Below are positions 1 through 64,000 of a stretch of 64,000 nt of DNA, piece by piece. Made by a program: the position numbers and the translations under genes. Within the stretch, counting starts at the first letter, position 1. Every line of letters begins with the position of its first letter. The notes beneath the pieces are model-generated. The model had not been told where the DNA came from. It saw nothing but the letters and a program-made list of their open reading frames with translations, and did no database searches. The DNA is taken from positions 20,684,417 through 20,748,416 of the forward strand of contig OY727101.1 in assembly GCA_963402885.1 (NCBI GenBank), read 5' to 3'. The stretch is from Antedon bifida (Eukaryota > Echinodermata > Crinoidea > Comatulida > Antedonidae).

Positions 1-517
1 CTTGATGATTATAATTTATTATGAAAGCTGATGAAATGTAGATATTAATTCATATAAAAATTAAGCCTATCGGATGTTGTGACGTTAACATATGGCCAGT
101 TGAAGTGAAAAAGTAGTTTTTTCATATTTTTCGTCAAAGTTATACACAATTCAAAGTGCGCGCACAGCGCTTCTACGTGCCAAATTTTTTTCCAAATCTT
201 ATATTTTTTTGCTCAATTAATTATCTTTCGAAATTGTCATCTTAAAGTTTAGTTTGATAACGTCATCATGCCAAAAAATTAGAACATGTGTGTCCCGTAA
301 TTTCACCTATGCTACACTGTATATAGATATACAGTATATACTGTACATATTGTATATGGCATATAGGCACAACTCAGCACTATAAGCATATAATAGGATG
401 GCATACATCAACATTTTCCGATCGGTTAACGTACGTGCATGTTTAAAAAAAATTAATTTCAGTAAAATGATAAAAATGATCACCTATAATTCGTCAAAGT
501 GACGAATTAAATTCTAG
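1..517 (+). mobile_element. 3' part of array unit (cut by window edge)
   Basis: Contains the last third of a unit: the block with GCCTATCGGATGTTGTGACG, the TA-rich palindrome TACAGTATATACTGTA at 330-345, the inverted-terminus copy AAAATGATCACC, the 3' hairpin and CTAG at 514-517. The 5' part lies outside the window. Confidence 0.75.
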
Positions 518-590
518 TTAGGTGATCATTTAGAATAAAATGATCACCTATTGTTATTGTACAAAATCTTTATTGTTGTTTTTGTTATTA
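518..590 (+). mobile_element. Orphan 5' terminus (stub) of a split array unit
   Basis: A complete A-type 5' end (hairpin AGGTGATCATTT/AAATGATCACCT, then the TTGTTATTGTA leader) stops in its T-rich tract, where a second complete 5' end begins at 591. Its body most likely resumes at 2194, after the inserted unit 591-2193. Confidence 0.65.
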
Positions 591-2193
591 TTAGGTGATC
601 ATTTAGAATAAAATGATCACCTATTGTTATTGTACAAAATCTTTATTATTGTTTTCCTTGTTGTTTTTATTCTTCTTTCTGTACACTTTTTGTGTAACAA
701 TTATCTCAAAAAGTTGAATTGCAATGATCACAAAAATTACACAATGTCTTTCAAATACTTTAACTTAGACATAATAAGCTTTTCAGCGTGATCACTCATC
801 CCTGACGTCATTTATACGCCATTTTGTGAAATCACATTATCAATCATATCTCCATAATTCATTATCACATATTAATGAAATTCACTACACGTAAATTTCA
901 GGTAAAGGTAAAAATATTAGCAAATAAAAACTCGTGCGTTTCAAGGTCATGCGCGTGAAATCGCGCGTTAAAATTTTAAAAAGCTCAAAATTAAGTTTTG
1001 ATCAATTTAGAGCATGAATTAGGCCATTTGCGTGTTTCAAAAAATTACTGCGCAAAAATGCGTTTTTGCGCACGCGAATCTTAGAAAGCGTAAAAAATAA
1101 AATTTGATGAATAAATCATATTCTACTCACAATCCTTAGTACATTTACCGATTTTGAGTCCATTCAGACTTAAAATGACGCTATACGAGCATGTTAAAAA
1201 TGACAAAATGCGCACATTAATTTCACAAAAGTTCTGAAAATGGTGAAAAATAAGGCCTTTTTAAAATGAAAATAACTCTTCAGAATGCAAGATGACCCCC
1301 ATTTTTTTTAACTTATTCAGGAAGCTATTGAGTTGTAGATATGAATTCATGTACACATTTGATGTACAAAATGTTGTGACGTCATCAAATGGCCACTTGA
1401 ATTTAAAAATTAGGATTTTTTATCTTTTTGTGTAGATTATCACATTCAACAGAGCGTATCTCGGTTATTTGTGCTCGAATTTTGCACAAATTTCAATATG
1501 TGCTTGCTTAATTATTTATCTTTCCATGAGTGGTCAGCGTTTTCATTTTAATGACGTCATCACGCGTAAAACCTTGAATAACCTAGGTCGTGTAATTTCA
1601 CCTACACCATACATTTGAATATCTTACAGCTCTTCAGAATTAAATGTGACCTTGAAAATTATAAATTATTATGAAAGCTGATGAAATGTAGATATGAATT
1701 CATATAAAAAATAAGCCTATCGGATGTTGCGAAGTTATCATATGGCCAGTTGAAGTTAAAAAGTAGTTTTTAAATTTCTTTAGTCAAAGTTATACAAATT
1801 TCAAAGAGCGCGCATTGCGCTTCTACGTGCCAAATTCTCTTCCAATTCTTATATTTATTTGCTCAATTCATTATCTTTCGAAATTGTCAACTTCAAGTTT
1901 ATTTTGATAATTCCATCATATCAAAAAATTTGAACATTGTGTGGTTCCCGTAATTTCACCTATGTTACACTGTATATAGATATACTGTACACTGTACTGT
2001 ATAGAGTATATATTCTATGACACATACTAGGTACAACTCAGCACTATAAGCATATGCATCATGTCGTAGGATGGCGTACATCAACTTTTTACGATCATAT
2101 GTTAACGTACATGCATGTTTAAAAAATGTTAATTTCATTAAAATGATAAAAATGATCACCTATAATTCGTCAAAGTGACGAATTAAATTCTAG
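591..2193 (+). mobile_element. Array unit, complete, A-type 5' end, inserted in another unit
   Basis: 1603 bp from the 5' hairpin to CTAG at 2190-2193. It is bounded on the left by an orphan 5' stub and on the right by a body lacking a 5' end, as expected for one element inserted into the T-tract of another. It contains two diverged ~350-bp submodules, each with a TGACGTCATC-like core (the second decayed) and a CGTAATTTCACC-like motif. Confidence 0.75.
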
Positions 2194-3716
2194 TTATTCT
2201 TCTTTCTGTACACTTTTTGTGTAACAAATATCTCAAAAAGTTGAATGGCAATGATCACAAAAATTTTACAATGTCTTTCAAATACTTTAACTTAACCATA
2301 GTAAGCTTTTCAGCGTGATCACTCAACCGTGACGTCATTAATACGCGATTTTGTGAAATCACACTATCAATCATATCTCCATAACTCTTTATCACATATT
2401 AATGAAATTCACTCTACGTAAACTTCAGGTCAAGGTAAAAAATATTGGCAAATAAAAACTCGCGCGTTTCAAGGTCATGGCCATGAAATTGCGCGTTAAA
2501 ATTTTAAAAAGCTCTAAATTAAGTTTTGATCAATTTAGAGCATGAAATAGGCCATTTGCGTGTTTAAAGAAATTATTGCGCAAAAACACATTTTTGCGCA
2601 CGCGATTTTTAAAAAGCGTAAAAAATAAAATTTGATGTATACATCACATTCTACTCACAATCTTTAGTACATTCTCCGACTTTGAGTCCATTCCCACATA
2701 AAATAACGCTATACGAGCACGTTAAAATTGACAAAATGCGCACATTAATTGTACAAAAGTGCTAAAAATGGTAAAAATTAGGGCCTTTTCAAAATGAATA
2801 TAACTCTTAAGAATGAAAGATGACCCCCAATTTTTTTAACTTAATATAGAAGCCAATAAGTTGTAGATATAAATGTATATACACATTAGACGTACAAAAT
2901 GGTATGACGTCATCAAATGGCCACTTGAATTTAAGAATTAGTAATTTTTATCTTTTTGTGTGGGTTATCACATTCAACAGAGCGCATCTCCGTTATTTGA
3001 GCCAGATTTTCGCACAAATTTTAGTATGTGCTTGCTTAATTAATTATCTTTCTCATGAGTTGTCAACATTTTCATTTTGATGACGCCATCACGCGTAAAA
3101 ACTTGAATAACCTAGGTCGTGTAATTTCAGCTACACCATACATTTGAATATCTTATAACTCTTCAGAATTAAAGGTGACCTTGAAAATTATAACTTATTA
3201 TGAAAGCTGATGAAATGTAGATATCAATTCATATAAAAATTAAGCCTATCGGATGTTGTGATGTTATCATATGGCCAGTTGAAGTTAAAAAGTAGTTTTT
3301 AAATTTCTTTAGTCAAAGTTTTACAAATTTCAAAGACCGCGCATTGCGCTTCTACGTGTCAAATTTTCTTCCAATCCTTATATTTATTTGCTCAATTCAT
3401 TATCTTTCGAAATTGTCATCTTCGAGTTTATTTTGAAAATTCCATCATACCAAAAAATTAGAACATGATGTGGGTCCCGTAATTTCACCTATGCTACACT
3501 GTATATAGATATACAGTATATACTGTACATATTGTATATGACACATAATAGGTACAACTCGGCACTATAAGTGTATATGCATCATGTCATAGGATGGCGT
3601 ACATCAATTTTTAACGATCGTATGTTAACGTACATGCATGTTTAAAAAATGTTAATTTCATTAAAATGATAAAAATGATCACCTATAATTCGTCAAAGTG
3701 ACGAATTAAATTCTAG
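2194..3716 (+). mobile_element. Array unit body lacking its own 5' hairpin
   Basis: Begins directly in the T-rich leader (TTATTCTTCTTTCTGTACAC) right after CTAG of the previous copy and runs 1523 bp to CTAG at 3713-3716. Probably the continuation of the stub at 518-590. Confidence 0.72.
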
Positions 3717-5286
3717 TTAGGTGATCATTTAGAATGCTAAATGATCACCTATTGTTATTGTATGAAATCTTTATTTTTTTTCTTTTTATTGTTTCTGTAC
3801 ACTATTTTGTGTAACAATTATCTCAAAAAGTTTAATGTCAATGATTACCAAAATTTCAGAATATCTTTCAAATAATATAACTTAATCCTAATAAGCTTTC
3901 CAGCATGATCACTCATCCGTGACGACATTTATACGCCATTTTGCGAAATCACATTATCAATCATATCTCCATAATTCATTATCACATATTAATGAAATTC
4001 ACTACACGTAAACTTCAGGTCAAGGGTAAAAATATTAGCAAATAAAAACGCACGCGCACGTAGGTTCATGCGCGTGATATCGCGCGTTAAAAATTTAAAA
4101 CGCTCAAAATTAAGTTTTGATCAATTTAGAGCATGAATTAGGCCATTTGCGTGTTTCAAAAAATTACTGCGCAAAAATGCGTTTTTGCGCGCGCGATACT
4201 TAAAAAGCGTAAAAAATATGATTTTTTTTTACAAATCTCATTCTAATCACCATCCTTAGTACATTCACCAAATTTGAGTCAGTTCCGACTTAAAATAACG
4301 CTATACGAGCACGTTAAAAATGACAAAATGCGCATATTAATTTTACAAAAGTTCTGAAAATGGTGAAAAATAGGTCTTTTTTAAAATGAAAATAATTCTT
4401 CAGAATGCAAGATGACCCCCGATTTTTTTAACTTATTCTGGAAGCCATTGAGTTGTAGATATGAATTCATGTACACACTTTACGTACAAAATGTTTTGAC
4501 GTCATCAAATGGCCACTTGAATTTAAAAATTAGGATTTGTTATCTTTTTGTGTAGATTATCACATTCAACAGAGCGCATCTTGGTTATGTGTGCTCGAAT
4601 TTCGCACAACTTTCAGTATGTGCTTGCTTAATTAATTATCTTTATCATGAGTTGACACTATCTTCATTTTAATGACGTCATCACGCGTAAAAACTTGAAT
4701 AACGTAGGCCGTGTAATTTCACCTTCGCAGTAAATTTGAATATCTTACAGCTCTTCAGAATTGAAGGTTACCTTGATGATTATAATTTATTATGAAAGCT
4801 GATGAAATGTAGATATTAATTCATATAAAAATTAAGCCTATCGGATGTTGTGACGTTAACATATGGCCAGTTGAATTGAAAAAGTAGTTTTTTCAAATTT
4901 TTCGTCAAAGTTATACACAATTCAAAGAGCGCGCACAGCGCTTCTACGTGCCAAATTTTTTTCAAAATCTTATATTTTTTTGCTCAATTAATTATCTTTC
5001 GAAATTGTCATCTTAAAGTTTAGTTTGATAACGTCATCATGCCAAAAAATTAGAACATGTGTGTCCCGTAATTTCACCTATGCTACACTGTATATAGATA
5101 TACAGTATATACTGTACATATGGCATATAGGCACAACTCAGCACTATAAGCGTATATAATAGGATGGCATACATCAACATTTTCCGATCGTATGTTAACG
5201 TACGTGCATGTTTAAAAAAAATTAATTTCAGTAAAATGATAAAAATGATCACCTATAATTCGTCAAAGTGACGAATTAAATTCTAG
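3717..5286 (+). mobile_element. Array unit, A-type 5' end variant (GCT loop)
   Basis: 1570 bp. The 5' hairpin loop reads AGAATGCT rather than AGAATAA, a variant shared only with the copy at 18004. The bodies of these two are nearly identical although they lie 14 kb apart, pointing to recent copying inside the array. CTAG is at 5283-5286. Confidence 0.75.
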
Positions 5287-6994
5287 TGTAAAATTGTTTT
5301 TATACAAAACAATTTTACTTCCCAATTTCTTTCTGTACAGATTTTGTGTAACAAATATCTCAAAAAGTTTAATGCCAATGATTACCAAAATTTCACAATG
5401 TCTTTCAAATACTTTAACTTAGTCCTAATAAGCTTTCCAGTGTGATCACTCATCCGTGACGTCATTTATACGCCATTTTGTGAAATCACATTATCAATCA
5501 TATCTCCATAATTAATCATCACATAATAATGAAATTCACTACACGTAAACTTCAGGTCAAGTGTAAAAATATTAGCAAATAAAAACGCACGAACACGTAG
5601 GGTCATGCGCGTGAAATCGCGCATTTAAAATTTAAAAAGCTCAAAATTAAGTTTTGATCAATTTAGAGCATGAATTAGGCCATTTGCGTGTTTTAAAAAA
5701 TTACTGCACAAAAACACGTTTTTGCGCGTGCGTAGAAAAAAAGCGTAAAAAATACCAATTTTTTGTACAAATTGCATTCTACTCATCTTCCTTAGAACAT
5801 TCACCAAATTTGAGTCCATTTCGACTTAAAATAGTGCTATACGAGCAGGTTAAAAATGACAAAATGTGCACATTAATTGTACAAAAGTGCTAAAAATGGT
5901 AAAAAATAAGGCCTTTTTAAAATGAATATAACTCTTCAGAATGGCAGGTGACCCCCAATTTTTTTAACTTATTATGGAAGCCAATGAGTTGTAGATATAA
6001 GTGTATATACACATTAGACATACAAAATGATACAACGTCATCATTTGGCCACATGAATTTTAACAATATGGTTTTTACCTCTTTTGTCATAGACCACCAT
6101 ATTCAACAGAGCGCAACTTGCTTATCTGTGAACGATTTTCTTTTAATTTTTAATATGTTCTGTAGATATGAATTCATGTACACATTTGACGTACAAAATG
6201 TTGTGACGTCATCAAATGGCTATTTGAATTTAAAATTAAGTTTTTTTTCTCTTTTGTCATATTTTATCACATTCAATAGAACGCATCTGTAATAATTTGT
6301 GCCTGATTTTCGCTCAAATTTTAGTATGTGATTGCTCAATTAATTGACTTTCTCATGACCTGCCACTATTTTTATTTTGATGACGTCATCACGCGTAAAA
6401 ACTTGAATAACGTAGGTTGTGTAATTTCACCTTCGCCGTAAATTTGAATATCTTACAGCTCTTCAGAATTAAAGGTTACCTTGATAATTATAATTTATTA
6501 TGAAAGCTGATGAAATGTAGATATGAATTCATATAAAAAATAAGCCTATCGGATGTTGTGACGTTAACATATGGCCAGTTGAAGTTAAAAAGTAGTTTTT
6601 TCATCTTTTTCGTCAAAGTTATACAAATTTCAAAGAGCGCGCACAGCGCTTCTACGTGCCAAATTCTCTTCCAATTCTTATATTTATTTGCTCAATTCAT
6701 TATCTTTCGAAATTGTCATCTTCGAGTTTATTTTGATAATTCCATCATACCAAAAAATTAGAACATGATGTGTGTCCCGTAATTTCACCTATGCTACACT
6801 GTATATAGATACATTATATACAGTACATATTGTATATGGCATATAATAGGCACAACTCAGCACTAAAGCATATAATAGGATGGCATACATCAACATTTTC
6901 TGATCGTATGTTAACGTACGTGCAAAAAAATGATTTCGGTAAAATGATAAAAATGATCACCTATAATTCGTCAAAGTGACGAATTAAATTCTAG
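5287..6994 (+). mobile_element. Array unit with a different 5' terminus and extra submodule
   Basis: 1708 bp, the longest copy. The 5' end is an unrelated hairpin, TAAAATTGTTTT/AAAACAATTTTA, yet the 3' end is the standard one with AAAATGATCACC and CTAG (6991-6994), so the 5' end no longer matches the inverted copy near the 3' end. An additional partial submodule near 6000-6240 duplicates the segment around ATGAATTCATGTACACATTTG. Confidence 0.72.
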
Positions 6995-8590
6995 TTAGGT
7001 GATCATTTAGAATAAAATGATCACCTATTGTTATTGTATAAAATCTTTATTATTTTTTTCTTTCTTTTTATTGTTTCTGTACACTATTTTGTGTAACAAT
7101 TATCTCAAAAAGTTTAATGTCAATGATTACAAAAATTTCAGAATATCTTTCAAATAATATAACTTAATCCTAATAAGCTTTCCAGCGTGATCACTCATCC
7201 GTGACGACATTTATACGCCATTTTGCGAAATCACATTATCAATCATATCTCCATAATTCATTATCACATATTAATGAAATTCACTACACGTAAACTTCAG
7301 ATCAAGGGTAAAAATATTAGCAAATAAAAACGCGCGCGCACGTAGGTTCATGCGCGTGAAATCGCGCGTTAAAAATTTAAAAAGCTCAAAATTAAGTTTT
7401 GATCAATTTAGAGCATGAATTAGGCCATTTGCGTGTTTAAAAAAATTACTGCGCAAAAATGCGTTTTTGCGCGCGCGATACTTACAAAGCGTAAAAAATG
7501 CAATTTTTTTATACAAATCGCATTCTACTCACCAGCCTTAGTACATTCACCAAATTTGAGTCAGTTCCAACTTAAAATAACGCTATACGAGCAGGTTAAA
7601 AATGACAAAATGCGCAAATTAATTGCATCAAAGTGCTGAAAATGGTGAAAAATAAGGCCTTTTTAAAATGAATATAAATCTTCAGAATGGCAGGTGACCC
7701 CTAATTTTTTTAACTTATTCGGGAAGCCATTGGGTTGTAGATACATATTCATGTACACATTAGACGTACAAAATGGAATGACGTCATCAAATGGCCACTT
7801 GCATTTAAAAATTAGTAATTTTTATCTTTTTGTGTGGGTTATCACATTCAATAGAGCGCATCTCCGTTATTTGAGCCCGATTTTCGCAAAAATTTTAGAA
7901 TGTGCTTGCTCAATTGATTATCTTTCTCATGGGTTGTAAACATTTTTATTTTGATGACGTCATCACGCGTAAAAACTTGAATAACCTAGGTCGTGTAATT
8001 TTAGCTACACCATACATTTGAATTTCTAATAGCTCTTCAGAATTAAAGGTGACCTTGAAGATTATAACTTATTATGAAAGCTGTTGAAATGTAGATATGA
8101 ATTCATATAAAAATTAAGTCTATCGGATGTTGTGATGTTATCATATGGCCAGTTGAAGTTAAAACGTAGTTTTTAGATTTCTTTAGTCGAAGTTATACAA
8201 ATTTCAATGAGCGCGCATTGCGCTTCTACGTATCAAATTCTCTTCCAATCCTTATATTTATTTGCTCAATTCATTATCTTTCGAAATTGTCATCTTCAAG
8301 TTTATTTTGATAATTCCATCATACCAACAAATTTGAACATGATGTGGGTCCCGTAATTTTACCTATGCTACACTGTATATAGATATACAGTATATACTGT
8401 GTATATTGTATATGACACATAATAGGTACAACTCAGCACTATAAGTGTATATGCATCATGTCATAGGATGGCGTACATCAGCTGTTTACGATCGTATGTT
8501 AACGTACGTGCATGTTTAAAAAATGTTAATTTCATTAAAATGATAAAAATGATCACCTATAATTCGTCAAAGTGACGAATTAAATTCTAG
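6995..8590 (+). mobile_element. Array unit, complete, A-type 5' end
   Basis: 1596 bp from GGTGATCATTT hairpin to CTAG at 8587-8590. Its body belongs to the same subfamily as the copies at 16483 and 19563 (shared GGCAGGTGACCCCTAATTT block and CATATTCATGTACACATTAG). Confidence 0.75.
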
Positions 8591-8664
8591 TTAGGTGATC
8601 ATTTAGAATAAAATGATCACCTATTGTTATTGTATAAAATCTTTATTATTATTTTTTTTTTTAT
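8591..8664 (+). mobile_element. 5' stub of an array unit split by two foreign elements
   Basis: A-type 5' end ending in a run of T. It is followed by two GGTTTTCCGC-family elements, after which an array body resumes at 11868 in the equivalent T-tract. A clear nested-insertion arrangement. Confidence 0.7.
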
Positions 8665-10257
8665 TGGTTTTCCGCAACGAAGTTGCAGGAAAACCTCTTG
8701 TGATTGTACGAAATCATCATCATCATCTTTTTTTTCATCTTCTTTCTTTCTGTATGATTTTTGTGTAACGCTTTTCTCTAAAACTTGCAAACATAACATT
8801 TTTTTAACTATGTTGACATTTTGACATTTATGTAACGTCGTCAAGCGAAGCTTTTCATGATGCTTACAATTGCGCAACGTGACGTACGCGCGATTTAACG
8901 ATTTTCTCGTATTTAACATAGCTCGACAACCAAATTACATTTCAACTTGAAACTTTGCAAAAGTTGAATTTATATTATGCGCTAACTTTCTGTGGAAAAA
9001 AAATTGCGTGTTTCAAACAAAGTTACGCGCGCACGCGCATTTAAAATTTCAAAATGCGCAAAATTAATTTATAATCAACTTTCTACGCGTTTCATGTCGT
9101 TTTAAGCATGTCAAAAATTCCCACGCGTGCGCACATTTTACGTGTGCGGTGCGCACGTAGCATTGAAAACGTATTTTTTTCGCGTGATTTATGTTTTTCC
9201 AGCCTTTTCTAGTAATTTTACCAAATTTTAAACAATTTCGACTTAAAGATACGTCATACGAGCACGTCGAATTGGACAATATGCGCGCGTTTTTTATGAA
9301 AAGGTTAAAAAATTCGTTTAAAATATGCCTTTTTTTAAACAGTCGTAATTTCTAAACTAAACGGTCAACTTTTTGTGGATGGCATATTCTGGAAGTAGAT
9401 GAGTTGTAGATATCGTATCAGGTATTAATATGGCTAACCGGACATTGTGACGTCATCGTATGGCCACGCGAATATAAAATTTAGGATTTTTGTATCTTTC
9501 GTCATAGCTTACCACATTGAATAGAGCGCATCTCCACTTATCCGTTTTCCATTTTCACCCCGATTTTGATATTGTCTAGGTCAATCAACTATCTTTCGCA
9601 GGAGTTAAAAATATTTTAATTTTTTTGACGTCATCATGCCTAAAAATTTAAATCACGTGTGGCATTAATTTCATCTTTACAGTAAATTTTAATCTGTTAT
9701 AGGTCGTAAGAATAAAATGTGATAATCACGATTAAAACTTTTTCTGGAAGCTATTGGATTGTAGATACGAAACTATGTAAAAATGTTGCCAATCGGATGT
9801 TGTGACGTCATCATATGGCCAGTTAAATAAAAAAGGTCGTATTTTCATCTTTTGCGTCATAATTCATTACATTTAAAAGAGCGCGCATCAATATTTCACG
9901 TATTCAAATTTCTTCTACACGCTAATACGTTGTTGCTGAGATAATTTCCTTTCGGAAATGCTACCTTCGCGTTTCATTTTAAAACCGTCAACATGTTAAA
10001 AATTGCAATAAATATCGGGTCCCGTAATTTCACCTATTCTACACTGTATGTGATATGGATACAGATTACACTGTGTATACTATATATGAATTTAAATAAT
10101 AAAATTCAGCAATAACAACATATCATATTCTTCAGTTCAGGTCATAATGCCAACGTGAACACTTCCTTTTGTCCTCAACCTATCCCCTTAATGTTAATGT
10201 TGCACCACTTGCGCGGCGGAAAACCAAACTCGTCAAAGTGACGAGTTACATGTCTAG
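8665..10257 (+). mobile_element. Helitron2-like element, GGTTTTCCGC family, copy 1
   Basis: Starts TTGGTTTTCCGCAACGAAG, foldback with TTGCAGGAAAACC. The inverse, GCGGAAAACC, lies just before a 3' hairpin AACTCGTCA-AAG-TGACGAGTT and ends CTAG at 10254-10257. Its 3' hairpin differs from that of the main array by a few bases, and internal blocks (TGTGACGTCATCGTATGGCC, CGTAATTTCACC) are recognisably homologous, so it is a sister family. No coding capacity was seen. Confidence 0.72.
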
Positions 10258-11867
10258 TTGGTTTTCCGCAACGAAGTTGCAGGAAAACCTCTTGTGATTG
10301 TACGAAATCATCATCAACTTTTTCTTGATCTTCTTTCTTTCTGTATGATTTTTGTGGAACGCTTTTCTCCAAAACTTGCAAACATAACATTTTGTAACTT
10401 TCTCAACATATCGTCATGCACATGAAGATGTGCTGCGAAGCTTTTCATGACGTTTACAATTGCGCAACGTGACTTACGCGTGATTTAACGATTTCTTCGT
10501 ATTTAACATAGGTCGAAAACCAAATAACATTTCAAATTGAAACTTTCCAAAAGTTTAATTTATATCGTGCGCTAACTTTCTGTTGAAAAAAATTTGCGTG
10601 TTTTACATAAAGTTACGCGCGCACGCGCATTTAAAATTTCAAAATGCGCAAAATTAATTTCTAATCAACTTTCTACGCGTTTCCTGTCGTTTTAAGCATG
10701 TAAAAAATTCCCACGCGTGCGCAAATTTGTACGTGTGCGGTGCGCACGTAGCATTGAAAACGTATTTTTTTCGCGTGATTTATGTTTTTCCAGCCTTTTC
10801 TAGTAATTTTACCAAATTTTAAACAATTTCGACTTAAAGATACGTCATACGAGCACGTCGAATTGGACAATTTGCGCGCGTTTTTTATGAAAAGGTTAAA
10901 AAATTCGTTTAAAATATGCATTTTTTTTAACAATCGTAATTTCTAAACTAGACGGTCAACTTTTTGTGGATGGCATATTCTGGAAGTAGATGAGTTGTAG
11001 ATATCGGATCATGTATTAATATGGCTAACCGGACATTGTGACGTCATCGTATGGCCACGTGAATATAAAATATAGGATTTTTGTATCTTTCGTCATAGCT
11101 CACCACATTGAATAGAGCGCATCTCCACTTATCCGTTTTCCATTTTCACCCCGATTTTGATATTGTCTAGGTCAATCAACTATCTTTCGCAGGAGTTAAA
11201 AATATTTTAATTTTTTTGACGTCATCATGCCTAAAAATTTAAATCACGTGTGGCATTAATTTCATCTTTACAGTAAATTTTAATCTGTTATAGCTCGTAA
11301 GAATAAAATGTGATAATCACGATTAAAACTTTTTCTGAAAGCTATTGGATTGTAGATACGAAATCATGTGAAAATTTTGCCAATCGGATGTTGTGACGTC
11401 ATCATATGGCCAGTTAAATGAAAAAAGTCGTATTTTCATCTTTTGCGTCATAATTCATTACATTTAAAAGAGCGCGCATCAATATTTCACGTATTCAAAT
11501 TTCTTCTAGACGTTAATATGTAGTTGCTGAGATAATTTCCTTCCGAAATTGCTACCTTCGCATTTCATTTTAAAACCGTCAACATGTTAAAATTTGCAAT
11601 AAATAGCGGGTCCCGTAATTTCACCTATTCTACACTGTGTGATATGGATACAGATTATACTATGTATACTATATATGATTCAAAATAATAGAATTCAGCA
11701 ATAACAACATATCATATTCTTCAGTTCAGGTCATAATGCCAACGTGAACACTTCCTTTTGTCCTCAACCTATCCCTTAATGTTAAAAGGTACGTCGTTAC
11801 ACGTTCATGTTGCACCACTTGCGCGGCGGAAAACCAAACTCGTCAAAGTGACGAGTTACATGTCTAG
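10258..11867 (+). mobile_element. Helitron2-like element, GGTTTTCCGC family, copy 2
   Basis: Abuts copy 1 exactly (CTAG then TTGGTTTTCC) and is nearly identical to it over most of its 1610 bp, ending CTAG at 11864-11867. Small differences include an extra segment near 11786-11805 before the 3' end. Direct head-to-tail abutment suggests tandem transposition or duplication in place. Confidence 0.72.
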
Positions 11868-13388
11868 TTATTTTTTTTCTTTTTATTGTTTCTGTACACT
11901 ATTTTGTGTAACAATTATCTAAAAAAGTTTAATGTCAATGATTACAAAAATTTCAGAATATCTTTCAAATAATACAACTTAATCCTAATAAGCTTTCCAG
12001 CGTGATCACTCATCCGTGACGACATTTATACGCCATTTTGCGAAATCACATTATCAATCATATCTCCATAATTCATTATCACATATTAATGAAATTCACT
12101 ACACGTAAACTTCAGATCAAGGGTAAAAATATTAGCAAATAAAAACGCACGCGCACGTAGGTTCATGCGCGTGATATCGCGCGTTAAAAATTTAAAACGC
12201 TCAAAATTAAGTTTTGATCAATTTAGAGCATGAATTAGGCCATTTGCGTGTTTCAAAAAATTACTGCGCAAAAATGCGTTTTTGCGCGCGCGATACTTAA
12301 AAAGCGTAAAAAATATGAATTTTTTTTACAAATCTCATTCTACTCACCATCCTTAGTACATTCACCAAATTTGAGTCAGTTCCGACTTAAAATAACGCTA
12401 TATGAGCACGTTAAAAATGACAAAATGCGCACATTTATTTTACAAAAGTTCTGAAAATGGTGAAAAATAAGTCTTTTTTAAAATGAAAATAATTCTTCAG
12501 AATGCAAGATGACCCCCGATTTTTTTAACTTATTCTGGAAGTCATTAAGTTGTAGATATGAATTCATGTACACATTTTACGTACAAAATGTTTTGACGTC
12601 ATCAAATGGCCACTTGAATTTAAAAATTAGGATTTGTTATCTTTTTGTGTAGATTATCACATTCAACAGAGCGCATCTTGGTTATGTGTGCTCGAATTTC
12701 GCACAACTTTCAGTATGTGCTTGCTTAATTAATTATCTTTATCATGAGTTGACACTATCTTCATTTTAATGACGTCATCACGCGTAAAAACTTGAATAAC
12801 GTAGGCCGTGTAATTTCACCTTCGCAGTAAATTTGAATATCTTACAGCTCTTCAGAATTGAAGGTTACCTTGATGATTATAATTTATTATGAAAGCTGAT
12901 GAAATTTAGATATTAATTCATATAAAAATTAAGCCTATCGGATGTTGTAACGTTAACATATGGCCAGTTGAAGTGAAAAAGTAGTTTTTTCATATTTTTC
13001 GTCAAAGTTATACACAATTCAAAGAGCGCGCACAGCGCTTCTACGTGCCAAATTTTTTTCCAAATCTTATATTTTTTTGCTCAATTAATTATCTTTCGAA
13101 ATTGTCATCTTAAAGTTTAGTTTGATAACGTCATCATGCCAAAAAATTAGAACATGTGTGTCCCGTAATTTCACCTATGCTACACTGTATATAGATATAC
13201 AGTATATACTGTACATATTGTATATGGCATATAGGCACAACTCAGCACTATAAGCATATAATAGGATGGCATACATCAACATTTTCCGATCGTATGTTAA
13301 CGTACGTGCATGTTTAAAAAAAATTAATTTCAGTAAAATGATAAAAATGATCACCTATAATTCGTCAAAGTGACGAATTAAATTCTAG
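11868..13388 (+). mobile_element. Array unit body, resumes after nested insertion
   Basis: Lacks a 5' hairpin and begins in the T-tract leader. Ends CTAG at 13385-13388. Pairs logically with the stub at 8591-8664. Subfamily with ATGTTTTGACGTCATC in the middle submodule. Confidence 0.72.
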
Positions 13389-14901
13389 TTTTTCTTTTTA
13401 TTGTTTCTGTACACTATTTTGTGTAACAATTATCTCAAAAAGTTTAATGTCAATGATTACAAAAATTTCAGAATATCTTTCAAATAATATAACTTAATCC
13501 TAATAAGCTTTCCAGCGTGATCACTCATCCGTGACGACATTTATACGCCATTTTGCGAAATCACATTATCAATCATATCTCCATAATTCATTATCACATA
13601 TTAATGAAATTCACTACACGTAAACTTCAGATCAAGGGTAAAAATATTAGCAAATAAAAACGCACGTGCACGTAGGTTCATGCGCGTGATATCGCGCGTT
13701 AAAAATTTAAAACGCTCAAAATTAAGTTTTGATCAATTTAGAGCATGAATTAGGCCATTTGCGTGTTTCAAAAAATTACTGCGCAAAAATGCGTTTTTGC
13801 GCGCGTGATACTTAAAAAGTGTAAAAAATATGATTTTTTTTACAAATCTCATTCTACTCACCATCCTTAGTACATTCACCAAATTTGAGTCAGTTCCGAC
13901 TTAAAATAACGCTATACGAGCACGTTAAAAATGACAAAATGCGCACATTAATTTTACAAAAGTTCTGAAAATGGTGAAAAATAGGCTTTTTTAAAATGAA
14001 AATAATTCTTCAGAATGCAAGATGACCCCCGATTTTTTTAACTTATTCTGGAAGCCATTGAGTTGTAGATAGGAATTCATGTACACATTTTACGTACAAA
14101 ATGTTTTGACGTCATCAAATGGCCACTTGAATTTAAAAATTAGGATTTGTTATCTTTTTGTGTAGATTATCACATTCAACAGAGCGCATCTTGGTTATGT
14201 GTGCTCGAATTTCGCACAACTTTCAGTATGTGCTTGCTTAATTAATTATCTTTATCATGAGTTGACACTATCTTCATTTTAATGACGTCATCACGCGTAA
14301 AAACTTGAATAACGTAGGCCGTGTAATTTCACCTTCGCAGTAAATTTGAATATCTTACAGCTCTTCAGAATTGAAGGTTACCTTGATGATTATAATTTAT
14401 TATGAAAGCTGATGAAATGTAGATATTAATTCATATAAAAATTAAGCCTATCGGATGTTGTGACGTTAACATATGGCCAGTTGAAGTAAAAAAGTAGTTT
14501 TTTCATATTTTTCGTCAAAGTTATACACAATTCAAAGAGCGCGCACAGCGCTTCTACGTGCCAAATTTTTTTCCAAATCTTATATTTTTTTGCTCAATTA
14601 ATTATCTTTCGAAATTGTCATCTTAAAGTTTAGTTTGATAACGTCATCATGCCAAAAAATTAGAACATGTGTGTCCCGTAATTTCACCTATGCTACACTG
14701 TATATAGATATACAGTATATACTGTACATATTGTATATGGCATATAGGCACAACTCAGCACTATAAGCATATAATAGGATGGCATACATCAACATTTTCC
14801 GATCGTATGTTAACGTACGTGCATGTTAAAAAAAAATTAATTTCAGTAAAATGATAAAAATGATCACCTATAATTCGTCAAAGTGACGAATTAAATTCTA
14901 G
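13389..14901 (+). mobile_element. Array unit body lacking 5' hairpin
   Basis: 1513 bp, beginning with TTTTTCTTTTTATTG directly after CTAG and ending CTAG at 14898-14901. No unpaired 5' stub in the window can be assigned to it, so unequal exchange or 5' truncation is needed to explain it. Confidence 0.7.
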
Positions 14902-16482
14902 TTAGGTGATCATTTAGAATAAAATGATCACCTATTGTTATTGTATGAAATCTTTATTTATTTTTTTTTTTATTTTTATTCTTTCTGTACACTTTTTGTG
15001 TAACAAATATCTCAAAAAGTTAAATGTCAATGATTACCAAAATTTCACAATGTCTTTCAAATACTGTAACTTAGTCATAATAAGCTTTTCAGCGTGATCA
15101 CTCAACCGTGACGTCATTTATACGCCATTTTGTGAAATCACATTATGAATCATATCTCCATAATTCATTATCACATATTAATGAAATTTACTACACGTAA
15201 ACTTCAGGTAAAGGTAAAAATATTAGCAAATAAAAACTTGCGCGTTTCAAGGTCATTCGCGTGAAATCGCGCGTTAAAAATTAAAAAAGCTCAAAATTAC
15301 GTTTTGATTAATTTAGAGCATAAATTAGGCCATTTGCGTGTTTTAAAAAATTACTGCGCAAAAACGTGTTTTTGCGCGTGCGACATAGAAAGCTTAAAAA
15401 ATACCAATTTTTTGTACAAATTGCATCCTAGTCATCTTACTTAGTACATTCACTAAATTTGAGTCCATTCCGACTTAAAATAACGCTATACGAGCACGTT
15501 CAAAATGACAAAATGCGCACATTAATTGTACAAAAGTGCTAAAAATGGTAAAAAATAAGGCCTTTTTAAAATGAATATAACTCTTCAGAATGGAAGATGA
15601 CCCCCATTTTTTTTAACTTATTATGGAAGTTAATGAGTTGTAGATATAAATGTATATACCCATTAGACATACAAAATGGTATGACGTCATCATTTGGCCA
15701 CATGAATTTTTAAAATAGGGTTTTTTCCCATTTTGTCATAGACCACCATATTCAACAGAGCGTAACTCGCTTATCTGTGCTCGATTTTTTTTAAATTTTA
15801 AATATATTCTACCTCAACCAATTATGTTACTCATGAGTTGCCAATATTTTCATTTCGATGACGTCATCACGTCTTAAAATTTGAATAACGGTGGTTACAT
15901 AATTTCACCTACAACGTATAGTTCAATTCCTTACAGCTCTTCTGAATTAAAGTTGACCTTGATGTTTATAACTTATTATGAGAGCTGGTGAAATGTAGAT
16001 ATGAATGCATATACAAATTAAGCCTATCGAATGTTATGAAGTTATCATATGGCCAGTTGAAGCAAAAAGTAGTTTTTTCATCTCTTTCGTCAAAGTTATA
16101 CAAATTTCAAAGGGTGCTCACCGCGCTTCTACGTGCCAAATTTTCTTCCAATTGTTATATTTTATTGCTCAATTCATTATCTTTCGATATTGGTATCCAC
16201 AAGTTTATTTTCATAATGTCATCAGTACCAAAAAGTTAGATCATGATGTGTGTCCGTAATTTCACCAATGCTACACTGTATATAGATGTACAGTATATAC
16301 TGTACATAATGTATATGGCATATACATAGGCAAAACTCAGCACTATAAGCGTATAATAGGATGGCATACATCAACATTTTCCGATTGTATGTTAACATAC
16401 GTGCATGTTTATTAATATTAATGTCAATAAAATTATAAAAATGATCACCTATAATTCGTCAAAGTGACGAATTAAATTCTAG
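14902..16482 (+). mobile_element. Array unit, complete, A-type 5' end, diverged body
   Basis: 1581 bp to CTAG at 16479-16482. The body is more diverged than its neighbours (for example GCATCCTAGTCATCTTACT and the altered submodule near 15600-15900), marking it as an older copy. Confidence 0.72.
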
Positions 16483-18003
16483 TGAGAAATTGTTTTTGTA
16501 AAACAAAAAATGTTTCTTCGCAATTTCTTTCTGTACAGATTTTGTGTAACAAATATCTCAAAAAGTTTAATGTCAATGATTACCAAAATTTCAGAATGTC
16601 TTTGAAATACTTTAACTTAGTCCTAATAAGCTTTTCAGCGTGATCACTCATCCGTGACGTCATTTAGACGCCATTTTGTGAAATCACATTATCAATCATA
16701 TCTCCATAATTCATTATCACATATTAATGAAATTCGCTACACGTAAACTTTAGGTCAAGGGTAAAAATATTAACAAATAAAAACGCGCGCACACGTAGGG
16801 TCATGCGCGTGAAATCGCGCGTCAAAAATTTAAAAAGTTCAAAATTAAGTTTTGATAAATTTAGAGCATGAATTAGGCCATTTGCGTGTTTCAAAAAATT
16901 ACTGCGCAAAAAAAATATTTTGCGCGCGCGATACTTACAAAGCGTAAAAAATGCAATTTTTTTATACAAATCGCATTCTACTCACCAGCCTTAGTACATT
17001 CACCAAATTTGAGTCAGTTCCAACTTAAAATAACGCTATACGAGCAGGTTAAAAATGACAAAATGCGCAAATTAATTGCATCAAAATGCTGAAAATGGTG
17101 AAAAATAAGGCCTTTTTAAAATGAATATAAATCTTCAGAATGGCAGGTGACCCCTAATTTTTTTTAATTATTCGGGAAGCCATTGGGTTGTAGATACATA
17201 TTCATGTACACATTAGACGTACAAAATGGTATGACGTCATCAAATGGCCACTTGAATTTAAAAAATAGTAATTTTTTTCTTTTTGTGTGGGTTATCACAT
17301 TCAATAGAGCGCATCTCCGTTATTTGAGCCCGATTTTCGCAAAAATTTTAGAATGTGCTTGCTCAATTGATTATCTTTCTCATGGGTTGTAAACATTTTT
17401 ATTTTGATGACGTCATCACGTGTAAAAACTTGAATAACCTAGGTCGTGTAATTTTAGCTACACCATACATTTGAATATCTAATAGCTCTTCAGAATTAAA
17501 GGTGACCTTGAAGATTATAACTCATTATGAAAGCTGTTGAAATGTAGATATGAATTCATATAAAAATTAAGCCTATCGGATGTTGTGATGTTATCATATG
17601 GCCAGTTGAAGTTAAAACGTAGTTTTTAGATTTCTTTAGTCGAAGTTATACAAATTTCAATGAGCGCGCATTGCGCTTCTACGTATCAAATTCTCTTCCA
17701 ATCCTTATATTTATTTGCTCAATTCATTATCTTTCGAAATTGTCATCTTCGAGTTCATTTTGATAATTCCATCATACCAAAAATTTAGAACACGATGTGG
17801 GTCCCGTAATTTCACCTATGCTACACTGTATATAGATATACAATATACTGTACATATTGTATATGACACATAATAGGTACAACTCAGCACTATAAGTGTA
17901 TATGCAGCATCATGTCATAGGATGGTGTTTAAAAAATGTTAATTTCATTAAAATGATAAAAATGATCACCTATAATTCGTCAAAGTGACGAATTAAATTC
18001 TAG
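16483..18003 (+). mobile_element. Array unit, C-type 5' end (GAGAAATTGTTTTTG)
   Basis: Starts TGAGAAATTGTTTTTGTAAA with partial foldback to AAAAAATGTTTCTTC. The 3' end is the common AAAATGATCACC/hairpin/CTAG (18000-18003). The AT-rich 3' section near 17900-17940 is shorter than in sister copies (the segment before TGTTTAAAAAATGTT is deleted). Confidence 0.72.
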
Positions 18004-19562
18004 TTAGGTGATCATTTAGAATGCTAAATGATCACCTATTGTTATTGTATGAAATCTTTATTTTTTTTCTTTTTATTGTTTCTGTACACTATTTTGTGTA
18101 ACAATTATCTCAAAAAGTTTAATGTCAATGATTACCAAAATTTCAGAATATCTTTCAAATAATATAACTTAATCCTAATAAGCTTTCCAGCATGATCACT
18201 CATCCGTGACGACATTTATACGCCATTTTGCGAAATCACATTATCAATCATATCTCCATAATTCATTATCACATATTAATGAAATTCACTACACGTAAAC
18301 TTCAGGTCAAGGGTAAAAATATTAGCAAATAAAAACGCACGCGCACGTAGGTTCATGCGCGTGATATCGCGCGTTAAAAATTTAAAACGCTCAAAATTAA
18401 GTTTTGATCAATTTAGAGCATGAATTAGGCCATTTGCGTGTTTCAAAAAATTACTGCGCAAAAATGCGTTTTTGCGCGCGCGATACTTAAAAAGCGTAAA
18501 AAATATGAATTTTTTTTACAAATCTCATTCTACTCACCATCCTTAGTACATTCACCAAATTTGAGTCAGTTCCGACTTAAAATAACGCTATACGAGCACG
18601 TTAAAAATGACAAAATGCGCATATTAATTTTACAAAAGTTCTGAAAATGGTGAAAAATAGGTCTTTTTTAAAATGAAAATAATTCTTCAGAATGCAAGAT
18701 GACCCCCGATTTTTTTAACTTATTCTGGAAGCCATTGAGTTGTAGATATGAATTCATGTACACACTTTACGTACAAAATGTTTTGACGTCATCAAATGGC
18801 CACTTGAATTTAAAAATTAGGATTTGTTATCTTTTTGTGTAGATTATCACATTCAACAGAGCGCATCTTGGTTATGTGTGCTCGAATTTCGCACAACTTT
18901 CAGTATGTGCTTGCTTAATTAATTATCTTTATCATGAGTTGACACTATCTTCATTTTAATGACGTCATCACGCGTAAAAACTTGAATAACGTAGGCCGTG
19001 TAATTTCACCTTCGCAGTAAATTTGAATATCTTACAGCTCTTCAGAATTGAAGGTTACCTTGATGATTATAATTTATTATGAAAGCTGATGAAATGTAGA
19101 TATTAATTCATATAAAAATTAAGCCTATCGGATGTTGTGACGTTAACATATGGCCAGTTGAATTGAAAAAGTAGTTTTTTCAAATTTTTCGTCAAAGTTA
19201 TACACAATTCAAAGAGCGCGCACAGCGCTTCTACGTGCCAAATTTTTTTCAAAATCTTATATTTTTTTGCTCAATTAATTATCTTTCGAAATTGTCATCT
19301 TAAAGTTTAGTTTGATAACGTCATCATGCCAAAAAATTAGAACATGTGTGTCCCGTAATTTCACCTATGCTACACTGTATATAGTGTACATATTGTATAT
19401 GGCATATAGGCACAACTCAGCACTATAAGCATATAATAGGATGGCATACATCAACATTTTCCGATCGTATGTTAACGTACGTGCATGTTTAAAAAAATTA
19501 ATTTCAGTAAAATGATAAAAATGATCACCTATAATTCGTCAAAGTGACGAATTAAATTCTAG
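18004..19562 (+). mobile_element. Array unit, A-type 5' end, twin of the 3717 copy
   Basis: Carries the same GCT-loop 5' hairpin as 3717-5286 and nearly the same body. It has lost part of the TA-rich palindrome near 19380. CTAG at 19559-19562. Confidence 0.74.
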
Positions 19563-21123
19563 TGAGAAATTGTTTTTGTAAAACAAAAAATGTTTCTTCG
19601 CAATTTCTTTCTGTACAGATTTTGTGTAACAAATATCTCAAAAAGTTTAATGTCAATGATTACCAAAATTTCTGAATGTCTTTCAAATACTTTAACTTAG
19701 TCCTAATAAGCTTTTCAGCGTGATCACTCATCCGTGACGTCATTTAGACGCCATTTTGTTAAATCACATTATCAATCATATCTCCATAATTCATTATCAC
19801 ATATTAATGAAATTCACTACACGTAAACTTTAGGTCAAGGGTAAAAATACTAACAAATAAAAACGCGCGCACACGTAGGGTCATGCGCGTGAAATCGCGC
19901 GTTAAAAATTTAAAAAGCTCAAAATTAAGTTTTGATCAATTTAGAGCATGAATTAGGCCATTTGCGTGTTTCAAAAAATTACTGCGCAAAAAAAATATTT
20001 TGCGCGCGCGATACTTACAAAGCGTAAAAAATGCAATTTTTTTATACAAATCGCATTCTACTCACCAGCCTTAGTACATTCACCAAATTTGAGCCAGTTC
20101 CAACTTAAAATAACGCTATACGAGCAGGTTAAAAATGACAAAATGCGCAAATTAATTGCATCAAAGTGCTGAAAATGGTGAAAAATAAGGCCTTTTTAAA
20201 ATGAATATAAATCTTCAGAATGGCAGGTGACCCCTAATTTTTTTAACTTATTCGGGAAGCCATTGGGTTGTAGATACATATTCATGTACACATTAGACGT
20301 ACAAAATGGAATGACGTCATCAAATGGCCACTTGAATTTAAAAATTAGTAATTTTTATCTTTTTGTGTGGGTTATCACATTCAATAGAGCGCATCTCCGT
20401 TATTTGAGCCCGATTTTCGCAAAAATTTTAGAATGTGCTTGCTCAATTGATTATCTTTCTCATGGGTTGTAAACATTTTTATTTTGATGACGTCATTACG
20501 CGTAAAAACTTGAATAACCTAGGTCGTGTAATTTTAGCTACACCATACATTTGAATATCTAATAACTCTTCAGAATTAAAGGTGACCTTGAAGATTATAA
20601 CTTATTATGAAAGCTGTTGAAATGTAGATATGAATTCATATAAAAATTAAGCCTATCGGATGTTGTGATGTTATCATATGGCCAGTTGAAGTTAAAACGT
20701 AGTTTTTAGATTTCTTTAGTCGAAGTTATACAAATTTCAATGAGCGCGCATTGCGCTTCTACGTATCAAATTCTCTTCCAATCCTTATATTTATTTGCTC
20801 AATTCATTATCTTTCGAAATTGTCATCTTCGAGTTTATTTTGATAATTCCATCATACCAACAAATTTGAACATGATGTGGGTCCCGTAATTTTACCTATG
20901 CTACACTGTATATAGATATACAGTATATACTGTATATATTGTATATGACACATAATAGGTACAACTCAGCACTATAAGTGTATATGCATCATGTCATAGG
21001 ATGGCGTACATCAGCTTTTTACGATCGTATGTTAACGTACGTGCATGTTTAAAAAATGTTAATTTCATTAAAATGATAAAAATGATCACCTATAATTCGT
21101 CAAAGTGACGAATTAAATTCTAG
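19563..21123 (+). mobile_element. Array unit, C-type 5' end, twin of the 16483 copy
   Basis: 1561 bp, same GAGAAATTGTTTTTG 5' end and same body subfamily as 16483-18003, without its 3' deletion. Together with 16483-19562 this gives a repeating C-type/A-type order. CTAG at 21120-21123. Confidence 0.74.
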
Positions 21124-21194
21124 TTAGGTGATCATTTAGAATAAAATGATCACCTATTGTTATTGTACAAAATCTTTATTGTTGTTTTTGTTAT
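21124..21194 (+). mobile_element. 5' stub of an array unit split by a GGTTATCC element
   Basis: A-type 5' hairpin and leader ending in TTTTTGTTAT, interrupted at 21195. The matching body resumes at 22820 with TTATTATTCTTCTTTCTG. Confidence 0.7.
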
Positions 21195-22819
21195 TGGTTA
21201 TCCGCCTCAAGCGGATAAGCCCTTGGAATTGTAGTGTTACTTTTTTTTTTTTTTTTTTTATTATTCTTCTTTCTTTCTCAGATTTTGTGCACGCGTTTTC
21301 TCTTCAACGTGTTAACATAACATGTTGTAACTTGGTCAACATTTAGACATTTAACTGAAGATGTTCAGCCAAGCTTTTGGACGCTGTCAGATCCGCGTAG
21401 CGTAAGTCACGCGCGATTTTCTGAAAATCTTAAATCGGTCATAACTTCGAAACCAATAAATATTTTTTAACGAAATTTTCAGCCACGTTTTCTTCACATC
21501 AATGGCTAACTTTTGGAATGTTTAACAAATTTTTGGAGACTAGAAAGTTTTCGCGTAAATTGCGTTTGAAATATTTTACTCTTCTTATTTTGTGCACGCT
21601 GTTTCTCTTCAACGTGTAAACATAATATGTTGTAACTTGTTCAGCATTTAGACATTTTACTGAAGTTGTCCAGCCAAGCTTTTTGACGAAGTCAGAGCCG
21701 CGTAGCGTAAGTTACGCGTGATTTTCTGAAAATCTTAAATTGGTTATAACTTCGAAACAAACGAATATTTTTTAACGTCATTTTCAGCCACGTTTGCTTC
21801 ACATCAATAGTTAACTTTTTTAACGCTACCGCAATTTGTAACATTAGAAAGTGCGCGCGTAAATGGCGTTTGAAATTTTAAAATGCTTCAAATCAATTTC
21901 TGATTAAATTAGAGCACGATTCAGGTCATTTTAGGCGTTTAAAAAATTGCCACTGGTGCGCACAATTTTACGCGCGCACGGCGCAGGGAACACGTATGAG
22001 CATTTTTTTTACACGATTTGTGTTTTTAAATCTTCGGTTAACAATTTTACGTTATTTTATTCACTTTTCAACTTGAAATGGCGTTCTACGAGCACGTTAA
22101 ACATAACAGGTTGCGCACGAAAACGTCAACAAATTGTGAAAATGTTCCAAAATATGTCTACTTTTAAAAATGAAACAGTTCACCAGAATGCAAGGTTACC
22201 CCCATTTTTTATTTTATTTTCTTGCAGTGTATGAATCATAGGTCTAATTTATAATAGTCTTGAATGTTAAAAAGTGTTTGATGGCTACATTATTTGCATA
22301 TTAAATGTAATTTTTGAAATAATTATCATCAAACAAACATAAACATGTTCAAAGAGTAAAACAATAAACATAACGTTTATCTTTTTTCTTAAAATGTTAA
22401 TACATAAAACTTGAAAGTATGCACTTTCATAATATGTGACTGTTTAAAATCTGTGAAGATTTCATCATAGTAAAAATTATGATTTAAGTTCGATATGTAA
22501 TAATCAACTTGCATCGAGGGGGTTCACGACATACCGAATGAACGAGGATTCTTTCTTCGGATTTTCTTCACCAGGTGCTCATATGGCTCGATGTGTAGTG
22601 CAACCGGCTTTGGTATCAGAGGTACCGGGTTCGAATCCCATCACGGGAAAACAATCAATTAACAGGATTTATTAGGTTATTACACTGAAAGGGCAGTTTT
22701 AATTTTGAATAGGCTACTTTTTTGGAAAAGTCATGATTGAAAAGTACTTGAATGCGCAAGATACGTTTGTTGCGGGCGGATAACCAAACTCGTCCTCAAG
22801 TGACGAGTTTCAGATCTAG
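21195..22819 (+). mobile_element. Helitron2-like element, GGTTATCCGC family, with internal duplication
   Basis: Begins TTGGTTATCCGC-CTCAA-GCGGATAA. The inverse GCGGATAACC sits before the 3' hairpin AACTCGTC/GACGAGTT and CTAG at 22816-22819. Roughly 220 bp (21286-21505 and 21591-21810) are directly duplicated at an offset of 305 bp and well diverged. The 3' half is unlike the array units and includes a tRNA-like segment. No coding capacity was seen. Confidence 0.7.
22577..22652 (+). repeat. tRNA-like / tRNA-derived SINE head
   Basis: TGGCTCGATGTGTAG (22584-22598) resembles a polymerase III A box and GGTTCGAATCC (22628-22638) is a canonical B box at suitable spacing. T-arm pairing is weak beyond three base pairs and no good acceptor stem can be drawn, so it is a tRNA-derived SINE or decayed tRNA rather than a functional tRNA. 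It lies inside the GGTTATCC element. Confidence 0.5.
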
Positions 22820-24333
22820 TTATTATTCTTCTTTCTGTACACTTTTGTGTAACAATTATCTCAATAAGTTGAATAGCAATGATCACAAATTTTTCACAAT
22901 GTCTTTTAAATACTTTAACTTAACCATAATAAGCTTTTCATCGTGATCACTCAACCGTGACGTCATTAATACGCGATTTTGTGAAATCACACTATCAATC
23001 ATATCTCCATAACTCTTTATCACATATCAATAAAATTCACTATACGTAAACTTCAGGTGAAGGGTAAATATATTAACAAATAAAAACATACGTGTTTCAA
23101 GGTCATGCACGTGAAATTCCACGTTCAAAATTTAAAAAGCTCAAAATTAAGTTTTGATCATTTTAGAGCATGAATTAGGCCATTTGCATGTTTAAAAAAA
23201 TTACTGCGCAAAAACATGTTTTTGCGCACGCAAATTTTAAAAAGCGTAAAAAATTAAATTTGATGTATAAATCACATTCTAATCACAATCCTTAGTACAT
23301 TCACCGATTTTGAGTGCATTCGGACTTAAAATAACGCTATACGAGCATGTTAAAAATGACAAAATGCGCACATTAATTTCACAAAAGTTCTGATAATGGT
23401 GAAAAATAGGTCTTTTTAAAATGAAAATAACTCTTCAGAATGCAAGATGACCCCCAATTTTTTTACCTTATTCGGGAAGCCATTGAGTTGTAGATATGAA
23501 TTCATGTACACATTTGACGTACAAAATGTTGTGACGTCATCAAATGGCCACTTGAATTTAAAATTAAGTTTTTTTCTCTTTCGTCATATAATTATCACAT
23601 TCAATAGAACGCATCTCTGATATTTTGTGCCTGATTTTCGCTCAAATTGTAGTATGTGATTTCTCAATTAATTGGCTTTCCCATGACTTGCCACTATTTT
23701 CATTTTGATGAAGTCATCACGCGTAAAACCTTGAATAACATAGGTCGTGTAATTTCAACTTCGCCGTGAATTTAAATATCTTACAGCTCTTCAGAATTGA
23801 AGGTTACCTTGATTATTATAATTTATTATGAAAGCTGATGAAATGTAGATATGAATTCATATAAAAATCAAGCCTATCGGATGTTGTGACGTTAACATAT
23901 GGCCAGATGAAGTTAAAAAGTAGTTTATTCATCTTTTTCGTTAAAGTTATACAAATTTCAAAGAGAGCGCACAGCGCTTCTACGTGCCAGATTCTCTTCC
24001 AATTCTTATATTTATTTGCTCAATTCATGTTCTTTCGAAATTGCCAGCTTCGAATTTAATTTGATAATTCCATCATACCAAAAAATTAGAACATGGTACG
24101 TGTCCCGTGATTTCACCTATGCTACACTGTATATAGATATACGGTATATACTGTACATATTGTATATGGCATATAATAGGCACAACTCAGCACTATAAGC
24201 ACATAATAGGATGGTATACATCAACATTTTCTGATCGTATGTTAACGTACGTGCATGTTTAAAAAAAATTAATTTCAGTAAAATGATAAAAATGATCACC
24301 TATAATTCGTCAAAGTGACGAATTAAATTCTAG
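22820..24333 (+). mobile_element. Array unit body, resumes after nested insertion
   Basis: Continues the stub at 21124-21194 and ends CTAG at 24330-24333. Body subfamily resembles the copies at 591 and 2194. Confidence 0.72.
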
Positions 24334-25876
24334 TGAGAAATTGTTTTTGTAAAACAAAAAATGTTTCTTCGCAATTTCTTTCTGTACAGATTTTGTGTAA
24401 CAAATATCTCAAAAAGTTTATTGTCAATGATTACCAAAATTTCTGAATGTCTTTCAAATACTTTAACTTAGTCTTAATAAGCTTTTCAGCGTGATCACTC
24501 ATCCGTGACGTCATTTAGACGCCATTTTGTGAAATCACATTATCAATCATATCTCCATAATTCATTATCACATATTAATGAAATTCACTACACGTAAACT
24601 TCAGATCAAGGGTAAAAATATTAGCAAATAAAAACGCACGCGCACGTAGGTTCATGTGGTGATATCGCGCGTTAAAAATTTAAAACGCTCAAAATTAAGT
24701 TTTGATCAATTTAGAGCATGAATTAGGCCATTTGCGTGTTTCAAAAAATTACTGCGCAAAAATGCGTTTTTGCGCGCGCGATACTTAAAAAGCGTAAAAA
24801 ATATGAATTTTTTTTACAAATCTCATTCTACTCACCATCCTTAGTACATTCACCAAATTTGAGTCAGTTCCGACTTAAAATAACGCTATACGAGCACGTT
24901 AAAAATGACAAAATGCGCACATTAATTTTACAAAAGTTCTGAAAATGGTGAAAAATAGGTCTTTTTTAAAATGAAAATAATTCTTCAGAATGCAAGATGA
25001 CCCCCAATTTTTTTAACTTATTCTGGAAGCCATTGAGTTGTAGATATAAATTCATGTACACATTTTACGTACAAAATGTTTTGACGTCATCAAATGGCCA
25101 CTTGAATTTAAAAATTAGGATTTGTTATCTTTTTGTGTAGATTATCACATTCAACAGAGCGCATCTTGGTTATGTGTGCTCGAATTTCGCACAACTTTCA
25201 GTATGTGCTTGCTTAATTAATTATCTTTATCATGAGTTGATACTATCTTCATTTTAATGACGTCATCACACGTAAAAACTTGAATAACGTAGGCCGTGTA
25301 ATTTCACCTTCGCAGTAAATTTGAATATCTTACAGCTCTTCAGAATTGAAGGTTACCTTGATGATTATAATTTATTATGAAAGCTGATGAAATGTAGATA
25401 TTAATTCATATAAAAATTAAGCCTATCGGATGTTGTGACGTTAACATATGGCCAGTTGAAGTGAAAAAGTAGTTTTTTCATATTTTTTGTCGAAGTTATA
25501 CACAATTCAAAGAGCGCGCACAGCGCTTCTACGTGCCAAATTTTTTTCCAAATCTTATATTTTTTTGCTCAATTAAATATCTTTCGAAATTGTCATCTTA
25601 AAGTTTAGTTTGATAACGTCATCATGCCAAAAAATTAGAACATGTGTGTCCCGTAATTTCACCTATGCTACACTGTATATAGATATACAGTATATACTGT
25701 ACATATTGTATATGGCATATAGGCACAACTCAGCACTATAAGCATATAATAGGATGGCATACATCAACATTTTCCGATCGTATGTTAACGTACGTGCATG
25801 TTTAAAAAAAATTAATTTCAGTAAAATTATAAAAATGATCACCTATAATTCGTCAAAGTGACGAATTAAATTCTAG
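24334..25876 (+). mobile_element. Array unit, C-type 5' end
   Basis: 1543 bp. The GAGAAATTGTTTTTG 5' end is joined to the body subfamily otherwise found with A-type or truncated 5' ends, so 5' end and body assort independently. CTAG at 25873-25876. Confidence 0.72.
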
Positions 25877-27406
25877 TTATTATTTTTTTTTTTTTTCTTT
25901 TTATTGTTTCTGTACACTATTTTGTGTAACAATTATCTCAAAAAGTTTAATGTCAATGATTACAAAAATTTCAGAATATCTTTCAAATAATATAACTTAA
26001 TCCTAATAAGCTTTCCAGCGTGATCACTCATCCGTGACGACATTTATACGCCATTTTGCGAAATCACATTATCAATCATATCTCCATAATTCATTATCAC
26101 ATATTAATGAAATTCACTACACGTAAACTTCAGATCAAGGGTAAAAATATTAGCAAATAAAAACGCACGCGCACGTAGGTTTATGCGCGTGATATCGCGC
26201 GTTGAAAATTTAAAACGCTAAAAATTAAGTTTTGATCAATTTAGAGCATGAATTAGGCCATTTGCGTGTTTCAAAAAATTACTGCGCAAAAATGCGTTTT
26301 TGCGCGCGCGATACTTAAAAAGCGTAAAAAATATGAATTTTTTTTACAAATCTCATTCTACTCACCATCCTTAGTACATTCACCAAATTTGAGTCAGTTC
26401 CGACTTAAAATAACGCTATACGAGCACGTTAAAAATGACAAAATGCGCACATTAATTTTACAAAAGTTCTGAAAATGGTGAAAAATAGGTCTTTTTTAAA
26501 ATGAAAATAATTCTTCAGAATGCAAGATGACCCCCGATTTTTTTAACTTATTCTGGAAGCCATTGAGTTGTAGATATGAATTCATGTACACATTTTACGT
26601 ACAAAATGTTTTGACGTCATCAAATGGCCACTTGAATTTAAAAATTAGGATTTGTTATCTTTTTGTGTAGATTATCACATTCAACAGAGCGCATCTTGGT
26701 TATGTGTGCTCGAATTTCGCATAACTTTCAGTATGTGCTTGCTTAATTAATTATCTTTATCATGAGTTGACACTATCTTTATTTTAATGACGTCATCACG
26801 CGTAAAAACTTGAATAACGTAGGCCGTGTAATTTCACCTTCGCAGTAAATTTGAATATCTTACAGCTCTTCAGAATTGAAGGTTACCTTGATGATTATAA
26901 GTTATTATGAAAGCTGATGGAATGTAGATATTAATTCATATAAAAATTAAGCCTATCGGATGTTGTGACGTTAACATATGGCCAGTTGAAGTGAAAAAGT
27001 AGTTTTTTCATATTTTTCGTCAAAGTTATACACAATTCAAAGAGCGCGCACAGCGCTTCTACGTGCCAAATTTTTTTCCAAATCTTGTATTTTTTTGCTC
27101 AATTAATTATCTTTCAAAATTGTCATCTTAAAGTTTAGTTTGATAACGTCATCATGCCAAAAAATTAGAACATGTGTGTCCCGTAATTTCACCTATGCTA
27201 CACTGTATATAGATATACAGTATATACTGTACATATTGTATATGGCATATAGGCACAACTCAGCACTATAAGCATATAATAGGATGGCATACCTCAACAT
27301 TTTCCGATCGTATGTTAACGTACGTGCATGTTTAAAAAAAATTAATTTCAGTAAAATGATAAAAATGATCACCTATAATTCGTCAAAGTGACGAATTAAA
27401 TTCTAG
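25877..27406 (+). mobile_element. Array unit body lacking 5' hairpin
   Basis: 1530 bp starting in a long T-tract after CTAG and ending CTAG at 27403-27406. Nearly identical to the next copy. Confidence 0.72.
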
Positions 27407-28933
27407 TTATTTTTTTTTTTTTTCTTTTTATTGTTTCTGTACACTATTTTGTGTAACAATTATCTCAAAAAGTTTAATGTCAATGATTACCAAAATTTCA
27501 GAATATCTTTCAAATAATATAACTTAATCCTAATAAGCTTTCCAGCATGATCACTCATCCGTGACGACATTTATACGCCATTTTGCGAAATCACATTATC
27601 AATCATATCTCCATAATTCATTATCACATATTAATGAAATTCACTACACGTAAACTTCAGGTCAAGGGTAAAAATATTAGCAAATAAAAACGCACGCGCA
27701 CGTAGGTTCATGCGCGTGATATCGCGCGTTAAAAATTTAAAACGCTCAAAATTAAGTTTTGATCAATTTAGAGCATGAATTAGGCCATTTGCGTGTTTCA
27801 AAAAATTACTGCGCAAAAATGCGTTTTTGCGCGCGCGATACTTAAAAAGCGTAAAAAATATGAATTTTTTTTACAAATCTCATTCTACTCACCATCCTTA
27901 GTACATTCACCAAATTTGAGTCAGTTCCGACTTAAAATAACGCTATACGAGCACGTTAAAAATGACAAAATGCGCACATTAATTTTACAAAAGTTCTGAA
28001 AATGGTGAAAAATAGGTCTTTTTTAAAATGAAAATAATTCTTCAGAATGCAAGATGACCCCCGATTTTTTTAACTTATTCTGGAAGCCATTGAGTTGTAG
28101 ATATGAATTCATGTACACATTTTACGTACAAAATGTTTTGACGTCATCAAATGGCAACTTGAATTTAAAAATTAGGATTTGTTATCTTTTTGTGTAGATT
28201 ATCACATTCAACAGAGCGCATCTTGGTTATGTGTGCTCGAATTTCGCACAACTTTCAGTATGTGCTTGCTTAATTAATTATCTTTATCATGAGTTGACAC
28301 TATCTTCATTTTAATGACGTCATCACGCGTAAAAACTTGAATAACGTAGGCCGTGTAATTTCACCTTCGCAGTAAATTTGAATATCGTACAGCTCTTCAG
28401 AATTGAAGGTTACCTTGATGATTATAATTTATTATGAAAGCTGATGAAATGTAGATATTAATTCATATAAAAATTAAGCCTATCGGATGTTGTAACGTTA
28501 ACATATGGCCAGTTGAAGTGAAAAAGTAGTTTTTTCATATTTTTCGTCAAAGTTATACACAATTCAAAGAGCGCGCACAGCGCTTCTACGTGCCAATTTT
28601 TTTTCCAAATCTTATATTTTTTTGCTCAATTAATTATCTTTCGAAATTGTCATCTTAAAGTTTAGTTTGATAACGTCATCATGCCAAAAAATTAGAACAT
28701 GTGTGTCTCGTAATTTCACCTATGCTACACTGTATATAGATATACAGTATATACTGTACATATTGTATATGGCATATAGGCACAACTCAGCACTATAAGC
28801 ATATAATAGGATGGCATACATCAACATTTTCCGATCGTATGTTAACGTACGTGCATGTTTAACAAAAATTAATTTCAGTAAAATGATAAAAATGATCACC
28901 TATAATTCGTCAAAGTGACGAATTAAATTCTAG
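27407..28933 (+). mobile_element. Last array unit, body lacking 5' hairpin
   Basis: 1527 bp, ends CTAG at 28930-28933. Beyond it, TTATTAATCATATTATTT starts unrelated sequence, giving the right-hand boundary of the array. Confidence 0.74.
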
Positions 28934-31900
28934 TTATTAATCATATTATTTCCGCTTAACGACACGAAATCCCAGAAAAACAGTTAGGCCTATTTTTTGG
29001 TGTTTTTTAAATGTATCTCTGTTTTATTATTTGATCGATTTTTATGACTGTTTCGGTATTGTTATGCCTAATAATTACCTACAAAATGACATGTTATGTT
29101 AGTATTTTTAGTTTTAAAACAGTAAAATAAAGTGGTACGGCCCTGCATGGTTAACTAAGCACTACTGTCTTAAGCCTGTTTTCCAGCCGACGATATTCGA
29201 CGACGCTATCATCTTTGATCGTTAAAAATTAACTTAAGTAATAAACTCACAATGTTTTCAATGCTGTAAATTCAGCAAATGAATTGGCTGGAAATGTACC
29301 TATTCGGTGATAGGTAAAATCCCTTTAAAGAAAGAATACAAACGTAGAAATTACAAATTAGCAGTGGTACTGTAAGTGCTGTAATAAACTCACAAACTTC
29401 CCAATGCTGTGAAATCAGCAAATGCATTCGCTGACAATGTAACTGTTTAAAAAAGAATGCAAAAGTAAAAATTAGCGGTGGTACCAGGACCGTCCTAGGA
29501 GAACCGTATAGTCCATCAGAACCATGGTGGAGCGTGTGAGCCTCGAACCCTTGTCTATATTCACCATTTTTATCGTTACAATTATTGCCATTTTTACATT
29601 TGTTTTCTCATGTTTTAGTATTTTTTAACCATTTTTACCATTCATCATTATTGTAACCATTTGTAATTAACGCGCCTACATAGGTGTGTAATGTTCTACA
29701 AATTGCTCTGATTACCATATTCACAGCAAAATGTGAAATAATTATATTGATAGACAACACATCGCTGATAATAAAACTGTCAATTATATTACAAACATAA
29801 TCTGTTATATGTATTTCAAGGTAAGCCTTACAATATCAACAGTGATAGGCCTACTTACAATTTTGTTACCGTATTCTTTGTATTGAACTCAACGAGCTGT
29901 GAGTGTACAATTGTATTCCATGTAGAACAATCTATACTCCATAAACCACTAATAATATAGGCATAGCAACTGCAATGTGTTGGACATACACCTACGTTTA
30001 ATAAAGAAAAATAGAATTGTTACATTAACCATTATAAGAAAACGCTATAATAATATTTCTGTTTTTTATTTTAGATAACAGAAAAATGCACAGAAAGTAG
30101 GCCTACTTAAGAATTACCCCGCCATAGTCTAGGTTGAAGACTGTGTTTCGAATTATTATTAGCTAAAAGATATATATTTTGGCACATATGGCGTTTCAAC
30201 GTATACTACTTTAGCTCACAACCAACATTCTAGTAATATTAATAAACAAAACGTCTAATTTTTCAGAACTCAGTGTTAAATCATGGATCAAGGAATGGGT
30301 GTCACGAAACTTAAGACCACGAAAGCTAAGACCCAAGACCTAAGATTACAAATTCTAAGATATACAGTACTACAACTTAAAAACAATACTTGTTTATCCA
30401 TACATAATTTTAAACATAGTAGGTTTCATTTATTACCATAAATATAATTAAATACTACTGCAAAACATAGATAAACTCACATTATTTTTGCCCGTTGAGT
30501 AAATGTATATTTTTCTTTATAACAAACAAACTTGACGGGTTGTTTGTTGGTATATATTTACTCCATTGTGTTGGTTCTGAGGATTTTTTTAAATGTCTAG
30601 CGCCCTCGGACCACAGGCTGGCCAAAAAAGAACCACAGACTGGCCGTGTGTTTCCCGACCCCTTTAGAAATTTGTTTACTAACTTTATCCTGAATACCAC
30701 ACCTTAAAATTAGGACTTATAAGTACTTTCCTTGTATACTGTAACTCCTCGCCATACTCAATATTTTAGTTTCTATGGCGCGCCAAAAGAGCAACAATAA
30801 TAGTACAAGTATAAAACAGAAAGAAAACGAAACAAAAACTTTCTATGGTACAGGTAACGGGAATAGCCCTCTAAATTGCCTTTTAGGTTTTGAGTTTTAA
30901 AGTTCCAAGGTGAAATTTAGTTACTTAAGATTATGAACATTCACAATATGGTAACTATACTTATGCACTGCTGCCAATCAAACACGCTCATTGGACTCCG
31001 TGTCTCTAACTGCGGCCCTCTATAGAACGCTGCGAATCAACTGTTACATTTTTTTTAGAACAAAACGTAGCCATGTAGAAATCGTATGCGCAGTCTGATT
31101 GTTCTATTAACATGCGTGCGTCGATGAATAATTGACAACAATATATTGCTGAACAATTTTGTTTTAATTTTATCAATATCGGACTACGAAAAATAATTTT
31201 AAGTAGTTGGCAATATTAATAAAATATGCAATTTTTATATTTGAATTATCATATCGGCCTGCCACATCCTGTCATTAAAAATTGCGTTAATATTAAATTA
31301 TGCATTTGACCATGTATGTTGTTACCGTCTGTTTTGGTTTGCAGTAAACGTGTTTTTAATATATGGCTAAACAGTGCTTTCCTTATAAATCTCCTTAATT
31401 ATCGATGTGATCATATTTAAATTGTAGTGCCTGGTGATTGGCTAGTGGTTATGTCATCCACATCACATCCAAACACTGGGCCTAATCGAATCAAAACTGC
31501 GATACCTGATCCGGGATAGGCTGGCTATGTATAGTTGCGATACGTCAAGACTGACTACTACTTTCTAGTGTCGCTCGTTTTGAAAAGTAGACGAAAGGCA
31601 AACTTAACCATAAACAAACGAAGCATAAAAGAAAAAAAACTCAGACAAAAAAAAAAAAAATGAAAAAATATACAAAAAAAATGTAAATGAACTAAAAAAA
31701 CACACACACAAATAAAACGATTCCAAGTCCGAGCGCAACATTTGATTTTTATTAATATATTTTGGTATTTTATTTTCGCAAAGTCTGAACAGTCAAAAGC
31801 AAAGTATAAAGTTCCATATCCAGTATTGCTTTCATTTTTTAGTCTACATATATTTCAAAGTGAAGGGATAGTGCATAACAAATCAATGGCCGCCGTAAAT

Positions 31901-32625
31901 ACAGCAGTTCCGAATTTTATTCTTGATACAATTTATTTTAATTTTAATAATTTGTCAAAGTACTTTTATCAAAGTCCGCTTTTATTATACTTGCCCATGC
32001 AAATTATATAACCACATAGGGCACAAAAAGCTGCTAGTAAAATGTTAATGATGCCACCAAGATAAGAGCGCGCGAAAGCATAGCCAACAAGGTTAAAGGT
32101 TGTTAAGCATGTGCAGTAAACAATATGTTAGGCACGCGACGGTTTGGTTGTTAACGACGGTTAATTAAACTGTGTTTATTTTGTAACATTGTGGGTGGTT
32201 CGCCCTCTGTCGGTTAGAGTCATGGAAGCTTTGATCTCAAACTGACGTATATCTTTCTATTTCTTAATCCATTGTTAAATTAAAATAATAACAGTGATTT
32301 CAATCTTATATAGGCCTAGAATAGATTTTCTCGCGTATAAATACGTACTGTTGATTGTGAATTGAGCAAGCGTGACAAACCTTACCTTATTTGCTATTCT
32401 ACGCGTAAAATGCGCCCTCAATTTGTTACTGTACGTGGTCTTAGCTAAGAGTGTTTTATAGCAATAGACTAACAGGGGTGGCTTTAGTAAAACAGTCTAT
32501 CTGATAAAGCCGGCTTAAATCGGAGAGTCATTATTCAATGATAAGCCTACGTTGACAGCCAAAACGAAAACATTGTTTATTGAATAGGTCTTACAGACTA
32601 CTGTCCACGTCCTCTTGAATAAAAC
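28934..32625. other. Intergenic region without a recognisable gene
   Basis: No ORF here resembles a known protein. It holds a ~140-bp imperfect direct duplication (about 29236-29320 and 29380-29450, sharing AATAAACTCACAA and TTCAGCAAATG), frequent TAGGCCTA octamers, and A-rich simple sequence with CACACA at 31640-31710. A short segment near 30180-30203 (TTTTGGCACATATGGCGTTT) recurs at 38452-38471. Confidence 0.5.
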
Positions 32626-32633
32626 TGCCTAAA

Positions 32634-33452
32634 CAGAGCCATATATATAAAGAGTTACGACATTGAAAATTAGAAGCCATTTTTGTGTCAAAGAATTCGC
32701 ACGCTGAGGGCGCGCGCGTCTATTTTGTATAGCGTTTTTCTGTAGTTCATGCATTATTTTTAGATTTTTTTTGTCTATGAAATAACGCTTATATTCCGTT
32801 TTTATTTTAGTAATTAATTTTATTAATGGTATTAATTTGGTAACATATATATATTGTGTCTATAATAACAAAAGAATAAATGCTAGGGCCTACATGCAAG
32901 TCAGGATACATCAAAGAATGAACCAATACAAAAAACACACAAATTCACCCCTTTTTATACAGTATAATATGGCTCTCTGTGTGTTTTTGACACAAACTTT
33001 CAGAGACTCGTTTATCATTTCATTTGTAATAATTTGACTTTATTATTTTAATATTGTTCATACCCTATTCAATATATTAACAAATATATCCACGACACTT
33101 TATTATTTTATTTAGTCATCAAAGCATGCATTATGAATTTAAAATATTACATAATTGTTATTAATAGGACGTAGTTATGTGATGTTTCGTTCCAAAATCA
33201 ATCAATCGAACTTTATAATGTACTAGCGCACGCGCGCGCAATATTCTTTGCCGCAAGTACTTCTGTACGCAGTGCACATCGATATTTCACCGTAAAATGT
33301 GCACTTACATTTTTTTAAATATAAGAAAAAGTTTAAAGTATTTTCTTGCTCCTATACTTTACATGCAATAACGAAGACAAGTTTGACACAAATTGATCTG
33401 CATATCACGTGACTGTAATCCAATGTCGTAACTCTTTTTATATATGGCTCTG
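32634..33452. mobile_element. hAT-type MITE with 8-bp target duplication
   Basis: Terminal inverted repeats begin CAGAGCCATATATA and close TATATATGGCTCTG; pairing extends through AGAGTTACGACATTG, about 32 bp in all. The 8-bp TGCCTAAA occurs exactly at 32626-32633 and 33453-33460. CAG-starting inverted repeats with 8-bp duplications are typical of the hAT superfamily. The 819-bp interior has no transposase-like ORF, so it is non-autonomous. Confidence 0.8.
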
Positions 33453-33460
33453 TGCCTAAA

Positions 33461-35927
33461 GGCATCACAGCGCCCTCTACAAACGCTAGTTGATTGTGCA
33501 GACATTGTATTGTCCAACTAACTAAACGGTAAATACGGTGGTAAAGCCATAGAGATTATATTAAGTCTTCGGCTTCTAGATATTTGTTTAAACATAATTA
33601 AAAATTAATCAAAGCAGACTCTCAGTGCTGTATCGCCACACAATGACTATATGTCCAGTATTGTAGGAAAATACTACAGCATATCGTGTTTTACATGTGG
33701 TGCCTGTATGGGTTATGTTATAGGGTTTATAATACAGGCGTTGCATGTGATGCTGTATCACGGAAATGTCCTATGATACTACACACATTTAGATACAGGC
33801 TAAAGTTTTATACTATTACAGTTTTTAATTGGTGTTTAAATAATAAATGATTGAGTTGACCTTAATTAGATACTTAACAGTTTTAACATCTCTATTTGAA
33901 TACAGAAAACAAAGGATCGACACAAAAATCGTTGCCATAAGAATTACTGTTATAAGAACAGACTGAAAACATGATTGTTTCGACAATTTTAATGGTAAAT
34001 ATGTTTTTAACATCTCTGTACTGAAAACGAAATAAGCTGGAATTACTGTAGTTCCATTACTTTTAGTTTTGAAGCAGATTTATCCTTCAACTTTTTGTAA
34101 CATACATTGAGTTTTCTTTCCAATTTAGTTTATTATCGATAGTTGTACAAAGATATATATCTATAATGTTTGACAATTTCTACTTTATTCATAACAGTCA
34201 ACTGACTAAATTTCTAAAATCAATATTTCTTTAGTTTTCATTACATTCAACCTTTATTAATTGTTGTTATCAAATTATCAAAGTATAGAACTGAGTAGAG
34301 TTACTGGCTATAGATTTTACAAGCCCAAAACTCACACAAATTAAAACTAATGTTTATTATCGATATAACTTAAACTGCACGTGTTGCTATACACTTTTCA
34401 AGAAAGTGTAGTTCAAGCCAAGTAGGTATGAGATCACCCCAATTTTTCTTCATGAGTTTCTGTGTTTTTTTGTCTATGTGTTAGCAAGATTAAGTCAAAA
34501 CTACTAAACGGCTTTTGACCAAAATATATTCACAATAGATATCAATAGATACGTGATCTACGCGCGATTTTCTAAAATAACGTAGGCCTAATTCATCTTA
34601 AATCATAAATACACCATACTTATCAAGACATTTTGAGTGAATTTCGGACACTAAGTATTTGGAACACTGTCCCACTCCAACCCCCCCCCCCCCCCCTACA
34701 CACACACACATGCCCAATGGTGGGGCATGTGAGGGTGCGAAGTGAATTTTGTTAAATGACACCCCTATATGGCCGGAAATGGTACTCTCGCACATAACAT
34801 TCATGATAAATGGCACCTCTAATTGTTCGGAAAACACACTCTCATGCAGCATGCTACCAATGAGCAAAACGATCGTATTCGTACTTTTTTCCTCCACCTC
34901 ACATACGTGAACTATTTAACCGCCGATTGTTTGATCATTCACTCAGTATTTTGTTTTGTGTTCAAGTTCAATGTGAACGTACGTCTATGGGAATTCCCGA
35001 AAAAAGCACACTTTGTGTGATGTAAATTCAATGCTTATAATAGCTCTACCTATATTTATTTACAGCAATTTATTGAGGAAATTAAATATATCAATGTAAA
35101 TAGGTGGTATTGATACAATTGAGTAGCCGACGTATCGGCTTGTAGCACTAGAAAAAAATAATCGGTAGCTATAATGTAAACTACAGTACATGATACCATA
35201 GATATTATAGTGTAATATATATAAATGTATTGGACATGTCGGGGATGGAGGTTCGCAGTCGGTAAATGGGATTCCGCTGTAAAGGGGGATGGGGAGCGGT
35301 TTCGCCCGAACAATAAATAAAAAAAAACCTGGCTACGGGACTGGGCTGCTCTCTGGTGGTAGGATTTGTCTGGTAGGTATCTGGTGGTGTTTAAGTAGGA
35401 CCCATCTAAATCAGCAATCAACTTATATTAGACATATGATAAAAAAATGACAGTCATACCTGAACAGGTAGAAAACGGCAAAACAGCCAATATCACGAGG
35501 ATTTGAAAGATGAACATTCTTTACAAAATTCTGTATAAACGCTAAACTTTACCTCCGACAGTTCCTACTTTGTCTGGTAAATGTTAATATTATAACATAC
35601 TGTATTTTTTTATTTTACCTTTATATCACACCTGATTTTATTCGTACAGTGTGATTGGTCAATTACGCATCACGTGTCATTTAGCTTCTTTTAAACATTT
35701 TAAGAATTTTTGCGATTTTTTGTCTGATCGCATTATTGTGCTCGCCGTCTATTTACGGTTATTATTTAAAGTGTGTATTTGTAGACGTAACTGTGTACTA
35801 CCGTATCTCTATCGATCAGATTAGTATTGTTATAGTTTTAACAATAGGTTTTGTAATACTCGCTGCACTTAGTTACACCAGTAGTTCAGTACATAAGATG
35901 TAGAAGTAAAACGAAAACGATGCTATA
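33461..35927. other. Intergenic region without a recognisable gene
   Basis: No convincing coding region. A 121-codon minus-strand ORF at 35056-35421 has no recognisable domain and overlaps repeat-like sequence, so I did not call it a gene. A poly-C/CA tract lies at 34681-34710. Confidence 0.45.
34681..34710. repeat. Poly-C plus (CA)n simple repeat
   Basis: A run of about 16 C directly followed by ACACACACACACA. Likely length-polymorphic. Confidence 0.9.
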
Positions 35928-35933
35928 TTTATT
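35928..35933 (-). terminator. Polyadenylation signal AATAAA after segment B
   Basis: AATAAA on the minus strand about 50 bp past the stop codon of the B calpain-like exons, in AT-rich DNA. Supports the B exons forming a real 3' end. Confidence 0.5.
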
Positions 35934-35981
35934 TATATATTCTGGTGTCTTTTAAAAACTTGCTGTTACTTCTTTCCGAGA

Positions 35982-38900
35982 TTAAAGCTTGGCACATATT
36001 TCGAGCAACTGAAAAAAAGAATAAACATTTGACTGTACTTCCAGATCTTCCGAAAGCTACAAGTTGGTTTAATTCGACAAAGATTCGAATAAGATTATGT
36101 AATTTTGAATATATTCTATTGTAATTGTACAATGCCTAGGTTGTTTGAGAGCAATGCGTAAATCATTAGTTATTCTAACACATTCTAAAGGAATCATAAC
36201 CCTTCACTACATTGTAACTTTAACTATTACTTACGTCTTCAAGTGTAAATGTCAGAGATTTCTCATTTGCTCCACCGAGCTTTTCAAATTTTCCTGCATA
36301 ATAAAAAGATAGTAGAATGTTGATGGATGAATGAGGATGGATGGATGGACGATGGAAGGTTGGATAAGGATGGAAGGGATAAGGATGGATGATGAATGGA
36401 TGGATGGATGGATGATGATGATGATTGATGATGATGGATGGATGATGATGGATAGATGATGATGAATGGATGATGAATGGATGATGGATTATGGATGATG
36501 ATGGCTGGATGATGATGAATGGATGATGATGGATGGATGATGATGGATGGATGATAATGATGGATGGATGATGATAGATGGATGATGAATGGATGGATGA
36601 TAAATGGATGATGGATTATAGATGATGATGGGTGATGATGATGATGGATGGATGATGATGGGTGTATGATGATGGATGGATAGATGATGATGGATGGATG
36701 ATGAATGGATTAATGATGATGGATGATGGATTATGGATGGTAATATTGACAATGATGGCTGAATGATGATGATGGATGGATCTATGATGGTGAATGATGA
36801 TGATGGATGGATCTATGATGGTGAATGATGATGAATGGATGGATGATGATGGATGATGGATTATAGATGATAATATGGACAATGATGGAGGATGGATAAT
36901 GATAGATGTATAATGATGAATGGATGATGAATGGATGGATGATGTTAATAAAGAATGATGGATGATAATGAATCATGATGGATGATAATAGAAAATGATG
37001 GATGATGGATAATGATAAGGAATGATGGATGATAATGAATAATGATGGATAATAATGGATATTGATGGATGATAATAGACAATGATGGATGATGAGAATG
37101 ATAATGATGATGAGGATGATGAATGAATGATGATGATTGGATGATGGATGATGATGATTGTGAGGAGGATGATGATGATTCTTGAGTATAATTGATGGAT
37201 GATGTATGGATGATGGATAGATGATGAATGGATGGATGATGGATGATGATAAAGAATGATTGATGATAATGAATAATGATGGATGATAATCGATATTGAT
37301 GGATAATAATAGACAATGATGGATGATGAGAATGATTAGGATGATGAATGAATGATGATGATTTGGATGATGAATGGTGATGACTATGAGGAGGATGATG
37401 ATGATTCATGAGTATAATTGGTAGATGATGTATGGATGATGGATTGATGAATGGATGGATAATGGATGTTGATAATAATGGAGGAATGATGGATGATGTC
37501 GATGAGGCTGAGGAGGTTAATGATAATGGATGAAGATGACGATAAAGATGATGGATGAGTATTGATTAGTATGATGGGTGACGATGAGGAAGATTATGGA
37601 TGTGAGTAAGGATGGATAATGATGGATGTTGCTGATTGATGACGATGAGGATAGCGAGATATCTGTAGGCCACCGACAGAGTTCGTGCTTGATAGCTATG
37701 GCTTAGAGTCGAACCCAGGTAAGCAAGATATCTGATTCACACGGGCACTCGGGATCTTACAGTGTTACAACGCTTTCACACGGAATGTAAACACAAACAA
37801 AGATACAGATATAGGGCCCGAGCAACACACTTAATTCCATACTAAATGTGGGTGAATGGATTTCTGAAAACCTCAATTATTAATTGATTTAAAAAAGTTA
37901 TAACAATTTTTTAAATTCGATTTTTTCGGTTGTATGCTTACATGATGTTTTAGACAACCCGTGGAGTAGGTTGGATGAAGTATTGAAATCATTTTTAATA
38001 ATTTTAAGGGTTGAGTACGAAACTACATTAACGCCAAAAGGATTGTAGGCCTACGTACTTTTATCGACAGCAGCCATATGTACAGTGATGAGGATTATGT
38101 AGGCCTAGGCCTATATTATGTCATTACAGTATTATTTTACTAGGCCTACATTATTTTATAAGCTACCGTACCGTAGGCATATGTGTTTCATATTTGTACA
38201 TTATAATTCAACAAAATTTTCGTTCTTGTTTTCATATTTTCTTTTTTTCCACCAATCCATTTGAATATAGGCCTACAACACTGCAGATGAAATATTTGGA
38301 GGCCTAGCCATCCCGACGACACAACCCTATACCGACGACCGTGGGTATTTGTAAATTGGCAGACTGTACCGTAACATATAACCAGAATTTACCAATACCT
38401 AGTCTGGAATCCAGACGAAGTTTTGACTTAATATTAGTAAAAAGATAACTATTTTGGCACATATGGCGTTTCATATAATATATTCTATACTACTTGAGCT
38501 TGTAAACCCCGTCTGTGGAAACACATACAAGTCAGGTGGTTTAACACCAAGAATTCTTGGTTCATGCGATTATCCGGTTGACTAGTTTCAGCGGCATGCG
38601 ATTGGCTACTCTAAAATATTTTAATATTTTAGGAAATTTCAAAGATTCAACAATTAAGATGATGCGCATGCGATATGTTACGTTTAGACGATGTGGAAAC
38701 ACACGTGTGATTACCAAGGGGCGCGGATTTAGAGGGGTGCCGGGCCGCCACCCTCACCCCCCTTTTTGTAAAAATAAAAAAGAATTACTGACACGCGCCA
38801 CATGTACGTATTCACTTGCAATTTTTTATAACAAATAAGGAATAATTAACTTAAAACTAGTTACTTCTGTCATTCCATCTGATCAATTAAAAAAAATGTC

Positions 38901-41900
38901 CGTTAAAATAGACATCCAACCAATCGTAATCATCTAGGACGGAACTAGTAACACTGTAATGCGTGGGTAATTTGTGAATGACGTAGTACATACACGAGCC
39001 TAGATAGGGAAGATCATGGAACTAGTAACACTGTTATGCGTGGGTAATTGTGAATGACGTAGTACATACACAAGCCTAGATAGGATCATGGAACTAGTAA
39101 CACTGTTATGTGTGGGTAATGTGTGAATGACGTAGTACATACACGAGCCTAGATAGGGAAGATCATGGAACTAGTAACACTGTTATGTGTGGGTAATTTG
39201 TGAATGACTTAGTACATACACGAGCCTAGATAGTGAAGATCATGGAACTAGTAACACTACTGTTATGTGTGGCTAATGTGTGAATGACGTAGTACATACA
39301 CGAGCCTAGATAGGGAAGATCATGGAACTAGTAACACTGTAATGCGTGGGTAATTGTGAATGACTTACATACACGAGCCTAGATAGTGAAGATCATGGAA
39401 CTAGTAACACTGTTATGCGTGGGTAATTTGTGAATGACGTAGTACATACACGAGCCTAGATAGGGAAGATCTTTACTGCCGTTCATTGTGAGAGGAGGGG
39501 GAAGTCCGGTAATGTGTCATGATAATGTAACAAGCCAGAGATGAAATAAAATCACGAATACATTTAGCTGATTGTAGTTGTGGTAGTCGTCAGAAATTTA
39601 TTGACCGACATCACATAGGCCTACCTATTTCTCATTTGTAGTAGAGTGTTTCTTTGAATGAATAATTTTGTGTGTATTATAACAGCAAGTTCATTTTGGA
39701 TTTTCAGTAAATTGAAAAATCTGACAGCAAAGTTAGGCTTACCAATTTAAATTCAACACCTTAACTAATACCTCACTATTCAATTATTATATTATAATAC
39801 TATAAAATTGATTGCGTCATACGAAAATGGATTGATAGTAAAACGTAACAAAGATACGTTCTAGTCTGATTATTAGGTATCCATACATTGATGACGCGGA
39901 AGGTTATTTTTGTAGCGTTCCATTTAAAATAAATTTGTTTACAAAGACATATTTTGGCTGTGAAAGTCGTTAATTTCGTTGACGCAAGCATTACTTCTTT
40001 TACGAATTTTAACACTTAAGCTAAACAACAAACATTCAACAATGAATGATGCCCTGCAACTCTGACTCATCTATTCACAAATGAACTTTGTGTAAACAGA
40101 AATTAAAAAACGAAATAATATTCAATCCTTTTCCTTATGCATATTGCCAAAGCTAATAATCGATTTGTCCATAAATATTGCGTTTTTCCGGGGTTTTCAT
40201 AATTTAAGGCCAACTCATAATGTTACGTATAGTTTTGTATTTCGTGTAGTACCTTATTTATCTTCATTTCCGTACGTCCGTAAATATTAGGCCGAACTTT
40301 GAAATAACCGTGCTATACTGGTAACAGAGCAAAGTTTGCTTAAATCCATCCATCGGATCAATGTCATCCATATTTCATACATATCATCCCACCAATCATC
40401 TAGGATGGAACTAGTAACACTGTTATGTGTGGGTAATTTGTGAATGACTTAGTACATACACGAGCCTAGATAGTGAAGATCATGGAACTAGTAATACTGT
40501 TATGCGTGGGTAATTTGTGAATGACTTAGTACATACACGAGCCTAGATAGGGAAGATCTAGAAAGTAACACTGTTATGCGTGGGTAATGTGTGAATGACG
40601 TAGTACATACACGAGCCTAGATAGGGAAGATCTTTACTGCCGTTCATTGTGAGAGGAGGGGGAAGTCCGGTAATGTGTCATGATAATGTAACAAGCCAGA
40701 GATGAAATAAAATCACGAATACATTTAGCTGATTGTCGTTGTGGTAGTCGTCAGAAAGTTATTGACCGACATCACATAGGCCTACCTATTTCTCATGTAT
40801 AGTAGAGTGTTTCTTTGATTGAATAATTTTGTTTGTATTATAAACATTTGGATTTTCAGTAAATTAAAAAATCTGACGGCATAGTTGATTTAAATTCAAC
40901 ACTGTAACTATCCTGGACCCTCACTATTCAATTATAATATTATTATACCATAAAATGGATTGCGTCATACTAGCCTGGGTGCAGTACAAATTTTGCGGGA
41001 AAAAAGTATAGGAATTTTTTTTTTTCTGATAGAGTATATCATATAGAATGTCAGAAAAAATTCCCATCCGTGGGTCGTACACTCCATGATTCAATCACTT
41101 TTATGTTGGTTCGATGGGGTTTGCTATGTTTTTTTTAGGTTTGCGGGGGTTTTGCAGGATTTAGCAGTACCCTGTTTTTCCCGCCAAATTGGATGCCATA
41201 TTGGATTCTGGCATGGTGATGTCATCGTATCGACTTGATTCATCAACTACTATGAGAAGTAGTTATTAAAGTAAGCCTCTACTAATTTTAATCATTAAAA
41301 CACAACTGCTAGTAACAAAAACCGTTAATTGATTTTCCCTATCCCCTATACATAGGTATTTGTGTGTGTTAATAGTAATTTGTGTGTGTTTTATAAGCCA
41401 AAATTTAAAAGTGCCGTAAACATTTTTCCCCAAGACCCTGGGATGGGGATTTTTTTCTGACATTCTATATGGTATACTCTTTCAAAAAAACCCCAAAAAA
41501 ATTTTCCTATACTTTTTTCCCGCAAATGTGTATATTAACTGTTCTGCACCCAGGCTATATACGAAAATTGATTGATAGTAAAACGTAACAAAGATACGTT
41601 CTGGTCTGATTATTATTATGTCGGTCAATGAATTTCCTTTTTGAGGATCAATAAAAGTTATCTTATCTTATCTTAGGTATCTATGCAGTGATGACGCGGT
41701 GGAGTATTTTTGTAACGTTGCATTTAAAATTAATTTGTTTACAAAGAAATATTTTGGCTGTGAAAGTCGTTAAATTCGTTGACGCAAGTATTACTTCTTT
41801 TACGAATTTTAACAATTAGGCTAACAACAAAACATTCAGCAGTGAATGATGCCCTGCAACTCTGACTCATGCATTCATACATGAACTTTACGTAAAAATA

Positions 41901-44900
41901 AAATTCATCGACGAACGAAATATATTCAATTCATTTCCTTGTGCATATTGCCAAAGCTAATAATCGATTTGTCCATAATTATTGCGTTTTTCCGGGTTTT
42001 CATAATTTAAGGCCAAAACATAATTTTACGTATAGTTTTGTATTTCGTGTAGTACCTTATTTATCTTCATTTCCGTACGTCCGTGAATATTAGGCCGAAC
42101 TTTGAAATAACCGTGTTATACTGGTAACAGAGCAAAGTTTGCTTAAATCCATCCATCGGATTAATTTCATCCATATTTCATACATATCATCCCACCAATC
42201 ACAATGATCTAGGATGGAACTAGTAACACTGTTATGCGTGGGTAATTTGTGAATGACGTGACGAGCCTAGATAGGGAAGATCTGTACTGCCGTGCATTGT
42301 GAGAGGAGGGGGAAGTCCGGTAATGTGTCATGATAATGTAACAAGCCAGAGATGAAATAAAATCACGAATACATTTAGCTGATTGTCGTTGTGTTAGTCG
42401 TCGTCACATATCTATTTCTCATTTATAGTAGAGTGTTTCTTTGATTGAATAATTTTGTTTGTATTATAACAGCAAGTTCATTTTGGATTTTCAGTAAATT
42501 GAAAAATCTAACGGTAAAGTTAAGCTTACCAATGGTTTATTTAAATTCAACACTGTAACTAATCCCTCACTATTCAATTATTATATTATTATACTATAAA
42601 ATTGATTGCGTCATACGAAAATTGATTGACAGTAAAACGTAACAAAGATACGTTCTAGTCTGGTTATTAGGTATCCATGCAGTGATGACGCGGAGGGTTA
42701 TTTTTGTAACGTTGCATTTAAAATCAATTTGTTTACAAAGACATATTTTGGTTGTGAAAATCGTTAAATTCGTTGCCGCAAGCATTACTTCTTTTATTAC
42801 GAATTTTAACAATTAAGCTAAACAACAAACATTCAACAATGAATGATGCCCTGCACTCTGGCTCATCTATTCACAAATGAACTTTGTGTAAACAGAAATT
42901 AAAAAACGAAATATATTCAATCCTTTTCCTTATGCATATTGCCAAAGCTAATAATCGATTTCAAGTCCATAATTATTGCGTTTTGCCGGCGGTTTTCCAT
43001 AATTAAAGGCCAACTCAAAATTGTACGTATAGTTTTGTATTTCCGTGTAGTAGGCCTACCCTATTTTTCTTCATTTCCGTACGTCCGTAAATATTAGGCC
43101 GAACTTTGAAATAACCGTGTTATACCGGTAACAGAGCAAAGTTTGCTTACAACTTGAAACTTTTTGTGTGTGGGTATATATTACATGGGTTAATTTTCCT
43201 CTTGTGACCCACAGTCATGATGAATAAATGGATATGATGTATGGATGATGGATTGATGAATGGATGGATAATGGATGTTGATAATAATGGATAATGATGG
43301 ATGATGACGATGTCAATGAGGTTGAGGAGGATGATGGTAATGGATAAAGATGACGATGATGGATAATAGATAATAATGGAGGAGTAATGGATGATGTCGA
43401 TGAGCTTGAGGAGGATGATGATGAAGATGAAGATGACGATGACGATGAAGATGATGGGTGAGGATTGATGAGTATGATGGGTGACGATGAGGAGGATTAT
43501 GGATGATGGATAAGGATGGATAATGATGGATGTTGATGATTGATGACGCTGGCAAGATATCTGTAGGCCATTGGCAGAGTTCGTGCTTGATGGCTAGGCT
43601 TAGAGTCGAATCCAAGTAAGCAAGATATCTGATTCACACGGGCACTCGGGATCTTCACACGGAATGTAAACACAAACAAAGATACAGATATCGAAGTTTC
43701 TACAAGGTATCCATTTGTTGTAAGATGTGTGTAAATGTGAATTTGTGTACAAAGAGTAAGTGTTTGAATAGGCTACTTACTGATAACGTAGCGAATCTTT
43801 GAAACCATTAGGAAAAATTCGTCGTATGTTATCTTATTATCACTGCCAACGTACCGGCTTACTAGGTGCTGCAGTACAGCGTCACTGGTTTTAAGACCTG
43901 AAACAGAATCCGTTGAATAGTTTAAAAAATGGTTCTTCGTTTGCATTTAATAAACTGTAAATATTGCATACTATTTAAATATATATGTACCTTCAAGAAT
44001 GCCGCTTTTAAAAAGAGGCGTGTGCTTAAATAAATGTTATATACAATTATTAGTCATGTCGTACGAAAGGCATATCAAAGTCTTAATGAATGGTTGTATC
44101 CAATTAGAGGTTGAGGACTCGGTGATGAAGTGACGGGACGGGAGTTTAAAAAACCCGCGCTCCTACCCCCTGGTCACTACCGTAGATACCTGCTCGTGAC
44201 AATGCATCTCGTAACTCGCTCACATCAAGAGTTTTGCTTTCGTCCTTATCAGCTCGAAGAAACATCATCTGAAATCAGAAACAAAGTCTCAACATTTAGA
44301 CGATTCGCTAGCCATAATCACGTAGGCCTAAGGTCTGAGTCGAAGCTAAGTTCGAAAGGATGTAGCCATTTAAACTTGCCAACTTTGTATTGGTAATGTT
44401 TTACAACAAAATGGAGTTGAGTCAAATCCGTCTCATGTGCCACTTTTATTATTTTCTTTATTATTTATTACTTTATTAAAATGAATATGATATTTGACTT
44501 GGCAAAATAAAATGTTGTCAATTATCTACTTGCTTTGTTTTCCTGTTTATTTGTACGAGAACGTTCATGCTTTTTAAGTTATTGTCCTATATAATTTTGG
44601 ACGTTGATAGGTATCACACCTATCAGGAAAATTGATATATTGGTAAATTATTATATTGAAATCTCCAGTTACCCGTATCTTAGCCGAAATATTAAATAGA
44701 CCGCCCTCTGTCGCTCTACATTTTGCCATGTGTTGTATTTCGCTGTATCTATTATTATATTATGTATTGGTACTTACATCACAGTAAAATGACCATGCTC
44801 CAATAGCAATGCCTTCATTGACAGAAAGTTTCCGAGAATCGTCTTCCTATAGTTTTAAGCTTAAGGAATTTAGACAAAAAGTCGCCATCATCCGCTTGAC

Positions 44901-46925
44901 CGCGAGCCATAAATTGTGAACGCGGTATAAATGTTCTGTTTAATATAGAATAATTTTTATTGACATGACCAGAAACATACAGGAAGGGTAGCATACACTT
45001 TTTGCCGCTCTCAATTTTATTTATTTCTAGAGACAATAATGCCTGTATAGGCCTACTCTTGTCTTTGGATGATACGTTAACTCGTAAAATATGTTAACCT
45101 TTTTGATAGAGCATGAATTTATTCTCATATGATGATGGTAGACGATGATCGTGCCTACATTGGTTACAGTAGAGCCTGATCCGAATCATCCCAGTTTCTT
45201 ATGTCACATATTTTTGGAAAACTTTTTTTAAAACAAAAGGATACGTCAAACAGTGAGGCAATAGCTGCCGACGTCTCATGTGATATGTCAGAAGGAATGA
45301 TATCTATAAAAAATAATATTTTTTATTACATTATTATTATCTAGACATAGATGGTCTTTAGAAACTGTCGAATATAATTATGCCAAATATGACTTTACTT
45401 TAAATGTTGCAAAATACACAATAAAGAATTTATTGTGGTGGCGTACTAACACATATAACATACTTTCTCTTTTCCAACGTACAAAGAAGTTATCCAGTTC
45501 TGAGTTGTCCATCAACCCGTCCTGTAAGATGTAATTGGGTTTAACTGTTTACGACTGGAATGCATTATACTGCATAAACACAGCATCTTCATACCATTTA
45601 TCAAATTGACTAACATTTGCGTATCATTTTTTATAATGTCTATCTTACAACTTTATTAAATCATACTTGTTTTGTGGAACCCTTTCTCTGCTTCCAAGAT
45701 GTATTGCTTTGTAAATGTTTATATTTTATATAACAATAAATCAATTTAAAGCCAGAGTTAATGGATCTAAAGCAAATTAATATTCCTTATGCCACTACTG
45801 ACTTACCTCTCCAGCATATTCTTCAAATACTGATTGAATGATTTCAACCATCATTGGGTCAAGCGTTTTATTCTAGAATAAAGAACAACATTGTATGTAT
45901 ATAATTACGATCTAATAATAGCCACAATTCTGCTGCTGTGATTGGTGGGTTGCTCTTCTTGTGTTTTATTTTTGTTTCTGTTTATTTGTCTGAATACAGG
46001 GCTCTCTGGGAGAACAGTCTTTAACTTAAGAGGTCCCTAGTAACAATAAGAAATACATAAAAGAAAAATATGACTGTATTCACGGATGTTACTGTTTTGA
46101 ATAATATTATGACCAATGCATTTGGCCGTTTTGTAAACCTGATATGTATTCTTCAATTGTATATAGGAAAATACCATAATTTGTATAAGATCTTAAACAC
46201 ATGATATTGTTTTTACTCTGATCTTTAGTGAATTAAAAAATAATAAATGTAACGAACATGATTGTGATGCGGCATCACGAAACTTTCCTAATGCTCTGTC
46301 TACACTATCAAACTAGTTTGACAACAAAGTGTGATGTGTCCAAATATGATTATATCCATTTATGTGCACATTGATTTTTGTCACATAAAGTTTAATAGTG
46401 TAGACAAAGCTTAACACAAAAGCAACAAATACTTTTTAGAATACACCTACCTCTGATAAGGTTGGAGTGTAAAACGATGTGCTGTTTGCCGATCTAAAAA
46501 TGTATGAATACTCAAATCAAGCTAGATTTTTTTCGAGGTTTCCGTTATATAAATGCATTTACGGATATAGAAACTATCAAAATACTGTACATAATTGTGA
46601 ACTATTTCTAGTAGATATGCAAAAAATGAAAATCTACGAAAGATTATGCATTTAATCTGCAGACCATTTGTAGAGTATTACAAATTACATTGATGTTTTA
46701 GTTAACAATGAATACAATACTGTATACTTACTTGGTCTTTGAAAAAGCTCTGCAAAAGAAACGCAAAAGGAACGGAAATTCTTTGTCCTTTTCAAACGTT
46801 GAAGGAATGATGACGTAATTACCCGGACCAAGATCCATGAACAGAGCAGCTTCTCGTATTCCTAGTTTGTGTTCAAATGAATGTAGTGGTTTGTTTGTTT
46901 GAATGAACTCCATATCCACTGGACA
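35982..46925 (-). CDS. Calpain-like gene segment B: end of beta-sandwich domain + PEF domain, no protease exons
   Basis: Ten exons: 46732-46925, 46451-46493, 45807-45872, 45464-45521, 45245-45303, 44778-44846, 44190-44268, 43781-43897, 36235-36293 and 35982-36008 (TAA). Together they give 257 in-frame codons. Lengths and phases equal exons 9-18 of gene A, apart from the first two (194 and 43 bp against 203 and 46). The first exon encodes the end of calpain domain III (PSTFEKDKEFPFLLRFF). The rest encode a penta-EF-hand domain with calcium loops DEDDSRKLSVNE and DKDESKTLDVSE, ending LLEICAKL. No N-terminal or catalytic exons are visible between 46926 and 48080. It is either a 5'-truncated paralogue, an alternative 3' module for gene A, or a gene with an unrecognised first exon. 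Splice sites and frame are intact, so it does not look like an old pseudogene. Confidence 0.72.
36303..37660. repeat. GATG-rich minisatellite (GGATGGATGATGAT type)
   Basis: About 1.35 kb of degenerate GATG/GATGAT/GGATGAATG repeats with little other sequence, inside the large intron of segment B. The opposite strand reads as long Ser/His/Ile/Pro-rich ORFs, an artefact of the repeat. Confidence 0.9.
37430..37815. repeat. Direct repeat, left copy (GATG tail + unique 180 bp)
   Basis: Ends in non-satellite sequence containing GATATCTGTAGGCCA, AGAGTTCGTGCTTGAT and GGCACTCGGGATCTT, present again at 43228-43690 in the same orientation. The two copies bracket the 77-bp repeats and the R blocks. Confidence 0.8.
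38936..39470. repeat. ~77-bp tandem repeat, about 7 copies
   Basis: Unit GGAACTAGTAACACTGTTAT followed by GCGTGGGTAATTTGTGAATG, ACGTAGTACATACACGAGCC and TAGATAGGGAAGATCAT. Copies differ by small indels. The same unit recurs about three times at 40401-40630 and about once at 42211-42282, each time immediately before an R block. Confidence 0.9.
39471..40400. repeat. R block copy 1 (~0.93 kb)
   Basis: Begins CTTTACTGCCGTTCATTGTG and ends near ATACATATCATCCCACCAAT. Three direct copies lie in the B intron. It contains a minus-strand 71-codon ORF (39800-40015) that is also open in copy 3 but broken by insertions in copy 2. The encoded peptide resembles no family I know. Confidence 0.85.
40401..40630. 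repeat. ~77-bp tandem repeat, 3 copies
   Basis: Same unit as 38936-39470, placed between R block copies 1 and 2. The third copy is damaged (AGAAAGTAACACTG). Confidence 0.88.
40971..41558. mobile_element. Long-TIR MITE / foldback element
   Basis: Ends AGCCTGGGTGCAG and CTGCACCCAGGCT. Pairing continues through TGCGGGAAAAAAGTATAGGAA and GAGTATATCATATAGAATGT with their inverses, giving about 120 bp of imperfect inverted repeat on each side. The empty site in copies 1 and 3 reads GCGTCATACGAAAA, which fixes the insertion point; ATAC flanks both sides, a possible short target duplication. No transposase ORF. Confidence 0.82.
41614..41675 (+). mobile_element. 3' tail of a truncated non-LTR retrotransposon or SINE
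   Basis: Inserted into R block copy 2. Sequence AATTTCCTTTTTGAGGATCA, ATAAAAGTTATC and then repeated TTATC units. Short repeat tails of this kind typify CR1/L2-like LINE 3' ends; here only the tail was inserted. Comparison with the other R copies defines its limits. Confidence 0.55.
42211..42282. repeat. ~77-bp repeat unit, single copy
   Basis: One copy of the 77-bp unit, shortened inside (GAATGACGTGACGAGCC, missing TAGTACATAC), before R block copy 3. Confidence 0.85.
42283..43160. repeat. R block copy 3
   Basis: Third direct copy of the ~0.9-kb block, without the insertions of copy 2. Holds the 72-codon minus-strand ORF at 42594-42812, which parallels the one in copy 1. Confidence 0.85.
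43205..43690. repeat. GATG minisatellite and direct repeat, right copy
   Basis: GATG-type satellite (43220-43545) followed by the same non-satellite sequence as 37665-37815 (GATATCTGTAGGCCA to GATACAGATAT), with a small deletion. It lies about 90 bp from exon 8 of segment B, so the expanded intron is bracketed by direct repeats. Confidence 0.85.
46293..46410. mobile_element. Short MITE, ~118 bp
   Basis: Imperfect terminal inverted repeat: GCTCTGTCTACACTATCAAACT on the left against GCTTTGTCTACACTATTAAACT read from the right end. Lies in the second intron of segment B. No coding content. Confidence 0.65.
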
Positions 46926-47929
46926 CTAATGGAAAGTTGCTTCTCATAGAAACCGACGTCTATGATGTAGTAAATCCAAGTGTTGAATTAAATATGCTCA
47001 CAATAATTCATACACATGATTCACAGGCGACGCATGTTTTACACTACAATCATCGATTAACGATTGGCAACAAGTCATACATCAAAATCCGAATACCTCA
47101 AATGCCTACGTCACTTCGATATTGTCTTCACGTATTGTGGTCGTCATCGTTATCCGTCTAAACTAAAATTGACCAATTAACAATCAGTAGCATCGTAGTT
47201 TTTCGTCATATTCTGCCCGCAGTGTCTCCCGAACGAACAGCTAAGCAATCGGATGAACAGTAATGTCGTGATCGGATCACTCATAAGAATTAATTAGGTT
47301 TGGCTAAATATAGTCATGGGCCATACCATAATAGAAACCCCCCGGGGAGACTTCCAGAAATTCCTAAACAATGTTAATAACTTTTGCAAAGAGAGAAGCA
47401 CTTTTGATCGATAATTCGAACAGTCAAATTACTTGCGTTGCGTATATAGGTAGTGCGTTGCGTTGTGTCTATAGGTAGTGCGTTGCGTTGTGTCTATAGG
47501 GCGTTGCGTCAGAGAGCTTTCTCATGCTGTGTCTATAGGTAATGCGTTTATACAATTCGTAAAATTGCAGACACTTTTTATGTATTGTAAGCCTCCAAAT
47601 AACAACAGCCTGTACTGCAATACTTTACTGTATATTGATCAACAACATTTGCACGTTGCTATACAGAGGCATAGGCATACATAGCAACTGTAATTCCGTG
47701 ATTTTTCCATCAACACAGCCTAAAATGATGGTAAATTATATAAAAGTTACCCAAGTGAGGTTTTTGTATGTACTTTACAATACACGACACTAGCACGCAT
47801 GGTGCGGAATAAATTCATAATTCATTTATTAATTAAAACGTATTTGGTAAATTTCCAGATTGTGTAGTGAAGAGAGGACTACGAAGAATAATACGAAGTA
47901 AAGTGAGTTTGAAAAAACTTTCCATTATT
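46926..47929. other. Spacer between segment B and gene A
   Basis: I translated this spacer looking for missing B exons (calpain protease or early domain III) and saw none. It holds a short tandem repeat at about 47435-47505 (GTAGTGCGTTGCGTTGTGTC TATAG unit) and otherwise unremarkable AT-rich DNA. Confidence 0.5.
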
Positions 47930-47935
47930 TTTATT
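47930..47935 (-). terminator. Candidate polyadenylation signal of gene A
   Basis: AATAAA on the minus strand about 145 bp past the gene A stop codon. If used, the 24-bp tandem repeat at 48002-48077 would lie in the 3' UTR. Confidence 0.4.
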
Positions 47936-48001
47936 TCCAATTACGATATTACAATTACGATATATAGTTGCCTAAATTATTATATGCGTTGTTCTGCTAC
48001 T

Positions 48002-48077
48002 ATTTTAATCACGACCGATGACGTAATTTTAATCACGACCGATGACGTAATTTTAATCACGGCCGATGACGTAATTT
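48002..48077. repeat. 24-bp tandem repeat, 3 copies
   Basis: Unit ATTTTAATCACGACCGATGA CGTA, three nearly perfect copies, ending 4 bp before the stop codon of gene A, so inside its probable 3' UTR. Each copy holds a GATGACGTA (CRE-like) core. Confidence 0.85.
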
Positions 48078-48080
48078 GTC

Positions 48081-51000
48081 TTAAAGCTTAACACACATTT
48101 CCATCAGCTGAAAAGAAAAAGGATATCAAATTAGAAATATTCGAAAAAGTATTGGGTATAGGCCAATCATTTGACCCAAATCTCAAGTCATTTGATCTTA
48201 CGTCTGGCTGCGAGTACATACTATGTACATACCGGGTGTCGCAGCCAAACCCTTTGATTTCCGGAGCTCAGCATCCTGTAAGATTGCCTCTACTACAATG
48301 TGCTACAGTCGAAGAACTATTACGTATGGATAAACTATTACGTATGGATACATATACTTACATCTTCAATCGAAAGTGCCACAGATTTCTCGTTCGACCC
48401 ACCAAGCTTTTCAAATTTCTCTGCAAAGAATATAGATAACATTAAATTAATGTATGAAGTGGAATACCAATCTACACTGGTCGGGCTAATAGTGGAATCA
48501 CCAAGCGGCACACGGCGGTCGGGCTAATAGTGGAATCACCAAGCGCCACACGGCGGTCAGGCTAATAGTGGAATCGCCAAGTGTTATACGATGGTCAGTT
48601 TTATAGTAACTTACTAATGACGTATCGAAGCTTTGAAACCATGAGGAAAAATTCGTCGTATGTTATCTTATTGTCACTGCCAACGTACCGACTCACTAGG
48701 TGCTGCAATATGGTGTCACTGGTTTTAAGACCTGAAAGAGAAAGTAATATTATTTCTTATGCGTGTTTTCATATCTTTATAAAACATTAGGCCTACAGTG
48801 CGCAGGCCTACAATGCGCAGACCTATGAAAGGTTGAAGTCGTCGGCTAAAACATACCTGCTCGTGATAAAGCATCTCTCAACTCGCTCGCATCAAGAGAT
48901 TTACTGTTGTCTTTATCCGATTGTAGAAACGTCATCTGGAAAAAAATCAATACAATTTGGTTGAAATAGTAGTAGAACCCATAATGAATAAATAAGTAAT
49001 AAATTATGTTGTATACTTACGTCACAATAGAAAGACAACGCCCCAATGGCCATGCCTTCATTGACGGAAAGTGTTCGAGAATCGTCGTCCTATTAAGAAG
49101 GTTAAGTCTATTTAACAAAATAGGTTTTCACTAGGACGCAACGCAACCGAAATGACCAATGCTTGTGATTAGTCAAGTTATTTACGTTGCGTATGTCCGT
49201 TGTGTGACCCACGCTTTAGGCTAATATGCATTTAGTACAAAAAGGATACGTCATATAGAGCGGCGATAGCTGCGGAAGTTTCGTGTGAAATATCAGTGGG
49301 AATTATTTCTGAAAGAGAAAATAGATTGTATATTCAAACTTTATAATTGAAGTAACTAAGCTTTATATTGAATCCAACATTGCATTAAAAATCAATCTAC
49401 ATACGTTCTTTTTTCCAACCAACGAAAAAAGCATCTAGCTCCGAGTTGTCCATCAAGCCATCCTATAAACAGAAGAGTAAAACAGTATAAACAGGGAAGA
49501 CTGATATACTATAATTAGTGAAAATGTATGTCAACAGTCTTGTCTACTTACCGCACCGGCTTTTTCTTTAAAGAAAGATTCAATAATCGATGCCATCATA
49601 GGATCAAGATCGTCAAACTGAAATTGTAATATTTACAATACATTATAGAAGTATACACTATTAAGAAGTATAGGTTTTACTATTTATTTTGTTTCATTAC
49701 AATAATAAAGGTCCATAGCTTACATTTTTCGTTAATGTTGGTGTGTAGACGGTTATGCAACTTGCCGATCTAAAAAGAAATCACAATTTAGTAGAGACCA
49801 TATAATATTAAAACAATAGGCCTATATTATTACAGTAGCGCTCAATGTGAACGCAGGCTACAGAGCTCAACCAAATTAAGCTGTACGGATTATTTACAGA
49901 GTGGTAGGTGAAATCGCCCACCCACCGTCCATATTAGTCTATACTTACGCAGTCTTGGAAGAATATCCAGAGAAGAAACGCAACAAGAACGGAATTTCTT
50001 TGTCCTTATTAAACGTTGATGGAATGACGACGTAGTTACCCGGATCAAGAGTCATAAACAGAGTAATTTCTCGTATTCCCTCTTTGTGTACAAATGAGTG
50101 TAGTGGTTTGTTGTTTTGAAGGAACTTGCTGTCGATTGGAGAGTCTTCAGTCTGTGTACAAATTGGAAATTCATCAGTTAAATGTGTAGTTTCGCAAAGT
50201 TTCATTTTCGCAAAGTTTCATTTTCGCAAAGTTTCATTTTCGCAAAGTTTCATTTTCGCAAAGTTTCGTTTTTTGCAAAAGTTCGCAAAGTTTCGTTTTT
50301 TGCAAAAGTTCGCAAAGTTTCGTTTTTTGCAAAAGTTCGCAAAAGTTTCGTTTTTTGCAAAAGTTCGCAAAAGTTTCGTTTTTTGCAAAAGTTCGCAAAA
50401 GTTTCGTTTTTTGCAAAAGTTCGCAATGTTCGTTTTTTGCAAAAGTTCGCAAAGTTTCGTTTTTTGCAAAAGTTCGCAATTACCTTGTATACATCGAGAC
50501 CAATGTTATATCCATCCCACGAGGTTTCTTGTCTGCCTCTTCCAACTGCCATCAGAGAGACAACCACTAAATCACCATCATCGTCAACCTTTATATTGTA
50601 TTGGGGGTTGTTATGGAAATCTACAAGACACAAATACAGATATATCAATTTCGGTAAGTTTTTTGTTTTTTATATTGTAATTTTGTAAAAATTTCGGTAA
50701 GTCTACATTTTTGTTTTTTATATTGTAATTTTATAAATAAAACCGAAAGTAAAGTAATAAGCAACTGTTTTTGTAAATAAATTCCTATTTTGTAAAACTT
50801 TTCCAAAAGAAAAATCATAATATTAGTAGTATATAATTACTTGTGTCTGTAGAATATTCTAATAATATTTTAACGTAGGCTTACATGGTTCGTTTCATAG
50901 CAAAATCTAATGTTAAAAAAATTCTGCAGATCACTTACTTTCTTTGTTAGCCTCATAACGTCCCATTGCAGTCGAACCCTTCTGCCATTTATTGAAATGC

Positions 51001-53030
51001 TCGGTTACAGTCCATTTTGCCTCCTTTTCAGACAGCTCCGGTGGAACATGGAGAATCCTTAGCTCTTTGAATCTTTTCAGAACATCTTTGATATCCATCC
51101 TTAACAAGTATTGGAACAGTTTAAATGATACATCGAATATCATGAAAAAAAAAATAGAAATTAGGCCTACATGGTTTTATTTAATTAGTATACTATTATT
51201 TACCAAAAATCGCCATCCACTTTGCTTTTTATTTTAAACTCTTCCTTGATTTCGGCACTCAACGACTTCATCTCTTTCGACCTGAAATGTTCAATGTGGT
51301 TTTATTTTTAAAAAATGGTACACTAGCTTGATGAATCTTTCTTTCACCTTTCTTGTCGTGCGCAAGAAACATTGCGCGTTTAAGTAAAAATATTGTCGGA
51401 AAGACGCACACAGATATCTACTTACTCGTCACCCCAAGGTCCAGTCCATTCACAACGTTCTGTACTGAGAACTCGAATGATATTTGCCCAACACATAATG
51501 TTATTGTTGTTGTACATTACCTAAAAGATGGTAACAAAATAAGTACTTGGTCCATTTCATTTATTATTCAGTACAAAGATATCCCAATATTCAGTGTTGC
51601 CATTTCTATATAAATCTATTGAAACGGTATAGTGAGGATTTTGGTAAGGATAACCCAATACGTTTAGATATAGATATGTTAATACCAATGATTGGCTTAA
51701 ATATTTTATCAAGGCTGTAGCTTACTTTTTTCACGCTTCCATTTAGAATGTACAATGTTTTTGGTTTGAGACCACAATAATCCGAATGTCCGAAAGCTAA
51801 AGTAGCGGTCACTAGTGATCCAGTTTTTCTGCACATTTTCAATTTTGAACAAAGTGTAGCCTCTGTACAATCGGACACTTGTACTCTCTCAACAGTACCG
51901 CCAGATAGATCGATCAACGCTTCAGGAATCTCAAAAGTACAATCCATCGCTTCGTAACGCATTAATAGCCTTTAGAAAAAATGTGAATACAGTGATTCTG
52001 ATTGACAGTGATATGATCATGTTATAGAATATTATTTTCATTATTATAATCTAGGTTAACATTATCTAATTGATAGCTTACTTGGCCAATGCTTTTTCCA
52101 TGAGAGGAGCCCAGAATTCATCTTTTGATTGGCAGCGACCGAACATCAGTTTACCATCCAGTGTTGGCAGTCGATCGTCAATTACAATTTCATACCAGGA
52201 TCCAAATCTCCAGAATCTGAACCTAAAGATGCCTTTGTAGTTGTCTTTGAACGACTGTTCAGGACAGCCGTAGTTGAGTATTGACGGAACCAGTGTCATC
52301 CCAGCCAATGCGTTCATGAATGACGCGTTTGCTGTAGGAAAATTTAGTAAACACAAACGTTACATTGTATTTTGTTGCAAAGCGTTTTGCTCCATTACCT
52401 ATTGATTGTAAAATAACTTTATACTGAATTTATAAATTAAAGACACCAAAGTCTTACCAAGGCCTTCATCTCCTGCTAAAATAACCTCATTAAATGATGC
52501 TCCATCTTTAAAGAAGAAGGGTTCCTGCTTGCCTTCTAAGATTTCCTAGAGAAAACACACGGTTTTGTCAGTTTATTTTTGGATGGAATCCAAAATGTTA
52601 GGCCTAGTTAAATTGCAGCAGATTGAAATGTTCTAGCTAGCTTCTATGCCCTAGGCCGTTGCAAATAAAAATCGTGTGGGTTTCATGGAGTAGTTATTTC
52701 CACATTTATATTATAGTTACCGCCTAAATAAATTATGGCGAATATAATTGCATACCCATGAATATGCCTAGTACAACTTTTTAATGTTAGTTATTGTAAG
52801 TAGTACTATTTATATTGAATAGAAACGCTTACTTTTGGACGTAGCCACCTGATGTCATTTCGCCTCTCGTAGAAGTCAAACAAATATGTGTCTTCTTTGA
52901 CGAAGATAGACTCGTTACATGCTCCAAAACGGGGATCTTCGAATAGGTTATCCTTATTGTACTGACTATCCGCTATCAAATCAGCATACGTTTGGTTCCA
53001 AAGCGTGTTTACTTGTGTCGACACAGCCAT
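48081..53030 (-). CDS. Calpain A: full-length calpain with degenerate catalytic triad
   Basis: 18 exons: 52833-53030, 52458-52545, 52082-52331, 51726-51969, 51426-51520, 51204-51281, 50939-51099, 50484-50620, 49949-50151, 49724-49769, 49552-49617, 49405-49462, 49250-49308, 49021-49089, 48857-48935, 48615-48731, 48362-48420 and 48081-48107. All junctions are GT-AG and in phase; 677 aa, normal for a classical calpain. Order: N-terminal anchor, papain-like core (about 30-320; FEDPRFGA, IRWLRPK, IDDRLPTLDGKL, EWTGPWGDE), beta-sandwich domain III (about 320-490; NPQYNIKV, PSTFNKDKEIPF), PEF domain (about 500-677; loops DDDDSRTLSVNE and DKDNSKSLDASE). The Cys motif G-D-C-W reads N-A-S (Ala-98 at the Cys), the G-H-A-Y His position aligns with Thr-250, and the N-P-W-G Asn is Ser-279. 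Known calpains are cytosolic, calcium-activated proteases. This one should bind calcium but not cleave, as known for mammalian calpain-6. The ATG at 53028-53030 is the first in frame. Confidence 0.88.
48199..48249. mobile_element. Short hairpin MITE, copy in gene A intron 17
   Basis: ACGTCTGGCTGCGA and TGTCGCAGCCA form the arms around a short loop with TACATACTATGTACAT. Related to the element at 60056-60130, including the flanking TTTGATCTTA, which matches the inverse of ATAAGATCAAA there. Confidence 0.6.
48475..48598. repeat. ~38-bp minisatellite in gene A intron 16
   Basis: Three copies of a unit containing GGCTAATAGTGGAATCACCA and AGCGCCACACGGCGGTC. A diverged version occupies the equivalent intron of gene C (about 56325-56515). 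Confidence 0.8.
50191..50479. repeat. 17/27-bp tandem repeat in gene A intron 8
   Basis: About five copies of TTCGCAAAGTTTCATTT pass into about eight copies of a 27-28 bp unit, GTTTCGTTTTTTGCAAAA plus GTTCGCAAA. Open in several frames on both strands, giving low-complexity ORFs that should not be annotated. Fills nearly the whole intron between exons 50484-50620 and 49949-50151. Confidence 0.9.
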
Positions 53031-53111
53031 GCTAATACACGTGAAACTCGAATAAGTCCGATTGAAATAGGTGGGTCTATGGTAAACCGACAGGACGTGT
53101 TGTCTCGACGA

Positions 53112-53213
53112 AAGCAGCGTTAAGACTAAATGTACAAACCAAAACCAGGTCTATACGCCATGTTTCTGCAACTCCCGTGTTTTGATTGGATGAAATTGTA
53201 CCATGTGACACAT
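53112..53213 (-). promoter_or_regulatory. Conserved 5' flank of gene A, shared with gene C
   Basis: About 100 bp upstream of the gene A start codon aligns with 61501-61600 upstream of gene C. Minus-strand shared words include ATCCAATCAAA (CCAAT-box-like), ATTTGTACA/TTTGTACA and a CACATG E-box-like core. No clear TATA box. Retained similarity in noncoding DNA implies duplication of the promoter and perhaps functional constraint. Confidence 0.55.
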
Positions 53214-55153
53214 ACCACACCTGCATAATTATTACCAGGTGAGTTAATACGCTGGCTGGCCAATGACTGAAGCTAAATTTAAATGCAAACTGTATGACTA
53301 CATAGACATTTATGTTGGAATAATACATGCCACATTTGTGACGCGTTACTATTAAGTCAATAGCATACTTATTTCCACGTTACTGGTATTCGTAGTAATG
53401 AAATGTCATGTTTGTTAACGCGTTACTATTGATATTCCATATGTGTTGACGCGTTATTATAAATTAGACATTAGACAAACTTGTATTGTTGAGGTGCACC
53501 TGTTTAGGCCTAAGCCTGATACTTTCGAACCCCCAGACAGCACCAGCTTACGCCTCTGTGAGGTAGCAAGAACTTGCATTATTAGGCTACTATTTTTCGT
53601 AGCAATGGAATATTACAGACTCGCTTATGTTTGTTATTGTGTATGGTTACCCACAAAGAAGCTTGGCTCAATAAGAAGAAGATGTTAATGTAATTCTATC
53701 GGAATAACACCAATGTAAGTAAGCTCAACCTTTATATTGAAACATTAGGCAGTATAAATATTTAGATTGAAGTATTACTTATTTACCAAATTACAATAAG
53801 TAAATTTTAGAATGATCTCTGCTTTGATAAACCAGAATACCTTGATGTTCTTGTGTTTAACGAACCAAGTCTATTCAGCCCTTTATGTGAAATAATAGTT
53901 ATTTTCTAGCCTAGAATAGTGGCATTGATTTAGAATGGTGGGTAATGAGTAACATTGGATTAAGGTATAGAAAAATAGCCATGAATACACACACAAAAAA
54001 AACATTACTCAAGGATAAATGGCAAACGAAATACACTAGTAGTGTATCAGTAATTTACTTATTTCATGCCTTTAAACATTTACAGCAAACATTAAAATAA
54101 GATTCTCGACACAAAGTTAAATGATATATAATGTTATTGTTACTATGAACTGTTTTTATAGAATTGTGGTAAGGAGATTATTAGGTGTTATGCGAGATGA
54201 AATAATATGAGTTAAAGAATTTAGGTTGTAATTGAAAGTAGTATTCATACTGAATTAACAAGGCCATTTACATGGCGGTAGTCGCGTGCGCAAATTTGAG
54301 CTAGTGTTTACCGACCGACCGACATAGTGAACTATTATAGAGTCGCGTTGCACGCGACTAAAACGTTTGAAAATTCCGCGGCGTCTTCTGCCAGTTGTTG
54401 CTTCCTTGCCGGCAAACAATGACGTAATTCATAACGTGTCCTTTGGATGCCATTGTTTTACTGTAAGTGACGTCACACCCACACAACTACATTTTTAAAT
54501 GGAGCAAAAACAATAAATGATCAGTAATAGGACATATTCACTCCCTGAAACTTGTAGCTCCGTGTGACGTGTTAGACAAAAGACATCTTTACATAACAGA
54601 ATTTTATTTATTGTTAAAGAAACAGGTTTGTGAAGTTGTACAACAAAAACTAATAAACAATATAAAAGATACAAGAAACTTTATTTGTCTTCGTGACAGC
54701 AATTCCAATTAAAAAGAATCATATAAATGTCTATAAAAATGGCAGTAATATTTAAAAAAAATTAGTTAAAACCGTAAGGTTACAAATTACAGTCTAGAGA
54801 CACCGGTGTTAAAAATATTATTAGAATTTGGTAAAGACGAATTTCTAAAAAGACTATATAGATTTATGATTTGGAGTAGATTTACGGCAGTCTAAAATCA
54901 TTTATTCTTTTACTGACATACTATATATTAATTACCATTCAACAAACCTATTTATTTCCTAACTTACATATTCCTGAGCATTGTCGCAAAGAAACACGTA
55001 TACAATTTACACTCGTTCTTGGTTCAAATTTCAGACCATAGACAATAAACTAAAGCAATTTTTAAAACTTAATTTTAATTTCAATTATGAATGAAATATA
55101 ACATAGTGTTGTGCGTTGTAAGAGTCTACACTCTTAATATCTGAATAAATCTC
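53214..55153. other. Spacer between gene A and gene C
   Basis: No gene recognised. It probably contains the gene C 3' UTR (minus-strand AATAAA at 54901-54906). A repeat-like segment at 54280-54365 has TAGTCGCGTGCG and a self-pairing AGTCGCGTTGCACGCGACT. Confidence 0.45.
54901..54906 (-). terminator. Candidate polyadenylation signal of gene C
   Basis: AATAAA on the minus strand about 250 bp past the stop codon; another lies near 54603. Which one is used cannot be told from sequence. Confidence 0.35.
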
Positions 55154-58100
55154 CTAAAGCTTGACACACATTTCCAACAACTGAAAAAGAACAAAAAGAG
55201 AAATGTGTATACAAGTAATAGACCACCCACACGAAAACATGTATTGACTTTCAACGTACGGTACAGTATTGTCACAATAAAGCAAGAACAACAAGTAAAC
55301 AATTGAAACACAGAACAAAAATAATAAATGTTTTAAAAAAAAGATATGAAAAGCATAAACCACCAAAATCATAGACCAGCTGAGACTACATGCGTCTAAG
55401 AAACATGGACGAATTTGGTTGTTAATTATTGATGATGTTTGATGATGGAGGTCTTTTAACCATGGCGGCCATTTTAATTTCAATATGGCGGCCACTAGGG
55501 GTCTTGCTTTTTGGTCTCTATTTGTTGAGATCATTTGGTAGCTGTGGGAAGTTGACACAAGTACACGATTCTTCTCTAAAATCAAACTTAGCCACTCTAC
55601 AGTACTAATCCTAGTAGATCATAGAGTTTCGTTTTTAGAACGTTTGTTATAGTGGATAATTTATCTATTTATTCCAAATTCGACACATTAATCGTTATTG
55701 GCTATGGCGTGTCTAGAGTTTAACATGGGCAAAGCCCAACATAGACTTAGTTATCTCTAAAGCCTGGTTCAATACAATTGCAATTGAAATATAAATATAT
55801 AAAAGATAATTATGAAATGTTATTTTGCACAAGCAAGTGAAAAGCAGTGTTGTAATAGTAGTCGTGCTAAAAAAAATAGTCAAAACAGAGGACGCTATAG
55901 GAAATTCACTCATGAATCTAAAATGATAATGTATTGTCCCCCACAAACATAAAAAATGAAGATCATTCAATAGGTAATTTTGCAGTTTAAAAAAATTTAT
56001 TAAAAAAACTATCATAAGAAAATATTTCATAAATAAACATTAATAAACGGTTAAATAGAAAATCCATTACATTGTCTTTTTTCAGGTAAAGAAATTAGTT
56101 TTCGATTCAATTTTAGGTAAAAGTTTTTATGTGACGTTAAAATAGCATATTTTTTATAACACATAAGTTATCGTCTATCGATATCGTCCTAGTATAAATA
56201 GGGCTTAAGTACACCGAATGATTTACTTACATCTTCAAGCGATAAGGTCACAGATTTCTTAGACGACCCACCAAGCTTTTCAAATTTCCCTGTAAGAAAT
56301 ATGTTAATATTATTTTCACTTACGCTGGAATCATCAAGCACCATAAAGTGGTCCTGCTTATAGTGGTATCGTACGTTATACGGTGGTCGTGTGAATAGTG
56401 AAATCAGTAAGTGTCATACGATGTTCGAAATAATGGTGGAATCATCAAGCGTGGTCGGACGAATAGTCAGGGTGTCATAGTGGTTGTGCTTGTGGAGGAA
56501 TCATCAAGATGTGAACTCACAGATTGAATAATTTGTCAGTAAACTTCTCTCTTCCACTATTACAATACTAAACAAAAATACGAAAGAATATAAGACATAG
56601 ATTAACTTACGAATTACATAACGAATCTTTGAAACCATGAGGAAAAATTCGTTGTATGTTATCTTATTGTCACTGCCAAGGTATCGACTGATAAGATGTT
56701 TGAGTACGGTGTCACTAGGTTTAAAACCTGAAAGAAAACATATTATAATTCATTTAATTAATCAAATCTGTATAAAAAGACGTTGGACATAGGCCTATAC
56801 ATAGCAATGTTTTAAGAATAAAGCTGCTTTCACATCGCACCCGAAGAAAAATATCATGGAAAATGGGTTCAGTGGTAAAACATAGGATCGTTCACACCAA
56901 ATTCGTACGATTTGAATTCGTACCACCTGATTAGAGCTCCGTATTCGTAGCGATGGATTAAGAAGCTACTTGTTTCCTGAAATCGTACGATTTTTTTCTT
57001 TTGTCCAAACAGCAGTGAGCATGAATGACCTCCCGTGACAACGGATAATTCGTGGTTGATGTGAAAGTACGCTGAACGTTCGCAATATTTTTCTCAGAAT
57101 CCGGGCGTGATGTGAAAGTAACTTAAGGCAGGTGTGGTTGTATTGAGGCCATGGGGACTTTCTTACCTGCGTTTGTTAAAGCAACTCGTAACTCGCTCTC
57201 ATTAAGAGATTTACTTTCGTCTGTATCGTCTATTTTAAACCTCTCCTGAAAAGTCAGTAGACATTTTATAAAATAATTCTTATCGTTCCAAGACAAACTA
57301 AAAGTGCTTGGACAGAACATACACAATTGTATAAACATATAGAACATTCCATATTTAAAAGTATTACATAAATCAAAATTCATTCATCACAAAGATGTAT
57401 ATTGTGTATTCTTAAAAAATGTATATTTTTAGCATGCTTGGGAAAATTGTACTCATTTATTTTATGTATAATAATATATATATAAATTCAAAAGCAAATT
57501 ATTAAAAAAAATGACCATACTGTGGGTATCTGTGGCTGGATCTCAATGGAGATACAACATAAAATAAGCAAAAATCTAAATCAAAACGGTAAATTAAAAT
57601 AGCAGAGCAAGTGAGAGTAGTTGGACAAAATTGAGAATATGAAGCAGACAAGCTCTGCTGAGTGGACTGGAATAAAGAAATAAAAACAGAGGCGGCACAG
57701 CTAGGCTGGTGAATAGAGGGTGGCGGAAGTAAGAGTAGAAAACAATGAAGATAGCTTGGTAGACAATTTAGAAATGTAACTAAAATACAACTCAAATGGT
57801 TGTTAATATTGGAAATTAAGTAGTCGATGAAATAATTTTACCGATCTGGGAGTGTGTTCCTAATGTTAAGTCCAAAAGGTTTTGTCGTTTTATAGCCAAT
57901 CTGCAGGCAGTACTGTTTTGATCTTATTTATACAAATATAAAAACATCCCATCTAAAAAAATCTTCTAACAAGAAATAAATTTTAGATACAGCAAGGAAA
58001 AGTTTATGTGCAAAATAATTTTAGTGAAATCATAGTGCAATATTGATAGTGTGCATGTACTGAATGTTGCATACTTACATCACAGAAGAAAGACAATGCT

Positions 58101-61100
58101 CCGATGCCTCTGCCTTCCACCACAGAAAGTTGTCTAGAATCGTCTTCCTATTTATAAGTTAAGTCAATCAAACAAGAAACTATGATTACTTTCAATAATA
58201 AGTGTATCGGTAGAATAATTAGTACTGGTATTGTCCGCATGAAAAATTAGTAAGAACGCCAAAGTTGTGCAGATTAGTTGTGGACTACTGTTTAATTAAA
58301 AATGAATTGATATGACACTGGTCCCAAGTTAAAAGAATGAAATCCCGAGAGACTTGATGAAAGCTAGAACAAACAATAGAGGCCGCTATAATCAATTTAA
58401 ATAAATATAGAGGACGCTATTATATTATTCTTAATACTGGTCAACCTCTTCAGTCCTAGAGGGCCAGCGTACAGGACTGTGATAGTGACTAAAGGATACG
58501 TCAAATATAGCGGCGATGACTGCTGAAGTTTCTTGTGAAATATCGGTGGCAATCATGTCTGAAAGACAAAATGCAAGACACATATAAGACGGTGTTGATT
58601 GAAGTACCGGTATTGTCCGGCCGCGAGGAAAATTTGTGTAAGCGCCAACATTGTGCAGACTAGTTGTTATAGAATTGAATAAAATTGTACTGTTTAAGTA
58701 ATTAATATGACACTCATTAGAAACTGGTTAGACAAAGGAAATTCTAGGAGACTTGATGAAAGCTGGAACAAACAATAGAGGGCGCTATAATCAATTTAAA
58801 TACATGTAGAGGGCGTTATTATAATATATCTCTTATTCAAAATAAATTTGTCCATAACGTATTTTGAGCAGTGCAAATGACCCCACGATTTAGACACAAA
58901 TTATATATATTTCGAAGCCTCACTGAATTATACAATAAATGAACAGCAACGGTTTCCGAAGTAATCTTGGTTGCTTTGATCATTTAGTCACCTTTTCATC
59001 AATTATAGAAAACTTTAGCATGTTATAATAATATTTATTTTGAACAACACTTTTTTAACAGTGGCTCACATGCATAGATGGTGCGTCCATACATATTACA
59101 AAATTTAAAACAAATTACTTAAAAAACTATACATAAACAATGGAAAATCAAAACTGAAACTAAAACATTTTTCATATTTTGATTAGCAACTAAAAACATA
59201 AAATCTGACTCCTCAACGCTATTACAAAACTTTTTTAAAACTAAAACTACACTAATACTGTACAACAATACTAATTTTGCGACAGCATTGGAAAAAACAC
59301 ACATTTTAAAATAAAATATATTGATGTAAAGAAACCATTGGATCATTTAAACAGTGACTGTTTATGGTTCAAAAATTTAAATGTTGCATTGGTATAAGAA
59401 TAATATAATAATAATACAATTTGTACAAGTGCATTAAAAGTATTTTATTTTTAAGTGTGCTGTCAGGATGAATGTTTGATGTACATTTGTCCTGTTTATA
59501 CAGGTTCCGTACCATTTTATGTTAGGTATATGCACGCTTGGTTGTCTGTGGCAGTGTTCAAACGAGTACATCATTATCAAATATCATAACCTAAATATTA
59601 CATTATGGCCCAATCCAATTATATTTAGAGGGTTACAAAAAAAATAAAATAAAATAAAAGATCAGTATAATTTTCGTACTAAAATCAAAATTGTATTATA
59701 TAGGCCTACCTTCCTTTTTCCAACCTGCAAAGAAAGCATCCAGTTCACGGTTGTCCATCTTACCATCCTATCAACAGGGTAGAGTAATTGTATTATCTTA
59801 ACTGGAATCACTTATAATTCATCAAAATAACGGAATATTATTTAATTAATATTTAATTATTTTATATGATATGTTTTTGCCTGTGAAAGCGTCTATGTGA
59901 ATACAGAACGCATAACGCACTGCAAGGTCCTTAGTTCGCATTAAATAAAATGCATTATTTGAATAGAGGAATTAAGTAAATGTCGCTAGTAACCCAATGG
60001 ACAGTATAGCAAGGCAATCTAACAACAGGATGCTAGTCTCTGGAGTTCAAATGGTTTATGTCTGGCTGCGACACCGCGCCGCATGTGTACATAGTACAGT
60101 ACTGTTGGTATTTGTCGCAGCCAGACATAAGATCAAAATACCTGTTACGAGTTACTATCTTGGCAAGGCGAGCTCATTGTTGTTGTATTGCCTTGGTTTT
60201 AGTAGCCCACGCTCGCTTTTGTACAGTGCAGTGTAATACTTACCGGACCGGCGTGTTCTTTAAAGAAATTATCAACTATTTTCTCATATGTACCATATGG
60301 ATCAATATCTTTAAGCTCAATCTAAAGTTATTTTATAAAGTTAAAAATAAGAATGGTTAATGTGTGTAGATAAGGGTTTTCGATAATTATATTTCCTAGG
60401 TGCTTAAAAATATATTGTCCCCTTGAAAACACACATTTTCTCTGAATATACAATCTTAATGTCACATAATTGGATCGAAAAAAATGTATTTACAAATGTA
60501 ATTTAAAAAAGCATACAAAATAGTCAAATTGACTGTGGAAGTCAATGAGTGTTCGGTTAAATTTAACTTTTTATTTTATCTCTTTATAAGTGAAAACATT
60601 TTTTATATAGTTTTAAAACTGCGAAATGGCATATTCAAAGTCTTTTTTAAAATTGATCTTTATCTTTCATTTTTTTTGGGGGAAAATCTTTAAATAAACA
60701 TTTCATAGTTCATACTACATTGGTTTATAATGTACAGCTCAACTTACATCCTTTACAAATTTCTCTTCGTATGAAGAAGAAGCAGAAGTTTCTTTTCTGA
60801 AAAAAAAAATATATATACTTAAGAATAACAAAACTATGGGACGTCCAGTGGATGAAGCTAACTTATAACATCATTTTGTCGAATAATAATTATTAGCAAT
60901 TTAATTGTTCTTTTCTTGTTGACTGCCTCAAAATCAAATCTCAAAGTATTAAATTATGTGAAATATAAACTAGAAAAAAGCATTGCTAGTCCTGCGCCTA
61001 ATGCTAAGCTACCTCTTCAATAATTTACCTTGATCAATTAATATGTGTTTATTTTTACCTCTAAATAAAACAAATTTTGGAGTTAATAATTAATATATTT

Positions 61101-61457
61101 GCAATGTACCATCGGTTTATATATTATTCTAACTGCATGCCTATTCTATTATTTCGGAAAGATCTAGGCCCTATAACCATGGAGGTATTACATTTATTTT
61201 ATACCTCCATGCTATAACCGTTCGATTGTAGGTACATGGTGTTTTATTATTATGGGTTTTATGTCGTACTCTCTTTGATATAAAAAAATGAATTGTGGGT
61301 ATAGATAACAGTCTGCAAATAATCGAAAATGTAGATACGGAGAGCATGAAATTGGTCCTAAAACAGATCCCTGTAGAACACCATTACAGGACCTTATGAG
61401 TAGAGTTAAATGTAACGTACTTAAATAACATTTTCCGACATACCTTTGTTCTGCCAT
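55154..61457 (-). CDS. Gene C: PEF-only, calpain-small-subunit-like protein
   Basis: Ten exons: 61444-61457 (ATG), 60748-60796, 60244-60321, 59710-59767, 58500-58558, 58079-58147, 57167-57245, 56611-56727, 56231-56289 and 55154-55180 (TAG). They encode 202 aa with all GT-AG junctions in phase. A 21-residue, Ser-rich start (MAEQRKETSASSSYEEKF) leads into a penta-EF-hand domain: EF1 around DGKMDNREL, EF2 loop DEDDSRQLSVVE, EF3 loop DTDESKSLNESE, degenerate EF4, end LLEMCVKL. Most PEF exons match the lengths of gene A exons 11-18 exactly; the third is longer (78 against 66 bp). Exon 2 keeps the phase (2 to 0) of A exon 10. PEF domains dimerise, so C could pair with A, as small subunits do with classical calpains; this is inference. 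It lacks the Gly-rich N-terminus of vertebrate small subunits and seems derived locally. Confidence 0.85.
56325..56515. repeat. Diverged ~38-bp minisatellite in gene C intron 8
   Basis: Degenerate repeats with TGGAATCATCAAGC, GTGGTCGTG and AATAGTG, homologous in unit and position to the minisatellite in gene A intron 16. Supports duplication of the whole exon-intron block. Confidence 0.65.
56823..57123. mobile_element. ~300-bp MITE in gene C intron 7
   Basis: Ends CTGCTTTCACATCGCACCCG and, read inverted, TTACTTTCACATCACGCCCG, with AAAAATAT further in on both arms. Interior has CGTACGATTTGAATTCGTAC, itself palindromic. No coding content. Confidence 0.7.
58225..58430. repeat. Direct repeat downstream of gene C exon 5
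   Basis: About 205 bp sharing GTATTGTCCG, AGACTTGATGAAAGCT and AACAAACAATAGAGG with 58603-58828. The two copies flank exon 58500-58558. Confidence 0.75.
58603..58828. repeat. Direct repeat upstream of gene C exon 5
   Basis: Second copy of the 58225-58430 repeat in the same orientation, about 80 percent similar by eye, with an insertion near 58670. Confidence 0.75.
60056..60130. mobile_element. 75-bp perfect-arm hairpin MITE in gene C intron 3
   Basis: TTATGTCTGGCTGCGACA at the left pairs perfectly over 18 bp with TGTCGCAGCCAGACATAA at the right. The 39-bp loop holds TGTACATAGTACA. A related copy lies in gene A. The fold also resembles a small-RNA precursor, but the presence of another degraded copy favours a miniature transposon. 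Confidence 0.7.
60411..60693. mobile_element. Decayed copy of the TATTGTCCCC MITE, gene C intron 2
   Basis: Shares TATTGTCCCC, ATTGGATCGAAAA, AAATGTATTTAC and the GGGGAAAATCTTTA end with the better preserved element at 61812-62151. Confidence 0.6.
61302..61385 (-). pseudogene. LINE reverse-transcriptase fragment
   Basis: Minus-strand translation gives NGVLQGSVLGPISCSPYLHF then LFADCYLYP. This matches the conserved G-V-P-Q-G-S-V-L-G-P block and the start of the F-A-D-D active-site region of LINE (CR1/Jockey-like) reverse transcriptases, with the intervening residues shortened and the second Asp lost. It lies in intron 1 of gene C and is clearly a non-functional remnant. Confidence 0.7.
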
Positions 61458-61500
61458 GTTAGTAAACGGATAAATTATACGCCAAATATTTAGCAGCCTT

Positions 61501-61600
61501 CAACAGAAACTTGACGATTAATTGTACAAATCGTAACCAAGCCTTTACATGGTATGATGTGTTTTGATTTGATTGGATCAAATCGGATCATGTGATACAT
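61501..61600 (-). promoter_or_regulatory. Conserved 5' flank of gene C, shared with gene A
   Basis: Homologous to 53112-53213. Minus strand contains ATCCAATCAAATC, ATTTGTACAATTA and TCACATGATC. The shared block starts about 65 bp from the start codon here and about 100 bp from it in gene A. Confidence 0.55.
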
Positions 61601-61811
61601 CAGATGAATGAAGATACATAACGGCAGAAGCTGAAAGGGTGGCTCCGCTTTTGAAACCCCTGTTTATTATGAAATTGCAAATTAAATATAACCCACATAT
61701 TTTCCAAAAGCAGTGAAGCAGAACGAGCGTCGTGAAATTCTTTTAAGGAAAATGTATATCTAAAGAACATTGTTATTTACAAAAGCTACTCGGTTGCCGA
61801 TTGTAAGTCAC

Positions 61812-62151
61812 TAAAGATGTATTGTCCCCCTGGAAATTTTTGTTGTTGTTGAATATGCCATTTTAATGTAGCCTAATAGTTATCCACTTTGACCAAAAAT
61901 TGGATCGAAAACAAAATGTATTTACCTAAAAAACTGTAATTTAAAGCAAAAAATATTCAAATTGGTTGCCAGCCAGTGGGTTTTTGGTTGAATTTAAGCA
62001 TTTTGTCATTTTATAAGTGAATAATTATTTCCGGGTTTTTTTTCTACAGAAGTGATTAACTTGATTAAAACTACCTACAAAATAATTTATTCAAAGTCTG
62101 ATTTAATATTAATCCTAATTTTATATATTTTCGGGGAACAATACATCTTTA
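61812..62151. mobile_element. ~340-bp TATTGTCCCC MITE
   Basis: Left end TAAAGATGTATTGTCCCCC, right end GGGGAACAATACATCTTTA, near-perfect inverted repeats. Flanking sequences 61741-61811 and 62150-62219 are themselves a ~70-bp direct repeat (AAAGAACATTGTTAT, ACTCGGTT, CGATTGTAAGTCA). No coding content. Confidence 0.72.
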
Positions 62152-62369
62152 AGGAAAAAGTATATCGAAAGAACATTGTTATTACAAAAGTTACTCGGTT
62201 ATCGATTGTAAGTCATTAGATATTGTAGTATCATTATTCTAAAAATAGGACCTTGTCTAAAACAGGTTTTATACCTGATAATGTGTTTTTATCCTGTATA
62301 AATATGTTTTAAATAAAATGATTTAAATAAATCCACAGACCGTGACACATTCAGTAAAATGATGCTGTA

Positions 62370-62391
62370 GGCGAGTATTATTGTACTCGCC
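62370..62391. other. Perfect short hairpin
   Basis: GGCGAGTA-TTATTG-TACTCGCC, 8-bp stem with 6-nt loop, in noncoding DNA. Function unknown. Confidence 0.5.
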
Positions 62392-62840
62392 CTTCTTTGG
62401 TTGTTTTGTTACAAGTTCATAACCCAAGTAGCAAATTACAAAACAGACTCCCACGCGTCAACATGCCAGAATAGAACGTTATAATAGGGAGGCTCTGCAA
62501 CCACACAATGCAGAACGATCATTATTTGTAAGGCAGCAAACATTGCATGGCAACAAAATTGATATTGAACTTTTAAACCTGTTTTTTTTTTGTAAACAGC
62601 TACTTTTAAGCCGGTCCCCTTTTCATATTAATTGTAAAGCGTGTTCGTGCTGACGAACATTTCATATTTGTAAATATAAAACAATTAGCTTTTGACCTAT
62701 TATCACGATTTTTACTGTAAATGCGAGATAAATTTAACGAAATTTTGTATAAATAGCAGTTTTAAAAGTTATCATCCGCTCTGTAATTTCGTTTTGCCAT
62801 GCAAAACAGAAGAGAATATTTGTAACGTATTCGTTTCCGT

Positions 62841-63137
62841 TAGAGCTTGGATGGGAGACCATCTGGGAATATCGGGTGCTGTATATGGAGATGGGGTCCC
62901 GTTAGGCATTTGAAATCAGCACTGCTGACTCTCGTGGCAGCCCCTGCATCTAGTATCTGCCTCAGACGTATTGGCTTATGTCTTTCCTCTGGTCAAGGTG
63001 GACGAGAGAAGCCCTTGATCAATGTTAGGACCAATCAAGGTGTTTTAAACAGTCCGGGCTTTGTTTGTATCAAACCTGTTAGTGGCGGTAATTATCGCTG
63101 TTGGTTTCGATTGAATAAAATAAAAATAAAATAAAAT
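62841..63137 (+). mobile_element. 5S-rRNA-derived SINE (SINE3-like), 5' truncated
   Basis: AGAGCTTGGATGGGAGACCA followed by TCTGGGAATATCGGGTGCTG (62842-62881) matches the 3' part of eukaryotic 5S rRNA, including the internal TTGGATGGGAGACC region. About 240 bp of unrelated body follows, then an A-rich tail of AATAAAATAAAAATAAAAT. The 5' half of 5S, with the main promoter elements, is missing, so it is a 5'-truncated SINE copy rather than an rRNA gene. Confidence 0.75.
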
Positions 63138-63289
63138 ATTCGTAATGGTGAAAAACCTCCCTATTACTAAGTTAACGCGTATGAGTTACTGTATTATCAA
63201 TTCAGTTTCAGACAGGCAGTCCACATACAATAGTTACGATTGTTTTATTTTATTAACGCCTGTTAACATTGTTTTTTTATGTTAAAATG

Positions 63290-63336
63290 TCAATACGTAT
63301 GCGCAGTAGCGCCACTTATGCACGCATACGTATTGA
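63290..63336. other. 14-bp-arm hairpin
   Basis: TCAATACGTATGCG and CGCATACGTATTGA are perfectly complementary around a 19-nt loop; pairing resumes weakly with TGTCAATA/TATTGACA outside. Possibly a miniature foldback element. Confidence 0.55.
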
Positions 63337-63834
63337 TATTGACATCTTAAAAACTGCGACGAATTCTAGATCGTTGAGTTTATCCAATAGGTGACCTATC
63401 TCAAGGTCGAAGCCTATAAGTTGAATCTTATCAACATCAGTGTCACCGTTATTCCTATCTATGTCGTATAGTTAATTGTTTTTCCCCGTCGTATTAGTTC
63501 TTCATTTACTCTTTAATCATGTCTCATCGAAGAGGTCAGCAGATAGGTTTCATTTCACCAACAACTAATTAATTCAACATTTTGTTTGAAGTCCTTTGTA
63601 TATTTGTCTAATCGAACGAGGTGGTTTGAAATTGTATTACTGAAGTATTGCGACAGCTTATTTTCTGTAGTAACATTGTACATACACGTATTGTCTATTA
63701 TTTAGAGTCCTGTTTAGACATTTTAAAATTATATTTGAAATCGTTAGAGAGTTTTTATACATGTTTTTGTTATAGGTTGTAGGTGAATTGACTTTGCAGT
63801 TTTGGATGTGTGTAAAACACGATTTGATTGTAAA

Positions 63835-64000
63835 ATGACAACTCCATCAGTAACCCAAGACGTTTGGATGAATGAAGCATGCGAAATTCTCAATACGGAA
63901 CGTTTCTATATTTACGCATTACCAATTCTTTACGGATTTTGTGTAATCGCTTTCTTTGCGAACATCTTCGTTTTAATTCTGATTATTTCTTCTAAAAGGC
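63835..64000 (+). CDS. 5' end of a probable class A (rhodopsin-like) GPCR, cut by window edge
   Basis: Open from ATG at 63835 to the window end (55 codons, no stop). After about 30 polar residues comes a hydrophobic segment YALPILYGFCVIAFFANIFV followed by LILIISSKR. The FFANIFVL pattern places an Asn where class A receptors have N1.50 (usually G-N-x-x-V), and the Ser-Lys-Arg after it fits the first intracellular loop. There is no signal peptide; the N-terminus has no N-x-S/T site that I can see. Ligand class cannot be judged. Other multi-pass proteins remain possible until the rest is seen. Confidence 0.55.
   Translation, partial: MTTPSVTQDVWMNEACEILNTERFYIYALPILYGFCVIAFFANIFVLILIISSKR

Follow-up and report, generated by a model that had tools for sequence, protein, structure and literature searches.

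Sequence evidence for a maintained calpain pseudoprotease and its triad-less paralogs in the crinoid Antedon bifida

What is a calpain gene for, once the residues that cut have been replaced and the rest of its reading frame is still intact? The question is raised by gene A, which lies in a 64,000-nucleotide stretch of Antedon bifida DNA (the window; C14:20684417-20748416). Such a gene might encode a protein that acts by binding, but it could also be a decaying pseudogene, an enzyme with a different set of catalytic residues, or the product of a faulty gene model. Answering the question depends on the gene model itself, on the related genes elsewhere in the genome, on the mode of selection and on the calcium-binding parts of the protein.

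Gene A and its active site

The gene was modelled as follows:

48081..53030, minus strand: gene A, an 18-exon classical calpain of 677 aa (open spliced frame, GT-AG everywhere, PF00648 and PF01067)
53030-52833, 52545-52458, 52331-52082, 51969-51726, 51520-51426, 51281-51204, minus strand: exons 1-6
51099-50939, 50620-50484, 50151-49949, 49769-49724, 49617-49552, 49462-49405, minus strand: exons 7-12
49308-49250, 49089-49021, 48935-48857, 48731-48615, 48420-48362, 48107-48081, minus strand: exons 13-18

The 2031 coding nucleotides and the stop codon are uninterrupted, with a GT donor and an AG acceptor at 17 of 17 introns. This agrees with the 18 exons, open frames and clean splice sites described in an earlier note on this DNA, which had placed the altered active site at 51426..52545, a span that matches exons 2-5 (52545-51426). 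That note had also called the gene a full-length calpain, a description borne out by Pfam profiles and by phmmer searches against the PDB. Peptidase_C2 (PF00648) scored 197.6 bits against a cut-off of 23.8 at residues 30-333, covering profile positions 1-295 of 297, and is followed by Calpain_III (PF01067, the C2-like domain III) at residues 354-477, with 76 bits against a cut-off of 21. Residues 13-667 aligned with a mu-like calpain (E 2.8e-69) and residues 12-667 with m-calpain; the C-terminus aligned through the PEF domain of calpain-1/2 and, at 514-674, with sorcin. The EF-hand models of Pfam, at 584-641, remained below their cut-off (23.2 versus 30). Pfam matched no C2 domain up to an E-value of 0.1, and the sole match of an NCBIfam profile search, far below its cut-off (18.4 bits versus 135), was disregarded. 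By its order of CysPc core, C2-like domain and PEF domain, the predicted protein belongs to the calpain family (C2), classical type. It matches the large subunits of calpain-1/2 (PDB 1kfu, 1qxp, 3bow) over the whole length and in the same domain order; unlike gene A, however, these are Cys-His-Asn proteases.

A separate feature of the locus, seen by eye, is a tandem array of ~27-bp units (GCAAAGTTTCGTTTTTT...) in intron 8, at 50190-50480 of the window. The intron measures 332 bp in gene A and 403 bp in its copy A', described below.

The positions aligned with the catalytic residues, with coordinates derived from the exon table, are:

52324..52326, minus strand: codon 98, GCG (Ala), at the catalytic Cys position (phmmer and MAFFT alignments)
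51756..51758, minus strand: codon 250, ACA (Thr), at the catalytic His position (MAFFT, and 2 of 3 PDB phmmer alignments)
51464..51466, minus strand: codon 279, AGT (Ser), at the catalytic Asn position (phmmer and MAFFT alignments)

In two MAFFT runs, whose rows included the paralogs, human calpain-2 and two triad-bearing calpains of the same genome, Ala-98 fell at C105, Thr-250 at H262 and Ser-279 at N286 of calpain-2. In all three of the phmmer alignments with PDB entries that were examined, Ala-98 occupies the Cys column and Ser-279 the Asn column, and in two of them Thr-250 is at the His; the best-scoring one slides, so that Ser-257 rather than Thr-250 takes the His position. In no alignment does gene A have a His there. 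The replacement of Cys, His and Asn by Ala-98, Thr-250 and Ser-279, as first read from the DNA, is thus upheld by MAFFT with calpain-2, and for the His by two of three phmmer alignments. The surroundings of the active site have changed as well: W106 of calpain-2 is Ser in gene A, the Trp-288 column holds either Glu or a gap, depending on the MAFFT run, and Leu stands in place of the oxyanion Gln, in a column that is unsure owing to a nearby insertion. With Ala-98, Thr-250 and Ser-279 in place of the Cys-His-Asn triad of an active protease, gene A falls under the definition of a non-peptidase calpain homologue, or pseudoprotease, its inactivity being predicted from sequence.

The least credible of the alternatives is that the triad loss is an artefact of the gene model and that a hidden exon holds the true active site: the models do rest on sequence alone, and a motif split by a splice site would escape a scan, but GDCW, DCW, GHAY, NPWG, NPW, NPYG and GHSY are absent as contiguous motifs from all six frames of window positions 47001-54000, and exons 3-5 align with calpain-2 and the paralogs with short gaps only. 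Looser patterns (CW, GHS, GHA, RHS, NPY) gave 13 matches in the same interval, none of them judged from its context to be an active-site motif.

The set of triad-less genes

A Peptidase_C2 search of the 315.6-Mb genome, in 27 contigs, returned at least 23 matches, which we grouped into 10 loci. Nine of these were modelled; the tenth, a single match at C9:27.93 Mb, was left out. Four of the nine modelled loci, all of them full-length, are without the triad, namely gene A and the following:

~119 kb from A: A', with a protein identical to that of A
C14:20818274-20838637 (coordinates by conversion): C''
C14:3629549-3633960: D

At the Cys, His and Asn sites, A and A' have Ala, Thr and Ser, C'' has Ser at all three, and D has Gly, Gly and Ser; the Cys- and His-site replacements therefore differ among A, C'' and D, with Ser at the Asn site in each. 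Neither C'' nor D has an internal stop, and both end in an in-frame stop codon. All four models have 18 exons, although the shared exon plan of C'' and D is partly a matter of construction, because A served as the guide to which A', C'' and D were fitted. The triad is kept in the other five modelled calpains, as shown by alignment for C14:15.84 Mb and C1:11.70 Mb and by motifs read in the models for C7:1.61 Mb, C10:6.84 Mb and C10:30.40 Mb; the models of two triad-bearing calpains, L041 and L042, are unreliable at both ends. A tree of the protease cores, built from 10 rows of which 9 are distinct, groups the dead genes in a single clade with 100/100 support and a long stem. Of six branches one is starred, one row (C10:30.4 Mb) is very long and the branches outside the clade are weak, so the tree speaks for the dead genes being one group but does not place them among calpains.

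Comparison within this clade bears on the idea that the gene A protein remains enzymatically active by means of other catalytic residues. Three points speak for it: the Ser at the Cys position of C'', the presence in gene A of His-240 (in 'GHSD') ten residues ahead of the usual site, and the discussion of brown algal calpains as possibly using shifted residues (PMC13413365). The dead lineages do not agree on any such set, however, differing at the Cys site (Ala, Ser or Gly) and at the His site (Thr, Ser or Gly). Furthermore, no Cys occurs at residues 80-110 of A, C'' or D. Between residues 200 and 300, His-240 is the only His of gene A; since the only one in C'' is at 259 and D has none, His-240 is not a conserved catalytic His. 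An enzyme of altered design is accordingly rated very improbable.

Two further observations were made in passing. A stray exon-3-like fragment (NASFMNALACLTLV...) lies at C14:20837369-20837449, just upstream of exon 3 of C'', and is perhaps a relic exon duplicate. Additionally, contig C27 (15,844 bp) looks mitochondrial, with, at C27:1-2500, a cytochrome-b-like frame on the minus strand and a stretch resembling small-subunit rRNA on the plus strand. Table 9 translates stretches of the cytochrome-b-like frame as GSNNPTG and ENFIPANPL, the conserved forms, and tables 2 and 5 give GSKNPTG and ENFMPAKPL. AAA for Asn together with ATA for Ile characterizes the echinoderm/flatworm mitochondrial code; the codon use of C27 fits the echinoderm code, and an echinoderm source is likely.

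Selection and the duplicated neighbourhood

Between A and A', 4 of 2031 coding bases differ, and all four differences are silent. At the synonymous rate ~15 nonsynonymous changes would be expected, and the Poisson probability of finding none is 2.8e-7. In the 17 introns, once 364 gap columns are removed, 55 of the 2885 aligned bases are substituted; the contrast with the coding sequence has a Fisher p of 3.9e-9. Over the longer distance between A and C'', the NG86 method gave dN 0.150 and dS 0.745, a ratio of 0.20, and the pairwise GY94 model an overall omega of 0.23, with 2dlnL of 146.2 against omega = 1. By domain, omega for this pair was 0.274 in the core (p 8.5e-12), 0.275 in the C2-like domain and 0.135 in the PEF domain, each rejecting omega = 1. 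Against D, omega was 0.092 for A and 0.102 for C'', values that are rough because silent change is likely near saturation at such large distances (t 2.6-2.8). In these two comparisons the three domains were nearly equal (0.082-0.099); since PEF is the most constrained domain in A/C'' only, any special weight on it comes from one pair. The dead core, by comparison, is constrained in all three.

These data leave little room for gene A being a decaying pseudogene, so young that it still looks intact. The gene does sit within a duplicated block that carries a truncated sister copy, gene C; yet none of the 4 coding differences between A and A' is nonsynonymous, omega to C'' is 0.23, and C'' and D are themselves free of internal stops and properly terminated. 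We regard decay as most unlikely. The claim of the earlier note that the gene is maintained as a pseudoprotease finds support in the silent-only changes between A and A' and in the omega between A and C''.

The neighbourhood of gene A contains the following features:

55157..60315, minus strand: gene B, a PEF-only neighbour upstream of A, from spliced alignment
60315-60244, 59767-59710, 58558-58500, 58147-58079, 57245-57167, 56727-56611, 56289-56231, 55180-55157, minus strand: recognised exons of gene B
35985..46925, minus strand: gene C, a copy of C'' truncated at its 5' end, running from within exon 9 to exon 18 and without the protease core
46925..46926, no strand: candidate breakpoint of a ~119-kb duplication holding A'/B' and A/B

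Gene B resembles a calpain small-subunit module. No protease core was matched for it by tblastn with four calpain queries in a 260-kb joined stretch, and no start codon could be assigned in the 305 bases upstream; two substitutions, neither of which changes an amino acid, separate the 516 coding bases of B from those of its copy B'. Gene C differs from C'' by one silent and one Ala/Thr change across 765 coding bases. The DNA match between C and C'' stops at 46925 and that between the downstream flanks of A and A' starts at 46927 (converted coordinates), and the 260-kb stretch contains no runs of N. The junction at 46925..46926 is the probable breakpoint of a tandem duplication, or else a switch between assembled haplotypes, and gene C is probably left over from one or the other. 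Because the 119-kb shift and the break of gene C in exon 9 suit either case, A' may be either a duplicate or a falsely kept haplotype; the selection result holds for both. Gene conversion or allelism could likewise account for the low divergence of A and A', though neither would remove the surplus of silent changes.

The large intron of gene C (43781-36293) shows, at both ends, a minisatellite-like sequence, CATCATCCATC, at 36.2-37.6 and 43.2-43.6 kb of the window on the minus strand, which produces open frames, up to 207 codons long, that are spurious.

By motif scan, selection tests and residue comparison, the pseudogene, the hidden-exon artefact and the alternative catalytic residues were all judged unlikely. 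Taken from the genomic sequence, the reading of gene A as a maintained classical-calpain pseudoprotease is one in which we place high confidence.

Calcium sites, proposed action and known inactive calpains

If the gene A protein does not cut, it may still respond to calcium. Of the core calcium-site residues, taken from the list given in PMC4631099, A, C'' and D retain Gly91, Glu175, Glu292 and Asp299. In all three, Asp96 has become Glu, Glu323 Asp and Ile89 Lys, with the neighbouring Asp321 kept; Gln319 is Lys, Glu or Thr across the dead genes (Lys in A), in a column where human calpain-2 itself has His. In the PEF domain, EF2 (DDDDSRTLSVNE) and EF3 (DKDNSKSLDASE) are the same as calpain-2 at positions 1, 3, 5 and 12, but at position 6 Arg or Lys replaces the usual loop Gly in A, C'' and D. 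The PEF calcium loops had been described at first as canonical; this holds for the acidic positions of EF2 and EF3 but not for the lost Gly6, for EF1 and EF4, which are atypical by eye, or for the EF-hand scores below the Pfam cut-off. Calcium binding by the gene A protein is likely from these residues.

A role as a calcium-sensing partner is made probable by the replacement of the triad while selection preserves the rest. The protein would bind calcium and change shape as calpains do, and would then act by binding, most likely through PEF dimerisation with an active calpain or with a PEF-only subunit such as that of gene B. In this way it could regulate, position or compete with an active calpain, or hold substrates uncut. 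Because the large and small calpain subunits pair through their EF-hand domains (PMC3315469), the A protein could dimerise with itself, with B or with an active calpain. In favour of such a partner are the adjoining PEF-only gene and the retention of calcium-site residues and of the PEF domain while the catalytic positions vary among paralogs; against it stand the Ile89 to Lys change, the altered Gln319, the loss of Gly6 from the EF loops and the sub-threshold EF-hand profiles. On balance, we give a calcium-responsive non-proteolytic partner acting via its PEF domain about an even chance. Gene B as that partner is a guess, because its start codon was not found.

The chief competitor concerns this step of the mechanism only: the protein might instead resemble calpain-6 and, without proteolysis, serve as a scaffold or bind the cytoskeleton, working through the dead core and the C2-like domain and not by pairing. 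Taken alone, the dead core also shows selection (0.274 in A/C''), it is as constrained as PEF in the comparisons with D, and calpain-6, without the active-site Cys, stabilises microtubules (PMC13413365, PMC3563603). Calpain-6 ends in a C2 domain, however, according to PMC4631099, whereas gene A keeps PEF, and we hold the scaffold to be possible but the less likely of the two. More speculative than the PEF-mediated partner, and in our estimate improbable, is that A, A', C'' and D co-evolved with gene B to form calpain heterodimers that are gated by calcium and entirely without proteolytic activity. If true, this would be a calpain-based signalling module without an enzyme.

Calpains without an intact triad are already in print, classical ones included, and for that reason gene A is not the earliest known case of triple loss. 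Across eukaryotes, some or all of the three catalytic residues are reported to be substituted, with many such variants in unicellular species (PMC3563603), and 344 calpain-like proteins among 1234 from UniProt miss at least one triad residue (PMC3315469). The C. elegans CLPR proteins and other triad-less calpains share with gene A a core without an intact triad, but the CLPR proteins are atypical calpains without EF hands, unlike gene A (PMC3315469). Closer in kind is the 'Classical calpain family C', a classical PEF group whose members in Drosophila, Daphnia and Branchiostoma are reported to have lost critical catalytic residues and to be probably inactive (PMC5650170). Drosophila calpain C is described as having the His replaced and Asp for the Asn (PMC4631099); here, by contrast, four genes of a single genome have substitutions at Cys, His and Asn alike, although the two are likened by description only. 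Human calpain-6, in which the Cys is Lys (PMC3731218), is likewise a non-proteolytic calpain retained by evolution, and differs in its terminal C2 domain (PMC4631099). Under the name calpamodulin it is described as lacking the His as well as the Cys, in wording that suggests the Asn too (PMC4631099); the proposal that triad loss in gene A exceeds that of calpain-6 is therefore doubtful. None of the papers listed in our literature searches dealt with triad-less calpains in echinoderms.

What is added here to the known triad-less calpains is a multi-gene dead set together with evidence of selection. With four of nine modelled loci lacking the triad, counting calpain genes in a genome of this kind gives too high a figure for proteases. 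The four genes provide a natural set of dead calpains with the same exon plan, in which several calcium-site residues are kept, the active site is dismantled and selection is measurable, and they are relevant to the roles that calpains may have other than proteolysis.
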